Below are positions 1-64,000 of a stretch of DNA of 64,000 nt, in pieces (the first letter of the stretch is position 1; each line of letters begins with the position of its first letter). Made by a program: the position numbers and the translations under genes. The notes under the pieces were generated by a model, which searched no databases, was not told where the DNA came from, and saw nothing but the letters and a program-made list of their open reading frames with translations. Origin of the DNA: Sphingorhabdus wooponensis (GTDB lineage: Bacteria > Pseudomonadota > Alphaproteobacteria > Sphingomonadales > Sphingomonadaceae); contig NZ_RWJI01000002.1 in NCBI RefSeq assembly GCF_003933235.1, positions 310,001 to 374,000 on the forward strand. The letters are read 5' to 3'.

Positions 1-1
1 G

Positions 2-298
2 GCGATCATTGGCAGCAACGACCAAATGACGCTTGCCGCTTTGGATGCAGCCAAGGCGCGTGGCTTACACATTCCCGGCGATCTATCCCTTATCAGTTTC
101 GACAATACGCCCGTTGTGCGTTTTACTGTGCCCGAACTCACTGCTGTTGATCAGCCTATTGCCGCAACCTTTTCGAAGGCGGTGGAGCTATTGATTACCA
201 ATGGTGATGCGCTTGTGCCGCATCAACCTGTTGTCATTGAAGGCAGCCTTATTGAGCGAAGCAGCACCGCACCACCGTCTGCACATGGTCGCGCCTAA
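2..298 (+). CDS. LacI-family transcriptional regulator, C-terminal part (truncated by window edge)
   Basis: The open frame runs in from the left edge and ends in TAA. The 98 visible residues match the end of the periplasmic-binding-like effector domain of LacI/GalR regulators: a G-S-N-D-Q stretch, then GLHIPGDLSLISFDNTP, the usual 'P-x-D-x-S-x-I-x-F-D' segment, then the T-A-V-D-Q-P strand. The helix-turn-helix lies outside the window. A sugar transporter starts inside its last 14 bases and a GH3 glucosidase is close by, so it probably represses this sugar locus in response to a mono- or disaccharide. Effector unknown. Confidence 0.85.
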   Translation, partial: AIIGSNDQMTLAALDAAKARGLHIPGDLSLISFDNTPVVRFTVPELTAVDQPIAATFSKAVELLITNGDALVPHQPVVIEGSLIERSSTAPPSAHGRA

Positions 299-1499
299 AT
301 CTGCGGGCAGCAGCCGGCAGTCGGCAAGGTTCATGTATTTGTACGCGCTCGCCGTATCCGGGGGCGCCGTCGCCTATATGCCGTTTCTGACGATATTGCT
401 GCCGCTGCGCGCGACCGACATCTCCGGCAATGGCGCCCTTGGCATGTTGGCGATCGCGGCCTTTCTGGGCGCTGTAGCCGCAAGCGTGGCCAATATTGCC
501 TTCGGATGGGCCAGTGACAAAACCGGCGCACGCCGCCCGTGGATATGCGCCGGATTAGCCATATCAACGGCTTTGCTGCTCATCACCGCTTATGCAAAGA
601 GCCCGGCGGCGATGATTGCCATCATCATAGTCTGGCAAATTGGCCTGAACATGATGCTTGCGCCCTTAACCGCGTGGGCCGGTGACACTATTCCCGATAC
701 CCAAAAGGGCTTTCTTGGCGGTCTATTGGCGCTCGCGCCCAGTATGGGCGCGCTTTCAGGCGCATTTGTGACCATGAACGATGCTGTTCCGTCGCAGCAC
801 CGTGAAATCATTGTCGCGATATTGGTGATGGCCATGGTCAGTCCGGTGCTGATTTTTGGCAGACCGATATCGATGCCGGGGCTGAACGCCGCGCCGACGG
901 ATCAAACAATCGATGGGGAACAGAACGCCGAAACACGGCGCGCCGCCGTTAAAATGTGGATTGCGCGGTTATTGATCCAAATTGCGGAAGCGTCATTATT
1001 TGCGTTTCTTATTTTATGGTTCCGCAGCGTCGATCCTGATTTCGGCGAAAATAATGCCGCGAATATCTTTGCGCTTGTTCTGGGTACGGCTGTATTTTTA
1101 ACATTAGCTGTCGGCCGCTGGTCCGACAGTGCAAACAGCCCCATTCTCCCGCTCATTTGTGGGGCAGCGGCAGCAGCGGCCGGACTGATCATCATGTCGG
1201 TTTCGTCATCTTTACCGGTCGCCATCGCCGGCTATGTGGTCTTTGGCTTGGCGAGCAGCCTTTTTCTAGCGTTGCACTCAAGCCAGACTTTGAGGGTGCT
1301 CCCCCGTCCACATACGCGTGGGCGGGATTTGGGCATTTTCAACCTGACGAACACCGTGCCGTCGCTCATCATGCCATGGCTGACGCTGGCTTTGGTGCCC
1401 AATTATGGTTTTGGCAGCCTGTTTCTGTTGTTAGCGGTGCTGGCGCTCATTGCGTGCCTGTTATTGGCAACAATGCCGCGCCAGCATGCGCGCGATTAG
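285..1499 (+). CDS. MFS sugar transporter
   Basis: About 404 residues of mostly hydrophobic sequence compatible with 12 membrane helices. Between helices 2 and 3 lies the MFS signature loop FGWASDKTGARRPW (G-x3-D-x2-G-x-R), with a weaker counterpart in the second half (VGRWSDS). I chose the ATG at 285, which overlaps the LacI stop by 14 bases; an ATG at 333 is also possible, and the frame is open upstream to 201. Coupling to the LacI gene suggests sugar uptake or efflux. Its stop overlaps by 4 bases the stop of the convergent GluP-like transporter. Substrate not determinable. Confidence 0.8.
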   Translation: MVAPKSAGSSRQSARFMYLYALAVSGGAVAYMPFLTILLPLRATDISGNGALGMLAIAAFLGAVAASVANIAFGWASDKTGARRPWICAGLAISTALLLITAYAKSPAAMIAIIIVWQIGLNMMLAPLTAWAGDTIPDTQKGFLGGLLALAPSMGALSGAFVTMNDAVPSQHREIIVAILVMAMVSPVLIFGRPISMPGLNAAPTDQTIDGEQNAETRRAAVKMWIARLLIQIAEASLFAFLILWFRSVDPDFGENNAANIFALVLGTAVFLTLAVGRWSDSANSPILPLICGAAAAAAGLIIMSVSSSLPVAIAGYVVFGLASSLFLALHSSQTLRVLPRPHTRGRDLGIFNLTNTVPSLIMPWLTLALVPNYGFGSLFLLLAVLALIACLLLATMPRQHARD

Positions 1500-2773
1500 G
1501 CAGGCTTGCGCGCGTATATACCGAATGCCGCGATGATCGCATAGCAAAGCATGGGTAGCGTGAACGCTATGGCGAGACTTCCGGTCACGTCAGCGATGAT
1601 GCCCGTGAGCAGCGGAATAACAGCGCCGCCGACGATGGCGACGTTGATGATGCCAGAACCATCGGCAGCACGTGACCCCAGCTTTTCACATGCCAGCGTG
1701 AAGATCGTCGGGAACATGATCGCATTGGTCAGGCCGACGGCCAACAAGGCATAGCCAGAAACTTCGCCCGTGCTTTGTGTGGAAAAGACCAGCAGTGCAA
1801 TTGCGGCCACCGATACAGACGCCAGCACCTTGCCCGGGCTAAGCACACGCAGCACCGCAGAGCCGATGAAGCGGCCCACCATGGCACCGCCCCAATATAG
1901 GCCAATAAGCTTGCCGGCATCCTGCTCGGGCAGAGCCATGACATGATCTTGCATCAAATAATTGACGATGAGCGAGCCAATCGCAACTTCGGCACCGACA
2001 TATAGAAAAATGCACAAAGCACCGAAACCGAAACGAGGCCGCTTCAACAAGTCGAGGCCAGCCAAGCCTTCGCTCGCTTCATGCTTCTCGCCTTTCAGCG
2101 CATCGCGAAACAGCCATACCACTGCGGCAACAATCGCCAGTGCCACTGCAATACCCAAATAGCCGTTCACAATGGCTTGGCTCTCTGCAGTGCGATAAGC
2201 GTCAAGCTCCACACCGGATAGTTGGTCAGCGGTTACCGTCGCGAGGCTGCCGAGGATAAGTATCGAACCAACGATCGGGAAAACAGTGGTGCCAAGCGAA
2301 TTGAACGCCTGTGCAAAGGTGAGGCGGCTATGCGCCGTGGCAGGTTTACCAAGCATGGAGATCAACGGGTTGGAAACCACTTGGACAATGACCACACCGC
2401 TTGCCAATACAAACAATGCCAGCAGAAATACGCCATAGGTCGCGGTTTGGCTCGCTGGAATGAACAACAGACAGCCAGCCATCATCGTCAAAAGGCCGGC
2501 AACCGCGCCGCGCATATAGCCGATTTTCTTCACGAGCCGCGCGCCGGGAATGCCGATGACAGCATAAGCGGCAAAGAAGCAGAACTGCACAAGCATCGCT
2601 TGCGTATAATTGAGCGTAAACAGCTCCTTTAACTTCGGGATGATAACGTCATTTAGGCTTGTGATGCCGCCGAAGATGAAGAACAACCCCATCACAAACA
2701 ATTGCAATTGCGGTGCGTCGATATGGGTATCGCCATTATCTGCTGACGCAGATGCGCCGGGTGCCAATGCCAT
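1496..2773 (-). CDS. Glucose/galactose-type MFS transporter (FucP/GluP family)
   Basis: A 425-residue inner-membrane proton/sugar symporter of the FHS family (FucP, GluP/NagP). The N-terminal part (FVMGLFFIFGGITSLNDVII, then a helix with F-C-F-F-A-A-Y) and the conserved segment VVIVQVVSNPLISMLG around residues 125-140 are typical. It follows the GH3 glucosidase on the same strand after 18 bp, so the two are probably co-transcribed: the enzyme releases glucose and this protein imports it. An ATG start with a GGGAGAGA element just upstream supports position 2773. Glucose is the likeliest substrate, but fucose or N-acetylglucosamine homologues exist. Confidence 0.85.
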   Translation of the reverse strand: MALAPGASASADNGDTHIDAPQLQLFVMGLFFIFGGITSLNDVIIPKLKELFTLNYTQAMLVQFCFFAAYAVIGIPGARLVKKIGYMRGAVAGLLTMMAGCLLFIPASQTATYGVFLLALFVLASGVVIVQVVSNPLISMLGKPATAHSRLTFAQAFNSLGTTVFPIVGSILILGSLATVTADQLSGVELDAYRTAESQAIVNGYLGIAVALAIVAAVVWLFRDALKGEKHEASEGLAGLDLLKRPRFGFGALCIFLYVGAEVAIGSLIVNYLMQDHVMALPEQDAGKLIGLYWGGAMVGRFIGSAVLRVLSPGKVLASVSVAAIALLVFSTQSTGEVSGYALLAVGLTNAIMFPTIFTLACEKLGSRAADGSGIINVAIVGGAVIPLLTGIIADVTGSLAIAFTLPMLCYAIIAAFGIYARKPA

Positions 2774-2791
2774 CTTCTCTCTCCCTTGGTT

Positions 2792-5230
2792 TTAGCGCGT
2801 TTTGCCGGGGCAGGCCGCGCCTTTTTTTGTTGTTTCGATATGAACGTTGCGAATTGTCGCAATAAGGCCCTTCACCGCCTGCACACGTATGGGGGAACCG
2901 ACAGCGTCAAACTTCGCACCAGCTGCAGCAAAGCAACGCAGCGGAATGCGGGTTTGTGTGGGCACCCCTGTGGGCAGCGCGCGCATCGTGGTGTGTATAT
3001 CTAGCGCAGCACCGCTAAATGACAGCATAACTGGCCCGGTCGCTGGCTGATCAATTCGCCAGTCGATGAGCAGCGACCAGTCTTCCTTCAACGGCTTGCT
3101 CAAATCGACAGCAGGTCCATTGACAACGAAAGCGCCATCTGCGTTCCAAGTGAATTGGCGCGCATCTTCCTGCGCGGACATATCAACGGCCCGCGCACTA
3201 ATCGAACCGTCCATCTGCAAATTCCAAGGTGCGGGCACCTTGCCACGGACGAAATATTGGGTGGCGATGGTCAGCGATGACATATCTACGCGTGGGTCTT
3301 CGTTAACTGGAGCAAGCTTGCTCGATTGCGCGTAATTCAGACCATAACCTATTGGAAAAAGAGGCGTATCAATCGGTGAGCGTGCGTCCTCTGGCCAATT
3401 GAAAGGCAAGCGTCCGGTGAAGTCACGCAATGGCTTTCCGTTTGCGCCAGCGACCAACACATCGGCGACACCACGGCCTTGCGTGCCCGGCAACCATGCC
3501 GCCACAAAAGCGTCGGCTTGGTTGATAAGCTTGCCGGCAAACATGGGCCGTCCCGAAAGGAACAGGACCACCACAGGAATATTCTGTGCTTTAAACCGCG
3601 CGATCATTTCCTCTTCGGCAGGCTGGGGCCGGAATGCGAGGTTGGGCACATCGCCTTCAAACTCGGCATAAGGCTTTTCGCCCAGGACAATGATCGCCAC
3701 ATCGGGCTTTTTTTCAAACATGCCCGTTGCCGAAATATTGGCCGTGCCGCCGCCTGTTTTAACCGCCTCTGAAATCGCACGGCCAATCGTCTGGCCATTG
3801 GTGAAATCGGCGGCAGTGGTGTCCGTGCCTTGCCAGCTAATTGTCCAGCCGCCGGCCTGCATCGCCATATTGTCCGCGCCGGAACCGGCAATCAGGACAT
3901 TGCTGCCATTGCGAATGGGCAGAACGCCGTCATCATTTTTGAGCAGCACCAGTGATTTTGACACCGCCTCACGCGCAAGATCGAGATGCTCTTGCTTGCC
4001 AACCAAAGAGGTTTGCCCCCGCACAGTCGGCGCATCGCCCATGAGGCCAAGCTTGTATTTCACGCGCACGATTCGCCGCACGGCATCGTCCAACCGCGCG
4101 GCTGGAATGCGGCCCTCACGCACAGCACTAAGCGTTGACGCGAACAATCCCTTCCAACTGTCAGGCGCCATGAACAGGTCAAGCCCGGCATTAATGGCCG
4201 CAGCGCAGTCGGTCGCAGAGCAGCCCGCGACTTGGCCATGGCCATTCCAATCGCCAACAACCAGTCCGGCAAAGCCCATCCGATTTTTCAAGACATCGGT
4301 CAGCAGAGAGGCATTGCCATGATGCTTCACCCCGTTCCAGCTTGAGAAGCTGGCCATAACGGTGAGTGCGCCTGCATTGATAGATGCGGGGTAACCCTGC
4401 GCATGTTTTGCGACCAGTTCGGATTCGCTAATCTGGGCATCGCCTTGGTCGCGGCCGTCCATGGTACCACCGTCCGCAAGGAAATGTTTGGCAGTTGCGG
4501 CAACATGCGTGGCGTCCAGCGGCGCACCTGCAACAAGATTGCCTTGCAAACCGATGGTCATCGCACCGGCATAAGCCGCAATCAATGCAGGGTCGGAGGA
4601 ATAGCCTTCATAGGTTCTGCCCCAGCGCAAATCTTGCGGTGCGGCGAGCGTTGGCGCAAAAGTCCATTCAATCCCGCTGCCTGAAATCTCTGCCGCCGTG
4701 GCTTTACCAATGCGTTGGATGAGGTCGACATCACGGGCCGCGCCCAGTCCGATATTATGCGGAAAGATGGTTGCCTGTGGCAGGTTTGAATGCCCGTGCA
4801 CCGCATCGACGCCAAATAAGATAGGTATACCAGCGCCTGATGTACGTGATGCATCGCGAAATGCGGTCACCAATTGCGCCCATTTTGCAGCGTCGGCGCG
4901 CTCGTCGCCATAAGGTCCGGAATTGCCGCCCGCAAGGATCGAGCCAAGCGGATATTGCTTTAGATCCTCAGGCGTGATCGCGCTGATGTCGGCCTGTATT
5001 ATTTGGCCGACCTTCTGTTCCAACGTCATTTTTGAAATCAACGCCGTTATCGCGTCTTCGGTTTTTTTATCGGTAATCGCCGCAGGACTTTGGGCCATTG
5101 GCCAGTTGGCAACATTTGCAGTAGTCGTAGCAGAAGGCGCCGCCGGCTTCGCAGTCACTGGGTGCGTAACCGCAGAAACACATCCCGCCGACACGAAGGC
5201 CATCAGTGCCATCGATCCCCTTAACCGCAT
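2792..5230 (-). CDS. GH3 family exo-beta-glucosidase, lipoprotein
   Basis: About 812 residues. The N-terminus has a lipobox (V-S-A-G-C, Cys about residue 17), so it is predicted to be lipid-anchored in the periplasm or outer membrane. The GH3 catalytic core contains the substrate-binding K-H-F near residue 249 and the nucleophile motif GFAGLVVGDW (Asp about 327). The second (alpha/beta/alpha) GH3 domain follows, and the last 150 residues form an extra beta-rich domain seen in exo-1,3/1,4-beta-glucosidases. I chose the ATG at 5230 because GGAG lies 8 bases upstream; a GTG at 5239 has no spaced ribosome site. Likely hydrolyses cello- or laminari-oligosaccharides. Confidence 0.9.
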   Translation of the reverse strand: MRLRGSMALMAFVSAGCVSAVTHPVTAKPAAPSATTTANVANWPMAQSPAAITDKKTEDAITALISKMTLEQKVGQIIQADISAITPEDLKQYPLGSILAGGNSGPYGDERADAAKWAQLVTAFRDASRTSGAGIPILFGVDAVHGHSNLPQATIFPHNIGLGAARDVDLIQRIGKATAAEISGSGIEWTFAPTLAAPQDLRWGRTYEGYSSDPALIAAYAGAMTIGLQGNLVAGAPLDATHVAATAKHFLADGGTMDGRDQGDAQISESELVAKHAQGYPASINAGALTVMASFSSWNGVKHHGNASLLTDVLKNRMGFAGLVVGDWNGHGQVAGCSATDCAAAINAGLDLFMAPDSWKGLFASTLSAVREGRIPAARLDDAVRRIVRVKYKLGLMGDAPTVRGQTSLVGKQEHLDLAREAVSKSLVLLKNDDGVLPIRNGSNVLIAGSGADNMAMQAGGWTISWQGTDTTAADFTNGQTIGRAISEAVKTGGGTANISATGMFEKKPDVAIIVLGEKPYAEFEGDVPNLAFRPQPAEEEMIARFKAQNIPVVVLFLSGRPMFAGKLINQADAFVAAWLPGTQGRGVADVLVAGANGKPLRDFTGRLPFNWPEDARSPIDTPLFPIGYGLNYAQSSKLAPVNEDPRVDMSSLTIATQYFVRGKVPAPWNLQMDGSISARAVDMSAQEDARQFTWNADGAFVVNGPAVDLSKPLKEDWSLLIDWRIDQPATGPVMLSFSGAALDIHTTMRALPTGVPTQTRIPLRCFAAAGAKFDAVGSPIRVQAVKGLIATIRNVHIETTKKGAACPGKTR

Positions 5231-5330
5231 CAAACCCACTCCAGAACTTCGTTGTGAACGTTATCAGGATTTGATGGCAGCAATGGTGGGAGAAATCAAG
5301 CGTCATGATAGCGCCGCTCAGCCAAAAACG

Positions 5331-5444
5331 GACAGTCTGCATCCGGCTCAATTTCGGTCATTACACCGAAGCGAATAAGGTGGTCGCAACAGCGGCAGCT
5401 TTCAGGCGACCGCCACCACTTTCTTAACGACGACATTTGGGTGG
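5331..5444. repeat. Structured intergenic repeat R2, copy 1
   Basis: About 114 bp, closely matched by 17043-17156. It has two stem-loops in a row: TTCGGT-N6-ACCGAA, then GGTGGTCGC pairing imperfectly with GCGACCGCCACC. No transposase or open frame goes with it. It lies between the GH3 gene and the XRE promoter. It behaves like a dispersed REP/BIME-type element or a conserved RNA structure; I cannot tell which. Confidence 0.7.
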
Positions 5445-5519
5445 GCAGCGGACGGTTCGTTATAAGGACATCGAAACCAATAGCAGCAGCCACCGACCAA
5501 GCATCCGATCTTTCGCAGA

Positions 5520-5570
5520 TGACAAGAGTTCTTGACAGGCAAATGTTCGAACTGTAAAGAACTCTTGTCA
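5520..5570 (+). promoter_or_regulatory. Promoter with a 14-bp inverted repeat, upstream of the XRE gene
   Basis: A perfect inverted repeat, TGACAAGAGTTCTT (5520-5533) and AAGAACTCTTGTCA (5557-5570), with 23 bp between the arms. A sigma70-like promoter sits inside it: TTGACA at 5532-5537, a 17-bp spacer, TAAAGA at 5555-5560, so each arm overlaps one promoter box. The ribosome site AAGGAG follows at 5574. This suits an operator for autorepression by the small XRE protein encoded next; that link is inferred. Confidence 0.65.
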
Positions 5571-5584
5571 CCAAGGAGTTCGCG

Positions 5585-5794
5585 TTGGAAAACCGTTTGA
5601 AAGACTATCGCGAGGCAGCTGGGTGGAGCCAAGGTGAATTGGCCCAGCAGCTGGGTGTGTCGCGGCAGACAATAAACGCCGTTGAAACTGACAAATATGA
5701 CCCCAGCCTTCCGCTCGCTATGCGGATGGCGAAATTGTTTGTCTGCCAAGTGCCGGACATTTTTATCGACCATTGGGAAGCAGAAAGGAATTAA
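5585..5794 (+). CDS. Small XRE-family HTH regulator (YozG-like)
   Basis: A 69-residue protein that is almost wholly one Cro/CI helix-turn-helix: WSQGELAQQLGVSRQTINAVE is the canonical helix 2-turn-recognition helix. The start is TTG at 5585, fixed by AAGGAG six bases upstream. The family usually pairs with a downstream membrane protein, as here (next gene 1 bp after the stop). It probably binds the inverted repeat over its own promoter. Function of the pair unknown. Confidence 0.85.
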   Translation: MENRLKDYREAAGWSQGELAQQLGVSRQTINAVETDKYDPSLPLAMRMAKLFVCQVPDIFIDHWEAERN

Positions 5795-5795
5795 G

Positions 5796-6449
5796 ATGAC
5801 CATCAAGAAAAGCGCGGCATCGGAAGTGAAAATGCAACGGGGTCGCAAACTGGCTTTCCAATTGATTGTTGGTGGCTTGGTTGGCGGACTTGCCAGCTAT
5901 TTTGGCTTGGGCCTACTAGGTGCTAAAAATATGGCAGGCGACCAGTTGGCTGTCGGCGCTGTTGGCCTCATCTATTTGTTGATGGGCGTAATCTGCGGTT
6001 TTGGCTTGATGGCGCCCAAATTAGGGGCCAGCATTCTAAATGTTGAGGACGCAGACGAAATCCGCGACCAGAGCCGCATTTTGAGCGGATCAGCAATTTG
6101 CATGATCGCATTGGGGGCGGCGTTGATGCTGATAACCATGGCCGGACCGGATGGGCCAATATCGCGTTCAGCGGCCATGGGCGGATTGCTCGCTGCGCTG
6201 GCGCTGTTGATTGCAATATCTATCCGCGATTGGAAATTTTATGACGAGATGTTGTTGCAGCTTAGTCGCGATGCTGGAAGTATTGCCTTTTCTGGCGTTG
6301 GTTTAGTAACCCTGATATGGGGATCTGCATCATGGCTAGGGCTTGTTACAGCGCCAACGCCCCTTGCGATGATTACACTAACATCGGGGGGATTTTTGAT
6401 GGCCATCTTTGTCGCCAGCGCCCGAAAAGGGTTAATGCAGCCACGCTGA
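5796..6449 (+). CDS. Multi-pass membrane protein paired with XRE regulator
   Basis: About 217 residues with five or six hydrophobic segments (roughly residues 20-40, 55-75, 95-115, 125-145, 165-185, 190-210) and a charged loop EDADEIRDQSR between helices 2 and 3. I recognise no enzyme motif. The start ATG at 5796 follows AAGGA seven bases upstream and is immediately after the XRE stop, so the two are one operon. The frame is open further upstream but overlaps the XRE gene out of frame. Possibly the sensory or effector partner of the regulator; specific function unknown. Confidence 0.7.
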   Translation: MTIKKSAASEVKMQRGRKLAFQLIVGGLVGGLASYFGLGLLGAKNMAGDQLAVGAVGLIYLLMGVICGFGLMAPKLGASILNVEDADEIRDQSRILSGSAICMIALGAALMLITMAGPDGPISRSAAMGGLLAALALLIAISIRDWKFYDEMLLQLSRDAGSIAFSGVGLVTLIWGSASWLGLVTAPTPLAMITLTSGGFLMAIFVASARKGLMQPR

Positions 6450-6481
6450 GTTATTGGAGTAGTTAAAGGCCTACCCCAAGG

Positions 6482-6941
6482 TCCGCTTTTGGGTCGAAAC
6501 CGGAAAGTCCGCTTTGCGCGTTCGTCGAGCCGAAAGCAGACAGCCAGCTCCCGGCCCAGAATCTGCCATGGCCCCTAATCAAGGACGACAGCCGATTAGG
6601 CTTTCCGCCAAAATAGCCTGTTCCAATTGGAACGCTGGCAAACAGTGTTCGACGCCAACGACTCTTCCCGGGCAAATAGGACTTTTGTGGGGTTTGGGAT
6701 TGCGCGGACCGGTCCCAAAGCGTTACGGATGATCTCGCTCATCCGTTTTTAGGAGCGAGCTGAACACAGAAATGAGCTCAGTGCCAATCGCGCAAACCGG
6801 CAATGCCCCATCCAAGGCCGACTTAAACGCTGAATTTCCAGGATTTTTGAACCGGCGTTCCAATTAGAACGATCATAAAAACGCACGCTGTAGCCACGCT
6901 TTGGGCTGCAAAGGCGATATCACCTAAGTCATTGAAATAAT
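6482..6941. repeat. Cassette left-end module, copy 1
   Basis: About 460 bp without a convincing gene, repeated at 17719, 28741 and 39360. Fixed landmarks: palindrome GTTCCAATTGGAAC at 6620-6633 (322 bp before the tRNA core), a hairpin followed by T5 (6725-6750), and a second site GCGTTC-N6-GAACG(A) at 6855 (87 bp before the core, imperfect here). In its single-base differences this copy resembles copy 3 more than copies 2 and 4. It abuts the truncated tRNA-Gly core. Confidence 0.85.
6725..6750 (+). terminator. Hairpin plus T-run inside module copy 1
   Basis: ACGGATGA and TCATCCGT pair perfectly around a 6-base loop and are followed by TTTTT, the shape of a Rho-independent terminator reading rightwards. 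All four module copies have it; this copy has lost one loop base. Confidence 0.6.
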
Positions 6942-6987
6942 TGGAGCGGGCGAAGGGATTCGAACCCTCGACCCCAACCTTGGCAAG
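6942..6987 (-). repeat. Truncated tRNA-Gly 3' end: attachment-site core, copy 1
   Basis: Forty-six bases identical to the 3' part of the intact tRNA-Gly gene (39772-39817): CCA end, acceptor 3' strand, T arm, variable region and anticodon arm up to the anticodon loop. The 5' half of the tRNA is missing, so no functional tRNA is made. Just beyond the core, the sequence keeps a weak resemblance to the D-arm (TAGAGC-like). It marks the left boundary of cassette A. Confidence 0.9.
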
Positions 6988-7085
6988 ATTCGGCTCTTTG
7001 AAATTTCCGTTCTAAATCAGCTTTTTATAAAGCTCCTGAAAAATCCGAACACGATCCGAACATTCTCCGCGCAGTTTGCTCAAAG
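6988..7085. repeat. Cassette right-end sequence of cassette A
   Basis: About 100 bp shared with the bases after the other two truncated cores. Two direct repeats of ATCCGAACA at 7043-7051 and 7054-7062 are 11 bp apart (one helical turn) and start 56 bp from the core, as in the other copies. There is also a small palindrome AGCTTT-TTAT-AAAGCT. Direct repeats of this kind resemble arm-type integrase or excisionase sites; that reading is inference. Confidence 0.75.
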
Positions 7086-7189
7086 AGCTTTGTGTCCCTA
7101 TGAGCGGATATTGTTCCAGCAAGATTGCTATGATTGCGTTTTACGACGTTCTGCACCGTCCGCTTTGAAGGCCAAAGACCCAGCGATTT

Positions 7190-7212
7190 GCCATTCCTTT
7201 TGATAGAATGGC
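7190..7212 (-). terminator. Possible terminator downstream of the ArsR gene
   Basis: GCCATTC and GAATGGC pair around a 9-base loop, 30 bp beyond the ArsR stop codon. There is no long T-run in that direction, so termination is only a possibility. The rest of 7086-7242 shows nothing recognisable. Confidence 0.3.
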
Positions 7213-7242
7213 CATGCTTTGATGGCAAAAACATCAACCCCG

Positions 7243-7641
7243 TTAAATGATGCGTGCGAAGCCTGCCGTGCCAGGTGCCGGGGGTGAAATTGCCTCAGGC
7301 TTGTTCAATTGCAGGGCGGTATTCAACATTTGCCCCACATCGCCTTCGTCCCCAAGGATGGCTTCCATGCTGCGAACGCATAAGCAGACTTTATCATCCA
7401 CTAAGTCGTACCAGATTTGCTTGGACGCACGGCGCGTTTTGACGAGGTCGTTGCGGCGCAGTTCCGCGAGTTGCTGGCTAAGCGCAGGTTGGCCTATGCC
7501 CGTTGCGGCATCGATTTCGCTCACCGTCCGTTCACCGCGCAAAAGGCAAGACAAGATCATGAGCCGCTGCGGCTGCGCATAGACTTTTAGCTTGTCCGCC
7601 GCTTTTACGGCGCGGTCGCGACTTTCAAACAGCGACGTCAT
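7243..7641 (-). CDS. ArsR-family repressor, sulfide-responsive BigR/SqrR-like
   Basis: A 132-residue winged-helix repressor: recognition region GIGQPALSQQLAELRRNDLV, wing TRRASKQIWYDL. Cysteines lie at about 32, 86 and 88; Cys32 sits near the place of one sulfur-sensing cysteine of BigR/SqrR, but I cannot confirm the second. The start ATG at 7641 forms an ATGA overlap with the peroxiredoxin stop, so the two share a transcript. Position opposite a persulfide dioxygenase-SQR operon points to a regulator that senses persulfide. A metal-sensing ArsR is less likely because no CxC metal site of the ArsR type is in the recognition helix. Confidence 0.8.
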   Translation of the reverse strand: MTSLFESRDRAVKAADKLKVYAQPQRLMILSCLLRGERTVSEIDAATGIGQPALSQQLAELRRNDLVKTRRASKQIWYDLVDDKVCLCVRSMEAILGDEGDVGQMLNTALQLNKPEAISPPAPGTAGFARII

Positions 7642-8270
7642 TTCGTGTCGGCCAAATGGCAAAACCAATCATCGTCACCACTGATTTCGGCGCTGTTTAT
7701 AATTGGTAATGCAAGCAATTTGTCCCCTGGTTGCCATCCTTCTGGCGCAAGGCCAGTGCCGCCCTGAGTAGCTTGCAATGCGCGAAGAAGGCGCAGCATT
7801 TCACTGACCGAGCGCCCCACATTATGCGGATAAGTGGTGATGGCACGAATGATGCCGTCGGGGTCGATGAAATAGGTTGAGCGAACCGCGGCGCTATCCG
7901 CTGCAGTATCGTCAATCATGCCATATGCGCGGCCAATGGCCATGGAGGGATCTTCAATGATCGGGAAAGGAACATTCACCCCAAATTTATGTTTAATCGC
8001 AGTCACCCACGCAATGTGCGAATGGATACTGTCCACGGAAAGCCCGAGCAATGCACAACCAGTTGCTTCGAACGCAGCGGCCGACTTGGCAAGCGCAACA
8101 AATTCCGTCGTGCACACGGGCGTAAAGTCTGCAGGGTGCGAAAACAAGATGAGCCACTGGCCCCGATATTCCGATAGGCTCCGTTCCCCGAGCGTGGTCC
8201 GCGCGCGAAAGTCCGGCGCTGTTTCGCCGATCCTAATGGGCTGTGCTGCAACTGCTTTCGTGTCGTTCAT
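7638..8270 (-). CDS. 1-Cys-type peroxiredoxin (Prx6/AhpC-TSA family)
   Basis: About 210 residues. The peroxidatic cysteine is in DFTPVCTTEF (Cys about 53), followed by the Prx6-like C-terminal part (T-Y-P-x-N-V-G-R, then LLRALQATQ). It reduces peroxides, and possibly polysulfides, in the cytoplasm. Another cysteine lies six residues from the end (DWFCHLADTK) and could act as resolving thiol. ATG 8270 is chosen because AGGA lies 8 bases upstream; a GTG at 8303 is the alternative. It is translationally coupled to the ArsR repressor and diverges from the sulfur operon. Confidence 0.85.
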   Translation of the reverse strand: MNDTKAVAAQPIRIGETAPDFRARTTLGERSLSEYRGQWLILFSHPADFTPVCTTEFVALAKSAAAFEATGCALLGLSVDSIHSHIAWVTAIKHKFGVNVPFPIIEDPSMAIGRAYGMIDDTAADSAAVRSTYFIDPDGIIRAITTYPHNVGRSVSEMLRLLRALQATQGGTGLAPEGWQPGDKLLALPIINSAEISGDDDWFCHLADTK

Positions 8271-8313
8271 TTCTTCATCCTGTTCATCGGTCGGCGCTGC
8301 CACGAGACTTGTA

Positions 8314-8352
8314 TTGACGCAACACGGATAATCGATTACACAATTTATGTAA
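8314..8352 (+). promoter_or_regulatory. Divergent promoter region of the sulfur operon with candidate operator
   Basis: A TTGACG (8314-8319) with a 17-bp spacer to TACACA (8337-8342) could be the promoter of the rightward operon. The inverted repeat TTACA-N7-TGTAA (8336-8352) covers the -10 region in an AT-rich stretch, the sort of place an ArsR-family repressor would bind. Binding by the adjacent ArsR protein is inferred. Confidence 0.5.
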
Positions 8353-8375
8353 ATATGAATTTATAGGAGTTTTCC

Positions 8376-9293
8376 ATGCCCGACTCAGCGTTAGAAAATG
8401 CCATCGCGCAGGTGAGTGATGCCCAAAAGGGTGTTCCGATAATTCGTGCCTTTTTCGACAAACCGACTTTCACGGTCAGTTATGTGGTCCACGATCCTGA
8501 AACCAAGCAGGCCGCGATCATTGATAGCGTGCTTGATTTTGATCCTGCCTCAGGGCGAACATCGTTCGCGTCGGCGGATGCCATTATCGCATATGTTGCA
8601 CAGCAGGGCTTGGCCGTTGATTGGCTGCTCGAAACCCATGCGCATGCCGACCACCTTTCGGCAGCACCTTATTTGCAGCAAAAGCTTGGCGGCAAAATCG
8701 CCATCGGCGAACATATCGTTACCGTCCAGAATGTATTCGGAAAGCTGTTTAACGCTGGCACTGATTTTCAGCGTGACGGATCAGATTTTGATCAGCTTTT
8801 TGCCGATGGCGACCACTTCCAAATTGGGAAGCTGGACGTAACCGTCCTCCATGTCCCCGGTCATACGCCTGCGGACATTGCCTATGTCATTGGTGACGCC
8901 GTGTTCACAGGCGACACAATGTTCATGCCCGATTACGGCACGGCGCGCGCGGATTTTCCCGGCGGAAATGCGCGGCAATTGTTCCAGTCGTTGCGCCGGA
9001 TTTTGTCGCTGCCTGCCACGACGCGGCTCTTCATGTGCCACGACTATCTGCCTGCTGGTCGCACGGAATATGCATGGGAAACGACTGTGGAGGCAGAGCG
9101 TAAAGGCAATATCCATGCCCATGACGGCATAACCGAAGATGAATTTGTCGCGATGCGTGAGGCGCGCGATGCAACGCTCGATATGCCGCGCCTGATTTTG
9201 CCGTCGGTGCAAGTGAATATGCGCGCAGGCCATATGCCCGCGGCGGACGACAATGGCATCACATACCTCAAAATCCCGGTCAACGCCGTATGA
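8376..9293 (+). CDS. blh: Persulfide dioxygenase-like metallo-beta-lactamase-fold hydrolase (Blh/ETHE1 type)
   Basis: A 305-residue MBL-fold enzyme with the iron/zinc motif HAHADH (residues 88-93), the second metal segment LHVPGHTPADIAYV, FTGDTMFMPDYGTAR and FMCHDY. ETHE1/Blh proteins oxidise glutathione persulfide to sulfite. In many BigR operons Blh has an N-terminal DUF442 rhodanese domain; here that domain is on the SQR instead. ATG 8376 follows TAGGAG. It opens a rightward operon in which the next genes overlap by ATGA. Together with the SQR it would complete sulfide-to-sulfite oxidation. Confidence 0.9.
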   Translation: MPDSALENAIAQVSDAQKGVPIIRAFFDKPTFTVSYVVHDPETKQAAIIDSVLDFDPASGRTSFASADAIIAYVAQQGLAVDWLLETHAHADHLSAAPYLQQKLGGKIAIGEHIVTVQNVFGKLFNAGTDFQRDGSDFDQLFADGDHFQIGKLDVTVLHVPGHTPADIAYVIGDAVFTGDTMFMPDYGTARADFPGGNARQLFQSLRRILSLPATTRLFMCHDYLPAGRTEYAWETTVEAERKGNIHAHDGITEDEFVAMREARDATLDMPRLILPSVQVNMRAGHMPAADDNGITYLKIPVNAV

Positions 9294-9730
9294 TATCGGC
9301 CTTTCCCAACGCCATGCCTGTTGAGGGCTTTATGGGCGGCTTGCTGATTGGACTTGCGGCCGCAATAATGCTGCTCGGCCTTGGCCGGATCGCCGGCGTC
9401 AGCGGAATGGCGGCACGGGCAACCGGCATCGCGGATAGCGGAGCGCCGCGAAATGTCGCAATCGCATTCGTCGTCGGCCTTCCGCTTGGTGCGCTTCTGA
9501 TCGCGCAGACCGTTGGTGCGGTGAACGTCAGTTTTCCAGCATCCATCTGGCCGCTGATCATCGGTGGCTTACTCGTTGGTTATGGCACACGGCTCGGCTC
9601 GGGCTGCACCAGTGGCCATGGCGTATGCGGGCTGTCGCGTCTTTCGCCGCGGTCGATGGTGGCAACCGGCATGTTCATGGCAAGCGGGTTTGTGACCGTG
9701 GGGCTTCTGCGCGCGGGAGGCTGGCTATGA
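9290..9730 (+). CDS. YeeE/YedE family membrane protein, first of pair (PmpA-like)
   Basis: 146 residues with four hydrophobic segments. The family signature [19 protein letters not shown] is near residues 98-116, with the conserved cysteines expected to relay reduced sulfur species. The start overlaps the dioxygenase stop (ATGA). YeeE/YedE proteins import thiosulfate or related sulfur compounds, and split pairs like this one are common in BigR-type sulfur operons. Exact substrate unknown. Confidence 0.85.
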
Positions 9731-10170
9731 CCCGGGCGCTTATCGCATTGCTCTCTGGAACGCTGTTCGGGGCAGGCCTTGCCTATTCGGGCATGTCAGA
9801 TCCTGCCCGCGTTCAGGCGTTTCTGGATCTGCTTGGCCAATGGGATCCAACGCTCGCTTTCGTCATGGGTGGCGCCATGCTGCCAATGGCCGTGGCTTGG
9901 GTGATTAGATCGCGGCTGTCTGCGCCGCTTGCGGCACCAACGTTCGATTTACCAGGCACGACCAAGCTCGATCGCCCGCTTGCCATTGGGGCCATATTGT
10001 TTGGAATGGGTTGGGGCATTGCCGGCCTTTGCCCCGGCCCTGCGCTTACTGACTTGGCGATTGCGCCGGGCGATGTCGCGCCATTTGTCGTTGCGATGTT
10101 TGTCGGCATGGCCGCGCAACGCTTCACAGCTTTTACATCCCAAAAACCAAAACAAGCGGGGCCTAAATGA
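9727..10170 (+). CDS. YeeE/YedE family membrane protein, second of pair (PmpB-like)
   Basis: 147 residues, four hydrophobic segments, with [20 protein letters not shown] around residues 91-110, the second-half signature of the family. The start at 9727 makes an ATGA overlap with the preceding gene; the frame is open upstream to 9625, but that part shadows the first protein. The pair probably forms one transporter of sulfur species equivalent to a fused YeeE. Confidence 0.85.
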
Positions 10171-11750
10171 CGTTCAAATCCATCACGCCGGGCTTTTCTG
10201 TGTCAGGGCAATTGACGACAGAAGATCTGCATCACGCTGCCGCGCAGGGCTTCAAATCGGTTATCTGCAACCGGCCAGATGGCGAAGAGGCGGGGCAACC
10301 ATCCGCCGCCGCCATTCAGAAAGAAGCAGAAGCGCTTGGCCTGTCATTCACATATATTCCAGCCATCTCAGGCGCAGTTACGGACGATGATGCGGCGAAG
10401 ATGAAGGCGGCTCTGGCCCAAATGCCACCCCCCATTCTTGCCTATTGCCGCTCCGGCGCGCGTTCAGCCAAGCTTTGGGAAATGGCGACAAAAGCTCAGG
10501 ATGCAGCGCCATCCTCCGCCAAAATCTATGATGTGGTTATCGTGGGCGGCGGCAGTGCCGGCATCGCCACAGCCGCAAGCCTGTTAAAGCGCAATCAGAA
10601 GCTATCGGTTGCCGTAATCGAACCTTCAGAAGACCATTATTATCAGCCCGGCTGGACTATGGTTGGGGCTGGTGTTTTCTCGGCTGAATTCACCAAGCGC
10701 ACCGAAAAATCGGTCATGCCCAAAGCGGTTGACTGGATCAAAAAAGCAGCGTCGGGATTTGTGCCTGAGGACAATAAAGTGCTGCTCGCCGATGGCAGTT
10801 CGGTTGCCTATCGCGTGCTGGTGGCTTGCCCCGGGATCAAGCTGGATTGGGAGGCGATCGACGGCTTGACCGAAACACTCGGTCAAAATGGCGTAACGTC
10901 CAACTATCGTTACGACCTTGCCCCTTATACCAACCGCCTTGTGAAGGATTTCAAGCAAGGCCGCGCGCTGTTCACGCAGCCGCCAATGCCGATTAAATGT
11001 GCAGGCGCGCCGCAAAAATCAATGTATCTATCATGCAGTGCGTGGGAACGGGCAGGGGTATTGAACGACATTGATGTGCAATTCCACAATAGTGACGCAG
11101 TGCTGTTCGGGGTTGCCGCCTATGTGCCCGCACTGATGGAATATATCGAACGCTATGACGCGCACTTAAATTTTGAATCGAAGCTGGTTGCGATCGATGG
11201 CCCTGCCAAAATTGCGACATTTGAACAGAAACGCGGCGACATCATCACGCGGGTCGACGAAAAGTTCGACATGATCCATGTCGTCCCGCCGCAAGTCGCG
11301 CCGGATTTTGTGCGCAACAGCCCGCTGGCTGCCGCAAATGGTTTCATTGAGGTCAATGAAGCAACATTGCAGCATGTGCGCTATCCTAATGTCTTTGCAT
11401 TGGGCGATGCCTGCTCGGCGTCAAATGCCAAGACAATGGCGGCAGCGCGCAAGCAAGCGCCGGTGGTCGCGGTGAACGTATTGGCTGCTCTTGAGGGCAA
11501 GCCACCTGTCGCCGATTATGACGGCTATGGCAGTTGCCCGTTAACAGTCGAGCGCGGCAAGATTGTGCTCGCCGAATTTGGTTATGGCGGGAAATTGCTG
11601 CCGAGCTTCCCGAATTGGCTGATTGACGGCACGCGCCCATCGCGCCTTTCATGGCTGTTAAAGGACACCATCCTTCCGCCAATTTACTGGCACGGTATGC
11701 TCAAAGGGCATGAGTGGATGGTCAAGCCGCACAAGATCGGCGCGGCATAA
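10167..11750 (+). CDS. sqr: Fusion: DUF442/rhodanese-like sulfurtransferase + sulfide:quinone oxidoreductase (type II)
   Basis: 527 residues with two parts. Residues 1-110 are a TIGR01244/DUF442 domain (FSVSGQLTTEDL at the start, active-site loop AYCRSGARS with Cys94). Residues 120-527 are an FAD oxidoreductase (VVIVGGGSAGIATA at 123-136) of the human-SQOR-like class: Cys221 in VACPGIKLDW and Cys416 in GDACSASNAKT are the probable redox pair. The enzyme oxidises sulfide at the membrane, passes electrons to quinone and the sulfur to an acceptor; the fused domain could take the persulfide directly. The start overlaps the previous stop (ATGA). DUF442 on SQR rather than on Blh is notable. Confidence 0.9.
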   Translation: MTFKSITPGFSVSGQLTTEDLHHAAAQGFKSVICNRPDGEEAGQPSAAAIQKEAEALGLSFTYIPAISGAVTDDDAAKMKAALAQMPPPILAYCRSGARSAKLWEMATKAQDAAPSSAKIYDVVIVGGGSAGIATAASLLKRNQKLSVAVIEPSEDHYYQPGWTMVGAGVFSAEFTKRTEKSVMPKAVDWIKKAASGFVPEDNKVLLADGSSVAYRVLVACPGIKLDWEAIDGLTETLGQNGVTSNYRYDLAPYTNRLVKDFKQGRALFTQPPMPIKCAGAPQKSMYLSCSAWERAGVLNDIDVQFHNSDAVLFGVAAYVPALMEYIERYDAHLNFESKLVAIDGPAKIATFEQKRGDIITRVDEKFDMIHVVPPQVAPDFVRNSPLAAANGFIEVNEATLQHVRYPNVFALGDACSASNAKTMAAARKQAPVVAVNVLAALEGKPPVADYDGYGSCPLTVERGKIVLAEFGYGGKLLPSFPNWLIDGTRPSRLSWLLKDTILPPIYWHGMLKGHEWMVKPHKIGAA

Positions 11751-11755
11751 CCTTT

Positions 11756-13525
11756 ATGAAATTGGCACGCTATCTAACCATATTGGAATGGGGACGCGGC
11801 TATGGCGGCGTGACGTTGACCAATGACTTGGTGGCCGCTGCAATCGTCACAATCATGCTCATTCCGCAAAGCCTGGCTTATGCCATGTTGGCGGGCTTGC
11901 CACCGGAAATAGGGCTATACGCGTCTATTCTCCCCATCATTGCCTATGCCTTGTTCGGGACGAGCCGCGCACTCGCCGTTGGACCGGTGGCGGTGATTTC
12001 GCTGATGACTTTGACAGCGGCGAGCGCCGTTGCTGCACCGGGCAGCGCCGAATTTATTGCCGCCACGCTTGTCCTCGCGTTGCTGTCCGGGCTGATCCTG
12101 ATTGTCATGGGCGTGTTGCGTCTGGGTTTTCTCGCAAACCTGTTATCGCACCCTGTGGTGTCAGGGTTTATCACCGCAAGCGGTATCATTATTGCCACCA
12201 GCCAACTCAAGTCGCTGCTGGGCATTAAGGCGTCGGGTGAGGCACTGCCCGAGCTGGTCACGACGTTGATCGAAAATGCCAAGGACACAAATCCTTACAC
12301 CCTCGCGATTGGCGTGATTGCGACCGGATTTCTATTCTGGGTGCGCAAGGGTTTGAAACCCATGCTCGTCGGTTTCGGGCTGGCGGCGCGGCCCGCTGAT
12401 CTTGTTGCCAAAGCCGGCCCCATCGTCGCGGTCGCGTTGTCGATTTTGGCGGTCATTGCCTTCGATCTGGAAGCCAAAGGCGTGAAGGTGGTGGGCGACA
12501 TCCCGCAGAGCTTGCCGCCCTTTACTGTTCCCTTATTCGATGCGGAACTATGGCAGCGACTGGCCGTTCCTGCTTTATTGCTCAGCATTATTGGGTTTGT
12601 GGAATCGGTCTCGGTCGCGCAAACGCTCGCAGCGAAAAAGCGGCAGCGCATTGTTCCGGATCAGGAACTTATCGGCCTTGGCGCGGCCAATGTCGCCGCC
12701 GCTTTTTCGGGCGGCTATCCAGTCACGGGCGGATTTGCCCGCTCGGTGGTCAACTTTGATGCGGGTGCGGAAACCCCTGCCGCAGGTGCATTTACCGCGG
12801 TTGGCATATTGCTCGCGGCCTTGTTCCTGACGCCATTGCTCGCCTCTCTTCCCATCGCAACATTGGCAGGTACGATCATCGTTGCGGTCTTGAGCCTCGT
12901 CGATTTTAAAACGCCGCGCGCGATCTGGCATTATTCCAAAGCCGATTTTGCCGCGATGGCAGCGACAATAGCAGTGACGCTCCTGATTGGCGTTGAACCT
13001 GGCGTGATGGCCGGTGTCGGCCTGAGCCTCGCATTGTTCCTCTGGCGCGCCTCACGGCCACATGCCGCCATTGTGGGGCGGGTTCCCGAGACGGAGCATT
13101 TCCGAAATGTGAAACGCCACAAAGTGTTCACCGACCCCCGCATCCTGACCATTCGCATCGACGAAAGCCTGACCTATCTCAACGCGCGCTGGCTGGAAGA
13201 ATTCGTGCTGGAGGAGATTGCCGCACATCCCAAGCTCAAGCATCTCATCCTGATGGCCTCGGCGGTCAACGCGATTGACGCTTCTGCTCTGGAGAGCATC
13301 GAGGCCATCAATCACCGCATGGCCGATGCTGGCGTGTGCCTGCACCTGTCCGAAGTCAAAGGCCCGGTGATGGACGCGCTCGAACGTGCGCATTTTCTGC
13401 ACGAACTTACCGGACGGGTGTGGCTTTCACAAAATGAAGCTTTTGAGGCCGTGCTGGAAATCGCCAATCGCGAAGAAGAAACGCAAACGCCAACCGATTT
13501 GTGGATGGCAAGGGGACTGATATGA
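11756..13525 (+). CDS. SulP-family anion transporter with STAS domain
   Basis: About 589 residues: ten or more membrane segments in residues 20-430 with the SulP motif PQSLAYAMLAGLPPEIGLYAS (residues 37-57), then a cytoplasmic STAS domain (about 455-560). The start ATG at 11756 is 5 bp after the SQR stop. SulP proteins carry sulfate, bicarbonate or other anions. In this operon it most likely handles the sulfite/sulfate end product of sulfide oxidation; direction of transport is not evident. Confidence 0.9.
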   Translation: MKLARYLTILEWGRGYGGVTLTNDLVAAAIVTIMLIPQSLAYAMLAGLPPEIGLYASILPIIAYALFGTSRALAVGPVAVISLMTLTAASAVAAPGSAEFIAATLVLALLSGLILIVMGVLRLGFLANLLSHPVVSGFITASGIIIATSQLKSLLGIKASGEALPELVTTLIENAKDTNPYTLAIGVIATGFLFWVRKGLKPMLVGFGLAARPADLVAKAGPIVAVALSILAVIAFDLEAKGVKVVGDIPQSLPPFTVPLFDAELWQRLAVPALLLSIIGFVESVSVAQTLAAKKRQRIVPDQELIGLGAANVAAAFSGGYPVTGGFARSVVNFDAGAETPAAGAFTAVGILLAALFLTPLLASLPIATLAGTIIVAVLSLVDFKTPRAIWHYSKADFAAMAATIAVTLLIGVEPGVMAGVGLSLALFLWRASRPHAAIVGRVPETEHFRNVKRHKVFTDPRILTIRIDESLTYLNARWLEEFVLEEIAAHPKLKHLILMASAVNAIDASALESIEAINHRMADAGVCLHLSEVKGPVMDALERAHFLHELTGRVWLSQNEAFEAVLEIANREEETQTPTDLWMARGLI

Positions 13526-14931
13526 TGATCGAGCAGGAATGGGCAATAATTCTGGCCCGCGCACAATTTGCTTTTACCGTAAGCTTCCATTTTCTGTTCC
13601 CGGCGTTTTCGATTGGGCTCGCGAGCTTTCTCGCGGTTCTTGAGGGGCTGTGGCTGAAAACCGGTAAGGGCGTGTACGCCAATCTGTTTCGTTACTGGCT
13701 CAAGATATTCGCCGTCGTTTTTGCGATGGGCGTCGTTTCGGGCATCGTCATGTCCTACCAATTCGGCACCAACTGGTCGGTATTTTCGGACAAGGCCGGC
13801 CCCGTCATTGGGCCGTTAATGGCCTATGAAGTGCTGACGGCGTTCTTTTTGGAGGCTGGCTTTCTCGGCGTCATGCTTTTTGGCATCAACAAGGTTGGGC
13901 GTAAGCTCCACTTTGTTGCGACGCTGGCCGTCGCCATCGGCACCTTCATTTCCGCATTCTGGATATTGTCGGTGAACAGCTGGATGCAAACTCCGGTGGG
14001 ATATGAAATTGCGGCCAATGGTCAGTTCATGCCTGGTGATAGCTGGTGGACCATCATCTTCAACCCCAGCTTCCCCTACCGCCTCGTCCACACTTTGCTG
14101 GCGGCCTATCTGACAACGGCCTTTGCCGTGGGCGCGGTTGGTGCCTGGCATTTGTTGAAAGACAAAGCCAATCCGGGCGCGCGCAAAATGTTCTCTATGG
14201 CGATGTGGATGGCAGCCATCGTCGCGCCACTTCAGGTCGTGGCGGGTGACTTTCACGGCATCAACACGTTGGAGCATCAACCAGCTAAAGTCATGGCGAT
14301 GGAGGGGCATTATCAAAGCCATCCCAACGGCGCGCCATTGATTTTGTTTGGCATTCCGAACAGCAAAGAGCGAACGGTCGATTACGCCATTGAAATTCCC
14401 AAAGCATCGTCGTTGATCCTGAAGCATGATCTGAATGCACCGCTCGCTGGCCTTGATACCATCCCCGACGCAGACGAGCCGCCGGTTGGTATTGTCTTCT
14501 GGGCATTCCGGATCATGGTCGGTCTCGGCATGGCTATGGTAGCCATTGGCATGTGGAGCCTGCTCGCGCGGGCAAGAAAGCAGCTATATGAATGGTCGTG
14601 GCTCCATAAGGCGGCATTATTAATGGGCCCATCCGGCTTCATTGCCGTGCTTGCAGGCTGGGTGGTAACCGAAGTTGGACGGCAACCCTTCACAATCTAC
14701 GGCGTGCTGCGGACCGTAGACAGCGCATCACCGCTTGATGCACCCGCCGTTGCTTTCTCGCTTCTAGCCTTTGTCGTGGTGTATTTCGCAGTGTTCGGCA
14801 TGGGCATTTGGTATTTGTTGCGTTTGATGAAGAAACCACCGGAGGCGCACGAAAGCGCGCTCGATGGTGCCCCTATCCGAAGCGCAGGCATCACCCCTGC
14901 ACCAGCGGTATTGGAAGGAGCATCGACATGA
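13522..14931 (+). CDS. cydA: Cytochrome bd ubiquinol oxidase subunit I (cyanide-insensitive type)
   Basis: 469 residues. The N-terminal RAQFAFTVSFHFLFP carries the haem-ligand histidine (His23), NPSFPYRLVHTLLAAY a second ligand, and GRQPFTIYGVLRT the conserved C-terminal signature; GDFHGINTLEHQPAKVMAMEG is the quinol-site region. The short Q-loop is typical of CioA. bd oxidases reduce oxygen and are not inhibited by sulfide, unlike haem-copper oxidases, which fits the sulfide operon. The start overlaps the SulP stop (ATGA). Confidence 0.93.
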   Translation: MMIEQEWAIILARAQFAFTVSFHFLFPAFSIGLASFLAVLEGLWLKTGKGVYANLFRYWLKIFAVVFAMGVVSGIVMSYQFGTNWSVFSDKAGPVIGPLMAYEVLTAFFLEAGFLGVMLFGINKVGRKLHFVATLAVAIGTFISAFWILSVNSWMQTPVGYEIAANGQFMPGDSWWTIIFNPSFPYRLVHTLLAAYLTTAFAVGAVGAWHLLKDKANPGARKMFSMAMWMAAIVAPLQVVAGDFHGINTLEHQPAKVMAMEGHYQSHPNGAPLILFGIPNSKERTVDYAIEIPKASSLILKHDLNAPLAGLDTIPDADEPPVGIVFWAFRIMVGLGMAMVAIGMWSLLARARKQLYEWSWLHKAALLMGPSGFIAVLAGWVVTEVGRQPFTIYGVLRTVDSASPLDAPAVAFSLLAFVVVYFAVFGMGIWYLLRLMKKPPEAHESALDGAPIRSAGITPAPAVLEGAST

Positions 14932-15926
14932 TTGATCTGACGGTCATTTGGGCCAGCATCATTGGCTTTGCCATCATTGCCTATGTTGTCATGGACGGCT
15001 TTGATCTTGGCATCGGCATATTGTTTCCCTTTTTCAAAGTGGGCAAGGACCGCGATACCGCGATGAACAGTATCGCGCCTGTCTGGGACGGAAACGAAAC
15101 ATGGCTGGTGATGGGCGTCGGCGGTTTGCTTGCGGCCTTCCCGCTGGCGTACGCTATCATTTTGCCTGCGCTCTATGCCCCGATGATTGCGATGCTGCTC
15201 GGCCTTGTGTTTCGCGGCGTTGCGTTCGAATTTCGCTGGCGTGACCCCGCGCATCGCGAACTATGGGACAGGGCGTTTACGCTGGGCTCGTTCATTGCCA
15301 CCTTCGCGCAAGGGATAGCGCTTGGCGCGCTGCTCCAAGGCATTACCGTTGAAGGCCGCTCCTATGCCGGTGGATGGTGGGAATGGCTGTCGCCATTTAG
15401 CATTTTGACCGGCTTTGGGCTGGTGGTCGGCTACGCGCTTTTGGGCGCGTGCTGGCTGAACTGGAAAACTGAGGGCGCATTGCAGCGTCAAGCGGTCACT
15501 TATGCCGGACGACTGGGCATAAGCTTGCTATTGATGATCGGCCTGATCAGCCTCGCCACATTGACGCTTGAGGCGCAATATTATCTGCGTTGGTTGAGCT
15601 ATCCGGGTGTGCTGGCAACGGCCATAGTGCCGATTGCTACCATTGCCGTGACGTTCCTCTTCTATCGCAGTCTGCGTCGGACCAAAGACGCGCAGCCGTT
15701 CTTCTGGGCACTCGCATTGTTCGGCTTATGCCTGGTTGGCCTTGGCATTTCGATCTGGCCAAACGTCATTCCGGCGCGGGTCACCATCTGGGAAGCAGCG
15801 GCGCCGCATCGCAGCCAAGTCTTCATGTTGATCGGCGCGTCTATCATGGTCCCGATCATCGTTGCCTATACCGCATGGTCCTATTGGGTGTTTCGCGGCA
15901 AAGTCGGCCACGACGGATATCATTGA
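14928..15926 (+). CDS. cydB: Cytochrome bd ubiquinol oxidase subunit II
   Basis: 332 residues, eight or nine membrane segments. The N-terminus has VVMDGFDLGIGILFPF and the diagnostic segment WDGNETWLVMGVGGLLAAFPLAYA (about residues 57-80). Partner of the preceding subunit I, with an ATGA overlap and GGAAGGAG seven bases before the ATG. The larger open frame starting at 14808 is only an upstream extension. Together the pair forms the quinol oxidase that would accept SQR-derived electrons. Confidence 0.93.
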   Translation: MIDLTVIWASIIGFAIIAYVVMDGFDLGIGILFPFFKVGKDRDTAMNSIAPVWDGNETWLVMGVGGLLAAFPLAYAIILPALYAPMIAMLLGLVFRGVAFEFRWRDPAHRELWDRAFTLGSFIATFAQGIALGALLQGITVEGRSYAGGWWEWLSPFSILTGFGLVVGYALLGACWLNWKTEGALQRQAVTYAGRLGISLLLMIGLISLATLTLEAQYYLRWLSYPGVLATAIVPIATIAVTFLFYRSLRRTKDAQPFFWALALFGLCLVGLGISIWPNVIPARVTIWEAAAPHRSQVFMLIGASIMVPIIVAYTAWSYWVFRGKVGHDGYH

Positions 15927-16027
15927 TGCCGCGCGCTAAACAATTGGGCTGGTTCTTCGGCATCTGGATGCTGAGCGTCGGTGCTCTGGCGATTATCGGC
16001 GGTGTCATCCGTTGGGTATTGCTTTAA
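15926..16027 (+). CDS. DUF2474 small membrane protein (CydX-like subunit)
   Basis: A 33-residue peptide with one transmembrane helix (GWFFGIWMLSVGALAIIGGV) and a short basic N-terminus. Its ATG overlaps the cydB stop by one base. DUF2474 proteins follow cydAB in many Proteobacteria and are thought to act like CydX, stabilising the oxidase. It is too short for most gene finders, but its position and hydrophobicity support it. Confidence 0.8.
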   Translation: MPRAKQLGWFFGIWMLSVGALAIIGGVIRWVLL

Positions 16028-16052
16028 ACGTTTGCATAGGGAGAGGCGCAAA

Positions 16053-16916
16053 ATGACCGAGATGAACAATGGCCCGGAAACGTTGAAGGGCGAAGATTGG
16101 GCAGGCGAGATGGGGGCCAAATGGCTTGCCAATCTCGCATGTTTTGAAGGCATGATTGCCCCCATTGGCGAGGCGCTTCTTAGGCAAGCCGATTTTAAAC
16201 CCGGCGAACGCGTGCTTGATATCGGCTGCGGTGGCGGCGGGACGACAATTGCCATAGCCAAGGCCGTTGCGCCTTCGGGCGAAGTGGTTGGCATCGACAT
16301 TTCACCCGACTTGACGACCGCGTCTATGCGGCGAGCCAAAGACGCTGGAGTAACCAACATTGGATTCATCTGCGCTGATGGAGCCACGGTCCAGTTAGAA
16401 GATGCCCCGTTTGACAGGCTCTTTTCGCGCTTTGGCAGTATGTTTTTTCCCAAACCGCATAAGGCCTTTGCAAATTTGCACAGTCTGCTGCGTCCCGGTG
16501 CGCGGATTGATCTGGCGGTATGGGGTCCACCACGCGAAAATTTGTGGATGATGGAAATGATGGGCGTCGTCCGTCGCTATGTCGATATCCCCCCGGCGGT
16601 TCCCCGCGCGCCCGGGCCATTCGCGTTTGAAGACCTCGACTATCTGAACGAAATACTCGCGAGCGCCGGTTTTTCGGAAGCCAGCGCCGTCACCTATAAT
16701 GGGCTTCAACCGATTGGCGGCGTGAATGCCACACCGCATGATGCGGTATCTTTTGTGCTGTCTTCAATGGCGGCTGGACGCGCTCTAGAGGAACAAGGTG
16801 CAGATGTTCGCGCGGCAGCTGAAGCGGATTTGGTCGCGCTATTCCAGAGGCATTATGTAGCCGGACAAGGCGTGATGATGCAGGGTAAGGCTTGGCTCGT
16901 GTCGGCGACTGCTTAA
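16053..16916 (+). CDS. SAM-dependent class I methyltransferase
   Basis: 287 residues. Motif I RVLDIGCGGGGTTIAIA (about residues 52-68), acidic loop VVGIDISPD, motif II ICADGATVQLEDAPFDRLFSRFGSMFF. The family resembles UbiE/Coq5 small-molecule methyltransferases. ATG at 16053 follows AGGGAGAGG; the frame is open to 15981 but overlaps the DUF2474 peptide. It is 25 bp downstream of the oxidase genes and may be the last gene of the sulfur operon. A thiol or quinone acceptor would fit; the sequence does not say. Confidence 0.8.
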   Translation: MTEMNNGPETLKGEDWAGEMGAKWLANLACFEGMIAPIGEALLRQADFKPGERVLDIGCGGGGTTIAIAKAVAPSGEVVGIDISPDLTTASMRRAKDAGVTNIGFICADGATVQLEDAPFDRLFSRFGSMFFPKPHKAFANLHSLLRPGARIDLAVWGPPRENLWMMEMMGVVRRYVDIPPAVPRAPGPFAFEDLDYLNEILASAGFSEASAVTYNGLQPIGGVNATPHDAVSFVLSSMAAGRALEEQGADVRAAAEADLVALFQRHYVAGQGVMMQGKAWLVSATA

Positions 16917-17042
16917 ATATGGCCTCTTCTAATTGAAGCCGTGCTTTGGCCAACCTAAATGAGCGGCCGGTATGGTCGCGAGAACTGCCAAGCGTCCTGA
17001 GCGGCCTAAACGGCGGCTATTTGCGGTCGATGTATGAATGCA

Positions 17043-17156
17043 GACAGTCCGCTTCCGGCCCAATTTCGGTCATTACACCGAAGCGAATACGGTGGTCGCA
17101 ACAGCGGCAGCTTTCAGGCGACCGCCACCACCTTCTGAACGACGACATTTGGGTGG
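17043..17156. repeat. Structured intergenic repeat R2, copy 2
   Basis: About 114 bp, closely similar to 5331-5444, with the same two consecutive stem-loops. It fills most of the 16917-17247 gap between the methyltransferase and the DUF1330 gene. Bases just upstream (about 16990-17040) resemble 39315-39355 near the array's right end. I see no gene here. Confidence 0.7.
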
Positions 17157-17247
17157 ATCCCGGCGAAGCTCGCTTGGGTCAGGAAGAGGCCTGTTGGGTC
17201 ATTCCGATAGTTCTTGGGGCTCAGGCATATTTTTGCCATAAGCGGGC

Positions 17248-17679
17248 ATGGAAGAAAAACTCGAACCAAGCGAAAATCAACTCGCCAAGCTCATTTCGTT
17301 GTCCATCGAAACGCCATTAGCTGTGCTCAATCTTTTCGAGTTCAACACCATGGCGAATTATCAGTCCGGCGATCCTGAATATGCAACTAGCGCTTCTGAA
17401 ATCTCCGGCCAAGAAGCGTTCAACCTATATGGCGATGTTGCAGGGAAGACCATTGAGGACCTTGGTGGCCGGGTCGTCATGCAGGCGCCTACTGAGCAGA
17501 TCTTGATCGGAAATGAAGCAGCAAACTGGCATGCGGCTGCCATTATGTATTTTCCAAGTCGGGGTGCGTTCCTGCAAATGATGTCGGATGCAAATTTTCA
17601 GAGGGCGTCGCGGCATCGCAAAGCCGCGCTAAAAAATCATTATATGATCCACTTGAACGGTGAGGCATTCAAAAACTAG
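17248..17679 (+). CDS. DUF1330 domain protein
   Basis: 143 residues. The segment PLAVLNLFEFNTMANY and the later WHAAAIMYFPSRGAFLQMMSDANFQRASRHRKAAL match DUF1330, a small ferredoxin-like alpha/beta-barrel family of unknown function. No signal peptide or membrane helix. It stands alone between two repeat regions, just inside the left-end module of cassette A. Function unknown. Confidence 0.75.
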   Translation: MEEKLEPSENQLAKLISLSIETPLAVLNLFEFNTMANYQSGDPEYATSASEISGQEAFNLYGDVAGKTIEDLGGRVVMQAPTEQILIGNEAANWHAAAIMYFPSRGAFLQMMSDANFQRASRHRKAALKNHYMIHLNGEAFKN

Positions 17680-17718
17680 CTTTCGATTGGCTGCCGATCA
17701 CTTTGAGGACTCCAACCT

Positions 17719-18177
17719 CCGCTTTTGGGTCGTAACCGGAAAGTCCGCTTTGCGCGTTCGTCGAGCCGAAAGCAGACAGCCAGCTCCCGGCTCAGAATCT
17801 GCCATGGCACCTGATTAAGGATGACGGCCGATTAGGATTCCCGTCAAAATAGACTGTTCCAATTGGAACGCTGGCGAACGGTGTTCGACGCCAACGGCTC
17901 CTCCCCGACAAATCGGACTTTTGTGGCGTTTGGGATTGGCGGACCAGTCCCAAAGCGTTACGGATGATCGTCGCTCATCCGTTTTTAGGAGCGAGCTAAA
18001 CACAAAGATGAGCGCAGTGGCAATCGCGCAAACCGACAATGCTCCATCCAAGGCCGACTTAAACACTGAATTTCCAGGATTTTTGCGCGGGCGTTCCAAT
18101 CAGAACGCTGATAAAAACGCACGCTGTAGCCACGCTTTGGGCTGCAAAGGCGATATCACCTAAGTCATTGAAATCAT
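17719..18177. repeat. Cassette left-end module, copy 2
   Basis: About 459 bp, closing cassette A. Palindrome GTTCCAATTGGAAC at 17856-17869 (322 bp from the core), second site GCGTTCCAATCAGAACGC at 18091-18108 (87 bp from the core), hairpin plus T5 at 17960-17987. It is most similar to copy 4 (for example CTCCTCC and GCGCGGGCG where copies 1 and 3 have CTCTTCC and a C-CGGCG form). A 94-codon open frame on the minus strand (17815-18099) is present but not convincing as a gene. Confidence 0.87.
17960..17987 (+). terminator. Hairpin plus T-run inside module copy 2
   Basis: ACGGATGA and TCATCCGT pair perfectly around a 7-base loop and are followed by TTTTT. It would stop rightward transcripts leaving the cassette A cargo before they reach the tRNA core. 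Confidence 0.65.
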
Positions 18178-18223
18178 TGGAGCGGGCGAAGGGATTCGAA
18201 CCCTCGACCCCAACCTTGGCAAG
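18178..18223 (-). repeat. Truncated tRNA-Gly 3' end: attachment-site core, copy 2
   Basis: The same 46 bases as the 3' part of the intact tRNA-Gly at 39772-39817, with the 5' half absent. It separates cassette A from cassette B, 11,236 bp from copy 1 and 10,978 bp from copy 3. Confidence 0.9.
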
Positions 18224-18410
18224 ATTCGGCTCTATGAAATTTTGTCTTTATTTCAGATTGTTGTTTGGCTCTTGGGAAATCCGAACACGATCCGAACATT
18301 CTCCACGCAATTTGCCCAGAGCGGCTTTTGTGCAATGTTTTGGCGGAAGCCGCCACATTTAACGATCCCGCCACTTGTGATTCCGGTGTTCAGGTTTCCA
18401 GAGACGTGCG
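18224..18410. repeat. Cassette right-end sequence of cassette B
   Basis: It shares with 6988 and 29202 the bases next to the core and the two ATCCGAACA direct repeats (18279-18287 and 18290-18298, again 56 bp from the core). The sequence in between (after GAAATTTT) differs from A and C and lacks their AGCTTT-N4-AAAGCT palindrome. Weaker similarity to the cassette C end continues for about 100 bp. Confidence 0.7.
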
Positions 18411-18497
18411 GAAGGTAACAGTGCCCCGAGAGCAATAAGACATCCGCTTATTTTTTTGCGGAGTTTCGGCTAAGCAAAATGCCATGAGATACAGCGA

Positions 18498-18569
18498 GAT
18501 GGCACCACGAGTATTACTCGCGATGCCATCCTACCGGTACCTTTGTCCCACGCACTTAGCCAAAGTGCG
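18498..18569. terminator. Two stem-loops downstream of the TonB receptor gene
   Basis: First: GATGGCA (18498-18504) pairs with TGCCATC (18524-18530), enclosing CGAGTA-T-TACTCG. Second: CGCACTT (18551-18557) pairs with AAGTGCG (18563-18569). They lie 50-120 bp beyond the leftward receptor gene's stop. Neither has a clear T-run, so they may be transcript 3'-end structures rather than classical terminators. The remaining 18411-18497 shows nothing else. Confidence 0.4.
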
Positions 18570-18618
18570 AGAATGGAATTCAACTACCAACTTCTGTTAG
18601 TGCGTATGGTCGGTCTGA

Positions 18619-21132
18619 TTAAAATTTGTAGCCCACTTCGACACCCATCAGGCGACGTGCGCCTGGCGAGATAAATGAACCGCCAAATTCAATCGCTGGA
18701 ATGGCTTCGTTGATATATTTGCGGTCGAGCAAATTGTCAGCGAATGCAGTGACATTCCAGTTGTCACCTTCGAGACCAAAGCGCAGGTTCAAGACACCGA
18801 ACGGATCACGCTTGGCTACGCTGTAATTGGCGTTTCCAACTGCCCCGGGAAGTGCGAGCGCCGAAATTGGCAAAAGCTGGCTGAAAATCGTTGAACGTGT
18901 TTGATCCTGAACGGTGTGAAACCACGTTGCACCGGTAATCCGGTAATCGGCACGCAGAACCAAATCCATGCTGTCATTCAGCGGTGTATCGATCTGGCTA
19001 CCGAGGTTGATTGTGTAGTCTGCGGTATAAGGCGATTTGTTGCCCACGGTGTAAGGCCGTGATGCATTTTCCTTAATTTCGCTGTCCGTCAGGTTGACCG
19101 AACCGAAGACCTTCCAACCATCCATAATTTTGGCTGTTGTGTTCAGCTCGACGCCCTTAACATCGACCTGATCGATGTTGGAAACAACGCGGAGTAGACC
19201 AAAGGAGCCCACGAAGAATTCAAAGAACTGCATGTCTGTGATGCGGGTGTAATAACCAGCAACATCAAACGTAACGCGGTTGTCGAACAACGAACCCTTG
19301 ATACCCGCTTCAAATGAGCTCGACCGTTCTTTGCGGAACAGGTCATTGATCGTCACGCCTGCACCGATTGCAGGAATGTTGAAGTTTGCGTTCACCAGAG
19401 CAGACGAACCGGTGTTGTTGAAGCCGCCGGATTTAAATCCGATGCCCCAGTTGGCGTAGATGTTTGTCGAGCTATTCGGCGTGTAGCTAAGTGTGACCTT
19501 AGGCTGGACTTGCTTAAAGCTTGCCGATTTATCGGCAATTCCGCCTGTTGCGGGAAGGCCGGGATTGATCTTCGCACCGGTAATCGGGTCGAACACATTT
19601 GGCACGAGGTTGGACGTTGTGCGATCTTCAACGTCATAGCGCAATGCAAAGCCAGCTTTGAATTGATCGGACATTTTATAGTCGAGCGAACCAAATGCCG
19701 CATAAACATCGGTCTTGAACGTGTCATTGAACAACTGCGAAGTCGGGTTGCTGCTACCCGGGGCATTGTACAGCGCACGGCTGACACCCTGACCCAGATC
19801 CGCGCCGAGGCTGACGCCTACTGTGCGGTCGATGTGCAGTCCATAGACACCCAATTGCCAGTTCAGCGCGCTATCCGTGTTCGAGGCCAACCGGATTTCG
19901 CCGCTGATATCCTTTTGGTTGCGAATTTGCAGCTGCGTACCGTCGCAGGTTGTCGGGCTGTACGCACCGAAGGTCGAGCCCGTGGCTGGTGCAAAGATAA
20001 ATGGCACTGGAACCTGTCCGATGAAGCCCGGTGCGTTGACCGGGAAGCCCGTCAAAGATGCAGTCGTTGCAAAGCACTTGTTCTGGACTGCAAGGTTTGT
20101 TGCGTTCGAAGGCGCGCCCAGCGCTGGTGAAATATAACGTGCGAAATCAGCCGAGGTGCCGTCGGCCGTCAGGCTTTGGTCAACATCTGCATACAAAGCC
20201 CACGCGGTGAGCCGCGTTGAACCAAAGTCATGATCGATCTTCGCCGAAAGGTCGATCGAACGCTGGTCGTTCGTCGGACGGATGTTGCTGTAGTAACGCA
20301 GTTCGTGTGCATCGACGTCTTCGAAGAATGCGCCGCCAAATGCTTCGATATGAAATACCGAGTTGAAGTTAATCGACGCACCGGAAAACTTGGAATAGCG
20401 TGCTTTTACATCAAGTTCAGTCGCATCGCCCAGTTGCGCCATAAAGCGGCCGTCGATGGAGTAGACTTCCTGATCATCGACCACCTTTTGATCGAGATAC
20501 AAATTGCGGTAAAAACCGTCCGTGCTGCGGTAGTTGCCCGACAGAACGAAGCCTGCATTATCGCCCAACGGCGATGAAATGTAGGCCGATCCTTCCATCG
20601 TTTTTTCATTAGCGTAGCTGAGCTTCACTGCGCCTTCGAGGACATCGCCTGGCTTCACTGTCGATACGACGATTGCGCCAGCAGCAGCGTTGCGACCATA
20701 AATGGCGCCTTGCGGGCCCTTCAATATTTCGATCTGGCGCAGCGTGCCTTGCGTTTGGTTGAGCTGCGCGGTGTTTGTCTTCAAGATGCCGTCAACAACA
20801 AGAGCGACGGAGCTTTCCGCGTCGCGCGCGCCGTTAATCCCGCGGATGTTGATTTGGGTATCACCGGCTTCGGCCGTTCCCGTTACGATTGTTACGCCGG
20901 GTGTAAGCTGAGCAAAGCCTTGCGCATTGTCTGCGCCGGTTTTTGCAAGCGATTCGGCATCAATGACGGATACAGAAGCTGGGACGTCCACGAGCCGTTC
21001 ATTCTGACGACGCGCGGTTACGATGATTTCTTCAGCTTCAACGCCCTCTTCGGCCGTCTGTGCGAAAGCCGTGGTCGGAACTAAAACACTGACTGCTATC
21101 GATGATAGGAGTGCACTTTTCCCAATACGCAT
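18619..21132 (-). CDS. TonB-dependent outer-membrane receptor
   Basis: 837 residues. A signal peptide ends around AFAQ (residue 25), followed by the TonB-box-like EEIIVTARR (residues 34-42), a plug domain with IEILKGPQGAIYGRNAAAGAI, and a 22-strand barrel ending in an aromatic residue (EVGYKF). Length is typical of sphingomonad receptors for plant-derived or aromatic compounds rather than siderophores. It diverges from the GntR gene with a TTGTATACAA operator between them, so it probably imports the compound metabolised by the neighbouring operon. Confidence 0.92.
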   Translation of the reverse strand: MRIGKSALLSSIAVSVLVPTTAFAQTAEEGVEAEEIIVTARRQNERLVDVPASVSVIDAESLAKTGADNAQGFAQLTPGVTIVTGTAEAGDTQINIRGINGARDAESSVALVVDGILKTNTAQLNQTQGTLRQIEILKGPQGAIYGRNAAAGAIVVSTVKPGDVLEGAVKLSYANEKTMEGSAYISSPLGDNAGFVLSGNYRSTDGFYRNLYLDQKVVDDQEVYSIDGRFMAQLGDATELDVKARYSKFSGASINFNSVFHIEAFGGAFFEDVDAHELRYYSNIRPTNDQRSIDLSAKIDHDFGSTRLTAWALYADVDQSLTADGTSADFARYISPALGAPSNATNLAVQNKCFATTASLTGFPVNAPGFIGQVPVPFIFAPATGSTFGAYSPTTCDGTQLQIRNQKDISGEIRLASNTDSALNWQLGVYGLHIDRTVGVSLGADLGQGVSRALYNAPGSSNPTSQLFNDTFKTDVYAAFGSLDYKMSDQFKAGFALRYDVEDRTTSNLVPNVFDPITGAKINPGLPATGGIADKSASFKQVQPKVTLSYTPNSSTNIYANWGIGFKSGGFNNTGSSALVNANFNIPAIGAGVTINDLFRKERSSSFEAGIKGSLFDNRVTFDVAGYYTRITDMQFFEFFVGSFGLLRVVSNIDQVDVKGVELNTTAKIMDGWKVFGSVNLTDSEIKENASRPYTVGNKSPYTADYTINLGSQIDTPLNDSMDLVLRADYRITGATWFHTVQDQTRSTIFSQLLPISALALPGAVGNANYSVAKRDPFGVLNLRFGLEGDNWNVTAFADNLLDRKYINEAIPAIEFGGSFISPGARRLMGVEVGYKF

Positions 21133-21180
21133 GTAACCTTACTCCCCTAGTTTTCCAATTATTGCTTTGGAATGAGCTTA

Positions 21181-21190
21181 TTGTATACAA
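21181..21190. promoter_or_regulatory. GntR operator 1 (TTGTATACAA)
   Basis: A perfect 10-bp palindrome in the 88-bp gap between the divergent TonB receptor and gntR genes, repeated exactly at 21908-21917. The form TTGTATACAA is typical of FCD-class GntR operators. Probably bound by the adjacent regulator, controlling the receptor and itself. Confidence 0.7.
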
Positions 21191-21220
21191 ATGGCATTCG
21201 TCAAGAGGAGCGTTACACTA

Positions 21221-21895
21221 ATGTCCCGGGCATCGGAACGAGCATATAATCACATACGCAGCATGATTTTGTCCGGCGAATTACAGCCCGGGTCTCAAAT
21301 TCGTGAGGAAGCGCTTGCTGAATTATGCGGGGTTTCACGCACGCCCGTGCGTGATTCTCTTCGGCGACTTGAGGCGGAAATGTTCATTCGGCGAAACGAC
21401 TCGCAGCGGAGTTTTGTGGCAGATTGGTCGCTGGATGATCTGGAAGATGCTTTCCAGTTGCGCGCTATGCTGGAGGCGCATGCGGCAAAACGCGCAGCGA
21501 GCCGGATTACCCGTGAGCAATTGAAGCGGCTTCGTCTGCACAATGCTCAGCTGAAGCAGGCAATCGATATTCCGAATCCCGATGTACCAAAATTTTTGGA
21601 TCACAACCGGCAGTTCCATGCAATTATCGTTGCGGCTGCCGCATCCGAGCGACTTGCCAGCATGCTTGGGCAGGTTACCGAACAACCGGTGGTCTTGCGC
21701 ACTGCGCGACAATATGACGCAGAAAATCTGCGCCGTTCGCACCACGAGCATGACGAATTGCTTATCGCGTTTGACAATCGTGATGGTGAGTGGGCTGCGG
21801 CCGTAATGACTGGCCATATCCGGCGCGCATTCCATGCCTATGCGGAAGCGCATTCGACCGATACGGAAATTCGAAAGTCGAATTTGGCTGCATAA
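21221..21895 (+). CDS. GntR-family regulator, FCD domain
   Basis: About 224 residues. The N-terminal winged helix has GELQPGSQIREEALAELCGVSRTPVRDSLRRLEAE, the GntR signature. The helical FCD effector domain (residues 80-215) has the metal-site residues D..FH (HNRQFHAIIVAAA) and histidines near 195. I prefer ATG 21221 because GAGGAG precedes it and the operator at 21181 would then be upstream; ATG 21191 would sit right against the operator. It is probably a repressor released by an organic acid from the cassette B pathway. Confidence 0.88.
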   Translation: MSRASERAYNHIRSMILSGELQPGSQIREEALAELCGVSRTPVRDSLRRLEAEMFIRRNDSQRSFVADWSLDDLEDAFQLRAMLEAHAAKRAASRITREQLKRLRLHNAQLKQAIDIPNPDVPKFLDHNRQFHAIIVAAAASERLASMLGQVTEQPVVLRTARQYDAENLRRSHHEHDELLIAFDNRDGEWAAAVMTGHIRRAFHAYAEAHSTDTEIRKSNLAA

Positions 21896-21907
21896 TCCTA
21901 TTTTATT

Positions 21908-21917
21908 TTGTATACAA
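21908..21917. promoter_or_regulatory. GntR operator 2 (TTGTATACAA)
   Basis: The same perfect palindrome as at 21181, here in the 41-bp gap between gntR and the HMG-CoA-lyase-like gene, placed to control the five-gene catabolic operon. Confidence 0.7.
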
Positions 21918-21936
21918 TTATGCCATTTAAGGTGTG

Positions 21937-22848
21937 ATGAGCATTTCTGACTTTATTGAGTTTGTCGAAGTTGGACCCCGCGATGGCCTTCAAAATGAGG
22001 CTGTATTGGTTTCGACAGAGAATAAGCTGGCGCTGATAAACAGGGCCATCGACGCCGGCGCGCGTCGTATTGAGGTGACCAGTTTTGTGAACCCAAAGCG
22101 CGTTCCTCAAATGGCGGACGCAGAAGACGTCTGTGCCGGTCTGCCGGACCGCAACGACGTCACGTTTATTGGCTTGGTCATGAACTTGCGTGGCGCAGAG
22201 CGGGCCATTGCTTCTGGAAAAATTGACCAGCTCGGTGCGGTATCGGTTGCAACCGATACCTTTGCGATGGCCAATCAAGGTCAAAGCAGCAATGAATCGG
22301 TCGAAGCTGCAAAGGCCATTATCACGCTTGCGCAGTCCGAAGGACGCACGGCGCAATGCACGATTGCTGCGTCCTTTGGTTGTCCATTCGAAGGTGAAGT
22401 GGCGGACAAGCGCGTAATCGAAATGGCGGTCGCCATTGCCGAGGCTGGCGCCGTAGAAATCGCGTTGGCGGATACTATTGGTGTTGGAAACCCAGCACAT
22501 GTTGCGCGGCTCGTGGAACACATTCGCAGGGAGGTTAACCCGCTTCCTGTCCGGGTGCATTTCCATAACACACGGAACACAGGCCTCGCGAACGTATGGG
22601 CCGCTGTTGGCGCTGGCGCGAGCGTCGTAGATGCCTCGCTAGGCGGACTTGGCGGATGTCCATTCGCGCCGGGTGCAGCCGGAAACGTGCCCAGCGAAGA
22701 CGTCGTCTACATGCTTGAGCGCGCAGGCGTCCGCACAGGAATGAATTTACAGAGTTTGATTGAGGCCAGCAATTGGCTTTCAGAAATTATGGGCAGGAAA
22801 TTGCCCGGCATGGTGGCGCAATCGCCATCATTTCCAAAAGCAGCGTGA
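21937..22848 (+). CDS. Hydroxymethylglutaryl-CoA lyase-like enzyme (DRE-TIM family)
   Basis: 303 residues forming the HMGL TIM barrel. The metal-binding EVGPRDGLQNE is at residues 10-20 and the catalytic cysteine loop GGLGGCPFAPGAAGNVPSEDV near 240-260. These enzymes split 3-hydroxy-3-methyl-acyl-CoA thioesters into acetyl-CoA plus a ketoacid. ATG 21937 follows AAGG; a GTG at 21934 is directly adjacent. It leads an operon with hyuA, hyuB and a CoA transferase, so the true substrate may be a CoA thioester made by that transferase and not leucine-derived HMG-CoA. Confidence 0.85.
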   Translation: MSISDFIEFVEVGPRDGLQNEAVLVSTENKLALINRAIDAGARRIEVTSFVNPKRVPQMADAEDVCAGLPDRNDVTFIGLVMNLRGAERAIASGKIDQLGAVSVATDTFAMANQGQSSNESVEAAKAIITLAQSEGRTAQCTIAASFGCPFEGEVADKRVIEMAVAIAEAGAVEIALADTIGVGNPAHVARLVEHIRREVNPLPVRVHFHNTRNTGLANVWAAVGAGASVVDASLGGLGGCPFAPGAAGNVPSEDVVYMLERAGVRTGMNLQSLIEASNWLSEIMGRKLPGMVAQSPSFPKAA

Positions 22849-22858
22849 GGAGAGTTTA

Positions 22859-24907
22859 ATGGGGTATCGTTTGGGCGTGGATGTCGGCGGGACTTTTACC
22901 GACCTGTTGCTGTTCAATGCAGAGACTGGCGCGTTTTGGAGGCACAAAACGCCGTCGACGCCGCATGACAGCAGCGAGGGCATTTTGAACGGCGTCAACG
23001 CGATTTGCGCGAACGCTGGCGTAGATGCGGCAGGCATCGAATATTTTCTCCATGGAACCACGGTGGCGACCAATGCTGTGCTTGAAGGTAAAGGCGCGCG
23101 CGTCGGCCTGATCGTCACGGAAGGATATCGCGATATCATGCAGATCGCCCGGTCTTATGTGCCCGGCGGTCTTGCCGCATGGATTATCTGGCCCAAGCCA
23201 ACGCCATTGGCCGCTTTGGAAGATACGGTCACTGTCGGCGGCCGCATGAACGCACAAGGCGAAGAAGTTCGCCCCTTGGATATAGCCTCGGCAAAAACGG
23301 CTCTGAATTATCTGAAAGAGCAGGGCGTCGAAGCGATTACTGTTAGCTTTATGAACGCTTACACCAATGGCGCGCATGAAAAGCAGGTTGGCGATCTCGC
23401 GCGTGAAATGATGCCGAATGTTCCGGTATCGCTCAGCCATGAAGTTCTTCCGGAAATGCAGGAATATGAGCGGACACTGACAACCGTTGCGAACGCCGCG
23501 GTCCGTCCGGTGGTCGGCAAATATATCTCCAATCTGCGGAGCAAGTTGGCTGACGCTGGCTTTAGCGGCAAACTGTCATTGTTGCGGTCCGATGGTGGAT
23601 TGATGTCCGCGCAAAAAGCGCAGGAGCATCCCGTCGACATTTTGATGTCGGGTCCAGCGGGTGGCGTGACCGGCGCGCTTTGGGTCGGTAAAAACGCAGG
23701 TATCAAGAATATCCTGACGCTTGATGTCGGCGGTACGTCGACCGATGTCGCGCTCATCGAAAATCTCGAACCACGCCGCGTGCGTACGACCGAGGTCGGC
23801 CATTTGGCGGTGCGGGCGTCATCGCTTGATGTCAAAACCGTTGGTGCAGGTGGCGGCTCGATCGCTTATGTACCTGAATTGACCAAGGCCTTGCGCGTTG
23901 GTCCGCAGTCGGCTGGCGCTGTTCCGGGGCCAGTTGCTTATGGCAAGGGTGGCGAAGCGCCAACCGTGACCGACGCCAATGTGGTATTGGGCTATCTTCC
24001 CGAGAACCTGTTGGGTGGAACGTTCCAGCTTGACCGCGAGGGCGCGAAAAAGGCGGTGCAGACCATCGCTGACGCGCTCGGCATTGATCTGATGGCGGCT
24101 GCGCGCGGCATCATTGATATTGTGAACGAAAATATGTTCGGCGCGCTGCGCATGATTTCGGTTCAGCAGGGTTATGACCCACGGCATTTTGCCCTGATGG
24201 GCTTTGGCGGGGCGGGACCCTTGCACGTGAACGCCGTTGCACGGTTGATGGGCAGCTGGCCTGCCGTGTCACCCGTTTCGCCAGGCGTATTATGCGCATT
24301 GGGTGATGCCACGACGCGGATGCGTACAGAAACCGCGCGCAGCTTTTCCCGGCTGGCGACAACAACCGACGCGTCCGAGCTCATCGCTATTTTGAAAGAA
24401 ATGGCAGAGCAGACGCGCGCGCAGTTGCAGTCAGATGGCATCAACGATGCGGACATCACCAGCGAGTTCGAAATTGACGTCCGCTATGCCGGGCAAGCAT
24501 TTGAAGTGCCGTTGACGATTACGCCCGACGTTCTGGAGCGTGATGGCGTTGCGGGCATTCTGGCACGCTTCGACGAGGAACATCTGCGGTTGTTCACCTT
24601 TAACATGGATACGCCGCACGAAATCGTGAACTTGCGTGCCGTTGCCTTGGGGCAGCCGCTCGACTTGCCAGCGGCAGAATTGCCCAAGGGCGATGGAAAC
24701 CCCGCAGCGGCCAAAATGCGCGACCATGTTTTGTGGATGGACGGCAAAGAACAGGCTGCGGTCATCTATGACCGATCAAAGCTGCGGCAGGGGGATGTCA
24801 TTCCTGGCCCGGCCATTGTCGTCGAAATGGATTCGACCACACTTATCGAAACTGGCTGCGTCGCAATCGTCGACAAGGTCGGCAATATCCTGATCAATCT
24901 GGCTTGA
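22859..24907 (+). CDS. hyuA: HyuA: hydantoinase/oxoprolinase family, ATP-dependent subunit A
   Basis: 682 residues. The N-terminal ATPase fold starts RLGVDVGGTFTDLLLF (phosphate-binding loop), then HGTTVATNAVLEGKGARVGLIVTEGYRD; a second loop ILTLDVGGTSTDVALI and a G-A-G-G-G-S-I segment near 340 complete the Hydantoinase_A domain. Family members open cyclic amides (N-methylhydantoin, 5-oxoproline) or carboxylate acetone/acetophenone using ATP. ATG 22859 follows GAGGAGAG. It must work with HyuB, encoded 13 bp downstream. Substrate unknown. Confidence 0.9.
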   Translation: MGYRLGVDVGGTFTDLLLFNAETGAFWRHKTPSTPHDSSEGILNGVNAICANAGVDAAGIEYFLHGTTVATNAVLEGKGARVGLIVTEGYRDIMQIARSYVPGGLAAWIIWPKPTPLAALEDTVTVGGRMNAQGEEVRPLDIASAKTALNYLKEQGVEAITVSFMNAYTNGAHEKQVGDLAREMMPNVPVSLSHEVLPEMQEYERTLTTVANAAVRPVVGKYISNLRSKLADAGFSGKLSLLRSDGGLMSAQKAQEHPVDILMSGPAGGVTGALWVGKNAGIKNILTLDVGGTSTDVALIENLEPRRVRTTEVGHLAVRASSLDVKTVGAGGGSIAYVPELTKALRVGPQSAGAVPGPVAYGKGGEAPTVTDANVVLGYLPENLLGGTFQLDREGAKKAVQTIADALGIDLMAAARGIIDIVNENMFGALRMISVQQGYDPRHFALMGFGGAGPLHVNAVARLMGSWPAVSPVSPGVLCALGDATTRMRTETARSFSRLATTTDASELIAILKEMAEQTRAQLQSDGINDADITSEFEIDVRYAGQAFEVPLTITPDVLERDGVAGILARFDEEHLRLFTFNMDTPHEIVNLRAVALGQPLDLPAAELPKGDGNPAAAKMRDHVLWMDGKEQAAVIYDRSKLRQGDVIPGPAIVVEMDSTTLIETGCVAIVDKVGNILINLA

Positions 24908-24920
24908 GGAGGCGAACGAC

Positions 24921-26795
24921 ATGCCCGCCCAAATCATTCAAACGAACAACACTCCCTTCAACAAGATCGCTATCGATCCGGTAACGCTCGACATCATCGA
25001 AAACGCGCTGCGTAATGCCCGCATCGAAATGGATGCAACGCTGGTGCGCACAGCCATGTCCCCCGGCATTCGCGAACAAGGCGATGCATTCCCCTTGATC
25101 GCGGACCACACTGGCAAGATGATTGTCGGCCAATTTGGCAGCTTCATCGGCGGCTTCCTCGATAACTTCGAAGGAACACTCGAAGACGGCGACATGATTT
25201 TCTTGTCCGACCCATATTCCTGCGCAGGCGCGGTTAGCCATTCCAACGACTGGCTCGTACTCTTGCCCGTGTTCAAAGACGGGCGTTTGATCGCCTTTAC
25301 GTCAATGTTTGGTCACCAGTCCGACATCGGCGGCAAAGTCGTCGGTTCGATGCCCATCAACGCCCGTTCGATTTTTGAAGAAGGCGTCCGCATTCCGCCC
25401 GTCAAAATCTGGAAAAAGGGTGAATATAATGACGATCTGATGAAGCTCGTCATGCACCAAACCCGCAAGCCCGATTGGTGTCAGGCGGATTTGAACGCAC
25501 TTATCGCTTCATGCCGGGTCGCCGCACGCCGCGTCATCGAAATGGCTGCCCGCTTTGGTGATGATGTCTATATCTCGGCAACGCAGGAGCTGCTGGCCCG
25601 CAACCATCGCGCCATGAAATCGCTCATCGCCATGGCCATTGGCGAAGAACCGGTCAGCTTCGAAGATTATATCTGCGATGACGGTATGGGCGCTGGCCCG
25701 TATAAAATTAAGTGCACCATGTGGCGCGAAGGCGAAAAGGTTGTACTCGATTTTGCCGGTACGGACCCGCAAAGTCAGGCTTCCATCAACTTTCTCCTGA
25801 ACGAAAACATGTTCAAAATGTTCTTTGGCATTTACATGATCATGGTCTTTGATCCGCAGATTTTGTTCAACGATGGCTTTTATGATTTGATCGATGTCCG
25901 CATTCCGGACGGCTCACTTCTCAAGCCGAAATTTCCAGCAGCGCTCTCTGGTCGCACCCATGCGCTGGGCCGCATTTTCGACATTTTAGGTGGCCTTTTG
26001 GGACAAAAAACACCGGAATTCCTGAATGCGGCGGGTTTTTCCTCAAGCCCCCATGTCTTTTATTCAGGCAATGATAAAAAGGGTGATTGGTTCCAACTGT
26101 TCCAGATCGGCTTTGGCGGAATTCCTGGACGTCCGATGGGCGATGGGCCAGACGGCCACTCGCTGTGGCCGGGCTTTACCAATGTGCCCAACGAATTTCT
26201 GGAGCGGTATTTCCCGCTGCTGATCGAACGTTATGAAACCGAACCCGACAGCGGCGGCGCTGGTCTGCATCGCGGCGGCAACGGTATCCACATGACCTAC
26301 CGTTTTCTGGCAGCAGGCACGATATCGATCCATGATGACCGCTGGTTCGTTCCACCATGGGGCGTCAATGGCGGTGAACCGGGCAAGCGCGCACGCAAGA
26401 TTCTCGAAAAAGCTGACGGCACTTCGCAGATCATCGGCAACAAGGTTGAGGACGTGCATGTCGAAGAGGGCGATCAATTGCACTTCATCACCTGGGGCGG
26501 CGGCGGCTGGGGCGATGCGCTTGATCGCGACCCCGCGTTGGTTGGCAAAGAAATCGTCCAAGGGCTTGTCACTGTCGAAGGTGCAAAAGCTTATGGCGTC
26601 ATTGCTAACGCAAATGGCGACGTTGATGCCGATGCTACCGAAACATTGCGCAGCCGTTTACGGCAAGAGCGTGGTGAGCTTCCCTTGTTCAATTACGGAC
26701 CCGGCATTGAAGCCTTGCGGGCCAATTGCGAGGCCGAAACAGGCTTGAAGGCACCGGTTCAGCCCGTCTGGACCACGCTGGAGGCAGCCGAGTGA
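24921..26795 (+). CDS. hyuB: HyuB: hydantoinase/oxoprolinase family, subunit B
   Basis: 624 residues, the Hydantoinase_B domain. DPVTLDIIENALRNARIEMDATLVRTAMSPGIREQGDAF is the family opening, followed by SDPYSCAGAVSHSNDW and H-Q-S-D-I-G-G metal-site regions, and near the C-terminus GGAGLHRGGNGIHMTYRFL. GAGGAGG precedes the ATG by 10 bases. It forms the catalytic partner of HyuA. Its stop overlaps the next start (GTGA). Same uncertainty of substrate as HyuA; a carboxylase role would usually need a third small subunit, which is absent here. Confidence 0.9.
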   Translation: MPAQIIQTNNTPFNKIAIDPVTLDIIENALRNARIEMDATLVRTAMSPGIREQGDAFPLIADHTGKMIVGQFGSFIGGFLDNFEGTLEDGDMIFLSDPYSCAGAVSHSNDWLVLLPVFKDGRLIAFTSMFGHQSDIGGKVVGSMPINARSIFEEGVRIPPVKIWKKGEYNDDLMKLVMHQTRKPDWCQADLNALIASCRVAARRVIEMAARFGDDVYISATQELLARNHRAMKSLIAMAIGEEPVSFEDYICDDGMGAGPYKIKCTMWREGEKVVLDFAGTDPQSQASINFLLNENMFKMFFGIYMIMVFDPQILFNDGFYDLIDVRIPDGSLLKPKFPAALSGRTHALGRIFDILGGLLGQKTPEFLNAAGFSSSPHVFYSGNDKKGDWFQLFQIGFGGIPGRPMGDGPDGHSLWPGFTNVPNEFLERYFPLLIERYETEPDSGGAGLHRGGNGIHMTYRFLAAGTISIHDDRWFVPPWGVNGGEPGKRARKILEKADGTSQIIGNKVEDVHVEEGDQLHFITWGGGGWGDALDRDPALVGKEIVQGLVTVEGAKAYGVIANANGDVDADATETLRSRLRQERGELPLFNYGPGIEALRANCEAETGLKAPVQPVWTTLEAAE

Positions 26796-27973
26796 GTGCA
26801 CTTAAGGGGTTACGTGTAGTTGAACTCGGGCAGTTACTGGCTGGACCGTTTTGCGGACAATTGCTCGGTGATATGGGTGCAGAGGTTATCAAGGTCGAGC
26901 CCCCGGGCGCGGGCGACCCCATGCGCGTGTGGGGCCAAGGCGAAGAAAAGGTGCAATGGGAAGTCATTGCACGAAACAAGAAATCTGTTTCGGCCAATTT
27001 GCGGATTCCCGAAGGGCAGGCGCTGGTCCGTCAATTGATTGGCAAAGCCGATATTTTGGTCGAGAATTTCAAACCCGGCACGATGGAAAAATGGGGTTTT
27101 TCTCCAGAAGCGCTTTTGGCCGAACATCCCGGCCTCATCATCGCGCGCATGTCGGGCTACGGCCAGACGGGCCCATATTCAGACCGCGCAGGCTTTGGCG
27201 GCATTGGCGAAGCGATGGGTGGCTGGCGCTATATTGTGGGTGAACCTGACCGCTCGCCAAGCCGGATGGGCATTTCCATCGGTGATACGTTGACCGCCAC
27301 ATATGGTTGCATGGGCGTTCTTGCCGCACTGCATCATCGCAGCGTGACGGGCCATGGCCAAGTTATCGATGCCGCGCTGTATGAAAGCGTGTTGCAAGTC
27401 ATGGAGGGGCTGGTCCCCGAATATGACCACAGCGGCTTTATTCGCGAACGCTCCGGCTCAATCCTTCCCGGTATCGCGCCATCTAACGTCTATATTTGCA
27501 AGGACGGGGAATATATGATTGGCGCGAACAAAGACTCGCTGTGGCAAAGGTTGGCAGAAGCTATGGGCATGCCTGACCTTGGAACCGACCCGCGGTTCGC
27601 AACGCATCTTGCACGCGGTCACAACCAGTTTGAGCTTGATGACATTATCAATGCCTGGGCGGCCACGCTGACCGTTGATGAAGTCGACGCGTTGATGATT
27701 GCATATTCCATTCCAGCCGGACGCGTATACCGCGCGCCAGAGATGCTGGAGGATCCACATTTTCAAGCACGTGAAGCGATTATCGAGGTCGAAACCGAGC
27801 GTTATGGCAAGCTGAAAATGCAGGGTGCCTTTCCGAAGATGTCGGCGACACCCAGCAGCGTTCGTTCACCAGCGCCGTCGATTGTCGGCCAACATAATGC
27901 CGAAATATATGGCGGCTTGTTGGGAATGGATATTGCGGAGTTGGATCAGCTGAAGGCGGCTGGTGCAATCTGA
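26792..27973 (+). CDS. CaiB/BaiF (class III) CoA transferase
   Basis: 393 residues from a GTG start that overlaps the hyuB stop by 4 bases; the open frame continues upstream but only as an extension inside hyuB. Family features: LKGLRVVELGQLLAGPFCGQLLGDMGAEVIKVEPP at the N-terminus, NKKSVSANL, and the catalytic aspartate region GQVIDAALYES. Class III enzymes move CoA between carboxylic acids. In this operon it likely activates the product of HyuAB so that the HMG-CoA-lyase-like enzyme can cleave it. Confidence 0.9.
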   Translation: MSALKGLRVVELGQLLAGPFCGQLLGDMGAEVIKVEPPGAGDPMRVWGQGEEKVQWEVIARNKKSVSANLRIPEGQALVRQLIGKADILVENFKPGTMEKWGFSPEALLAEHPGLIIARMSGYGQTGPYSDRAGFGGIGEAMGGWRYIVGEPDRSPSRMGISIGDTLTATYGCMGVLAALHHRSVTGHGQVIDAALYESVLQVMEGLVPEYDHSGFIRERSGSILPGIAPSNVYICKDGEYMIGANKDSLWQRLAEAMGMPDLGTDPRFATHLARGHNQFELDDIINAWAATLTVDEVDALMIAYSIPAGRVYRAPEMLEDPHFQAREAIIEVETERYGKLKMQGAFPKMSATPSSVRSPAPSIVGQHNAEIYGGLLGMDIAELDQLKAAGAI

Positions 27974-28614
27974 TGACGCAAAAGAATGACGATCTGACCG
28001 CGAATTATGTCGGCGCGTTCGACGGCCGTCTTTCTTTTGGCAAACGCCCGGCGCTTCTGATCGTCGATTTTGTTATGGCCTATCTGGACCCGGCATCGCC
28101 TTTATACGCTGGGGTTGAGGATGCGTTGGCCAGCAATGAACGTCTTTTGGCGGCTGCGCGGGCTGCCGGAATCCCGGTCTTCTTTACGAATGTCGTGTAT
28201 CAAGCAGATGGCGCAGACGGCGGTTTGTTCTACAAGAAAATCCCGTCGCTTCGGGTGTTTCTGGAAGGGTCGCCATTGGGGGCATTTCCTCCGTCGCTTC
28301 AACCGGTGGACGGCGAGCGCGTCATTTCAAAACAGTTCGCGTCGGCGTTTTTTGGGACATCACTTGCAGAGACGCTTTCCGAAGAAGGCATAGACACATT
28401 GCTTATAACAGGACTGTCGACCTCAGGATGCGTGCGCGCCACGGCGCTGGACGCGCTGCAGTCCGGCTTTGCGCCTTTCGTCGTGCGTGAAGCCTGTGGC
28501 GACCGGCATCCGGCACCACATGAAGCCAATTTGTTCGACTTACAGGCCAAATATGCCGAGGTTGTTTCGGAACAAGAGGCGTGCGCACTTATATCGGCGA
28601 ACGCAGAACTATAG
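27973..28614 (+). CDS. Isochorismatase-family cysteine hydrolase (amidase type)
   Basis: 213 residues. The triad of N-carbamoylsarcosine/maleamate amidases is visible: Asp32 in LLIVDF, Lys120 in ERVISKQFASAFF, Cys153 in LSTSGCVRATALDAL, with the preceding cis-peptide region. It hydrolyses a carbamoyl or amide group, as in N-carbamoylsarcosine, maleamate or nicotinamide. The start overlaps the previous stop by one base. Following HyuAB, it could remove the amide nitrogen left after opening a cyclic imide or hydantoin. Confidence 0.88.
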   Translation: MTQKNDDLTANYVGAFDGRLSFGKRPALLIVDFVMAYLDPASPLYAGVEDALASNERLLAAARAAGIPVFFTNVVYQADGADGGLFYKKIPSLRVFLEGSPLGAFPPSLQPVDGERVISKQFASAFFGTSLAETLSEEGIDTLLITGLSTSGCVRATALDALQSGFAPFVVREACGDRHPAPHEANLFDLQAKYAEVVSEQEACALISANAEL

Positions 28615-28740
28615 CTGGGTTAGGGACAGAAGGTAGATATCAGCCATCTAAATTCTCAACCGACCATAAACCCGCCTACACGCAGAAACACCGAAGTAGT
28701 ACGTGGTCTTGAAAAATGACTAGCAGCTTTCAGCGTTTAA

Positions 28741-29155
28741 TTGCCAAGAGCAGGCAGTCCCGTTCCGGCCCAAAATCTGCCACGGCACCTGATCAAGGAC
28801 GAAGACCGATTAGGCTTTCCGTCAAAACAGACTGTTCCAATTGGAACGCTGGCAAACGGTGTTCGACGCCAACGGCTCTTCCCGGGTAAATGTGACTTTT
28901 GTGGCGTTTGGGATTGGCGGACCAGTCCCAAAGCGTTACGGATGATCGTCGCTCATCCGTTTTTAGGAGCGAGTTAAACACAAAGATGAGCGCAGTGCCA
29001 ATCACGTAAACCGGCAATGCCTCATCCAGGGCCTGTCTAAACATTGAATTTCCAGGATTTTTGAGCCGGCGTTCCAATCAGAACGCTGCTTAAAACGCAC
29101 GCTGTAGCCACGCTTTGGGCTGCAAAGGCGATATCATCTAAGTCATTGAAATCAT
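28741..29155. repeat. Cassette left-end module, copy 3
   Basis: About 415 bp, closing cassette B. Landmarks at the fixed distances: palindrome GTTCCAATTGGAAC at 28834-28847 (322 bp from the core), GCGTTCCAATCAGAACGC at 29069-29086 (87 bp), hairpin plus T5 at 28938-28965. In diagnostic positions (CTCTTCCCGGG, GCAAACGG) it groups with copy 1, not copies 2 and 4. The 28615-28740 gap before it holds nothing recognisable. A 94-codon minus-strand frame (28793-29077) is doubtful. Confidence 0.87.
28938..28965 (+). terminator. Hairpin plus T-run inside module copy 3
   Basis: ACGGATGA pairs with TCATCCGT around a 7-base loop, then TTTTT. It would end transcripts of the cassette B catabolic operon. 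Confidence 0.65.
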
Positions 29156-29201
29156 TGGAGCGGGCGAAGGGATTCGAACCCTCGACCCCAACCTTGGCAA
29201 G
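29156..29201 (-). repeat. Truncated tRNA-Gly 3' end: attachment-site core, copy 3
   Basis: The 46-base 3' part of tRNA-Gly again, without the 5' half. It separates cassettes B and C; the next copy, inside the intact tRNA gene, is 10,616 bp away. Confidence 0.9.
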
Positions 29202-29390
29202 ATTCGGCTCTATGAAATTTTCATTTTAAATCAGCTTTTTATAAAGCTCGTGAAAAATCCGAACACGATCCGAACATTCTCCAAGAAATTTGCTCAGAGC
29301 GCTTTGTGTGCATTGTCTGCATTGTTTTAACGGAAGCCGTCACCTGTAAAAATCTAGCCACTCATGATGCCTCTGCTCAGCGTTCCAGAT
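29202..29390. repeat. Cassette right-end sequence of cassette C
   Basis: Near the core it closely follows the cassette A end, including the AGCTTT-N4-AAAGCT palindrome. The two ATCCGAACA repeats are at 29257-29265 and 29268-29276, again 56 bp from the core. From about 29285 on it also shows weaker similarity to the cassette B end. The remaining 29391-29545 holds no gene that I can support. Confidence 0.75.
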
Positions 29391-29545
29391 AAATTCGGAG
29401 CGGCAGCTTTGCGCCCAATTAAAGTCCAGCAAGCTTATCCAAAAGCAATTCTACGGACGGCTGATGCAATCATGGCACAGCTTTGGATTAGCTTCTCCGA
29501 GTGCTAAATCACTCAAGCAGCAAACTTCTAATGTAATTGCCGTAT

Positions 29546-29818
29546 TCAACGCTTAACCTTGTCAAACAGGTCAATAAGCTCGTTAAACTTTTCGCGCTGC
29601 TCGGTCAAATCACCAGACGCGATTGCATCAGCAACGCAGCATGATGCATGATCTCTAAGGATTGTACTTTCTACCTTAGCAAGCGCTGCCTTCACAGCTT
29701 GCACTTGATGCAGAATATCAATGCAATAGCGGTCATCGACAACCATCTGAGAGATGCCCCGCACCTGACCCTCGATCCTTTTCAAGCGATTAATGGTGCT
29801 GCTGCGATCTTTGGCCAT
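29546..29818 (-). CDS. csoR: CsoR-family copper-sensing repressor
   Basis: A 90-residue all-helical CsoR/RcnR protein. The copper ligands of CsoR are present with the right spacing: Cys32 (RYCIDIL), His57 and Cys61 (RDHASCC); the C-x24-H-x3-C pattern distinguishes it from RcnR (H-C-H-H) and FrmR. Without copper it should bind the ATACCC-N5-GGGTAT site in the divergent promoter region and release on Cu(I) binding. Divergent from the copper operon it likely controls. Confidence 0.9.
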   Translation of the reverse strand: MAKDRSSTINRLKRIEGQVRGISQMVVDDRYCIDILHQVQAVKAALAKVESTILRDHASCCVADAIASGDLTEQREKFNELIDLFDKVKR

Positions 29819-29834
29819 AAGCGTAAATACTCTA

Positions 29835-29863
29835 TTGATATACCCTATGGGGGTATTTTATAC
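29835..29863 (+). promoter_or_regulatory. Copper operon promoter with CsoR operator
   Basis: TTGATA (29835-29840) and TATACG (about 29859-29864) make a plausible promoter for copA. Between them lies ATACCC-TATGG-GGGTAT (29840-29856), the G-tract inverted repeat bound by CsoR-family repressors. Occupation would block the -35/-10 spacer. Confidence 0.75.
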
Positions 29864-29892
29864 GTCTGCCATTGAGAAGGATGCAAGCGTAA

Positions 29893-31674
29893 ATGAATAC
29901 CTCCATAACGCGACGCGGCATATTAGCTGGATTGGGTGCTGGCGCAACTTTGGCAGCCGTCCCTGCATGGGCACAAGGCCACAGCATGCGTAGGCACAAT
30001 GGACCACCAATCCGAGTCGGTTTTGACGAAGTCAGTGGTGAAGTCATTGACCTTGCGGTGGCCGGGGGTCGACGGAATGTCCAAGGCCGAAGTGGTCATG
30101 GTATCGCGGTTAATGGAAGCGTGCCGGGACCGCTTATCCGGCTACGCGAAGGGCAAAATGTCCGTCTTAACGTAACGAACCATCTGAACGAGGACACATC
30201 AATTCACTGGCACGGGCTTCTGGTTCCATTTCAATATGATGGTGTTCCGGGAGTTAGTTTTCCTGGAATTAAACCGCACGAGACCTTCACCTATGACTTC
30301 CCGATACGGCAGTCTGGCACTTATTGGTATCATAGCCATTCTCATCTGCAGGAACAATCGGGCCATTATGGTCCGCTCATTATTGAACCTGCCGGCGCCG
30401 AACCGGTTAGCTATGACCGCGATTATATCCTCTTGTTAAGCGAATTCACACCGCTTCACCCGCACTTCATAATGAGCCGCCTGCGCACTGGTGAGGGCTA
30501 TTTCAACGACAAACTCTCAAGCTGGACTGACAAATATCCAATGTCAGGTGCTGAAAGACGTATGTGGGCAGAAATGCGCATGCTTCCGACCGACATCGCT
30601 GATGTAAGTGCGCCTACATATACCTATCTTGCCAACGGACGTGGCGCAGAGGAAGGCCTGGAATATCTCTTCCGTCGCGGTGAACGCATCCGCCTGCGCG
30701 TCATCAATGGCTCCGCCATGACCTTTTTCAATCTGCGTATCCCCGGCTTACCAATGACCGTTATTGCTGCGGATGGGCAGAACGTAAAACCAGTTGAGGT
30801 TGATGAACTACAGATTGCAACTGCTGAAACTTATGACATTATCATCGAGCCGGGCAAAGCTGATGCATATGCAATAGTCGCCGAATCTATGGACCGATCA
30901 GGTATGGCGCTGGCCATGCTAGCTACCGTCCCCGGTGCGAAAGCAAGCGTACCGCCACTACGCGATGCGCCTTTGCTAACAATGGGCGACATGGGCATGA
31001 ACCATGGACCTACTGCAAGTGACATGGCTGCAGGGCATGATGGACATGCAGGAATGCATCATGGCGGTGGCGGGGATGCGAATGCCGCTGAGAGCCACAG
31101 CATGGATGGCATGAGCATGCGCGATAAATCGCTTTTGCCACCCGATGTCGAAATTGGCCCTGGCCTCGATATGGTATCTATGGCCCCGGTCGATAAAATG
31201 GGCGACCCAGGAATAGGGCTGCGGGACGTCAAACATCGCGTGTTAAACTATCGCATGCTTTCAGCGCTTGAGCCCAATCAAGATACCCGCGAGCCGTCGA
31301 GGTTACTGGAGATCCATCTGACAGGGAACATGGAACGCTATATGTGGTCATTCGACGGCCGCATGTTTAGTTCAGTTGACGACGTCCCGATCCGTTTTGC
31401 CTGGAACGAGCGCGTGCGTGTCAAGCTGGTGAACAACACGATGATGGCGCACCCCATTCACCTGCATGGTATGTTCTTCGAACTGGTGAATGGCGAAAGC
31501 GCTATGCACCAGCCGCGTAAAAATGTTGTTGTGGTTCAACCAGGCGCAAGTGCCCAGTTTGATTTGACAGCCAATGAGCCGGGGGACTGGGCATTCCATT
31601 GTCATCTTCTTTACCACATGCATGGCGGCATGATGCAGACAGTAACGGTTGTAGGTCCAGAGGGCGCAACATGA
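29893..31674 (+). CDS. copA: Copper-resistance multicopper oxidase CopA (periplasmic)
   Basis: 593 residues. A twin-arginine signal (TRRGILAG, residues 6-13) exports the folded enzyme to the periplasm. Copper-site motifs: HWHG (105-108), WYHSHSH (145-151), and near the C-terminus HPIHLHG and FHCHLLYHMHGGMM. A Met/His-rich insert (about residues 365-415) is the extra copper-binding part of CopA/PcoA. It oxidises Cu(I) to the less toxic Cu(II). Its stop overlaps the copB start (ATGA). Confidence 0.95.
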   Translation: MNTSITRRGILAGLGAGATLAAVPAWAQGHSMRRHNGPPIRVGFDEVSGEVIDLAVAGGRRNVQGRSGHGIAVNGSVPGPLIRLREGQNVRLNVTNHLNEDTSIHWHGLLVPFQYDGVPGVSFPGIKPHETFTYDFPIRQSGTYWYHSHSHLQEQSGHYGPLIIEPAGAEPVSYDRDYILLLSEFTPLHPHFIMSRLRTGEGYFNDKLSSWTDKYPMSGAERRMWAEMRMLPTDIADVSAPTYTYLANGRGAEEGLEYLFRRGERIRLRVINGSAMTFFNLRIPGLPMTVIAADGQNVKPVEVDELQIATAETYDIIIEPGKADAYAIVAESMDRSGMALAMLATVPGAKASVPPLRDAPLLTMGDMGMNHGPTASDMAAGHDGHAGMHHGGGGDANAAESHSMDGMSMRDKSLLPPDVEIGPGLDMVSMAPVDKMGDPGIGLRDVKHRVLNYRMLSALEPNQDTREPSRLLEIHLTGNMERYMWSFDGRMFSSVDDVPIRFAWNERVRVKLVNNTMMAHPIHLHGMFFELVNGESAMHQPRKNVVVVQPGASAQFDLTANEPGDWAFHCHLLYHMHGGMMQTVTVVGPEGAT

Positions 31675-32693
31675 CCACATTACCTTTCATTGCTGTTACA
31701 TTAGTCGCCACCGCATTGTTATCGGTGCCCGCGCGTGCGCAAGACCATGGCGGTCACGATGAACAACCCGCCTTAGCTCCCAGAGCGCAGAGCAGCCCAC
31801 CAGTGAAGGCCGACCTTCATGCTGGCCATTCGCCATCTGTGGCTAATCCTAAATCCGCTATGGATCACAATATGATGGACCATGGCGCTATGGCGCACGG
31901 TTCTGCGAACGATACGGCAAGCAGCACTGGCGTGTCACCAGGTCCAATGATGGAAACCCCGCAACCCATCGAAGCCGGCAGCGGTCCTTCGCGCGCAGCT
32001 GACGCAATCTGGGGTGCGGACGCAATGTTCGATTCCAGAAAAAGTCTGCGGGAATCGCATGGTGACTTTCCAGTATTCTGGTTTCAAGGCGACCGATTAG
32101 AAGCCCAGATTCGCGGTGGTCATAATGGTTATCTGTGGGATTTTCAGAGCTATTATGGCGGACCGACAAGCCGCCTCTGGTTCAAAAGCGAAGGCGAAGG
32201 TGATTTCGGCAAGGCGCTTGAAGATGCTGAAGTCCAAGCTCTCTATTCGCGCGCAATAGCACCTTTTTGGGATTTGCAGCTTGGTGTGCGACAGGATGTG
32301 GCAGGAGATAAAACTACACATGCCGTTATCGGTGTGCAGGGGTTAGCGCCCTATATGTTTGAAGTCGACGCGGCGATGTTTGTATCGCATCGCGGCGACA
32401 TCATGGCACGCATTGAAGCAGAACTTGACCAGCGCATCACAAGAAGGCTGATTTTACAGCCGCGGGCAGAAGTTAATCTGTCTGCACAAGACGTTCCGCG
32501 CTTAGGGATCGGCGCAGGGATCGACAGTGTTGAAGCTGGCGTCAGGCTTCGGTACGAGATCACACGAGAATTTGCACCTTATATAGGCGTTGAACAAAGC
32601 TGGCGCCTAGGTCGCAGCGCCGATTTTGCCCGAGCTTCCGATGAGGACCCCTCAGTCACAAATTATGTTGTCGGCGTCCGTTTCTGGTTCTGA
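31671..32693 (+). CDS. copB: Copper-resistance outer-membrane protein CopB
   Basis: About 340 residues. Signal peptide ending AQD, then a Met/His-rich linker (DHNMMDHGAMAHG near residue 64), then a C-terminal beta-barrel CopB domain (from about 120) ending VGVRFWF, with the family opening WGADAMFDSRKSLRESHGD. ATG 31671 overlaps the copA stop. CopB works with CopA in periplasmic/outer-membrane copper sequestration. Confidence 0.93.
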   Translation: MTTLPFIAVTLVATALLSVPARAQDHGGHDEQPALAPRAQSSPPVKADLHAGHSPSVANPKSAMDHNMMDHGAMAHGSANDTASSTGVSPGPMMETPQPIEAGSGPSRAADAIWGADAMFDSRKSLRESHGDFPVFWFQGDRLEAQIRGGHNGYLWDFQSYYGGPTSRLWFKSEGEGDFGKALEDAEVQALYSRAIAPFWDLQLGVRQDVAGDKTTHAVIGVQGLAPYMFEVDAAMFVSHRGDIMARIEAELDQRITRRLILQPRAEVNLSAQDVPRLGIGAGIDSVEAGVRLRYEITREFAPYIGVEQSWRLGRSADFARASDEDPSVTNYVVGVRFWF

Positions 32694-32710
32694 GATAAAA
32701 GGATAATGTT

Positions 32711-33100
32711 ATGAAATATTTTTCCCTGGTAGCGAGTTTGGCACTCGCCTCAGCAGCGCTTGTCAGCCCAGCCGCAACGTTAGCGCATAGCAAGATTGTG
32801 TCATCAACACCTGCCGAAGGGACCACCGTCGCGAAGCCGCGAGTGGTTCAGTTGAACTTCTCTGAAGGTATGCTCACGCCAACTGCCGTTGCCAGCATCG
32901 TAATGACTGACATGCCTGGCGTAAAAAACCATGGTGAAATGATAATCCGCAATTTCACGCCAAGCTGGTCGAACGATAATCGGACCTTAACTTTGAGCTT
33001 GCGCCAACCGCTTCGTGCAGGAAGCTATGAAGTCCGGTGGCAGGCGGCCGGTGCAGATGGTCACCGCATGACCGGAAAAGTCAGCTTTAAAGTCAGCTAA
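32711..33100 (+). CDS. copC: Copper-binding periplasmic protein CopC
   Basis: 129 residues. Signal peptide ending LAHS, where the mature N-terminal His is itself a copper ligand; beta-sandwich signature HSKIVSSTPAEGTTVAKPRVVQLNFSE and, at the end, AGSYEVRWQAAGADGHRMTGKVSFKV. It binds Cu(II) in the periplasm and is expected to hand copper to CopD. 17 bp downstream of copB in the same operon. Confidence 0.92.
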   Translation: MKYFSLVASLALASAALVSPAATLAHSKIVSSTPAEGTTVAKPRVVQLNFSEGMLTPTAVASIVMTDMPGVKNHGEMIIRNFTPSWSNDNRTLTLSLRQPLRAGSYEVRWQAAGADGHRMTGKVSFKVS

Positions 33101-33109
33101 TCCGTGACC

Positions 33110-34027
33110 ATGGACGACTGGCTATATCCATTATTGCGTTTTGCACATTACTCGCTGTTATTGGGGCTGTTTGGGATAACGGCCTTTCGCTGCATCGGGT
33201 TACGCGAAACATTGGCGCAGCAGCCTCAGCGTAAGGACAATGGTGCACTTGCAGTTGCTGCGGTGGTGGCACCTGTCCTGACCATCACATTAATGTTTTT
33301 GAGTATCGCCGCCATGATGGCGCAGCCTGTCTGGCAACTAGAATGGACCACAATAGAGGCGATGGTGATGTCGACCAGCATTGGTTGGGCGTTTGTGGTT
33401 CGCCTTGGAATTCTTCTTGCAGCTGCTATTTTGATGGTGTTTGGAAGAACATCATCTGCCGTTTCAGTTGCCGCCCTGCTTTTCGGATTGGCCCTCACTA
33501 CCCTTGCCTGGAATGGTCACGCTGCTGCGACAGAAGGTACATTGGGCACCGTGCACAGATTGAACGATGCGGCACATCTATTGGCCGCTGGTCTTTGGAT
33601 TGGCGCTATTGGCTGGTTTGTGCACTTGATCAAGGTTGTTCACCGCCAGCCCCACCTTTTTGCACCTGTATCCTTACTCTCTGACATGCATCGGTTCGCT
33701 CCACTGGGTTCACTGCTTGTTTGCGTGGTTGGCATCACGGGGATAGTTAACGCACAACTTATCTTCGGCTTGCACAACAGTGCTGACGTGTTGAAAACGA
33801 ATTATGGATGGCTTCTTGTCGCCAAGATCGCACTGGTCGGCTTCATGCTTTTGTTCGCTGCGCGGAACGCACTGCTTGGACGGCGACTTCCAGCCGCCCC
33901 GAATTCGGTCGATATTAGTTCTACCCTTGCAAAATTGCGGACCAGCCTTGCAGCAGAGGTCACTTTGGCCTTAGCAGTTCTCGGGCTGGTTGCTTTCATT
34001 GGCATGATGTCGCCGTTAACCCACTAA
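33110..34027 (+). CDS. copD: Copper-resistance inner-membrane protein CopD
   Basis: About 305 residues, eight hydrophobic segments, CopD domain (HLLAAGLWIGAIGWFVHLIK with conserved His and Trp; later LRTSLAAEVTLALAVLGLVAFIGM). It is thought to bring copper from CopC into the cytoplasm. The start may be ATG 33110 or GTG 33104; no clear ribosome site separates them. It lies 9 bp after copC. A copper P-type ATPase is not in this cassette. Confidence 0.88.
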   Translation: MDDWLYPLLRFAHYSLLLGLFGITAFRCIGLRETLAQQPQRKDNGALAVAAVVAPVLTITLMFLSIAAMMAQPVWQLEWTTIEAMVMSTSIGWAFVVRLGILLAAAILMVFGRTSSAVSVAALLFGLALTTLAWNGHAAATEGTLGTVHRLNDAAHLLAAGLWIGAIGWFVHLIKVVHRQPHLFAPVSLLSDMHRFAPLGSLLVCVVGITGIVNAQLIFGLHNSADVLKTNYGWLLVAKIALVGFMLLFAARNALLGRRLPAAPNSVDISSTLAKLRTSLAAEVTLALAVLGLVAFIGMMSPLTH

Positions 34028-34067
34028 AACCGGCCATTTAAGTTCACTAACGAGGGGGTATAAGGTT

Positions 34068-34586
34068 ATGAAAATCCAGCATGGTGCCGTTGTGCGAACA
34101 GCACGCCTTTTGGGATTAGCGGTAACGCCTTTATTGTTGGCAGCCATTCATGCCGATGCCAATGCGATGTCATCGGTCGCTAACCCGTCACTCCAATCGG
34201 ATGCTGCCAATACCGCAACTGACGTTGTAAATGCGTTCCATGCGGCGCTGAAGCGCGGCGACGCCACTGCGGCGCTCATTCTAATGGCTGAAGATGTCGT
34301 CATTTTTGAGTCCGGTGGGGTCGAACGAAATCGTGCCGAATATGAAACCCACCACCTCAAGTCCGACGCGGCCTTCAGTGCAGCGACAACGAGAACGCCC
34401 GTCAGCCAAACGATCGCTTCCGACGGAAACCTCTCATCCGTTATGAGCGTTGAGTTCGTAAAAGGAACCTTCCGTGATCGTCCGGTCAATACGCGTTCGG
34501 TTGAAACGATGGTGCTGCGTAAAACCGAAGGGCGGTGGCGCATAATTCATATTCACTGGTCGTCAGCAAACATTCAGAGCAAATAA
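34068..34586 (+). CDS. Secreted SnoaL/DUF4440-like (NTF2-fold) protein
   Basis: 172 residues. An N-terminal hydrophobic signal (LLGLAVTPLLLAAIHADANA), then an NTF2-like fold: VVNAFHAALKRGDATAALILMAEDVVIFESGGVERNRAEYETHH and RWRIIHIHWSS. The fold serves many functions and no catalytic set can be assigned. Last gene of the copper operon by position (40 bp after copD); similar genes often follow cop operons. Exact role unknown. Confidence 0.75.
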   Translation: MKIQHGAVVRTARLLGLAVTPLLLAAIHADANAMSSVANPSLQSDAANTATDVVNAFHAALKRGDATAALILMAEDVVIFESGGVERNRAEYETHHLKSDAAFSAATTRTPVSQTIASDGNLSSVMSVEFVKGTFRDRPVNTRSVETMVLRKTEGRWRIIHIHWSSANIQSK

Positions 34587-34916
34587 TGTCGAAGACTTCG
34601 GGGAATATAATCATCCCAAAAGGCCAGGTTATTTGCGGCCGTTCTGCTATGCGCCCAGTTGCAGTCATTATAAGCGCCTGCTCGTTCCAACATGAGCGGA
34701 CGTCGCTCTAGCAGCGTAGCTATGGTTGATTTGTTGGACGATCCGGAAAGTCAGCATTGCGAATGCCAATGGCGGCACTCTGCCGTTCCCGTTGAGTGAC
34801 TTAGTTAACAGCATTTCACACCAATCACTAGCAACTACGGCCACGCTACTCGAAAGCCGTCACTGGGGCTTACGGAACCGGAGGCGTTTTGGCATAGAGC
34901 CGCCATCAACCCTTCC
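34587..34916. other. Intergenic stretch without recognisable gene
   Basis: About 330 bp between the convergent SnoaL-like gene and the esterase gene. Only short frames; no repeat shared with the cassette ends and no clear hairpin. It marks the change from the copper genes to a more GC-rich segment. Confidence 0.5.
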
Positions 34917-35819
34917 TCAGTCTCGAAGGAATGCCGCCGCTTCGGCGAGAGCCGCATCCGCTTCGGCGAGCTTGCCCATGAAGATGGGCCAGCCATGCGG
35001 CATGTCTGGCCACAGCGACAGGCGAACCGGTCGACCGAGTGCCCACGCCCGCTGCGCGAACAAGAGAGCCTGCCCGCGCAGCGTCTCAGCCGCGCTTGCC
35101 TGGATCAACGTGGGCGGCAACTGCGCCAGCACCCTGTCATCAGCCAAGATCGGACTGATCGCAGGATCGCCGGGATGGCGCGCAGGCGCATAGAGCTGCG
35201 CGACAAAGTCCATACCCTCGCCCATGACAGCTGGATCGTCGGGTTCACCGACGAAGCCGCCTGAAATCGGTGTAACTCCCAGAAACGGGCTGATCAACAG
35301 CAGCCGGTCGGGAGGTGTTGTGCCGCCGGCTGGATAGAGGCCGAGCGCAATCGCAGCAGCGAGATTGCCACCAGCCGAATCGCCAGCAAGTGCCAAGCGC
35401 TGGCACGATCTGGCTCCGTCAGGCCCGTTCGCTGTCGCAAAGGCCAGCGCTTCCGCGCAATCGGCCAGCCCTGCGGGGAAGCAGTGTTCTGGGGCTAGTC
35501 GGTAATCCGGCACAAGAACCGCAAGCCCACTGAGGGCAGCCAGTTCGGCAGCGATCGCCCGGTGAGTGTTCAGCGATCCGGCAACCCACGCCCCACCGTG
35601 GTAATAGACGACGCGCCGTTCCCCCGCATCAGGCGGCACCAACCACTCCGCTGCCATCGCCCCGATCTGGACTGGGACGACCCGGCAGGCTTCAAGCCCT
35701 GCTCCGGTGCATCCCATACCGTAGCCTTCCACCTTTGCGCGGATGGCGGATATGGGATCCATGCTCCCGTCCGGCTCGCGTCGAAGATGCGCAAAAACTT
35801 CGGCAAGTTCGCTGCGCAT
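34917..35819 (-). CDS. Alpha/beta hydrolase, HSL-type esterase
   Basis: 300 residues. Oxyanion-hole motif HGGAW (74-78), nucleophile GDSAGG (Ser148), an acidic residue in the DD region, and the catalytic His in DMPHGW near the C-terminus. Typical of hormone-sensitive-lipase esterases acting on short acyl or aryl esters. Four bases after the TonB receptor stop and preceded by GGAGG, so one operon with it. Composition is more GC-rich than the copper genes. It probably cleaves an ester taken up by the receptor. Confidence 0.88.
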   Translation of the reverse strand: MRSELAEVFAHLRREPDGSMDPISAIRAKVEGYGMGCTGAGLEACRVVPVQIGAMAAEWLVPPDAGERRVVYYHGGAWVAGSLNTHRAIAAELAALSGLAVLVPDYRLAPEHCFPAGLADCAEALAFATANGPDGARSCQRLALAGDSAGGNLAAAIALGLYPAGGTTPPDRLLLISPFLGVTPISGGFVGEPDDPAVMGEGMDFVAQLYAPARHPGDPAISPILADDRVLAQLPPTLIQASAAETLRGQALLFAQRAWALGRPVRLSLWPDMPHGWPIFMGKLAEADAALAEAAAFLRD

Positions 35820-35823
35820 AGGA

Positions 35824-38001
35824 TCAAAACCTCCGCTCTAGGCCAATGCCAAAGTGGCGAGGCGGCTCGAGTGAGGCCACCCGAACAGAACCCAGCAGAG
35901 GCGCAACCGCTGCGAGTGAAGACAGCACCTTGTGGTCGGTGAGATTGCGGGCGAAGACGTTGACCGTCCAGCGATTATCCGCGCTGGTCCAGGCCGCGCC
36001 TAAATCGAAGCGGGCAAAACCGCCCTGCCGCGCATCAGCTGTGTTGAACTCAGTGAAGAAATACTCGGAACGCCACTGCATTGCGCCACCAAAGTCGAGC
36101 CGGCTGCCGCCGGCCAGATCCGCGCGGTATTGCACCGAGACCGTGCCCTGCCAGCGTGACGTCAGCGGCAGTCTATTTCCTGAGACATTGAAGTCCTGAA
36201 ATCCCCGGCGTTGGTCGGTCGAGACGAAGGTGCCGAAACTTGCATCCATCCAGCTTCCCGACAAGCCGAGTGTTAGTCCGGGAGCGGGCCTGACTTTGGC
36301 TTCCAGTTCAAGTCCGTTGATCCTTGCCGAGGTGGCATTGGCAATGATCTGACTGATGGGGCCGATCCGCACGATCTGAAGGTCGCTGTAGTCCGAGGTG
36401 TAGCCAGTGAGATTGAGCGTCCAGCCTGCGCCAGAAAGCCGCGCCCCGGCTTCAAACGTGACGTTGATCTCTGGATTGACCGCCGGGGTAAATGCCCCGA
36501 CATTAAGCGCGCCCGATTTGAACCCGCGCGCGGCCGATGCATAGAGCAGCACATTATCTGAGGGGGTGAAGTCGAGACCCGCCTTGCCGGACCATTCGCC
36601 CCAGCCATCGCTTTGTTGACCGGTGATGGGGGGAGCAAAGAAAGTCAGAAACTCGCTCGCCTGCTTTTGGTCATCGCTATAGCGCCCGCCAATCCGCAAC
36701 GCGACGGTGTCTGACAGTGCCAGCTTGCCGTCGGCATAAGCGGCCAGCGCTTCGGTCGTTACCGTGCCGCCACCAGCAAAGGTGAACGGGAAAGGGAATG
36801 TCAGCGGCAGACGCGGATCCAGAAACGCGCCGGGCAGAAATCCCTCGACAAACGTCGTGCGGGACTGACGGAAACGCAGCCATATCGCGCCTGCCAGCCA
36901 GTCGAGCTTGCCACTGTTACCTTTGAGATAGGCCTCGACGCTGCTCTGGCTGCTATCGGTGTCGAGCGAGGAGGTACTGACGGTACGCTCGGTGCCGTCC
37001 TGATCAAAACTGATGAAACGGTCCGAGCCGCGGGTGTCAGCGATCAGCACCAGTTCTGCCGCACCGATCGGCTGTTCGAGCCGCCCCGTTACCGACCACA
37101 CCTCGCGGCGGTTTATTGAACCCTGGCTCTTGAAAGAGCGAGGCGCGGCAGAGGGGCGCACGCCGAAAAGCAGCGCTGCGGGATGCGGTAATGGGTCTGG
37201 CAGGATTCTCAACGCCGGACCGGCATCGTTCTGCGTATAGCCGTTAGCGGTCAACTGCAGACGGCCTTCGCCGAGCGGCACTGCGACCTGCAGGCGACCG
37301 GCGAAGCTTTCCTCCGCATCGCCGCGCTCGGGTGCGCCAGGCGTACCGGCGAGTTCGTTTCGGGTGTAGCCTGAAAGTTTGCGATACTGTGCGCTAGCCC
37401 GCGCAGTGATTCCGCCGAAGAGCGGTCCGGACAATACACCGTCGCCCTGAACCCGGCCATAATCGCCAAGCTGCAAGCCGATGCGACCCTCGAGACTTTC
37501 GCTCGGCGCGGCGGAAACAAGGTTTACCGCCCCGCCGGTGGCGTTACGCCCATAGAGCGCTCCCTGCGGCCCACGCAGCACCTCGATCCGCTCAAGATCG
37601 AGAAAGGCAACGCCGGTCGCTTCCTGGTCTGACAGGTATACCCCATCGGCATAGGTCGCCACACCTGGGTCTCCGCCGGGTGCAAAGAAGTTGTTGCCTA
37701 CCCCACGAATAAAGATTTGGGTGATGCCGAAGCTCTGCGCGAAGCTGAGACTGGGTACCTTCTGGGCGAGTTCGGTCAGCCCCTGATTGCCTCCCTGCCG
37801 AAGGCTATCACCGTCCAGCACTGAAAGCGCGAGCGGGGTGTCCTGGATGCTACTGCTGCGTCGCTCGGCCGTGACAAGGATCTCGTCTGGTTCGGCAGAG
37901 CCGACAGAGGCAGCGCCTGAGCGATCCTGAGCTAACGCACCTGATGCCGCGACTAGCGAAAGCAGTGATCCCGCGCTCCCGAGAAATAGTTTACCTCTCA
38001 T
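35824..38001 (-). CDS. TonB-dependent outer-membrane receptor
   Basis: 725 residues. Signal peptide to about ALAQ (25), TonB box DEILVTAERR, plug with IEVLRGPQGALYGRNATGGAVNLVSA, barrel ending GIGLERRF. It is shorter than the cassette B receptor and differs in codon use (more GC). Transcribed leftwards with the esterase gene and diverges from an AraC-type regulator. Likely imports an ester or aromatic compound; ligand unknown. Confidence 0.92.
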   Translation of the reverse strand: MRGKLFLGSAGSLLSLVAASGALAQDRSGAASVGSAEPDEILVTAERRSSSIQDTPLALSVLDGDSLRQGGNQGLTELAQKVPSLSFAQSFGITQIFIRGVGNNFFAPGGDPGVATYADGVYLSDQEATGVAFLDLERIEVLRGPQGALYGRNATGGAVNLVSAAPSESLEGRIGLQLGDYGRVQGDGVLSGPLFGGITARASAQYRKLSGYTRNELAGTPGAPERGDAEESFAGRLQVAVPLGEGRLQLTANGYTQNDAGPALRILPDPLPHPAALLFGVRPSAAPRSFKSQGSINRREVWSVTGRLEQPIGAAELVLIADTRGSDRFISFDQDGTERTVSTSSLDTDSSQSSVEAYLKGNSGKLDWLAGAIWLRFRQSRTTFVEGFLPGAFLDPRLPLTFPFPFTFAGGGTVTTEALAAYADGKLALSDTVALRIGGRYSDDQKQASEFLTFFAPPITGQQSDGWGEWSGKAGLDFTPSDNVLLYASAARGFKSGALNVGAFTPAVNPEINVTFEAGARLSGAGWTLNLTGYTSDYSDLQIVRIGPISQIIANATSARINGLELEAKVRPAPGLTLGLSGSWMDASFGTFVSTDQRRGFQDFNVSGNRLPLTSRWQGTVSVQYRADLAGGSRLDFGGAMQWRSEYFFTEFNTADARQGGFARFDLGAAWTSADNRWTVNVFARNLTDHKVLSSLAAVAPLLGSVRVASLEPPRHFGIGLERRF

Positions 38002-38143
38002 TGTCGATTCTCCCCTTCTTATGTTGCGACAAGTCTAAGCTCGGCAGTTAGGGTGAAGGAAGGACAGCAGTGCACGCACCAAGCGGACAAATTAGCTCAA
38101 ATTTATCATTGATTCTGTCGGTGTTATAAACGAACGTGTCGCC

Positions 38144-39100
38144 ATGACCGCGCAGATCCCCTTTACCTTTCTCGGAACGCTGCTGGGCGACTCGAGGGCG
38201 CGGGAGATACTCGCCGCAGCCGGTCTGCCCGATCAAGACAAGCCGATCGGACATCTAGATTGCTGGCAGTTGCTGCGCAACAATATCGAACAGACCGGCG
38301 ATGAGCGGCACGAAATCTGGCCTGGTTCGGTGCCCTATGGCAGCTTCGGACTGCTACTCGCTGCGATGCGACTAGGGCACGACCTCGGCGATGGGTTGGT
38401 ACGGATGGCTTCGGCGTCGCGGATCGTTTGGCCCGATCTGCCGCTAGCGGTCCGGCGCGGGCAAGATCTGCGGTTGCAAGTACCGGGCATCGGCAGCTTC
38501 CCGGCGCAGCGGCGGCTTTATGTCGAGATGGTGATACTCGTGCTTCACACTGCTTGCTGCTGGATGGCAGGCCAGAAACTCGAACCCCGTCGCCTAATCG
38601 CACCGCGTGATAATGCACCGGGCAATGGCGCGGCGTTCGCTCTACTCGGCTGCCCCGTGATAAGGCGCGGTAGCGACATGGAGCTGGTCTACCCAGCGGA
38701 GGCCGCAAGTATGAGGATCGTCGCCGATCGCTTCGACTTGTGGCCGAATATGCTGTTTGAAACCTACCGACATATAACTGCCGAGCCGCTCGCACGGGTT
38801 AGCACTGCCGATCAGGTGCTCGATCTGCTAAGGCAGGCACCGTTCGATCAGGGCACGCTTGCCGGGATGATGGGCCTTTCAGTGCCTACTTTACGGCGCC
38901 GGCTGGCCGAGGAGGGTCACAGCTTTCGAAGCCTCCTTAGCCACGTCCGCCAGCAGCAGACGCTTACCGCTCTGAAGGCCGAGGTGGGCCTCGAGGACCT
39001 GGCGGCCAGTCTCGGCTATTCCGAAGCGCGCAGCCTGCGCCGCGCCACCCGCCGCTGGTTTGGGGCACCCCCGAGTGTGATACGCAAGTTTAAGATGTAG
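38144..39100 (+). CDS. AraC-family regulator (arabinose-binding-like N-terminal domain)
   Basis: 318 residues. Residues 1-200 form an effector domain of the Arabinose_bd_2/OruR class. The C-terminal AraC DNA-binding domain (about 225-315) has FDQGTLAGMMGLSVPTLRRRLAEEG as first HTH and LEDLAASLGYSEARSLRRATRRWFG as second. Divergent from the TonB receptor/esterase pair over a 142-bp gap, so probably their activator. GC-rich like them. Confidence 0.88.
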   Translation: MTAQIPFTFLGTLLGDSRAREILAAAGLPDQDKPIGHLDCWQLLRNNIEQTGDERHEIWPGSVPYGSFGLLLAAMRLGHDLGDGLVRMASASRIVWPDLPLAVRRGQDLRLQVPGIGSFPAQRRLYVEMVILVLHTACCWMAGQKLEPRRLIAPRDNAPGNGAAFALLGCPVIRRGSDMELVYPAEAASMRIVADRFDLWPNMLFETYRHITAEPLARVSTADQVLDLLRQAPFDQGTLAGMMGLSVPTLRRRLAEEGHSFRSLLSHVRQQQTLTALKAEVGLEDLAASLGYSEARSLRRATRRWFGAPPSVIRKFKM

Positions 39101-39359
39101 GCACCTTTTGTCGCGGTAACCTAAAGGATACGCCGAACATTGAGCAGACTCAGAGTTGACTTAATTTTTTCGATTGCAAGGTAAATACATTCCGCCACCT
39201 CCCTTTCTGGTACGCTTTTACACAGTCGCGGCAATCGGCGCACCCTGAATGAAAGGCGGCTCTGAGTAAGCTGAACCGGAGCAGTAAACGGTGGCATTGA
39301 TAGCGGGAACAGCCGAGCGTTCAGACCGACCTAAACGGCAGCTATTGATCGATCCCCGC
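39101..39359. other. Gap between AraC gene and module copy 4
   Basis: About 260 bp without a supported gene. The part around 39315-39355 resembles the bases before repeat R2 copy 2 (about 16990-17030), suggesting a degraded R2-type element. Otherwise nothing recognisable. Confidence 0.4.
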
Positions 39360-39771
39360 ACAGAAGCAAACAGCCAGCTCCCGGCCCAGAATCTGCCATG
39401 ACATCTGATCAAGTACGAGAGCCGATTAGGCTTTTCGCCAAAATAGACTGTTCCAAATGGAACGCTGGCGAACGGTGTTCGAGGCCAACGGCTCCTCCCC
39501 GGCAAATCGGACTTTTGTGGCGTTTGGGATTGGCGGACCAGTCCCAAAGCGTTACGGATGATCGTCGCTCATCCGTTTTTAGGAGCGAGCTGAACACAAA
39601 GATGAGCGCAGTGGCAATCGCGCAAACCGACAATGCTCCATCCAAGGCCGACTTAAACACTGAATTTTCAGGATTTTTGCGCGGGCGTTCCAATCAGAAC
39701 GCTGATTAAAACGCAGGCTGCAACCCCGCTTTGGGCAGCAAAGGCCCTATCACCTAAGTCATTGAAATCAT
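39360..39771. repeat. Cassette left-end module, copy 4 (next to intact tRNA-Gly)
   Basis: About 412 bp, closing cassette C and directly downstream of the intact tRNA-Gly gene. Palindrome GTTCCAAATGGAAC at 39450-39463 (one central change, 322 bp from the core), GCGTTCCAATCAGAACGC at 39685-39702 (87 bp), hairpin plus T5 at 39554-39581. Closest to copy 2. A 94-codon minus-strand frame spans 39409-39693. Confidence 0.87.
39554..39581 (+). terminator. Hairpin plus T-run inside module copy 4
   Basis: ACGGATGA pairs with TCATCCGT around a 7-base loop, then TTTTT; it reads rightwards towards the tRNA gene. Confidence 0.65.
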
Positions 39772-39846
39772 TGGAGCGGGCGAAGGGATTCGAACCCTCG
39801 ACCCCAACCTTGGCAAGGTTGTGCTCTACCCCTGAGCTACGCCCGC
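39772..39846 (-). tRNA. tRNA-Gly (anticodon GCC), intact
   Basis: 75 nt including an encoded CCA. Acceptor GCGGGCG/CGCCCGC, D-stem GCTC/GAGC, anticodon arm CAACC-TTGCCAA-GGTTG with anticodon GCC, T-arm GAGGG-TTCGAAT-CCCTT. Its 3' 46 bases (39772-39817) are the core duplicated at 6942, 18178 and 29156, so the gene serves as attachment site and is rebuilt at the right edge of the array. Confidence 0.97.
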
Positions 39847-39853
39847 TCTGGCG

Positions 39854-39874
39854 GTCAGGTATATAAATCCTGAC
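39854..39874 (-). promoter_or_regulatory. Possible tRNA-Gly promoter element
   Basis: Just upstream of the tRNA 5' end, the inverted repeat GTCAGG-N9-CCTGAC encloses a TATATA-like -10 sequence. No convincing -35 was found. It could equally be a short hairpin between the tRNA and the next gene. Confidence 0.3.
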
Positions 39875-40022
39875 GGGTGAGGCGCGCCGTTAGCATGGGG
39901 CATATTCCCCCGCAAGCCCCAAATGCCGCCTTTTTACGAAAAGGGGGTAAAGCCTGTCTTGTGAAAGACATCGTTTTACCCACATAGGGGGTGAAACGAA
40001 TCCTGAAGAATGGAGAATGAAC

Positions 40023-40940
40023 GTGGCGACGATGGGGCTGACCACCGACGAACAGAAAGCCGTTGAGCAATTCCGGACCGACGTTGTCGCGCCGTCAATG
40101 GAGCGTTTGGTGATACTCGATTTCTGGGCCGAATGGTGCGGTCCGTGCAAGCAACTGACGCCGATATTGGAAAAGGTTGCGGCGGAATATGCCGATCGCG
40201 GTGTGGTGTTGGCCAAGGTCAATGTTGACGAGAATAAGTTTATTGCATCGCAATTTCAGGTACGGTCCATTCCGACGGTTTACGCAATCTTTCAGGGGCA
40301 GCCCGTTGCGGACCTGTCGCCGGCACGCACAGAGCCACAATTGCGGCAAATGCTCGACCAATTGTTGGAGAAACTACCGATCACGGCTGGAGATGCCGTT
40401 GCGGACCCTGCTGCAGCATTGGCGCCGCTTGTGGACGAGGCAGAGGCCCTTTTGGCACAAGACGGCGCGGAGCAAGCTTATGCCCTATTTGCCGAGGTGC
40501 TGTCAGTATTACCTGAACATCCTCCTGCCTTATCTGGGCTGATCCGTGCATTGACCATATTGGGGCGTCAAGATGAAGCGCAGGCTATTTTTGATAGCCT
40601 AAGCGACGAACTCCGCGCCGAACCAGCGCTGGAAAAGGCGGGATCGGTATTGAGCATTGCCGCCGCGGCCGTTCCGCCGGAAGAATTGGCGGGGTTGAAA
40701 TCCGCCGTTGCCGCATCGCCCGATGACCATGCTTTGCGCCTTGAACTTGCCAACGCCCTCATGGCAGCGGGCGACCGCGATGGTGCCGCCAAAGCCTTGT
40801 TGCATATCATCGCGGCGGACCGCGAATGGAATGACGGCGCCGCCAAGGCACGGCTGCTCGAAATATTTTCTTTAATTGGATTGGAAGACCCATGGGTAGC
40901 AGCGACACGCCGAAAACTGTCAGCGATCCTGTTCGGATGA
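40023..40940 (+). CDS. ybbN: YbbN/CnoX-type co-chaperone: thioredoxin plus TPR domain
   Basis: 305 residues. Thioredoxin domain with an intact active site FWAEWCGPCKQ (Cys39/Cys42), then a C-terminal TPR region (about 130-305) with A-Y-A-L-F-A-E-V-L repeats. The family protects proteins against oxidative unfolding and passes them to chaperonins. GTG 40023 is preferred because GGAG lies 7 bases upstream and the protein then begins MATMGL as family members do; ATG 40017 has no room for a ribosome site. Confidence 0.88.
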   Translation: MATMGLTTDEQKAVEQFRTDVVAPSMERLVILDFWAEWCGPCKQLTPILEKVAAEYADRGVVLAKVNVDENKFIASQFQVRSIPTVYAIFQGQPVADLSPARTEPQLRQMLDQLLEKLPITAGDAVADPAAALAPLVDEAEALLAQDGAEQAYALFAEVLSVLPEHPPALSGLIRALTILGRQDEAQAIFDSLSDELRAEPALEKAGSVLSIAAAAVPPEELAGLKSAVAASPDDHALRLELANALMAAGDRDGAAKALLHIIAADREWNDGAAKARLLEIFSLIGLEDPWVAATRRKLSAILFG

Positions 40941-41554
40941 CAAATCAACGGATTTCGATTTTTCCGCTCACCGGCGCGATTATTTTCCCGAGCATGCAGC
41001 TTCCACTGCATATTTTTGAGCCGCGCTATCGCGATTTGGTCAGCGATTCGCTGGCCCGTGACCGGAAGATTGGCATGATCCAACCCAAGGGGCAGGGTAA
41101 CCAGCCAGCCTTATTCAACGTGGGCTGCCTTGCGCGCATTCACGATGTGGAGGCGCTGGACGACGGGCGGTACAATATTATCCTTGAAGGCGTGCAGCGC
41201 TTTTCCGTGATCAATGAACTTGATGTCACCACAAGCTTTCGTCAAGTTGAGGCAGAATTGTGGAATGAAGATGAAATGGACGAAACTCTCTCGCTCGCGG
41301 AACGGGCGTCCATGGAAATAGAATCACGCCGCTTTGCCGAATCGCAAGGGTATAGCGTTGATTGGGCCGCCGTTTCACAACTCGACGATTATTCTTTAGT
41401 CAACGCCATTGCCCAAATTGCACCCTTTGATTTTGCCGCAAAGCAAGCCCTGTTAGAAGCACGCGGGCTGTCCGACCGCGCCGAAACTATTGTGCAGTTA
41501 ATGCAGTTTTTCGGACGCCATGACGGTCGCGACGACCGCGTAACGCTGCAATAA
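40937..41554 (+). CDS. LON substrate-binding (PUA-like) domain protein
   Basis: 205 residues from the ATG that overlaps the previous stop (ATGA); an upstream ATG at 40892, preceded by GGAAG, would add 15 residues. The N-terminal domain (ISIFPLTGAIIFPSMQLPLHIFEPRYRDLV) matches the Lon N-domain, but there is no ATPase or protease part. Such single-domain proteins are common next to YbbN in Alphaproteobacteria. Role uncertain, perhaps peptide binding or quality control. Confidence 0.85.
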   Translation: MTNQRISIFPLTGAIIFPSMQLPLHIFEPRYRDLVSDSLARDRKIGMIQPKGQGNQPALFNVGCLARIHDVEALDDGRYNIILEGVQRFSVINELDVTTSFRQVEAELWNEDEMDETLSLAERASMEIESRRFAESQGYSVDWAAVSQLDDYSLVNAIAQIAPFDFAAKQALLEARGLSDRAETIVQLMQFFGRHDGRDDRVTLQ

Positions 41555-41567
41555 TTAGGGTCAGGAC

Positions 41568-42194
41568 CTAGGCTAAAAAGCTCGCCCGCAGGCCGTCGAT
41601 GACAAATTGCGCGGCCAATGCAGCGAGCAACACACCCAATAGCCGCGTGATAACAGCCTCGGCATTGGCGCCCAGAACGCGCATGATAGGGCCCGCGGCG
41701 AGTAGTGCCAAAAGCGTCAGGACAAGCACGGTCCCCAATGCCGCCAAAATGACACCCGCGCGATCAATGCCGGTATTTTGCGACATCAACAGCATGACAG
41801 AGGCGATGGACCCTGGCCCTGCGATCATCGGCATGGCCATAGGGAAGACGGACACGTCCTCAATTTCGGGCGTGTCGATGATTTTCTGCGCGCGCTCTTC
41901 GCGTCGTTCAGTGCGCTTTTCAAAAACCATATCGATGGCAATCAGGAACAACATGATACCACCTGCGATTCGGAAGCTGTTCAATTCAATATGCAGCGCG
42001 CTCAGTAATTGTTCGCCGAACAATGCAAAGACCAGCAAGATGCCCGATGCGACCAAGACGGCGCGCAACGCCATATTGCGTCGCTGGGCCGCATTGGCAC
42101 CCTTGGTTAAGCTCGCGTAAATTGGTGCGCAGCCCGGCGGATCAATCACGACGAAAAAGGTGATGAAGGCCGAAAGAAAAAGTTCAATCATCAT
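41568..42194 (-). CDS. MarC-family membrane protein
   Basis: 208 residues, six hydrophobic segments. Family features: FFVVIDPPGCAPIYASLTKGA at the N-terminus and PMAMPMIAGPGSIASVMLL in the middle. MarC proteins are NAAT-type membrane proteins of uncertain transport function. Its start overlaps the stop of the upstream lipoprotein gene, and it converges on the LON-domain gene. Confidence 0.88.
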   Translation of the reverse strand: MMIELFLSAFITFFVVIDPPGCAPIYASLTKGANAAQRRNMALRAVLVASGILLVFALFGEQLLSALHIELNSFRIAGGIMLFLIAIDMVFEKRTERREERAQKIIDTPEIEDVSVFPMAMPMIAGPGSIASVMLLMSQNTGIDRAGVILAALGTVLVLTLLALLAAGPIMRVLGANAEAVITRLLGVLLAALAAQFVIDGLRASFLA

Positions 42195-42874
42195 TGCGGC
42201 GCGACCTCATCCATGATGACGGTCTCACTTACCGTGCCATTCCATAATTTGATTTCGACTGTACGCGCGCCATTGGGCTGAACGGCATAAGAATAGATCA
42301 ACGATTGGTCAGCTGCATAGCCAGCCTTTTCGATTATGCCGTCAGATGGGATAGCAGTTGGTGCAGGTGCTTGCCCTTTGCAACTGGCGACCTTTGTTTC
42401 AATCATCTCTTTCGGCGCTCGTGGCACGGTCAGGATGTCATGATGGTGCAGTACCCATTTCCATGTGCCATCACCGCGCGCATTTTTCTCTACAAACTGC
42501 CAGACGGTGGTGAAATAGCCGAATGTGCCATCTGGTCTCTCCCACGCGCCCGTCGTGACACCTGTTTTGCCATCGCAGGACATAAGCGCTTTATGTGGTT
42601 GCCACTTAAGCGGCGCGGTCGGGTCTGCCTTGCCCTTCAGCCATTCCAATGCAAGCGTCGGTTGCGGCGCGAACATTACTGCGTCCTTGGCAGCAGTTTC
42701 ACGGAATGCAGTCCATTGCCCCTTTTGTTGGGCAAACTGATTAAAGCCAATATCTGCCGCAATAATCGCACTTGGGTTGGCGATTCTGGGCTGAAACTCA
42801 TAAAATTGGCGACTTGGCGATGCCGCACAAGCCGACAACGCCACTGCAGCAAGAAGGGTAGGAAATGCTTTCAT
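42191..42874 (-). CDS. Putative lipoprotein, DUF4440/SnoaL-like
   Basis: 227 residues from the ATG at 42874 (the frame is open to 42952, but the lipoprotein signal fixes the start). Signal peptide with lipobox ALSAC. The rest resembles NTF2-fold proteins (GFNQFAQQKGQWTAFRETAAKDAVMF, then WQFVEKNARGDGTWKWVLHHHDIL). No catalytic residues assigned. It is coupled to marC (4-bp overlap) and follows folD by 4 bases. Confidence 0.72.
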   Translation of the reverse strand: MKAFPTLLAAVALSACAASPSRQFYEFQPRIANPSAIIAADIGFNQFAQQKGQWTAFRETAAKDAVMFAPQPTLALEWLKGKADPTAPLKWQPHKALMSCDGKTGVTTGAWERPDGTFGYFTTVWQFVEKNARGDGTWKWVLHHHDILTVPRAPKEMIETKVASCKGQAPAPTAIPSDGIIEKAGYAADQSLIYSYAVQPNGARTVEIKLWNGTVSETVIMDEVAPQ

Positions 42875-42878
42875 CACC

Positions 42879-43775
42879 TCAAATTCCTTCTGGTGCTGCA
42901 ACTCCTGCACGGCGGTGCGCGGCAACCAAAGTATTGCGCAGCAAACACGCAATCGTCATTGGCCCAACACCGCCCGGAACGGGGGTTATGGCGCCAGCAT
43001 GGCGCAACGCATCGTCAAAGGCAACGTCGCCGACCAAACGGCCTTTGCTTTGGCCTGCTTCGGGCTCCAAGCGATTGATACCAACATCAATCACTACGGC
43101 ACCTGGCTTCAACCAATCGCCGGTCACCATCTCCGCGCGGCCAACAGCAGCCACAACAATGTCTGCACGGCGTACGACATCGGGCAAATCCTGCGTGCGG
43201 CTATGCGCGATAGTAACAGTGCAGTTTTCGGCCAGCAGCAATTGCGCCATCGGTTTACCGACAATGTTGGACCGCCCGATGACCACGGCGTTCTTGCCGG
43301 ACAGGTCGCCCATATGGTCCTTCAACAGCATTAAGCAGCCTAGCGGCGTGCACGGGACAAACGCCTCTTCACCAACGGCCAGACGCCCCGCGTTGACGAC
43401 GTGAAAGCCATCAACATCCTTGCCAGGATCAATCGCGGCGATCACGGCTTTATCATCCATATGCGGTGGCAGCGGCAGCTGCACCAATATGCCATCAACG
43501 GCGGCGTCTGCGTTCAGCGTTTCAACGAGCGCGATGAGTTCGTCTTGCGAAACCGACGCAGGCAGGCGATGTTCGAAACTGTTCATGCCCGCTTCGACCG
43601 TCGCTTTCTTCTTGGATCCCACATAGACTTGGCTAGCGGGATCTTCGCCGACAAGGACCACGGCAAGGCCAGGCTTGCGCGCCGTTAATGCGATAAAGCT
43701 TTCAACGGCAGCGGCCACGCGCTGACGCAATTGGGCGGCGAATGCCTTGCCATCAATGATAAATGCGTTGCTCAC
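42879..43775 (-). CDS. folD: Bifunctional methylenetetrahydrofolate dehydrogenase/cyclohydrolase FolD
   Basis: 298 residues. Substrate motif [17 protein letters not shown] with the catalytic lysines, [28 protein letters not shown], and the NADP loop [18 protein letters not shown]. It interconverts 5,10-methylene- and 10-formyl-tetrahydrofolate in the cytoplasm. The start is GTG at 43775, overlapping the yggT stop (GTGA). Confidence 0.96.
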
Positions 43776-44074
43776 ATGCCCGCCGCAGAAATATCATTAG
43801 CCACACCCACCAATAGCATCTGCAATATGCGCAGACCGATCAATAACACCATCGGCGAAAAATCAATCATGCCAGTGTCCGGCATGATTTTGCGGATAGG
43901 TTTCAGAAACGGATCTAAAATAACCGAAAGCGCGTGCCAGATGGAGGCGACGATGTTGTTCGATAGGCTGACGACGTTAAACGAAATCAACAAACTGAGG
44001 ATGAATTGAACGATGACAACGGTCGACAGGATCGTCATCAAATATCCAATAATGGAAATAAGCGCGAGAAGCAT
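43772..44074 (-). CDS. YggT-family membrane protein
   Basis: 100 residues, two pairs of hydrophobic segments around the motif [31 protein letters not shown]. YggT proteins are poorly understood and have been linked to cell division, photosynthetic membrane organisation and osmotic tolerance. ATG 44074 is fixed by GGAG six bases upstream; the track extends to 44104 without ribosome site. Translationally coupled to folD. Confidence 0.88.
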
Positions 44075-44156
44075 GAAATTCTCCGGAAAAGTGTGTTGCA
44101 GCAATTAGCCGAGGCTGCGCGCTGTATCAACTGCCCAAAACAGCTTAGGCCTTAGT

Positions 44157-45047
44157 TTACTTGTGAATCAGCGTTCCCGCACCCTTTACGGTGAACATTT
44201 CGATCAGCATGGCATGGCTGGTGCGGCCGTCTAAGATAACTGCCGCATCGACGCCAGATTCCACCGCATCAACGCAAGTCTGTATTTTGGGAATCATACC
44301 ACCGCTGATGGTGCCGTCCTTTTGCAGCTCGGCAATCGCCGCAGGATCAAGATCCGTGAGCAACTCACCCGATTTATTCAGCACGCCTGCTACATCAGTC
44401 AAAAGGAACAGGCGCGATGCACCCAATGCGCTCGCCACCGCACCCGCCATTGTGTCGGCGTTGATATTATAGGTGTGGCCATCTGCGCCAACACCAATCG
44501 GCGCGATCACAGGAATCATGCCCGCCGCGCTAATCGTGTCGATAATGCTGCGGTCAACATTGGTTGGTTCGCCGACAAAGCCCAAATCGATATTCCGTTC
44601 GATATGGCTGTCTGGATCCTTTTGTGTGCGCTGCACCTTAGTGGCGGTAACGAACCCACCATCCTTGCCCGATATGCCAAGCGCCTTGCCACCCGCGGCA
44701 TTAATCCAGCCGACCAGTTCCTTGTTAATCGCGCCCGATAGCACCATTTCGGCAATTTTCGCGGTTTCCGCATCGGTAACGCGCAGGCCATCAATAAACT
44801 CGCTCTCGACGCCCAATTTTTTGAGCATGGCGCCAATTTGCGGTCCGCCGCCATGGACGACAACGGGGTTGATACCGACGGCCTTTAACAACACCACATC
44901 ATCAGCGAAATCGCGCGCTAGGCTGGCGTCACCCATCGCATGGCCGCCATATTTGACGACAAAGGTTTTGCCCGCATAACGCTGCAGATAAGGGAGCGCT
45001 TCGGTTAGCGTTTCGGCCTTGGCGAGATTTGCTGGATCAATCGTCAT
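44157..45047 (-). CDS. argB: Acetylglutamate kinase
   Basis: 296 residues, amino-acid-kinase fold: [57 protein letters not shown], and [17 protein letters not shown]. Second step of arginine synthesis (phosphorylation of N-acetylglutamate). The ATG at 45047 overlaps the end of the preceding transporter by 11 bases; the frame is open to 45101. Confidence 0.96.
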
Positions 45048-45720
45048 GTGCACTGACTGCTTTGGGGTCTGTGCCGTCCAGCTTATGGCCGTAGCGCACA
45101 AAGAAAGTGATGAGCAAAGGCACCATGATCATACTCAGCACGACCTTCGCCAACATTTGGCCTAACAGCAAGTCCGTGATCGGGAACACGCCGTAAAAGG
45201 CAATGCTGACGAACAATAAGGTATCAATTATCTGTGATAACACGGCGGCAATGGCACCGCGCAATGCGACATATTTACCCACGGTGCTTTTCAGACGATC
45301 AAATAGATAGACGTTCAGCATTTGCGAAACGCCATAAGCGACAATGCCTGCGATCCATATACGCGGCGTCTGCCCCATCATGGTGTTGAACGCATCAAGA
45401 TATTTGGCGTCCATTTTCGGTGACGGCGGCAATGAAAGCACCAGCAACGCCAGCAATATCGACGCAATGAGTGGAATGAAGCCATATTTGACCAATCGAT
45501 CCGCAATGGCCTTGCCATGTAGGGCGGCTACCGCGCTGGAAAGGATGACCAGCAAAAGAAACGGAAAAATGCCCGCCTCGACCGCCAACGGCCCTAAAGA
45601 AACCTGTTTATTTCCAAGCACGCCGGCAATGCACGCCATGCCGCCATAAATGATTGAAAACATGAAAAGCGATTTCGGGATATTCCCGTCTGCTGCGCGT
45701 AATGTGGTCTGATTAGTCAT
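45037..45720 (-). CDS. Queuosine precursor transporter (VUT/YhhQ, DUF165)
   Basis: 227 residues, six or seven hydrophobic segments; family features [22 protein letters not shown] and the late [37 protein letters not shown]. Imports a 7-deazaguanine precursor of queuosine across the inner membrane. Followed by argB on the same strand with a small overlap. Confidence 0.9.
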
Positions 45721-45893
45721 CCAAAACTGACTAGCGTCTAATTTTATTGGCGCAAGACTAACGATGGCGCTAGGTCATGCTGGGAAACATAAAATGCCGT
45801 TGCGCGGGTCTCTTTCAGCGCCTTCATTCCTACATCTCTAGGAGTAAGGTATAGAAAAGAAATCTAGGATGACGGTTTTCGGGGAAGCTATAC

Positions 45894-47159
45894 ATGCAAA
45901 TTTTATTGAGCATCGCGGGCATGGTCGTGATTCTGGCGATTGCGGTTTTGTTGTCATCCAACCGCCGCGCGATTAAGTTCCGTGTGGTCGGTGCGGCTTT
46001 TGCCCTGCAGGCAAGTCTTGCGGCCTTGGTGCTGTACACATCATGGGGCAAGGTTGCATTGAACGCCGCGTCGACCGGCGTATCCAATTTGCTCGGTTAT
46101 TCGGCTAAAGGCACCCAGTTCATTTTTGGTCCGCTGGCCTCTCCAGAAATCGGCGGCAACAGCTTTGCGATTGCTGCCTTGCCCGTTATCATCTTTTTCG
46201 CTTCGTTAATTTCCATCCTCTATTATTTGGGCATCATGCAATATGTGATCCGCTGGATTGGTGGTGGGTTACAAAAAATTACGGGCATCTCCAAAGTCGA
46301 GAGCCTGTGCGCCGCCGCCAATATTTTCGTTGGCCAGTCGGAGTCGCCATTGGTCATTCGGCCTTATCTTGCGGGCTTGAGGCCTGAACAATTATTCTGC
46401 GTCATGACCGTTGGCATGGCGGGCGTTGCCGGCACCATTCTTGCTGCTTATGCATCCATGGGCATTCGCATTGATTATCTGCTTGCCGCAGCCTTTATGT
46501 CGGCACCCGGCGGCATATTGATGGCAAAAATCATGATGCCTGACGTCCCGCCTGTTATGTTGGCAGAGGGCGAACCCGCATTGGCCAACCCGCATCCTGA
46601 TGATGAGCCAGAAATGGCCCATGAGGATGAGGAAGAGAAGCCTGCAAACATCATCATGGCCGCAGCGCAAGGCGCACAAACCGGCGTGAAGCTCGCAGTT
46701 GCCGTGGGTGCGATGGTGCTGGCATTCGTTGCATTGGTCGCTTTGGCAAATGGTATTTTGGGCGGCATTGGTGGCTGGTTCGGTATGCCGGAGTTGAGCT
46801 TTCAGCAGATTGTTGGCTATGTTTTTGCACCCATCATGTTCCTGCTCGGCGTGCCATGGCATGAAGCCATACAGGCTGGCGGGCTTTTCGGAACGAAGAT
46901 CGTTTTGAATGAGTTTGTCGCCTTCATCGACTTGGGCGCTCTGAAGGACCTGTCCCCTTCGACTGTTGGCATCGTCACCTTTGCCTTGTGCGGCTTTGCC
47001 AATTTCAGTTCGATCGCAATCCAGATGGCCGTCACCGGAAGCCTTGCACCCAATCAACGCCCGATGATTGCAAAGCTTGGACTGAAGGCACTGGCCGCGG
47101 GGTCGCTGTCAAACCTGATGAGTGCTGCGCTGGCGGGACTATTTTTGTCGCTGACCTAA
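45894..47159 (+). CDS. nupC: NupC-type concentrative nucleoside transporter
   Basis: 421 residues with about ten hydrophobic segments. CNT signature SKVESLCAAANIFVGQSESPLVIRPYL (residues 139-165) and GFANFSSIAIQMA near 365. An acidic cytoplasmic loop (HPDDEPEMAHEDEEEKP) sits after helix 6. A nucleoside/cation symporter of the inner membrane. No ribosome site is obvious near the ATG, and nothing distinctive was found in the 170-bp gap upstream. Confidence 0.93.
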   Translation: MQILLSIAGMVVILAIAVLLSSNRRAIKFRVVGAAFALQASLAALVLYTSWGKVALNAASTGVSNLLGYSAKGTQFIFGPLASPEIGGNSFAIAALPVIIFFASLISILYYLGIMQYVIRWIGGGLQKITGISKVESLCAAANIFVGQSESPLVIRPYLAGLRPEQLFCVMTVGMAGVAGTILAAYASMGIRIDYLLAAAFMSAPGGILMAKIMMPDVPPVMLAEGEPALANPHPDDEPEMAHEDEEEKPANIIMAAAQGAQTGVKLAVAVGAMVLAFVALVALANGILGGIGGWFGMPELSFQQIVGYVFAPIMFLLGVPWHEAIQAGGLFGTKIVLNEFVAFIDLGALKDLSPSTVGIVTFALCGFANFSSIAIQMAVTGSLAPNQRPMIAKLGLKALAAGSLSNLMSAALAGLFLSLT

Positions 47160-47177
47160 TCTAGGGTCAGCAGCGCA

Positions 47178-49778
47178 TCAGTTTTCGCCAGCGGCGCGCT
47201 TGAGTTCATACAATAAGTCCAGCGCCGCGCGTGGACTGAGCGCGTCAATGTCGAGATCGGTCAGTTTCTCGCGCAAGGCATCAACCTTGGCCTCGGCGGC
47301 GTCGATAGCGGCGCTGAACAAGGGCAAATCGCCAAGCCCCGCCGCAAGGCCGCCGGTTTCTGCGCGGCCTTTTTCGAGCTTCGCAAGCACCGCGCTTGCA
47401 CGCGCCACCACCTGCGGCGGAAGGCCGGCAAGCTTTGCCACCGCAATGCCATAGCTTCGGTCGGCAGGGCCATCTGCAAGCTCGTGCAAAAGCACCAAAT
47501 CGCCTTTATATTCCTTTGCGCGCACATGGTGCAGCGACAGCGCGTCAAGGCTGTCCGCCAACCGTGTCAATTCATGATAATGCGTTGCGAACAGGCATCT
47601 GCAGCGGTTGGTTTCGTGAATGCCCTCCACCACGGCCCAAGCAATAGCAAGGCCATCATAAGTTGATGTACCGCGCCCAACCTCATCCAATATGACGAAG
47701 CTGCGTTCGGTCGCTTGGGCCAGAATGGCGGCGGTTTCCACCATTTCAACCATGAAGGTGGACCGTCCGCGCGCTAAATTGTCGGATGCACCAACGCGGC
47801 TGAACAAGCGGTCGACAAGGCCCAACCGCGCAGAGGTTGCAGGAACATAGCTCCCCGCCTGTGCCAACAAAACGATCAACGCATTCTGCCGCAAAAAGGT
47901 CGACTTACCGCCCATATTCGGGCCGCTGACCAACCACAGCCGCTTTTCGGGCGACAGCGCGCAGTCATTGGCAATGAAACGATCGCCCGATTTTGCCAGC
48001 GCGCTTTCGACAACGGGGTGCCGCCCCCCTTGTATCTCAAGGCACGGATGCGCCACAAAATTTGGACGGCACCAGTTGCTCTCCGCAGCACGTTCGGCGA
48101 GCGCAGCGGACACATCTATGCGCGCCAAGGCATCAGCGCTTATGGCGATGGCATCGCGGCGGGACAATATCAGCGTTATCAGCTCTTCCAGATGCGCCGC
48201 CTCAGCCGCCAACGCATGACCGCTAGCTTGCGTGATTCGTAATGCTTCTTCATGCAATTCCGGCGAATTGAACCGCACCGCGCCGGCCATTGTTTGCCGA
48301 TGCGTGAAGCCTGTGCCTGGAGCCATCAACGCATCGCCATACTTGGCAGGCACCTCAACAAAATAGCCAAGAACGGCATTGTGTCGGATTTTGAGCGCGG
48401 ATATGCCTGTCGCCTCGCGATAACGCGCCTCCAACTGCGCGATCGCTTGACGTCCATCGCGACCCGCCACCCGCAGCACATCCAAAGCAGCATCATAGCC
48501 TTCGGCGATATAGCCGCCCTGTGTGGTGTCGGTGGGTGGCGATGCCACCAAAGCGCGGGCGAGCAGATCCACCATATGGCCATGGCCATCCAATGCGGGC
48601 AAAAGTTGATCCAGCAGCTCTGGCCGGTCCGCCATAGCCCCCAAACGCTCACGCAATGCCCGCGCTGCATCCAACCCGTCACGTATCTGGCCCAAGTCCC
48701 TTGGGCTGCCCCGTCCCGCCACAACCCGTCCAAGGGCGCGCGCAATATCGGGGAGTTGGCGTAAGGCCGCGCGGACAGCATCGCGGGTTAATGGCGCGTC
48801 ATGGAACCATTGCACCAAGGCCAAGCGCGCATCAATTTTCGCTTTGTCCATCAACGGTGCTGCAAGATCGGTCGCCAGTTGCCGCGCACCTGCGCCCGTA
48901 ATCGTGCGGTCAACCTCGGCCAATAACGACCCTGTGCGTCCGCCCTTGCTGGCGCTGTTAATTTCCAGACTGTCGCGCGTCGCCTGATCAATCAAAAGAT
49001 GTTCATGCACCTCACGGCGGACGGGGAGTTTTAAGAAGGGCATTTTGCCCTGTCCGGCATGGGCGAGATAGGAAATCAGGCCACCCGCCGCCGCCTGCTC
49101 CGCACGCGTGACAGGGCCAATGCTATCAAGCGTATTGAGGGCGAAATGTTGCCGCAACATATCGCCGCCAACAACGCTGTCAAAATCTGCCCGTGGCCGC
49201 ATGATGGCGCCCGGCAGTTCTACAAACCCGTCGGGCACAACCAACTCGCTGGCAGAAAGCCGCGCCAACTCCGCCTCAAGCGCGCCACCCGTTACCGTGA
49301 CCAACTCAAAATAGCCCGTTGAAATATCAGCGGCGGCTATCCCAAAAAAATCCCCGATTTGCGCCACTGCCACGAGCATATTAGATGCCCAGCTATCAAG
49401 TAAGCTATCCTCGGTCAGCGTCCCTGCGGTCACAAAACGCACAATATCGCGCGTCACCAGCGTCTTTCCACCGCGCGCCTTGGCTTGATCAGGGCTTTCC
49501 GTCTGCTCGGCAATCGCGACGCGATGTCCCGCCTTAATCAACCGCGCCAAATACCCTTCGGCCGCATGGACAGGCACGCCGCACATGGGGATTGGCTTGC
49601 CCTCATGTTCCCCGCGGGATGTTAACGCGATGTCCAACGTCGCTGCCGCGGCGCGCGCATCATCAAAGAATAATTCGAAAAAATCTCCCATGCGGTAGAA
49701 CAGCAGGCAATCCCCTGCTTTGGCTTTCAAACCAAGATATTGCACCATCATGGGTGTCGGTGTGTTGTCCCCCGCCAT
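47178..49778 (-). CDS. mutS: DNA mismatch repair protein MutS
   Basis: 866 residues from ATG 49778 (the frame is open to 49877). Mismatch-binding FYRMGDFFELFFDDA near residue 30, clamp and lever domains, then the ATPase: Walker A SGPNMGGKSTFLRQ, Walker B SFVILDEVGRGTSTYDGLAIAWA, and LFATHYHELT. Recognises mismatches and starts repair. Divergent from maeB with about 100 bp between the starts and convergent with nupC. Confidence 0.97.
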   Translation of the reverse strand: MAGDNTPTPMMVQYLGLKAKAGDCLLFYRMGDFFELFFDDARAAAATLDIALTSRGEHEGKPIPMCGVPVHAAEGYLARLIKAGHRVAIAEQTESPDQAKARGGKTLVTRDIVRFVTAGTLTEDSLLDSWASNMLVAVAQIGDFFGIAAADISTGYFELVTVTGGALEAELARLSASELVVPDGFVELPGAIMRPRADFDSVVGGDMLRQHFALNTLDSIGPVTRAEQAAAGGLISYLAHAGQGKMPFLKLPVRREVHEHLLIDQATRDSLEINSASKGGRTGSLLAEVDRTITGAGARQLATDLAAPLMDKAKIDARLALVQWFHDAPLTRDAVRAALRQLPDIARALGRVVAGRGSPRDLGQIRDGLDAARALRERLGAMADRPELLDQLLPALDGHGHMVDLLARALVASPPTDTTQGGYIAEGYDAALDVLRVAGRDGRQAIAQLEARYREATGISALKIRHNAVLGYFVEVPAKYGDALMAPGTGFTHRQTMAGAVRFNSPELHEEALRITQASGHALAAEAAHLEELITLILSRRDAIAISADALARIDVSAALAERAAESNWCRPNFVAHPCLEIQGGRHPVVESALAKSGDRFIANDCALSPEKRLWLVSGPNMGGKSTFLRQNALIVLLAQAGSYVPATSARLGLVDRLFSRVGASDNLARGRSTFMVEMVETAAILAQATERSFVILDEVGRGTSTYDGLAIAWAVVEGIHETNRCRCLFATHYHELTRLADSLDALSLHHVRAKEYKGDLVLLHELADGPADRSYGIAVAKLAGLPPQVVARASAVLAKLEKGRAETGGLAAGLGDLPLFSAAIDAAEAKVDALREKLTDLDIDALSPRAALDLLYELKRAAGEN

Positions 49779-49879
49779 AAACAAGGTGTTAGCGAAGCCT
49801 GTCGGGCGGGGCAATGCTTGCCCTTGCCGCAGCGGCGCGTTAGGGCTGAAATATTGAATAAAAATGGTCAGGGCCAAGA

Positions 49880-52141
49880 ATGAACGATAGTGACGTCCAA
49901 ATCACCCCGCAGGAAGCGCTCGATTTCCATGCGCAAGGGCGCCCGGGGAAAATCGAAATCGTAGCGACCAAGCCCATGGCGACTCAGCGTGACCTGAGCC
50001 TAGCCTATTCGCCTGGCGTCGCTGTGCCGGTGCAGGCCATTTATGATGATCCCGCCACAGCTTATGATTACACCGCCAAGGGCAATCTCGTCGCGGTCAT
50101 CTCCAACGGCACTGCTATTCTGGGCATGGGCAATTTAGGGGCCTTGGCATCAAAGCCTGTGATGGAAGGCAAGGCCGTTTTATTCAAACGCTTCGCCGAC
50201 GTCGACTCCATCGACATTGAAGTGAACACCCAAGATGCGCAGCGCTTCATTGATGCGGTTGAATTGTTGGAGCCAACCTTTGGCGGCATCAATTTGGAAG
50301 ATATCGCTGCGCCCGATTGCTTCATCATTGAACAAACATTGAAAGAACGGATGAACATCCCCGTCTTTCATGATGATCAACATGGCACGGCGATTATTGC
50401 TGCCGCAGGATTGATCAATGCGTGCGAGCTGACTGGAAAGTCCCTGAAAGATATTAAGATTGTCTGCAATGGGGCTGGTGCGGCAGCGATTGCCTGCACT
50501 GAGCTCATCAAGGGCATGGGCGTGCCGCACAATAATGTCATCATGTGCGATCGGACGGGCGTCATTTATCAGGGCCGGACGGAAGGCATGGACCAATGGA
50601 AGTCTGCCCATGCCGCAAAAACCACCGCCCGCACTCTCGCAGAAGCCATTGTCGGCGCAGATGTGTTTCTGGGGCTGTCGGCGGCCAATGCCTTGAGCGC
50701 TGATATGGTAAAATCCATGACCGATCAGCCGATCATTTTTGCTATGGCAAATCCCGACCCCGAAATTTCGCCGCCTGTGGCGCGGGCCGCGCGGCCGGAT
50801 GCGATTATCGCGACGGGTCGTTCAGATTTCCCTAATCAGGTCAACAATGTACTGTGCTTCCCTTTCCTGTTCCGCGGCGCTTTGGATGTGCGGGCAACCA
50901 CTATCAATGAGCCGATGAAAATTGCGGCTTCGCATGCACTGGCGCAACTGGCACGTGAAACTGTGCCTGAAGAAGTGGCTGCAGCTTATGGTGGCCTGAT
51001 GCATAAATTCGGCCGGGATTATATCATCCCGTCGCCGTTCGACCCGCGTCTGATGGAAATTGTTGCCTCCGCCGTAGCCAAAGCCGCGATGGATTCGGGC
51101 GTCGCGCAAAAGCCGATTGCGGATATGAACGCCTATCGCGCCAGCCTGCGTGCGCGGCAGAACCCAACGACATCGGCGCTCACACAGGTGTATGAAGCGG
51201 CCCGCGCCAAACCCAAGCGCGTCATTTTTGCGGAAGCCGAGGAAGATGTGGTGGTCCGCGCCGCCGTCCAGTTTAAACAAGATGGTTATGGCATACCGGT
51301 TCTGATTGGCCGCGACGCCCGCGTGACGGAGAAGCTGATGGAGCTCGGGGCTAACCCCGATGATTATGAAATCCACAACAGCGTCACTAGCCCGCTCGTC
51401 GAAAAAATGGTCGATCGACTGTATAACCGCCTGCAACGCCGCGGTTATCTGCGCCGCGATATTCAGCGGATGGTTAACCGTGACCGCAATATCTTTGGCG
51501 CGTTACTGCTACAAATGGATCAGGCCGACGCGATGATCACTGGTGTTACGCGCACCTTTGGCCAAACGTTGCGCGAACTGCGCCGCGTACTTGACCCGAA
51601 AAAGGATGCCGTGCCCTTTGGTGTTCACGTCATGGTGGGCAAAACGCACACAGTATTTATTGCCGATACCACCGTTAACGAGCGCCCAAGCGCAGAAGAA
51701 CTTGCGCATATCGCCGAGAAAACTGCCGGTGTTGCCCGCCGCATGGGGCATGTGCCGCGGGTTGCGTTTCTGTCCTTTTCCACTTTTGGCAATCCGGCGG
51801 GAACCTGGCTCAACAACATCCGTGATGCGGTTGCCATATTGGACGCCCGTCGAACCGATTTCGAATATGAAGGCGACATGCCGCCCGACGTTGCGCTGAA
51901 CCCAGATTTGATGAAAAACTACCCATTCTGTCGTCTATCTGGCCCCGCAAATGTTCTGATTATGCCCGGGCTTCAGTCGGCAAATCTCTCAGCCAAGTTG
52001 CTACGTGAATTGGGCGGGGATCAAGTCATTGGCCCCATGTTGCTGGGCATAGAGCGACAAGTACAAGTCGCAACCATGGCGTCCAGCACCAGTGACCTTG
52101 TAACGCTCGCGGTGCTAGCTGCTGCAGGGATTGCAGAGTAG
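49880..52141 (+). CDS. maeB: NADP-dependent malic enzyme with phosphotransacetylase-like domain
   Basis: 753 residues. Malic enzyme part (1-430): SLAYSPGVAVPVQAIYDDPATAYDYT, NLEDIAAPDCF, FHDDQHGTAIIAAAGLINA, NGAGAAAIACTEL. C-terminal PTA-like domain (430-753), which in MaeB is regulatory, responding to acetyl-CoA. Converts malate to pyruvate, CO2 and NADPH. Confidence 0.96.
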   Translation: MNDSDVQITPQEALDFHAQGRPGKIEIVATKPMATQRDLSLAYSPGVAVPVQAIYDDPATAYDYTAKGNLVAVISNGTAILGMGNLGALASKPVMEGKAVLFKRFADVDSIDIEVNTQDAQRFIDAVELLEPTFGGINLEDIAAPDCFIIEQTLKERMNIPVFHDDQHGTAIIAAAGLINACELTGKSLKDIKIVCNGAGAAAIACTELIKGMGVPHNNVIMCDRTGVIYQGRTEGMDQWKSAHAAKTTARTLAEAIVGADVFLGLSAANALSADMVKSMTDQPIIFAMANPDPEISPPVARAARPDAIIATGRSDFPNQVNNVLCFPFLFRGALDVRATTINEPMKIAASHALAQLARETVPEEVAAAYGGLMHKFGRDYIIPSPFDPRLMEIVASAVAKAAMDSGVAQKPIADMNAYRASLRARQNPTTSALTQVYEAARAKPKRVIFAEAEEDVVVRAAVQFKQDGYGIPVLIGRDARVTEKLMELGANPDDYEIHNSVTSPLVEKMVDRLYNRLQRRGYLRRDIQRMVNRDRNIFGALLLQMDQADAMITGVTRTFGQTLRELRRVLDPKKDAVPFGVHVMVGKTHTVFIADTTVNERPSAEELAHIAEKTAGVARRMGHVPRVAFLSFSTFGNPAGTWLNNIRDAVAILDARRTDFEYEGDMPPDVALNPDLMKNYPFCRLSGPANVLIMPGLQSANLSAKLLRELGGDQVIGPMLLGIERQVQVATMASSTSDLVTLAVLAAAGIAE

Positions 52142-52231
52142 TCAGCGCCCTTCTGGACATGTTTTTGCTCTGCACACCCTTGGCGTCAGCGTGCCGGTGA
52201 ATCTGTACGCAATGGGAAAGTTGCTAAAGAC

Positions 52232-52705
52232 TTAGTTCGGGCTGTTCGGTGTCGCGCCTTGGCTGCCACCGGCACCGACCGCGCCAATATTGCCAAAAAT
52301 TTCTTCGAACAAGCTGCTGTCACGGCCCAATGTCGGCGTTTTGTCGCCTTCAGGGCTGATCTTGGAAATCAACTCCGTGCCCGTTTGGGAGATAGATGCG
52401 ACATTACCTGCCGCGTCAAAACGGACCTTTAGGACAAATTGTTTGTCGGCCTCTGGCTGCGAAAACGCTAATTGCTTCGCGTCACGAGAGTAATAATACC
52501 AATCATTCTGGTCAAACTGGCCAACAAAGGTGGGGCGGCCAAGCGATGCCTGCACCGATTCCTTATTGTCGACACCAGGCTGCACCGAGTTCAGCAAAGT
52601 CTGATCACCAATATAGCCCTGATGCGAGCGCAGTCGCGTGCATCCCGTGGACACAGTCAATGCGGCAATCAATGTTGCAAGACCGGCAATTTGCGACATG
52701 CGCAT
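52232..52705 (-). CDS. bamE: Outer-membrane assembly lipoprotein BamE (SmpA/OmlA)
   Basis: 157 residues. Lipobox VSTGC, then the BamE fold: QTLLNSVQPGVDNKESVQASLGRPTF and DWYYYSRDAKQLAF. Subunit of the BAM complex, anchored in the outer membrane. ATG 52705 is fixed by GGAG six bases upstream. It is divergent from the bc1 chaperone gene, an arrangement common in Alphaproteobacteria. Confidence 0.92.
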   Translation of the reverse strand: MRMSQIAGLATLIAALTVSTGCTRLRSHQGYIGDQTLLNSVQPGVDNKESVQASLGRPTFVGQFDQNDWYYYSRDAKQLAFSQPEADKQFVLKVRFDAAGNVASISQTGTELISKISPEGDKTPTLGRDSSLFEEIFGNIGAVGAGGSQGATPNSPN

Positions 52706-52816
52706 AGACTTCTCCGCTAATCCACTAAACTTGGGCCTTTGCCATTGCATCCTTAAGGCGCAATATCAATATGCAATCCCAGATGAATGCCCGATGAGTA
52801 AGGATAAAAAGCCGTT

Positions 52817-53341
52817 ATGACATTATTGAAACGACTGTTCGGCAACGGGCAACCTGACCCCAAAACGAAGCTTGTCCCTTTATACAACCAAATTGTTGCC
52901 AAGGCACGGGAACCGCATTGGTATGTTGAGGGCCAAGTGCCAGACAGCCTTGATGGCAGGTTCGACATGGTCGCGACCATATTGTCGCTCGTGCTTTTGC
53001 GGCTGGAAGACAGTCAAGCCCACGCCCTTGATATGGCACGGCTGACAGAGGTTTTTGTCGATGACATGGACGGTCAGCTCCGTGAGGTTGGCATTGGGGA
53101 CATGATTGTCGGAAAACATATTGGTCAGATTATGAGCGCCGTCGGCGGTAGGCTAGGTGCGCTCAGGACTGCCATGGACGATCATAGCACCCTTGACGAT
53201 GCCTTGGTCCGCAACATCTATCGCAGCGCTGCACCCTCGCCTGAGGCGCTTGCGCACACACGTCAGGGCTTGCTTGACGTCGAACGTGCGCTTGGCGCGC
53301 AATTGCCTGACATGTTGTTGGAGGGCGATGCCAAATGGTAA
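52817..53341 (+). CDS. Ubiquinol-cytochrome c chaperone (CBP3 family)
   Basis: 174 residues. LYNQIVAKAREPHWYVEGQVPDSLDGRFDMVATILSLVLLRLE is the family core, followed by FVDDMDGQLREVGIGDMIVGKHI. Helps assembly of the cytochrome bc1 complex, in mitochondria and Alphaproteobacteria. Its end overlaps the next gene by 7 bases, a coupled pair with the YceD protein. Confidence 0.92.
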   Translation: MTLLKRLFGNGQPDPKTKLVPLYNQIVAKAREPHWYVEGQVPDSLDGRFDMVATILSLVLLRLEDSQAHALDMARLTEVFVDDMDGQLREVGIGDMIVGKHIGQIMSAVGGRLGALRTAMDDHSTLDDALVRNIYRSAAPSPEALAHTRQGLLDVERALGAQLPDMLLEGDAKW

Positions 53342-53865
53342 CTGCCAATGAATTCAGCCATGTCATCAAGCTGTCTGAAGTGGGGAGCCATAGCCGCAAT
53401 ATCCAATTATCGGCGGACGAGGCAGCGCGCGCTGGCCTGATGGCGCGTTTTGATTTGGCGGCATTGGATTCGCTAAAGGCAGAGATTTCGCTGGCACATG
53501 ATGCCGAAGGCGTCGTTGCAACAGGTCGTTTCACCGCTGACCTCGCGCAATATTGCATTGCATCGCATGATCCCGTTCCGGCCAAAATGGATGAAATGGT
53601 GCATATTCGTTTCATCCCCGAACCTGTGATGAGCGGCGAAGTTGAGCTGGAATTAGAAGCCGACGATTGCGACACGATGTTCCACGATGGCCAGACGATT
53701 GATCTGGGCGAGGCAGTCGCACAATCGCTTGGCCTTGCGCTCAACCCTTATCCGCGCAGTCCGGAGGCGGAAAAAATGCTGAAAGCCGCTGGCGTAAAGA
53801 GCGAGGAAGATGTGGTTCCAACCGGCGCTTTGGCTGGCCTTAAGGACTTATTGGCCAAAAAATGA
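53335..53865 (+). CDS. YceD family protein (DUF177)
   Basis: 176 residues. The C-terminal half carries the DUF177 signature: E-A-D-D-C-D-T-M-F-H-D-G-Q-T-I-D-L-G-E followed by LGLALNPYPRSPEAE. Bacterial YceD is linked to 23S rRNA accumulation; it commonly precedes rpmF and plsX, but here a CDP-alcohol transferase follows instead. Confidence 0.9.
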   Translation: MVTANEFSHVIKLSEVGSHSRNIQLSADEAARAGLMARFDLAALDSLKAEISLAHDAEGVVATGRFTADLAQYCIASHDPVPAKMDEMVHIRFIPEPVMSGEVELELEADDCDTMFHDGQTIDLGEAVAQSLGLALNPYPRSPEAEKMLKAAGVKSEEDVVPTGALAGLKDLLAKK

Positions 53866-53877
53866 CAGGTGTACGCC

Positions 53878-54480
53878 ATGTTTGATGTGGCCCTACGCCG
53901 GTTCGTCGACCCTGCACTTATCCGCGTAGCGGGCTGGATCGCCAACACACGCATGTCGGCAAATATGTTGACGATCGGCGGTGCAGGGCTTGCATTAAGC
54001 GCAGCTTTTTTCGTCGCCCAGTCAAATTTCACAGCGGCTTTGGGCTTTATCCTGCTGAACCGGATTGTTGACGGGCTGGATGGCGCGGTGGCGCGCATCA
54101 ATGGGCCGACCGAATTGGGCGGCTATCTCGACACCATCTGCGATTATATTTTCTATATCGCGATACCTGTCGCGTTCGGGTTCATCGACCCCGTCAACCA
54201 CATACCTGCTTTGCTATTGGTCGCGAGCTTCACCCTGACCGCTGTCAGCTTTCTCGCCTTTGCTGCTATTGCCGCGCGACGCCCGCGCGATGACGGGGCG
54301 CATGGGCCAAAGGCATTAATCTATTCAACAGGATTGATGGAGGGCGCCGAAACGATAAGCTTTTTTGTGCTATTTTGCCTGCTCCCAAGCTTTTTCCCGA
54401 CGCTGGCGATTATCTTTGCTGCATTATGCCTGCTAACGGTCGTGCAGCGCTTCATCCGCGCGGCAAAAAGCTTCGACTAG
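53878..54480 (+). CDS. CDP-alcohol phosphatidyltransferase family protein
   Basis: 200 residues, about six membrane segments. Catalytic signature DGLDGAVARINGPTELGGYLDTICD (the D-G-x2-D-G-x2-A-R-x8-G-x3-D-x3-D pattern, residues about 64-88). Transfers a phosphatidyl or related group from a CDP-alcohol. The acceptor (glycerol phosphate, serine, inositol) cannot be told. ATG 53878 is preferred over GTG 53869. Converges on the flavoprotein gene. Confidence 0.85.
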   Translation: MFDVALRRFVDPALIRVAGWIANTRMSANMLTIGGAGLALSAAFFVAQSNFTAALGFILLNRIVDGLDGAVARINGPTELGGYLDTICDYIFYIAIPVAFGFIDPVNHIPALLLVASFTLTAVSFLAFAAIAARRPRDDGAHGPKALIYSTGLMEGAETISFFVLFCLLPSFFPTLAIIFAALCLLTVVQRFIRAAKSFD

Positions 54481-55937
54481 CCGCGTTGCCATCGGAACCA
54501 GCGTTCCGCCCACTTCAACAAACCTTCGGGCTTGCGCGCAAGGCCAAATTGTCCGGCAGCATATTTGTTGGCTTCCGCCCAAGTGGGATAAGGGTGAATG
54601 GTCTGCAGGATTTTGCGCAGGCCCATATTGTGCTTCATCGCAAAGGTGACCTCGGCGAGAATTTCGCCGGCATTCTGGCCAATGATTGTCGCGCCCAATA
54701 TCCGGTCGCGGCCCTTGGCGGTCAGGATTTTAACAAAGCCATGCGCCTCGCTTTCGGCAATGGCGCGGTCAAGGTCATCCAGATCATATCGCGTGATATC
54801 AAAGGCTAGGCCTTGCGCTTCGGCTTCGGCTTGCGTCAAACCCACCGTCGCCAACTCCGGCTCAGTATAGGTCACGCGCGGCAGGACGCGGTAGTCGGTG
54901 CGGTATTTTTTGAAAGGCCGCGCCAACGCATTCACGCTGGCATACCAAGCCTCATGACTACCACCATGGGTAAGCTGTTGCCGCCCCGCGACATCGCCCG
55001 CGCATAAAATATGTGGCAAGTTGGTGCGCAGAAATGCGTCATTTTCCAGCCGCCCATCGACAATCAGACCCAGCTCTTCCAAACCAAAACCTACGACGCG
55101 GGGCGCACGTCCAACGGCGATGATAATGTCATCATAGGCAATTGTGGTTTCGCCGTCCGGTCCCGCAACGACCACATTCTTGCCCGCCGCAAACCGTAAC
55201 GCGCGGTGGTTGCTGCGGACGGATATGCCTTCGGATTTGAGGCGCGCAGTCACCAATGCCGCGGCATCGGCATCTTCCTTCAACAGCAAGCGTTCGGCCA
55301 TTTCGACAATCGTAACCTGCGAACCGAGCCGCTGAAACGCTTGCGCCAGTTCACAGCCAATTGGCCCGCCACCCAAGATGACGAGCCTCGCCGGAGCCGC
55401 AGGCCGCGCAGCCATAGCGTCCCACAAAGTTTCGCTGGTCAAATAGCCGCTATCCTCGACACCAGGTAAAGCCGGAATAAAGGGCGCTGCGCCTGTGGCA
55501 ATAATGAACGACTTTGCAGTCAATCGCCGTGCACCGTCAATCTCGACCGTCCATGGGTCGATGAAGCGCGCATAGCCCTTTACACAATCGACCCCAAGGT
55601 CCGTAAAACGTTCAACACTGTCATGTGGTTCAATCGCGGTGATAACGTCCCGTACGCGGCGCATCACGGCGGGGAAGTCAATAATAGGTACGCCAATATC
55701 GATGCCAAAGCGCGCAGCGTCGGCAATTTGATGCGCAACCTTCGCGCTTTTGATCAACGCTTTCGACGGCACGCATCCAGTGTTCAGGCAGTCTCCGCCC
55801 ATCTCATGCGCTTCAATCAACGTCACCTTGGCCTTCACCATGGCCGCGATATAGGCGGAGACCAGGCCCGCAGAGCCCGCGCCAATCACGATAAGATTGC
55901 GGTCAAACCTTTTGGGCTTTTTCCAGTTTTCAGCCAC
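54477..55937 (-). CDS. FAD-dependent pyridine nucleotide-disulfide oxidoreductase (mercuric-reductase-like)
   Basis: 486 residues from GTG 55937, which overlaps the upstream gene's end by 8 bases. FAD loop VIGAGSAGLVSA, redox disulfide GGDCLNTGCVPSK, NAD loop LVILGGGPIGCELAQAF, and dimerisation domain YTEPELATVGLT...HPYPTWAEA. No N-terminal heavy-metal domain and no C-terminal Cys pair as in MerA, so it is probably another disulfide reductase. Paired with a TVP38 membrane protein, an association seen often in such loci. Confidence 0.85.
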   Translation of the reverse strand: MAENWKKPKRFDRNLIVIGAGSAGLVSAYIAAMVKAKVTLIEAHEMGGDCLNTGCVPSKALIKSAKVAHQIADAARFGIDIGVPIIDFPAVMRRVRDVITAIEPHDSVERFTDLGVDCVKGYARFIDPWTVEIDGARRLTAKSFIIATGAAPFIPALPGVEDSGYLTSETLWDAMAARPAAPARLVILGGGPIGCELAQAFQRLGSQVTIVEMAERLLLKEDADAAALVTARLKSEGISVRSNHRALRFAAGKNVVVAGPDGETTIAYDDIIIAVGRAPRVVGFGLEELGLIVDGRLENDAFLRTNLPHILCAGDVAGRQQLTHGGSHEAWYASVNALARPFKKYRTDYRVLPRVTYTEPELATVGLTQAEAEAQGLAFDITRYDLDDLDRAIAESEAHGFVKILTAKGRDRILGATIIGQNAGEILAEVTFAMKHNMGLRKILQTIHPYPTWAEANKYAAGQFGLARKPEGLLKWAERWFRWQRG

Positions 55938-56607
55938 GGCTACGCTGCACCAAAGCAACAATGCCCTTGGCCGCCCAAGGGAAGAGCGCCAGCGCCACAA
56001 AAGACGCGATTAGGGTCGGCGACAACAGGCCAGAGGTGCTTTCAATATAGCTGATCTGCGTGCCCGCATTTACGAACACAATGGTCGCAGGCAACATGCC
56101 CAATTGGCTGACCCAGAAAAATGTCCGCGTTTTTATCCGCGTGAGGCCCATCAGCAAATTGATCACGAAAAATGGAAACACCGGAATCAGGCGCAGCGTG
56201 AAAAGATAGAAAGCACCATCCTTTTCGAGACCTTCATCAATAGCGCGCAAACGTTCGCCAAATTTGCCTTGCACCCAATCGCGCAGCACAAAACGGGCGC
56301 TCAAAAATGCCAAAGTCGCGCCAATCGTAGAGGCAAAGGAAACGAGTAAAGTGCCGACCAGCACACCGAACAATGCGCCCGCAATCAATGTCATGATCGC
56401 TGCACCGGGAATCGAAAGCCCTGTCACTGCGACATAAAGGATGAAGAATCCCGTGGTATAAAGGACGGGATTGGCGTCCTTCGCCGCGACGATATCGGCC
56501 TGGCTGGCCTTAAAATTTTCAAGGCTCAGAATCTGGCCAAGATCGAAAACGAAATACGCAACAAGCGCGCCAAGCAGAACAAGGACCAAGATTGCTTTTT
56601 TCATCAT
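55930..56607 (-). CDS. TVP38/TMEM64 family membrane protein
   Basis: 225 residues, five or six hydrophobic segments, SNARE-associated domain: SIPGAAIMTLIAGALFGVLVGTLLVSFASTIGATLAFLSARF and LRLIPVFPFFVINLLMG. These DedA-related proteins are thought to act in lipid scrambling or membrane transport. Operon with the downstream flavoprotein. Confidence 0.88.
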   Translation of the reverse strand: MMKKAILVLVLLGALVAYFVFDLGQILSLENFKASQADIVAAKDANPVLYTTGFFILYVAVTGLSIPGAAIMTLIAGALFGVLVGTLLVSFASTIGATLAFLSARFVLRDWVQGKFGERLRAIDEGLEKDGAFYLFTLRLIPVFPFFVINLLMGLTRIKTRTFFWVSQLGMLPATIVFVNAGTQISYIESTSGLLSPTLIASFVALALFPWAAKGIVALVQRSRG

Positions 56608-56636
56608 GACCCCTGATCATTGCCCCTCATCTGCAA

Positions 56637-57155
56637 TCAAAACGGTACGTCGTCGTCAAGGTCATTGTCAAAGTCGCCGCCGCCAAAGCCGCCCGCGCTG
56701 CCGCCGCTGCTGCCAGGGCTTGCACCCCAATTGTTGCCGCCGGACGATCCGCCACCGGGTGCGCCACCACTGCTCCAGCCGTCGCCGCCGCCTGAAACGC
56801 CCTTGGCGCCATCGAGCATCACCAACTTGCCATCAAAGCCGCCAACCGAAACTTCGGTCGTGTAGCGGTCATTGCCAGATGCATCCTGCCACTTACGCGT
56901 ACGCAACTGACCTTCAATATACACCTTGCTGCCTTTTTTCAGGAAGCGCTCGGCCACGCCGACAAGGCCGTCCGAATTGAGCACAACGCTGTGCCATTCG
57001 GTGCGTTCTTTTTTCTCGCCCGTGGTGCGGTCTTTCCAATCTTCCGACGTTGCGATGCGTAAGTTGCAGATACGTCCGCCGTTCTGGAATGATTTGACTT
57101 CAGGATCCGCGCCCAAATTGCCAACGATGATGACTTTATTGACGCTTCCCGCCAT
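56637..57155 (-). CDS. ssb: Single-stranded DNA-binding protein
   Basis: 172 residues. OB-fold start [47 protein letters not shown]; a Gly/Ser-rich linker (about 118-160), and the acidic tip DDDVPF that recruits repair and replication partners. Ordinary chromosomal SSB by length and tail. Confidence 0.96.
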
Positions 57156-57191
57156 GTTCCCGTCCTTTGAATAAAGTTTTCTATCGGACCG

Positions 57192-59045
57192 CTATAAGCC
57201 GAAGGAACGCGCTGTCCAATATGTAATCCCAGCAGCCGCATATGCCAGCACAAAAAGATAGCTGACCATGAAGATGGGCCATTTCCAACCATTGGTTTCC
57301 CGACGTGTCACCGCAATGGTTGATATGCATTGCGGCGCAAAAACGAACCAAGCAAGGAAAGCCAAAGCCGTCGCCAACGACCAGTCGGCCGCAAGCTTTG
57401 GCCCAAGGCTGGTTGCGGCGGCGTCTTCATCCGCCGCATCAATGGCATAGACTGTAGCGAGTGCCGATACCGCCACTTCGCGCGCTGCCATTGCCGGAAT
57501 GAGCGCCAGCGCAATGTCATGATTGAAGCCAATCGGGCGCACAATGGGTTCAAGCCCGTCGGCAATGCGACCTGCAACCGAATATTCGACTTGCGAGACG
57601 TTGCTGCCGATAGGGGCCTTGGGAAAGCTTAACAGCGCCCACAGAATGATTGTGGCGGCAAAGATGATCGTGCCTGCGCGGCGCAAAAACACCCAGGCGC
57701 GCTGCCATAAGTTGATCGCAATATCACCAAGGCGTGGCCATTGGTAACGGGGCATTTCGATAAGGAAACTACTCGTCCGGCTTTGCGTCACAAAGCGCTG
57801 AATAACCGCGGCGGCCAGCATCGCGCCCAATATGCCTGCGATATATAAGCCGAACAGGACAAGCCCTTGAAGCCCAATTCCGGGGCCAACATTGGACGCC
57901 GGAATAAATGCCCCGATAATTACGGTATAGACCGGCAAGCGCGCCGAGCAGGTCATCAAGGGCGCAATGAGGATCGTTGCCAAACGCTCCTTTTGATCCA
58001 TGATTGTCCGCGTGGCCATGATGCCCGGAATCGCACAAGCGAAGGACGATAATAAGGGAATGAAACTGTGCCCCGACAGGCCGACGGCGGCCATCATCCG
58101 GTCCATCACAAACGCAGCGCGGGTCATATAGCCCGATGCCTCAAGCAACAAGATGAAGAGAAACAGGATCAGAATTTGCGGTAAGAATACGATGACGGAG
58201 CCAACGCCGGCGATGACACCATCTGTCAGAAACGAGCGCAGCAATCCGTCAGGCATGACATTTTTGATGCCATCGCTGAGCAAGGCAAAACCGCTTTCAA
58301 TCCAACCAATCGGCGCTTCAGACCAGCCGTACACCGCCTGAAACATCAGAAACAAAAGCGCCAGCAATATGACGACGCCGCCCACCGGATGCAGCAGGAT
58401 CGCGTCCAGCCTCCGCGTCCATTGGCGGCCAGCTGTTTCGCTGATGATCGCTGCGTCGGCGATATCGCGGGCGCGCTGATTCTGTGCGCCAAAGGATGTC
58501 GCCACGGGTTCAATTGGCGCAACGGGATTTTTAAGCGCACCATCTAGTGCCGTCATCAAGGGTTCAAGCCCGCGACGGCGCACGGCAACAGTTTCAATCA
58601 CCGGCACGCCAAGCTCGTGGGCCAATGCTTGCGCATCGAGCCGAAGACCATCGCGCTCCGCAAGGTCGATCATATTCAATGCGACCACCGTCGGCAGGCC
58701 CAGCGCAATCAGCTCAAGCGCAAAGCGCAAATGATTGTCGAGATTGCCCGCATCCAGCACAATCACCAATGCGTCAGGGCGGCGGTGCCCCGAAAGATTA
58801 CCCAGGACAACATCACGCGTGACGGCTTCGTCAAGGCTGTCGGGATCCAGACTATAGGCGCCGGGCAGGTCGATCATTTCGACCGCACGCCCATCGGCAA
58901 AGGATGCGCGGCCCGATTTACGTTCAACCGTCACACCGGGATAATTTGCAATTTTCTGCCGCGCGCCCGTCAGCGCATTAAACAATGCACTTTTGCCGGC
59001 ATTGGGATTGCCGACCAATGCGACCAATGGCGGCATTTGCGTCAT
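57192..59045 (-). CDS. feoB: Ferrous iron transporter FeoB
   Basis: 617 residues. N-terminal GTPase: G1 GNPNAGKSALFNALTG, G3-region DLPGAYSL, G4-like NMIDLAE. C-terminal membrane domain with two Gate regions (AFACAIPGIMATR, TCSARLPVYTVIIGAFIP). Imports Fe(II). It is shorter than enteric FeoB but usual for Alphaproteobacteria. The start forms an ATGA overlap with feoA. Confidence 0.95.
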   Translation of the reverse strand: MTQMPPLVALVGNPNAGKSALFNALTGARQKIANYPGVTVERKSGRASFADGRAVEMIDLPGAYSLDPDSLDEAVTRDVVLGNLSGHRRPDALVIVLDAGNLDNHLRFALELIALGLPTVVALNMIDLAERDGLRLDAQALAHELGVPVIETVAVRRRGLEPLMTALDGALKNPVAPIEPVATSFGAQNQRARDIADAAIISETAGRQWTRRLDAILLHPVGGVVILLALLFLMFQAVYGWSEAPIGWIESGFALLSDGIKNVMPDGLLRSFLTDGVIAGVGSVIVFLPQILILFLFILLLEASGYMTRAAFVMDRMMAAVGLSGHSFIPLLSSFACAIPGIMATRTIMDQKERLATILIAPLMTCSARLPVYTVIIGAFIPASNVGPGIGLQGLVLFGLYIAGILGAMLAAAVIQRFVTQSRTSSFLIEMPRYQWPRLGDIAINLWQRAWVFLRRAGTIIFAATIILWALLSFPKAPIGSNVSQVEYSVAGRIADGLEPIVRPIGFNHDIALALIPAMAAREVAVSALATVYAIDAADEDAAATSLGPKLAADWSLATALAFLAWFVFAPQCISTIAVTRRETNGWKWPIFMVSYLFVLAYAAAGITYWTARSFGL

Positions 59046-59284
59046 GTCGATAGCTCACAATCAATCGCAGCAGCGACCTTCGTGCGTAAGGCCACCGTCA
59101 TGCGACCAACACGGACAGACAATGGATCACGCCACATCAATATACCCTTATGCAATGCCTCAATTGTCACGCCGGGTTCAAAACCCAACGAGCGCAAACG
59201 GTGCCCTTCGTGATCGGGCAAGGATTCCCAATCAATGGACCGAATGACGGCGATTTGATTCAGTGGAAGATGGTCAAGTTGCAC
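59042..59284 (-). CDS. feoA: Ferrous iron transport accessory protein FeoA
   Basis: 80 residues from GTG 59284, which gives a family-like opening (V/M-QLDHLPLNQIAVIRSIDW); the frame is open to a TTG at 59299 with no ribosome site. SH3-like fold with LRSLGFEPGVTIEAL and RVGRMTVALR. Assists FeoB, with which it overlaps by 4 bases. Confidence 0.9.
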   Translation of the reverse strand: MQLDHLPLNQIAVIRSIDWESLPDHEGHRLRSLGFEPGVTIEALHKGILMWRDPLSVRVGRMTVALRTKVAAAIDCELST

Positions 59285-59286
59285 AA

Positions 59287-59310
59287 TTGCTATTTGCAAA
59301 AGATTCGCAA
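59287..59310 (-). promoter_or_regulatory. Possible iron-regulator site upstream of feoA
   Basis: The + strand reads TTGCTATTTGCAAAAGATTCGCAA: overlapping TTGC...GCAA inverted repeats of the general style of Fur/Mur sites in some Alphaproteobacteria. The match is loose and no promoter was identified. Confidence 0.25.
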
Positions 59311-59331
59311 TAACATCAAGAGCGATTTGCG

Positions 59332-60000
59332 TTAACGCGCCGGATAGCGCAGCCGGCCGATGAAACGTGACAGGCTTGGCGTAAATTCCTTGCGCTGCTT
59401 CGCCTGATATTTCACCTTTTCAATCTGCATCACATTATCGATGCGCCGGTCCAGAAAGGCGCGGCTGTCGGCAAAATTTTCACTGTCGTCATTGACGAAA
59501 ACACTCAAGGTGCTTCCATAAACAGCCGATAGCGTCATGCGCTTGGTATAATGGTTGAGATCCGTAGCACTATCGCCCGCCAGCCGCCACATGCGATCCG
59601 CCGAACGCCAACCCATTTTTGCAGCCCGAGGCAAATTTTGCGGCATCGCCATAATGGCAAGGGCACGACGCAAGGATTCGCGGTCGGGTGCCATGATGTC
59701 CAGACGGGTCGCAAGCAATGCGGTGATCCGGTCCCGTATCTTCATCGCCTCTAGTTTTTCAGCTGGCAGGCGGTGGGCGAGTTCCAGATCAACGCCTTCG
59801 ATCCACGCATCAATCATGTCGATGGCCTTGCCCTTAAACGCCAGCATAGCAACGTCGCGGTCCACGCCCATCTCATCAGCGGCAGCATGAACAGCCGCCT
59901 CGGACCATCCGTCAAAGCCGGCATGACGACCAATGACAGGCGCAAGAGCGACGCGGATTTCGTCGAGCGTGGGATCCGCGGGGAGGGCGTTTTTAGACAT
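59332..60000 (-). CDS. COQ9 family ubiquinone biosynthesis protein
   Basis: 222 residues. The C-terminal COQ9 domain has MPQNLPRAAKMGWRSADRMWRLAGDSATDLNHYTKRMTLSAVYGSTL. A TetR-fold lipid-binding protein that presents ubiquinone intermediates to Coq7-type hydroxylases. ATG 60000 gives the usual length; the frame is open to 60030. Confidence 0.9.
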   Translation of the reverse strand: MSKNALPADPTLDEIRVALAPVIGRHAGFDGWSEAAVHAAADEMGVDRDVAMLAFKGKAIDMIDAWIEGVDLELAHRLPAEKLEAMKIRDRITALLATRLDIMAPDRESLRRALAIMAMPQNLPRAAKMGWRSADRMWRLAGDSATDLNHYTKRMTLSAVYGSTLSVFVNDDSENFADSRAFLDRRIDNVMQIEKVKYQAKQRKEFTPSLSRFIGRLRYPAR

Positions 60001-60038
60001 GAGTGATATGTAGGCGTTCGGTGCGTTCAAGAAAAGGT

Positions 60039-60911
60039 CTATTGCTTACGCACAAGGACCAGCGCGATCATGATGAGCGCACTGCCCGTAAAATCCATCG
60101 CCGTCAGCATCTCGCCAAAGGCCAACCAGCCAGCCGTCGCGGACAAAGCGGGTTGCAACAGCAAGGCCAGACCAATGACCAATGGGCTGAAATGCGGCAA
60201 TGCATATGTAAGACAACCTTGCCCGAAAAATTGCGAGGTGAAGGCGAGCAGGAGGACGGGCCACCACACTGTGGGGATAATCTGTTCCCCTGCAAACACG
60301 GCGCCGATGAAAAGGACAATCGCCGCGATGGCACTCGCCATACCAAGCGCGCCCCAGCTTTCGGTGTTTTGCCGCATCTTCATCATGAGCACCAAATAGA
60401 CGGTGTAGGTCAACCCAGCACCAAGCGACAAAAGGTCGCCCGAAAAGTGACGCGGCGACAGCTCAAGGCTTTGTCCCATCAATAATGCCGCGCCCACAAA
60501 AGCGAACAACACGGCCATGCTCTCCCATTTTGAAGGCATTTTGCGGGCGACAATGACGCCATAAATCACCAGCAAGAGGCTCGCGCAATTCGCGAATAGC
60601 GTCGCATTGGCCATTTTTGTCTGAAAAATGCCAATATGCCACAAGATGATATCAACGCCGAAAAACAGCCCTGCGACAATAGCAACCCAATAGGTCGGGC
60701 GACTGACCGCTGAAAAGCGAAAGCCAAATCGATAGCCAACGAAGAACAGAAATGGCGTCGCCAACGCCAAGCGCCAGAACCCAGTCGCAATCGGGCCGCT
60801 ATCGGCATAGCGCACAAGCAGTGGGCCAAAGGCAATCGCGATATTGCCCGCAAGTAACGCGACAAAGGCAAGAACGCTTGGCGTTTGGCGATGGAAAATC
60901 TTCTGCTGCAT
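60039..60911 (-). CDS. EamA/DMT-family membrane transporter
   Basis: 290 residues, ten hydrophobic segments in two EamA halves (GPLLVRYADSGPIATGFWRLALATPFLFFVGY at the N-terminus; second half GDLLSLGAGLTYTVYLVLMMK). Drug/metabolite exporter of unknown substrate. ATG 60911 is preferred; the frame is open to 61043, which would overlap the divergent old-yellow-enzyme start. Confidence 0.85.
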   Translation of the reverse strand: MQQKIFHRQTPSVLAFVALLAGNIAIAFGPLLVRYADSGPIATGFWRLALATPFLFFVGYRFGFRFSAVSRPTYWVAIVAGLFFGVDIILWHIGIFQTKMANATLFANCASLLLVIYGVIVARKMPSKWESMAVLFAFVGAALLMGQSLELSPRHFSGDLLSLGAGLTYTVYLVLMMKMRQNTESWGALGMASAIAAIVLFIGAVFAGEQIIPTVWWPVLLLAFTSQFFGQGCLTYALPHFSPLVIGLALLLQPALSATAGWLAFGEMLTAMDFTGSALIMIALVLVRKQ

Positions 60912-60984
60912 AAACCCCCGTTGCAATTTGCAACTTTCATCCGCATCTTGGCTGCAAAGCAACGCCTTAATGACAGGAAATCGC

Positions 60985-62079
60985 ATGACTGCAACTTTGT
61001 TCGACCCAATTACACTTGGTGCCATCAACGCGCCCAATCGCATATTGATGGCGCCGTTGACGCGCGGACGGAGTGAAGGAGAGCATGTGCCGTTGTCTGA
61101 CCTGAAGGCGGAATATTACAGCCAACGCAGCAGCGCAGGCCTCATTATCGCTGAAGCAACGGGCATTAGCCAAGAAGGTCTTGGCTGGCCATCGGCGCCC
61201 GGCATCTGGTCCGATGCGCAAATCACAGCATGGAAACCCGTAACGCAAGCTGTCCATGACGCGGGCGGACGGATCATCCTGCAATTGTGGCATATGGGCC
61301 GCCTTGTGCACCCGGATTTCTTGGGCGGCGCACCCTGTGTCTCAGCTTCGGCAACAACCGCGCCGGGTTACGCGCATACCGCAGAGGGCAAGAAGGAATA
61401 TACCCAAGCCCGTGCGCTCGATATTTCCGAAATTCCGCGCATCATATCGGATTATGTCAAAGCTGCCAAAAACGCGATGGCAGCCGGTTTTGATGGCGTG
61501 CAAATTCACGCCGCGAATGGCTATTTGATTGACCAGTTCCTGCGCGATAACACCAATTTGCGCACCGATGATTATGGTGGCCCAATCGAAAACCGCATCC
61601 GTTTATTGCGCGAAGTGACGCAGGCCGTGGTCGACGCCATTGGTTCGGAACGGACATCGGTTCGCTTGTCTCCCAATGGCGAAACCCAAGGCGCGGACGA
61701 CAGCAACCCTGTTGCATTGTTCACTGCCGCGGCCGCCGCATTGCAGGATATCGGCATAGCCTTTCTCGAGCTGCGCGAAATTAAACCATATGGCAATTTC
61801 GGACAAACCGAAGTGCCGCGCGTATCGCCTGAGATACGTAAGATATTCAAAGGCCCACTGGTACTTAACCAAGAATATACCAAGGAATTGGCGGACGCAG
61901 ATTTGGCCTCAGGCCTTGCCGACGCAATCAGCTTTGGCCGTCCTTACATCAGCAACCCCGACCTTGTTGAGCGGTTGCGCGTTGGGGCGGAACTGACACC
62001 GGATAATTTCAAGACCTGGTATGCGCCTGCTGCAGAAGGATATACCGATTATCCTTTCCTTAATCAGGCGGACGCATAA
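60985..62079 (+). CDS. Old yellow enzyme family alkene reductase (NemA-like)
   Basis: 364 residues, FMN TIM barrel. PNRILMAPLTRGR near the start, LQLWHMGR, VQIHAANGYLIDQFLRDNTNLRTDDYGG with the active-site tyrosine region, and C-terminal SFGRPYISNPDLVERL. Reduces activated C=C bonds or nitro/nitrate esters with NAD(P)H. AGGAAA precedes ATG 60985. Divergent from the EamA exporter. Confidence 0.93.
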   Translation: MTATLFDPITLGAINAPNRILMAPLTRGRSEGEHVPLSDLKAEYYSQRSSAGLIIAEATGISQEGLGWPSAPGIWSDAQITAWKPVTQAVHDAGGRIILQLWHMGRLVHPDFLGGAPCVSASATTAPGYAHTAEGKKEYTQARALDISEIPRIISDYVKAAKNAMAAGFDGVQIHAANGYLIDQFLRDNTNLRTDDYGGPIENRIRLLREVTQAVVDAIGSERTSVRLSPNGETQGADDSNPVALFTAAAAALQDIGIAFLELREIKPYGNFGQTEVPRVSPEIRKIFKGPLVLNQEYTKELADADLASGLADAISFGRPYISNPDLVERLRVGAELTPDNFKTWYAPAAEGYTDYPFLNQADA

Positions 62080-62084
62080 CGCAC

Positions 62085-62876
62085 ATGATACAGGCGGGGC
62101 TTGGCCTTTATGCAATAGCCATCCCCGCCTTGCTGCTTGTCCTGCTCGCAAGCGCAGAAGCAATCTGGCCCCGCCGCGCGTTGGTATTGGGCCGAAGCCC
62201 AAGATGGCGCACACATGCCTTATTCTTTGTCAGCAACGCCGTTGTGGGCCGATTATTGTCATTTTTGGTTGTGGTCGGCGTGGCGGCAAATTGGGCAGAG
62301 GTAAACCAGTTTGGTGTGCTGCATTTGGTCGCCCTGCCCTTTTGGGTTGAAGCCGCAATTGCCTTTATCATCCTTGATCTTGCGGTTTGGTTTCAACATT
62401 TTTTGATGCATCGCAACCCGTTGCTTTGGCGCATGCATGCAGTCCATCATAGCGACCGCGATCTGGATGTTACCACCGCACTGCGGTTCCACCCGTTTGA
62501 ACTGATTGTCTCGACATTCTACAAATCGGCGATTGTCGCTTTGTTGGGCGTTCCTTTGCTGATCGCTTTGGCGTTTGAATTATGGCTCAACGCAAATGCG
62601 CTGTTTAATCATAGCAACATCCGTTTGCCCCGCAGGTTTGACCGCATGTTGCGGCTGTTTTTGGTGACGCCAGACGTGCATCTGCTGCATCACAGCACCC
62701 TGGTCGATGAACAAAAACATAATTTCGGTTTCGCGCTGACGCTTTGGGACCGCTTATTCGGCACCTATCAAGCAGAGTCCATTTTTGGTGCCGAAAATCA
62801 AAAGATAGGCTTGGCCGAGATTGACGATGCCCGTCCTTCCGCTTTCATTTGGAGCATGAAACAACCCATGACGTAG
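62085..62876 (+). CDS. Sterol desaturase/fatty acid hydroxylase family protein
   Basis: 263 residues, about four hydrophobic segments. Three histidine boxes for the di-iron site: HHFLMHR-type (QHFLMHRNPLLWRMHAVHHSD, residues about 105-125), an N-x-x-x-x-H region, and HLLHHSTLVDEQKHNFG. An integral-membrane hydroxylase or desaturase of lipids (for example carotenoid or fatty acid). 5 bp after the old yellow enzyme gene. Confidence 0.87.
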   Translation: MIQAGLGLYAIAIPALLLVLLASAEAIWPRRALVLGRSPRWRTHALFFVSNAVVGRLLSFLVVVGVAANWAEVNQFGVLHLVALPFWVEAAIAFIILDLAVWFQHFLMHRNPLLWRMHAVHHSDRDLDVTTALRFHPFELIVSTFYKSAIVALLGVPLLIALAFELWLNANALFNHSNIRLPRRFDRMLRLFLVTPDVHLLHHSTLVDEQKHNFGFALTLWDRLFGTYQAESIFGAENQKIGLAEIDDARPSAFIWSMKQPMT

Positions 62877-62942
62877 CGGAATTTATAGCCGTCTTGACCC
62901 GCGCGATTTTCCGGAGCATTTTCATTTTAAGGGGAGTTGAAG

Positions 62943-64000
62943 ATGGCCAGAATACGCAAGATCATATTGGGCAGTGTTGCCGTCGTGGCGATTGGCGCAG
63001 GGATAACCTACGGGTGGCAGCAATATCGCGACAAAAGCATCATGGACGATTCGCGCACGGCGCAAATATCGTCTGATGCGGAAGTCACGTCTGGCCCTGC
63101 GAACACTTTGCTTTGGGGCGACACCCATCTCCATACAGCCAATTCCATCGACGCCTTTGGCTTTGGCGTAAAGCTTGGACCGGAAGAAGCGCTGCGTTTT
63201 GCGCGCGGGGAAGAAGTTACCTCCACTGGCGGGATGAAAGCCAAGTTGGAGCGTCCGCTTGATTTCCTTGTGATCGCGGACCACTCCGGCGGGCTTGGGG
63301 CCACCAAGGCTTTGTACGATGCGCCCGGCTTTCTCGTCCGCGACCCGACGCTGAAGCGTTGGCACACTGAAATGCATAAAGGGCCAGAGGGCATGCAGCG
63401 CGTGACCGGTGAGCTCATCGACCGTGCGGGCCGCAATACCCTTCCTGCTGCGCTTACTGACCCGGAAAGACAGCGCAAGACAGCAACGAACATCTGGACG
63501 GGTCATAGCACGCTGGTCGAACGCTATAATGAACCCGGTAAGTTCACAGCCTTCATGGGTTTTGAATATACATTGATGCCCGGCGGCAACAATTTACATC
63601 GCGTCGTCATGTTCCGCGATGGCAAAAGTCGCACTGACAAGGTTCTGCCCTACGATCCTGGCCAAGGCGACACGCCGGTAAGCCAATTGTGGGACTATAT
63701 GGACAATTATGAGAAGGTCACTGGCGGCAAGGTGTTGGCAATCCCGCACAACAGCAACCTGTCCAATGGCTTGATGTTCGAATTGGTGGGTCCCGACGGT
63801 GGCCCCATGACCGCAGCCTATGCACGGCGCCGCGCCGCGCGCGAACCCGTGACCGAAATCACACAAATTAAGGGCGATAGTGAATCGCACCCGTTTTTGT
63901 CACCGAACGACGAATTTTCCGGTTTCGGCACGGCAGGATGGGACCTTGGCAATTTGACGATGCAGGCCAAGAAAAAGTCGCAGGATTATGCGGGCGAATA
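62943..64000 (+). CDS. DUF3604 domain protein (truncated by window end)
   Basis: The first about 352 residues. An N-terminal membrane anchor or signal (KIILGSVAVVAIGAGITYGW), then LLWGDTHLHTANSIDAFGFG with a PHP-like metal motif (D-T-H-L-H), and LDFLVIADHSGG. DUF3604 proteins are large periplasmic, metallohydrolase-like proteins of unknown substrate, common in marine and sphingomonad bacteria. ATG 62943 follows AAGGGGAG. The gene runs past the right edge without a stop. Confidence 0.85.
   Translation, partial: MARIRKIILGSVAVVAIGAGITYGWQQYRDKSIMDDSRTAQISSDAEVTSGPANTLLWGDTHLHTANSIDAFGFGVKLGPEEALRFARGEEVTSTGGMKAKLERPLDFLVIADHSGGLGATKALYDAPGFLVRDPTLKRWHTEMHKGPEGMQRVTGELIDRAGRNTLPAALTDPERQRKTATNIWTGHSTLVERYNEPGKFTAFMGFEYTLMPGGNNLHRVVMFRDGKSRTDKVLPYDPGQGDTPVSQLWDYMDNYEKVTGGKVLAIPHNSNLSNGLMFELVGPDGGPMTAAYARRRAAREPVTEITQIKGDSESHPFLSPNDEFSGFGTAGWDLGNLTMQAKKKSQDYAGE

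Follow-up and report, generated by a model that had tools for sequence, protein, structure and literature searches.

Integrase-less islands that lie in tandem at RNA genes are already known, as CIMEs, ssrA islands, additive islands and tycheposons. The definition of CIMEs, and of their tandem accretion at tRNA genes, is given in PMC5704250, which cites Pavlovic 2004 and Bellanger 2011; CIMEs are flanked by att sites, carry neither integrase nor transfer genes, and stack in tandem at the 3' end of a gene. The ssrA islands of Dehalococcoides lie in tandem behind one RNA gene, are delimited by repeats of that gene's 3' end, carry metabolic cargo and in many cases have no integration module (PMC3146451). 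Additive flexible genomic islands and tycheposons, in the sections of PMC10872708 drawn on here, consist of cargo beside a tRNA gene with recurring tRNA-end repeats and environmental metabolic genes. We identified in Sphingorhabdus wooponensis an array of cassettes that resembles each of these systems, that has an unusual split-end organization, and that appears from its anatomy to be a set of tandem, tRNA-anchored cis-mobilizable islands or an additive genomic island. The array bears on how integrase-less genomic islands move; here, relatives allow the missing enzyme to be named.

The whole genome (2.18 Mb in 8 contigs, 100% complete) was searched, and the array was located at positions 292299-349846 of contig C2, where six cores delimit five cassettes over about 57 kb. 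Four of the cores lie in the window, by which we mean the entire 64,000-nucleotide stretch of DNA analyzed here (Table 1). The fourth is an intact tRNA-Gly(GCC) gene, at which the array is attached and which marks its proximal end. The other cores are displaced 3' halves of tRNA-Gly(GCC), about 45-46 bp long and reaching the anticodon loop; the most distal copy is degenerate and adjoins a desaturase-like gene. The att sites derive from the target gene, as they do in CIMEs, and repeats of the tRNA 3' end recur with strain-variable cargo, as they do in additive islands.

Table 1. Features of the cassette array, in window coordinates (cassettes are numbered over the whole array)
Feature	Position	Strand	Remarks
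Cassette 3, core to core	6942..18177	+	sulfide/sulfur genes and cytochrome bd
Cassette 4, core to core	18178..29155	+	TonB receptor, GntR, hydantoinase A/B, CoA-transferase III, isochorismatase
Cassette 5, core to core	29156..39771	+	copper resistance (multicopper oxidase, CopB, CopC, CopD), TonB receptor, hydrolase, AraC
att core 1	6942..6987	+	tRNA-Gly 3' half, 46 bp to anticodon loop
att core 2	18178..18223	+	tRNA-Gly 3' half
att core 3	29156..29201	+	tRNA-Gly 3' half
Intact tRNA-Gly(GCC) (core of copy 4)	39772..39846	-	proximal att site; ARAGORN, Rfam RF00005
Left-arm direct repeats, cassette 3	7043..7062	+	ATCCGAACA-cg-ATCCGAACA, starts 7043/7054; candidate arm-type sites
Left-arm direct repeats, cassette 4	18279..18298	+	starts 18279/18290
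Left-arm direct repeats, cassette 5	29257..29276	+	starts 29257/29268
Right-end block, cassette 2	6542..6941	+	400 bp, conserved throughout
Right-end block, cassette 3	17778..18177	+	
Right-end block, cassette 4	28756..29155	+	
Right-end block, cassette 5	39372..39771	+	adjoins tRNA gene
Palindrome 1 (-322)	6620..6633; 17856-17869; 28834-28847; 39450-39463	.	GTTCCAATTGGAAC in the first three, GTTCCAAATGGAAC at 39450
Palindrome 2 (-87)	6855..6872; 18091-18108; 29069-29086; 39685-39702	.	imperfect GCGTTCCAATTAGAACGA at 6855, GCGTTCCAATCAGAACGC in the others; most conserved window of the block
Terminator-like hairpin	6725..6750	+	ACGGATGA..TCATCCGT, then T5; nearly invariant in block

The cassettes are about 9-16 kb in size and hold several genes each. 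Cargo across the array is made up of metabolic and resistance genes, along with transporters and a glycosidase. The sulfur genes of cassette 3 encode an ArsR regulator, a peroxiredoxin, a metallo-beta-lactamase fold protein, Sulf_transp, DUF6691, an oxidoreductase and SulP. Pfam analysis of the cassette ORFs revealed no genes for integration or transfer, and an integrase HMM search found no integrase in the array, the integrases of this genome being located elsewhere. An integron (IntI with attC sites) was considered and rejected, given the size of the cassettes, their multigene content, the tRNA-derived core and an array without an integrase gene. Cassettes 1, 3, and 4 recur in other genomes, where their order and their distance from the tRNA differ. 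Independent insertion would fit this shuffling, and so would homologous recombination between junctions. A small cassette resembling an arsenic-resistance locus, with TTTA arms, is found in two genomes (L072:2794-5243 and L058:7993-10443); by sequence reading only, its genes would encode an ArsR-like regulator, a phosphatase-like protein and an ACR3-like transporter.

Several features set this array apart from the described systems. Compared with CIMEs, there are five cargo cassettes in a genome that has no integrase element, and all have the same type of right-end block. Integrase elements possess the left arm of the cassettes, but in the arrays examined none carried this right block, so simple decay of an ICE or IME into a CIME may not account for the cassettes. 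The ssrA islands depend on a CcrB-like serine recombinase, with a repeat of 20 bp (PMC3146451); here, the enzyme would be a tyrosine integrase, the core is 46 bp long and the arm-type repeats stand in tandem. For the additive flexible genomic island, the sections of PMC10872708 mentioned above give neither arm sites nor a cognate integrase; tycheposons are described there as carrying a tyrosine recombinase, which the cassettes lack, and the array would not be classed with them. In the literature searched we found no description of this array, of arm-site specificities that track integrase lineages, or of a dedicated cassette right end.

In the left arm of copies 1-3, ATCCGAACA is repeated directly with a spacing of 11 bp, starting 101 and 112 bp after the start of the core, and thus 56 bp past the 45-bp core, just as a preliminary description of this DNA had reported. 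The fourth copy has no such repeats because its core is the intact tRNA gene. Conservation was assessed in copies from 45 genomes of the genus, which were searched by whole-segment similarity without using the motifs as query. Both repeats are present at +101/+112, with the 11-bp spacing, in 27 of 35 left-arm copies. Across all 35, which were not selected for the motif, the 20-bp repeat window is the best-conserved stretch outside the core (95% identical, versus 78% before it and 56% after it). Tandem ATCCGAACA with two or fewer mismatches occurs four times in the S. wooponensis genome, each time at the array.

In relatives, the gene for a 429-aa tyrosine integrase lies beside tRNA-Gly, and ATCCGAACA repeats are found between this gene and the core at about -105, -83, and -72. 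The same arrangement is present in Porphyrobacter and Novosphingobium genomes. In both cassettes and integrase elements, then, the repeats keep a fixed, in-phase distance to the core. In addition, the repeat sequence tracks the integrase lineage (AACA, AACA/AAGA, and TTTA groups), in pairs that are few and phylogenetically related. Integrases at least 82% identical are accompanied by ATCCGAACA repeats, those of about 65% identity by AACA/AAGA pairs, two of about 51-54% identity (G040 and G017) by ATCCGTTTA repeats, and one of 43% identity (G357) by a close variant; these last three, the TTTA-type integrases, cluster in the tree with support 90/97. The two ends of an element also agree with one another. 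All three complete elements with TTTA repeats at the left carry them at the right as well (G002, G040, and an element of about 750 bp in G032), and none of approximately 16 elements with AACA repeats at the left has a TTTA right arm; by a hand count that ignores kinship, such matching would arise by chance about once in 1000. Because the direct repeats are conserved in many copies, are present beside an integrase gene, change with the integrase lineage, and match at both ends, they are very likely integrase arm-type sites, the identity first suggested for them by the preliminary description. Two side observations concern related repeats. A mini-element at tRNA-Gly, situated between two cores about 750 bp apart (L034), has TTTA repeats at both ends and hardly any coding capacity. 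Integrases of about 34% identity at tRNA-Arg(CCG) (L170, L171, L173, and L117) have tandem repeats of their own close to the end of the gene (TTGTCAA or TTGTGCA type).

The model of the integrase places N-terminal strands and a helix (residues 24-89) ahead of a tyrosine-recombinase fold, with modest global confidence (pTM 0.50) and an unreliable placement of the domains. With the model taken as a whole, Foldseek finds matches to Xer and Tn1549 and, at E 1.6e-8, to full-length lambda Int (1z1b). Like lambda Int, the proposed system would combine an N-terminal domain dedicated to DNA binding with core and arm sites and with arm repeats of fixed spacing. However, the two differ in sequence family and target, and the right end of the cassettes has no recognizable arm repeats. 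The cognate integrase is absent from the S. wooponensis genome, in which the nearest protein is 27% identical and lies beside tRNA-Thr, and plasmids carry merely relatives of about 25-31% identity. The docking sites at the cassette edges very probably belong to an integrase that is missing here and encoded by relatives. The host's own tyrosine recombinases, with which the preliminary description would have tested binding, are probably not the enzymes involved: the integrase that matches is encoded by elements of relatives that are specific for tRNA-Gly.

We consider it highly probable that the sites mark the two ends of cassettes that were integrated site-specifically at tRNA-Gly(GCC) and would be moved by a tyrosine integrase by way of core and arm repeats. 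This proposal builds on what was read from the sequence, namely the array anatomy, the conservation of the repeats and their association with integrases, the matching ends, the absence of the integrase, and the shuffled cassettes; from these we infer DNA binding, current mobility, and the role of the palindromes discussed below. The integrase would bind the anticodon-stem core through its core-binding and catalytic domains, while its small N-terminal domain would bind the pair of ATCCGAACA repeats in the element arm, which are spaced by one helical turn, as lambda Int does at its arm-type sites. The element would be inserted by a crossover within the anticodon loop, and its own tRNA 3' half would restore the gene. 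The next element would then enter the restored gene and push older ones outward, giving a tandem array. The cassettes retain the left arm and core without an integrase, and their other end consists of a 400-bp block of the genus in place of a repeat-bearing right arm. As the cognate integrase is absent and the cassettes encode none, they would be orphan, cis-mobilizable elements dependent on an integrase supplied by another element.

The docking repeats suggest how integrase-less cassettes could be moved. Natural co-variation pinpoints them as probable docking sites, and the AACA and TTTA specificities offer built-in swap controls. For metabolic cassettes that lack an integrase (copper, sulfide oxidation, arsenic), mobilization thereby becomes directly testable in harmless freshwater bacteria.

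The right-end block comprises the 400 bp before the core, and the four copies in the window are 87-94% identical. In all four, palindrome 1 starts 322 bp before the core and palindrome 2, a GCGTTC-N6-GAACGC site that is imperfect in copy 1, starts 87 bp before it; both had been noted in the preliminary description, which took constant distances as a sign of protein binding. That argument has force for the direct repeats, which lie amid diverging sequence, but not for the palindromes: the whole block is conserved, and constant spacing is therefore expected from common descent and provides no independent evidence. Conservation among 23 right blocks distinguishes the two palindromes. Within the block, conservation peaks at the -87 palindrome, a level that 0.7% of windows reach. 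In contrast, the one at -322 is at background, with 44% of equal windows conserved as well or better; its distance varies to -313 or -323, and several copies are without it. The expectation that binding sites should exceed their surroundings in many copies was thus borne out by the repeats and by the -87 palindrome, which is supported as a conserved element and is a candidate dimer site, and failed for the -322 palindrome. The two palindromes match at 16 of 18 positions (GTTCCAATYRGAACGCTG), which 0 of 200 shuffles reached, and are therefore related sites; a common binder of both is plausible. Exact copies of GTTCCAATYRGAAC occur at eight places in the genome, seven in the array and one inside a TonB-receptor coding sequence, and a genome-wide operator was rejected on the grounds that the sole match outside the array falls in a coding sequence. 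The -87 palindrome occupies the position held by repeats in the integrase elements (-83 to -64), and is probably a binding site of the cassette right end, perhaps as an alternative to those repeats. Both palindromes would belong to the cassette end, the one at -87 being important and the one at -322 doubtful.

Across 397 genomes of the family, the palindrome block is present in the genus and in one genome of another genus. In the arrays examined, the block never adjoined an integrase gene of the kind present at tRNA-Gly in relatives, and plasmids and phages matched its tRNA part alone. Viral contigs contained no exact repeat or palindrome patterns, and an Rfam search of the right block returned only the tRNA at gathering score. 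The ATCCGAACA repeats of the integrase elements are missing from the cassette right ends, which weakens the case that this integrase can use these ends; weak arm-like matches there, at 7/9 positions (for example, ATCAGAACG at -79), are near chance. Between cassettes and integrase elements, alignment of the right arms is confined to a short TAA-N4-TTGA-like stretch close to the core, and homology of these arms was rejected. Likewise set aside were a conserved ORF in the block, the frame of which is broken by 1-bp indels between copies, and gene conversion of the blocks within a genome, for which identities of 85% within and 82% between genomes give no strong signal. A 114-bp direct repeat, 95% identical, is located inside cassettes 2 and 3 shortly before their right blocks (window 5331-5444 and 17043-17156). 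A more speculative proposal, which we regard as unlikely, is that the cargo cassettes of the genus constitute a separate class, mobilized in trans. Such cassettes would borrow the left arm and core of the integrase and have a dedicated right end, with a palindrome read by another protein instead of the arm domain, and one integrase would accept two kinds of partner end.

Other explanations would assign these sequences a different role. The junctions might now be passive, with old insertions, repeats that are relics, and present shuffling by homologous recombination between near-identical junctions of about 500 bp (right block, core, and left arm). The similarity of the four right blocks and the lack of a cognate integrase in the genome agree with this, as does the existence of core-less fused junctions (G024:C67 at about 9.9 kb, and L160) and of deletions joining the two palindromes. 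However, relics would not be expected to remain the most conserved stretch of the left arm, relatives still have, at tRNA-Gly, integrase elements that bear these repeats, and the three TTTA elements with matching ends, one of them only about 750 bp, point to insertion of whole elements; passive junctions are possible, but we doubt this reading. We are similarly doubtful that the right block and its palindromes serve transcription rather than recombination, by terminating the tRNA-Gly gene, whose native downstream DNA is displaced by each insertion, and the incoming cargo operons. The + strand hairpin with its T5 run keeps its pairing in 21-22 of 23 sequences per position and shows one compensatory change, although the covariation term is small and the block, folded as a single strand, shows no exceptional stability (z -1.3 and -0.9). 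On the - strand, a hairpin and T-run just past the tRNA are found in 19 of 27 cassettes versus 22% of shuffles, and a T-rich tract likewise follows palindrome 1, yet just 3 of 7 right arms of integrase elements pass the same threshold, and a terminator has no need of palindrome 2, the best-conserved element. Part of the right block may nevertheless serve transcription.

The presence of two related GTTCCAATYRGAACGCTG copies in each block would also suit operators of a cassette-borne or host regulator that have no relation to mobility. This we judge improbable, since no gene common to all cassettes adjoins the palindromes, and in the genome the exact motif is confined to the array and the one coding-sequence match. 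Movement of the cassettes by the host Xer recombinases is scarcely credible. Genes of XerC/XerD size are indeed the best Phage_integrase matches in the genome, but at the same tRNA in relatives there is a dedicated integrase with matching arm repeats, and Xer systems are not known to use arm-type repeats.

A few junctions depart from the common arrangement. In L044 (G024:C67, about 9880-9945), the right block of cassette 1 is fused to the left arm of cassette 4 at a common CGAACA and the core is lost, either by deletion or as an assembly artefact. In L160 (about 289-308), an integrase-type right arm with three ATCCGAACA passes directly into the flank of a cassette left arm with no core. Finally, a core at L063:2198-2269 retains 72 nt of tRNA-Gly and lies near a different, 387-aa integrase; these probably represent another element family with a different crossover within tRNA-Gly.
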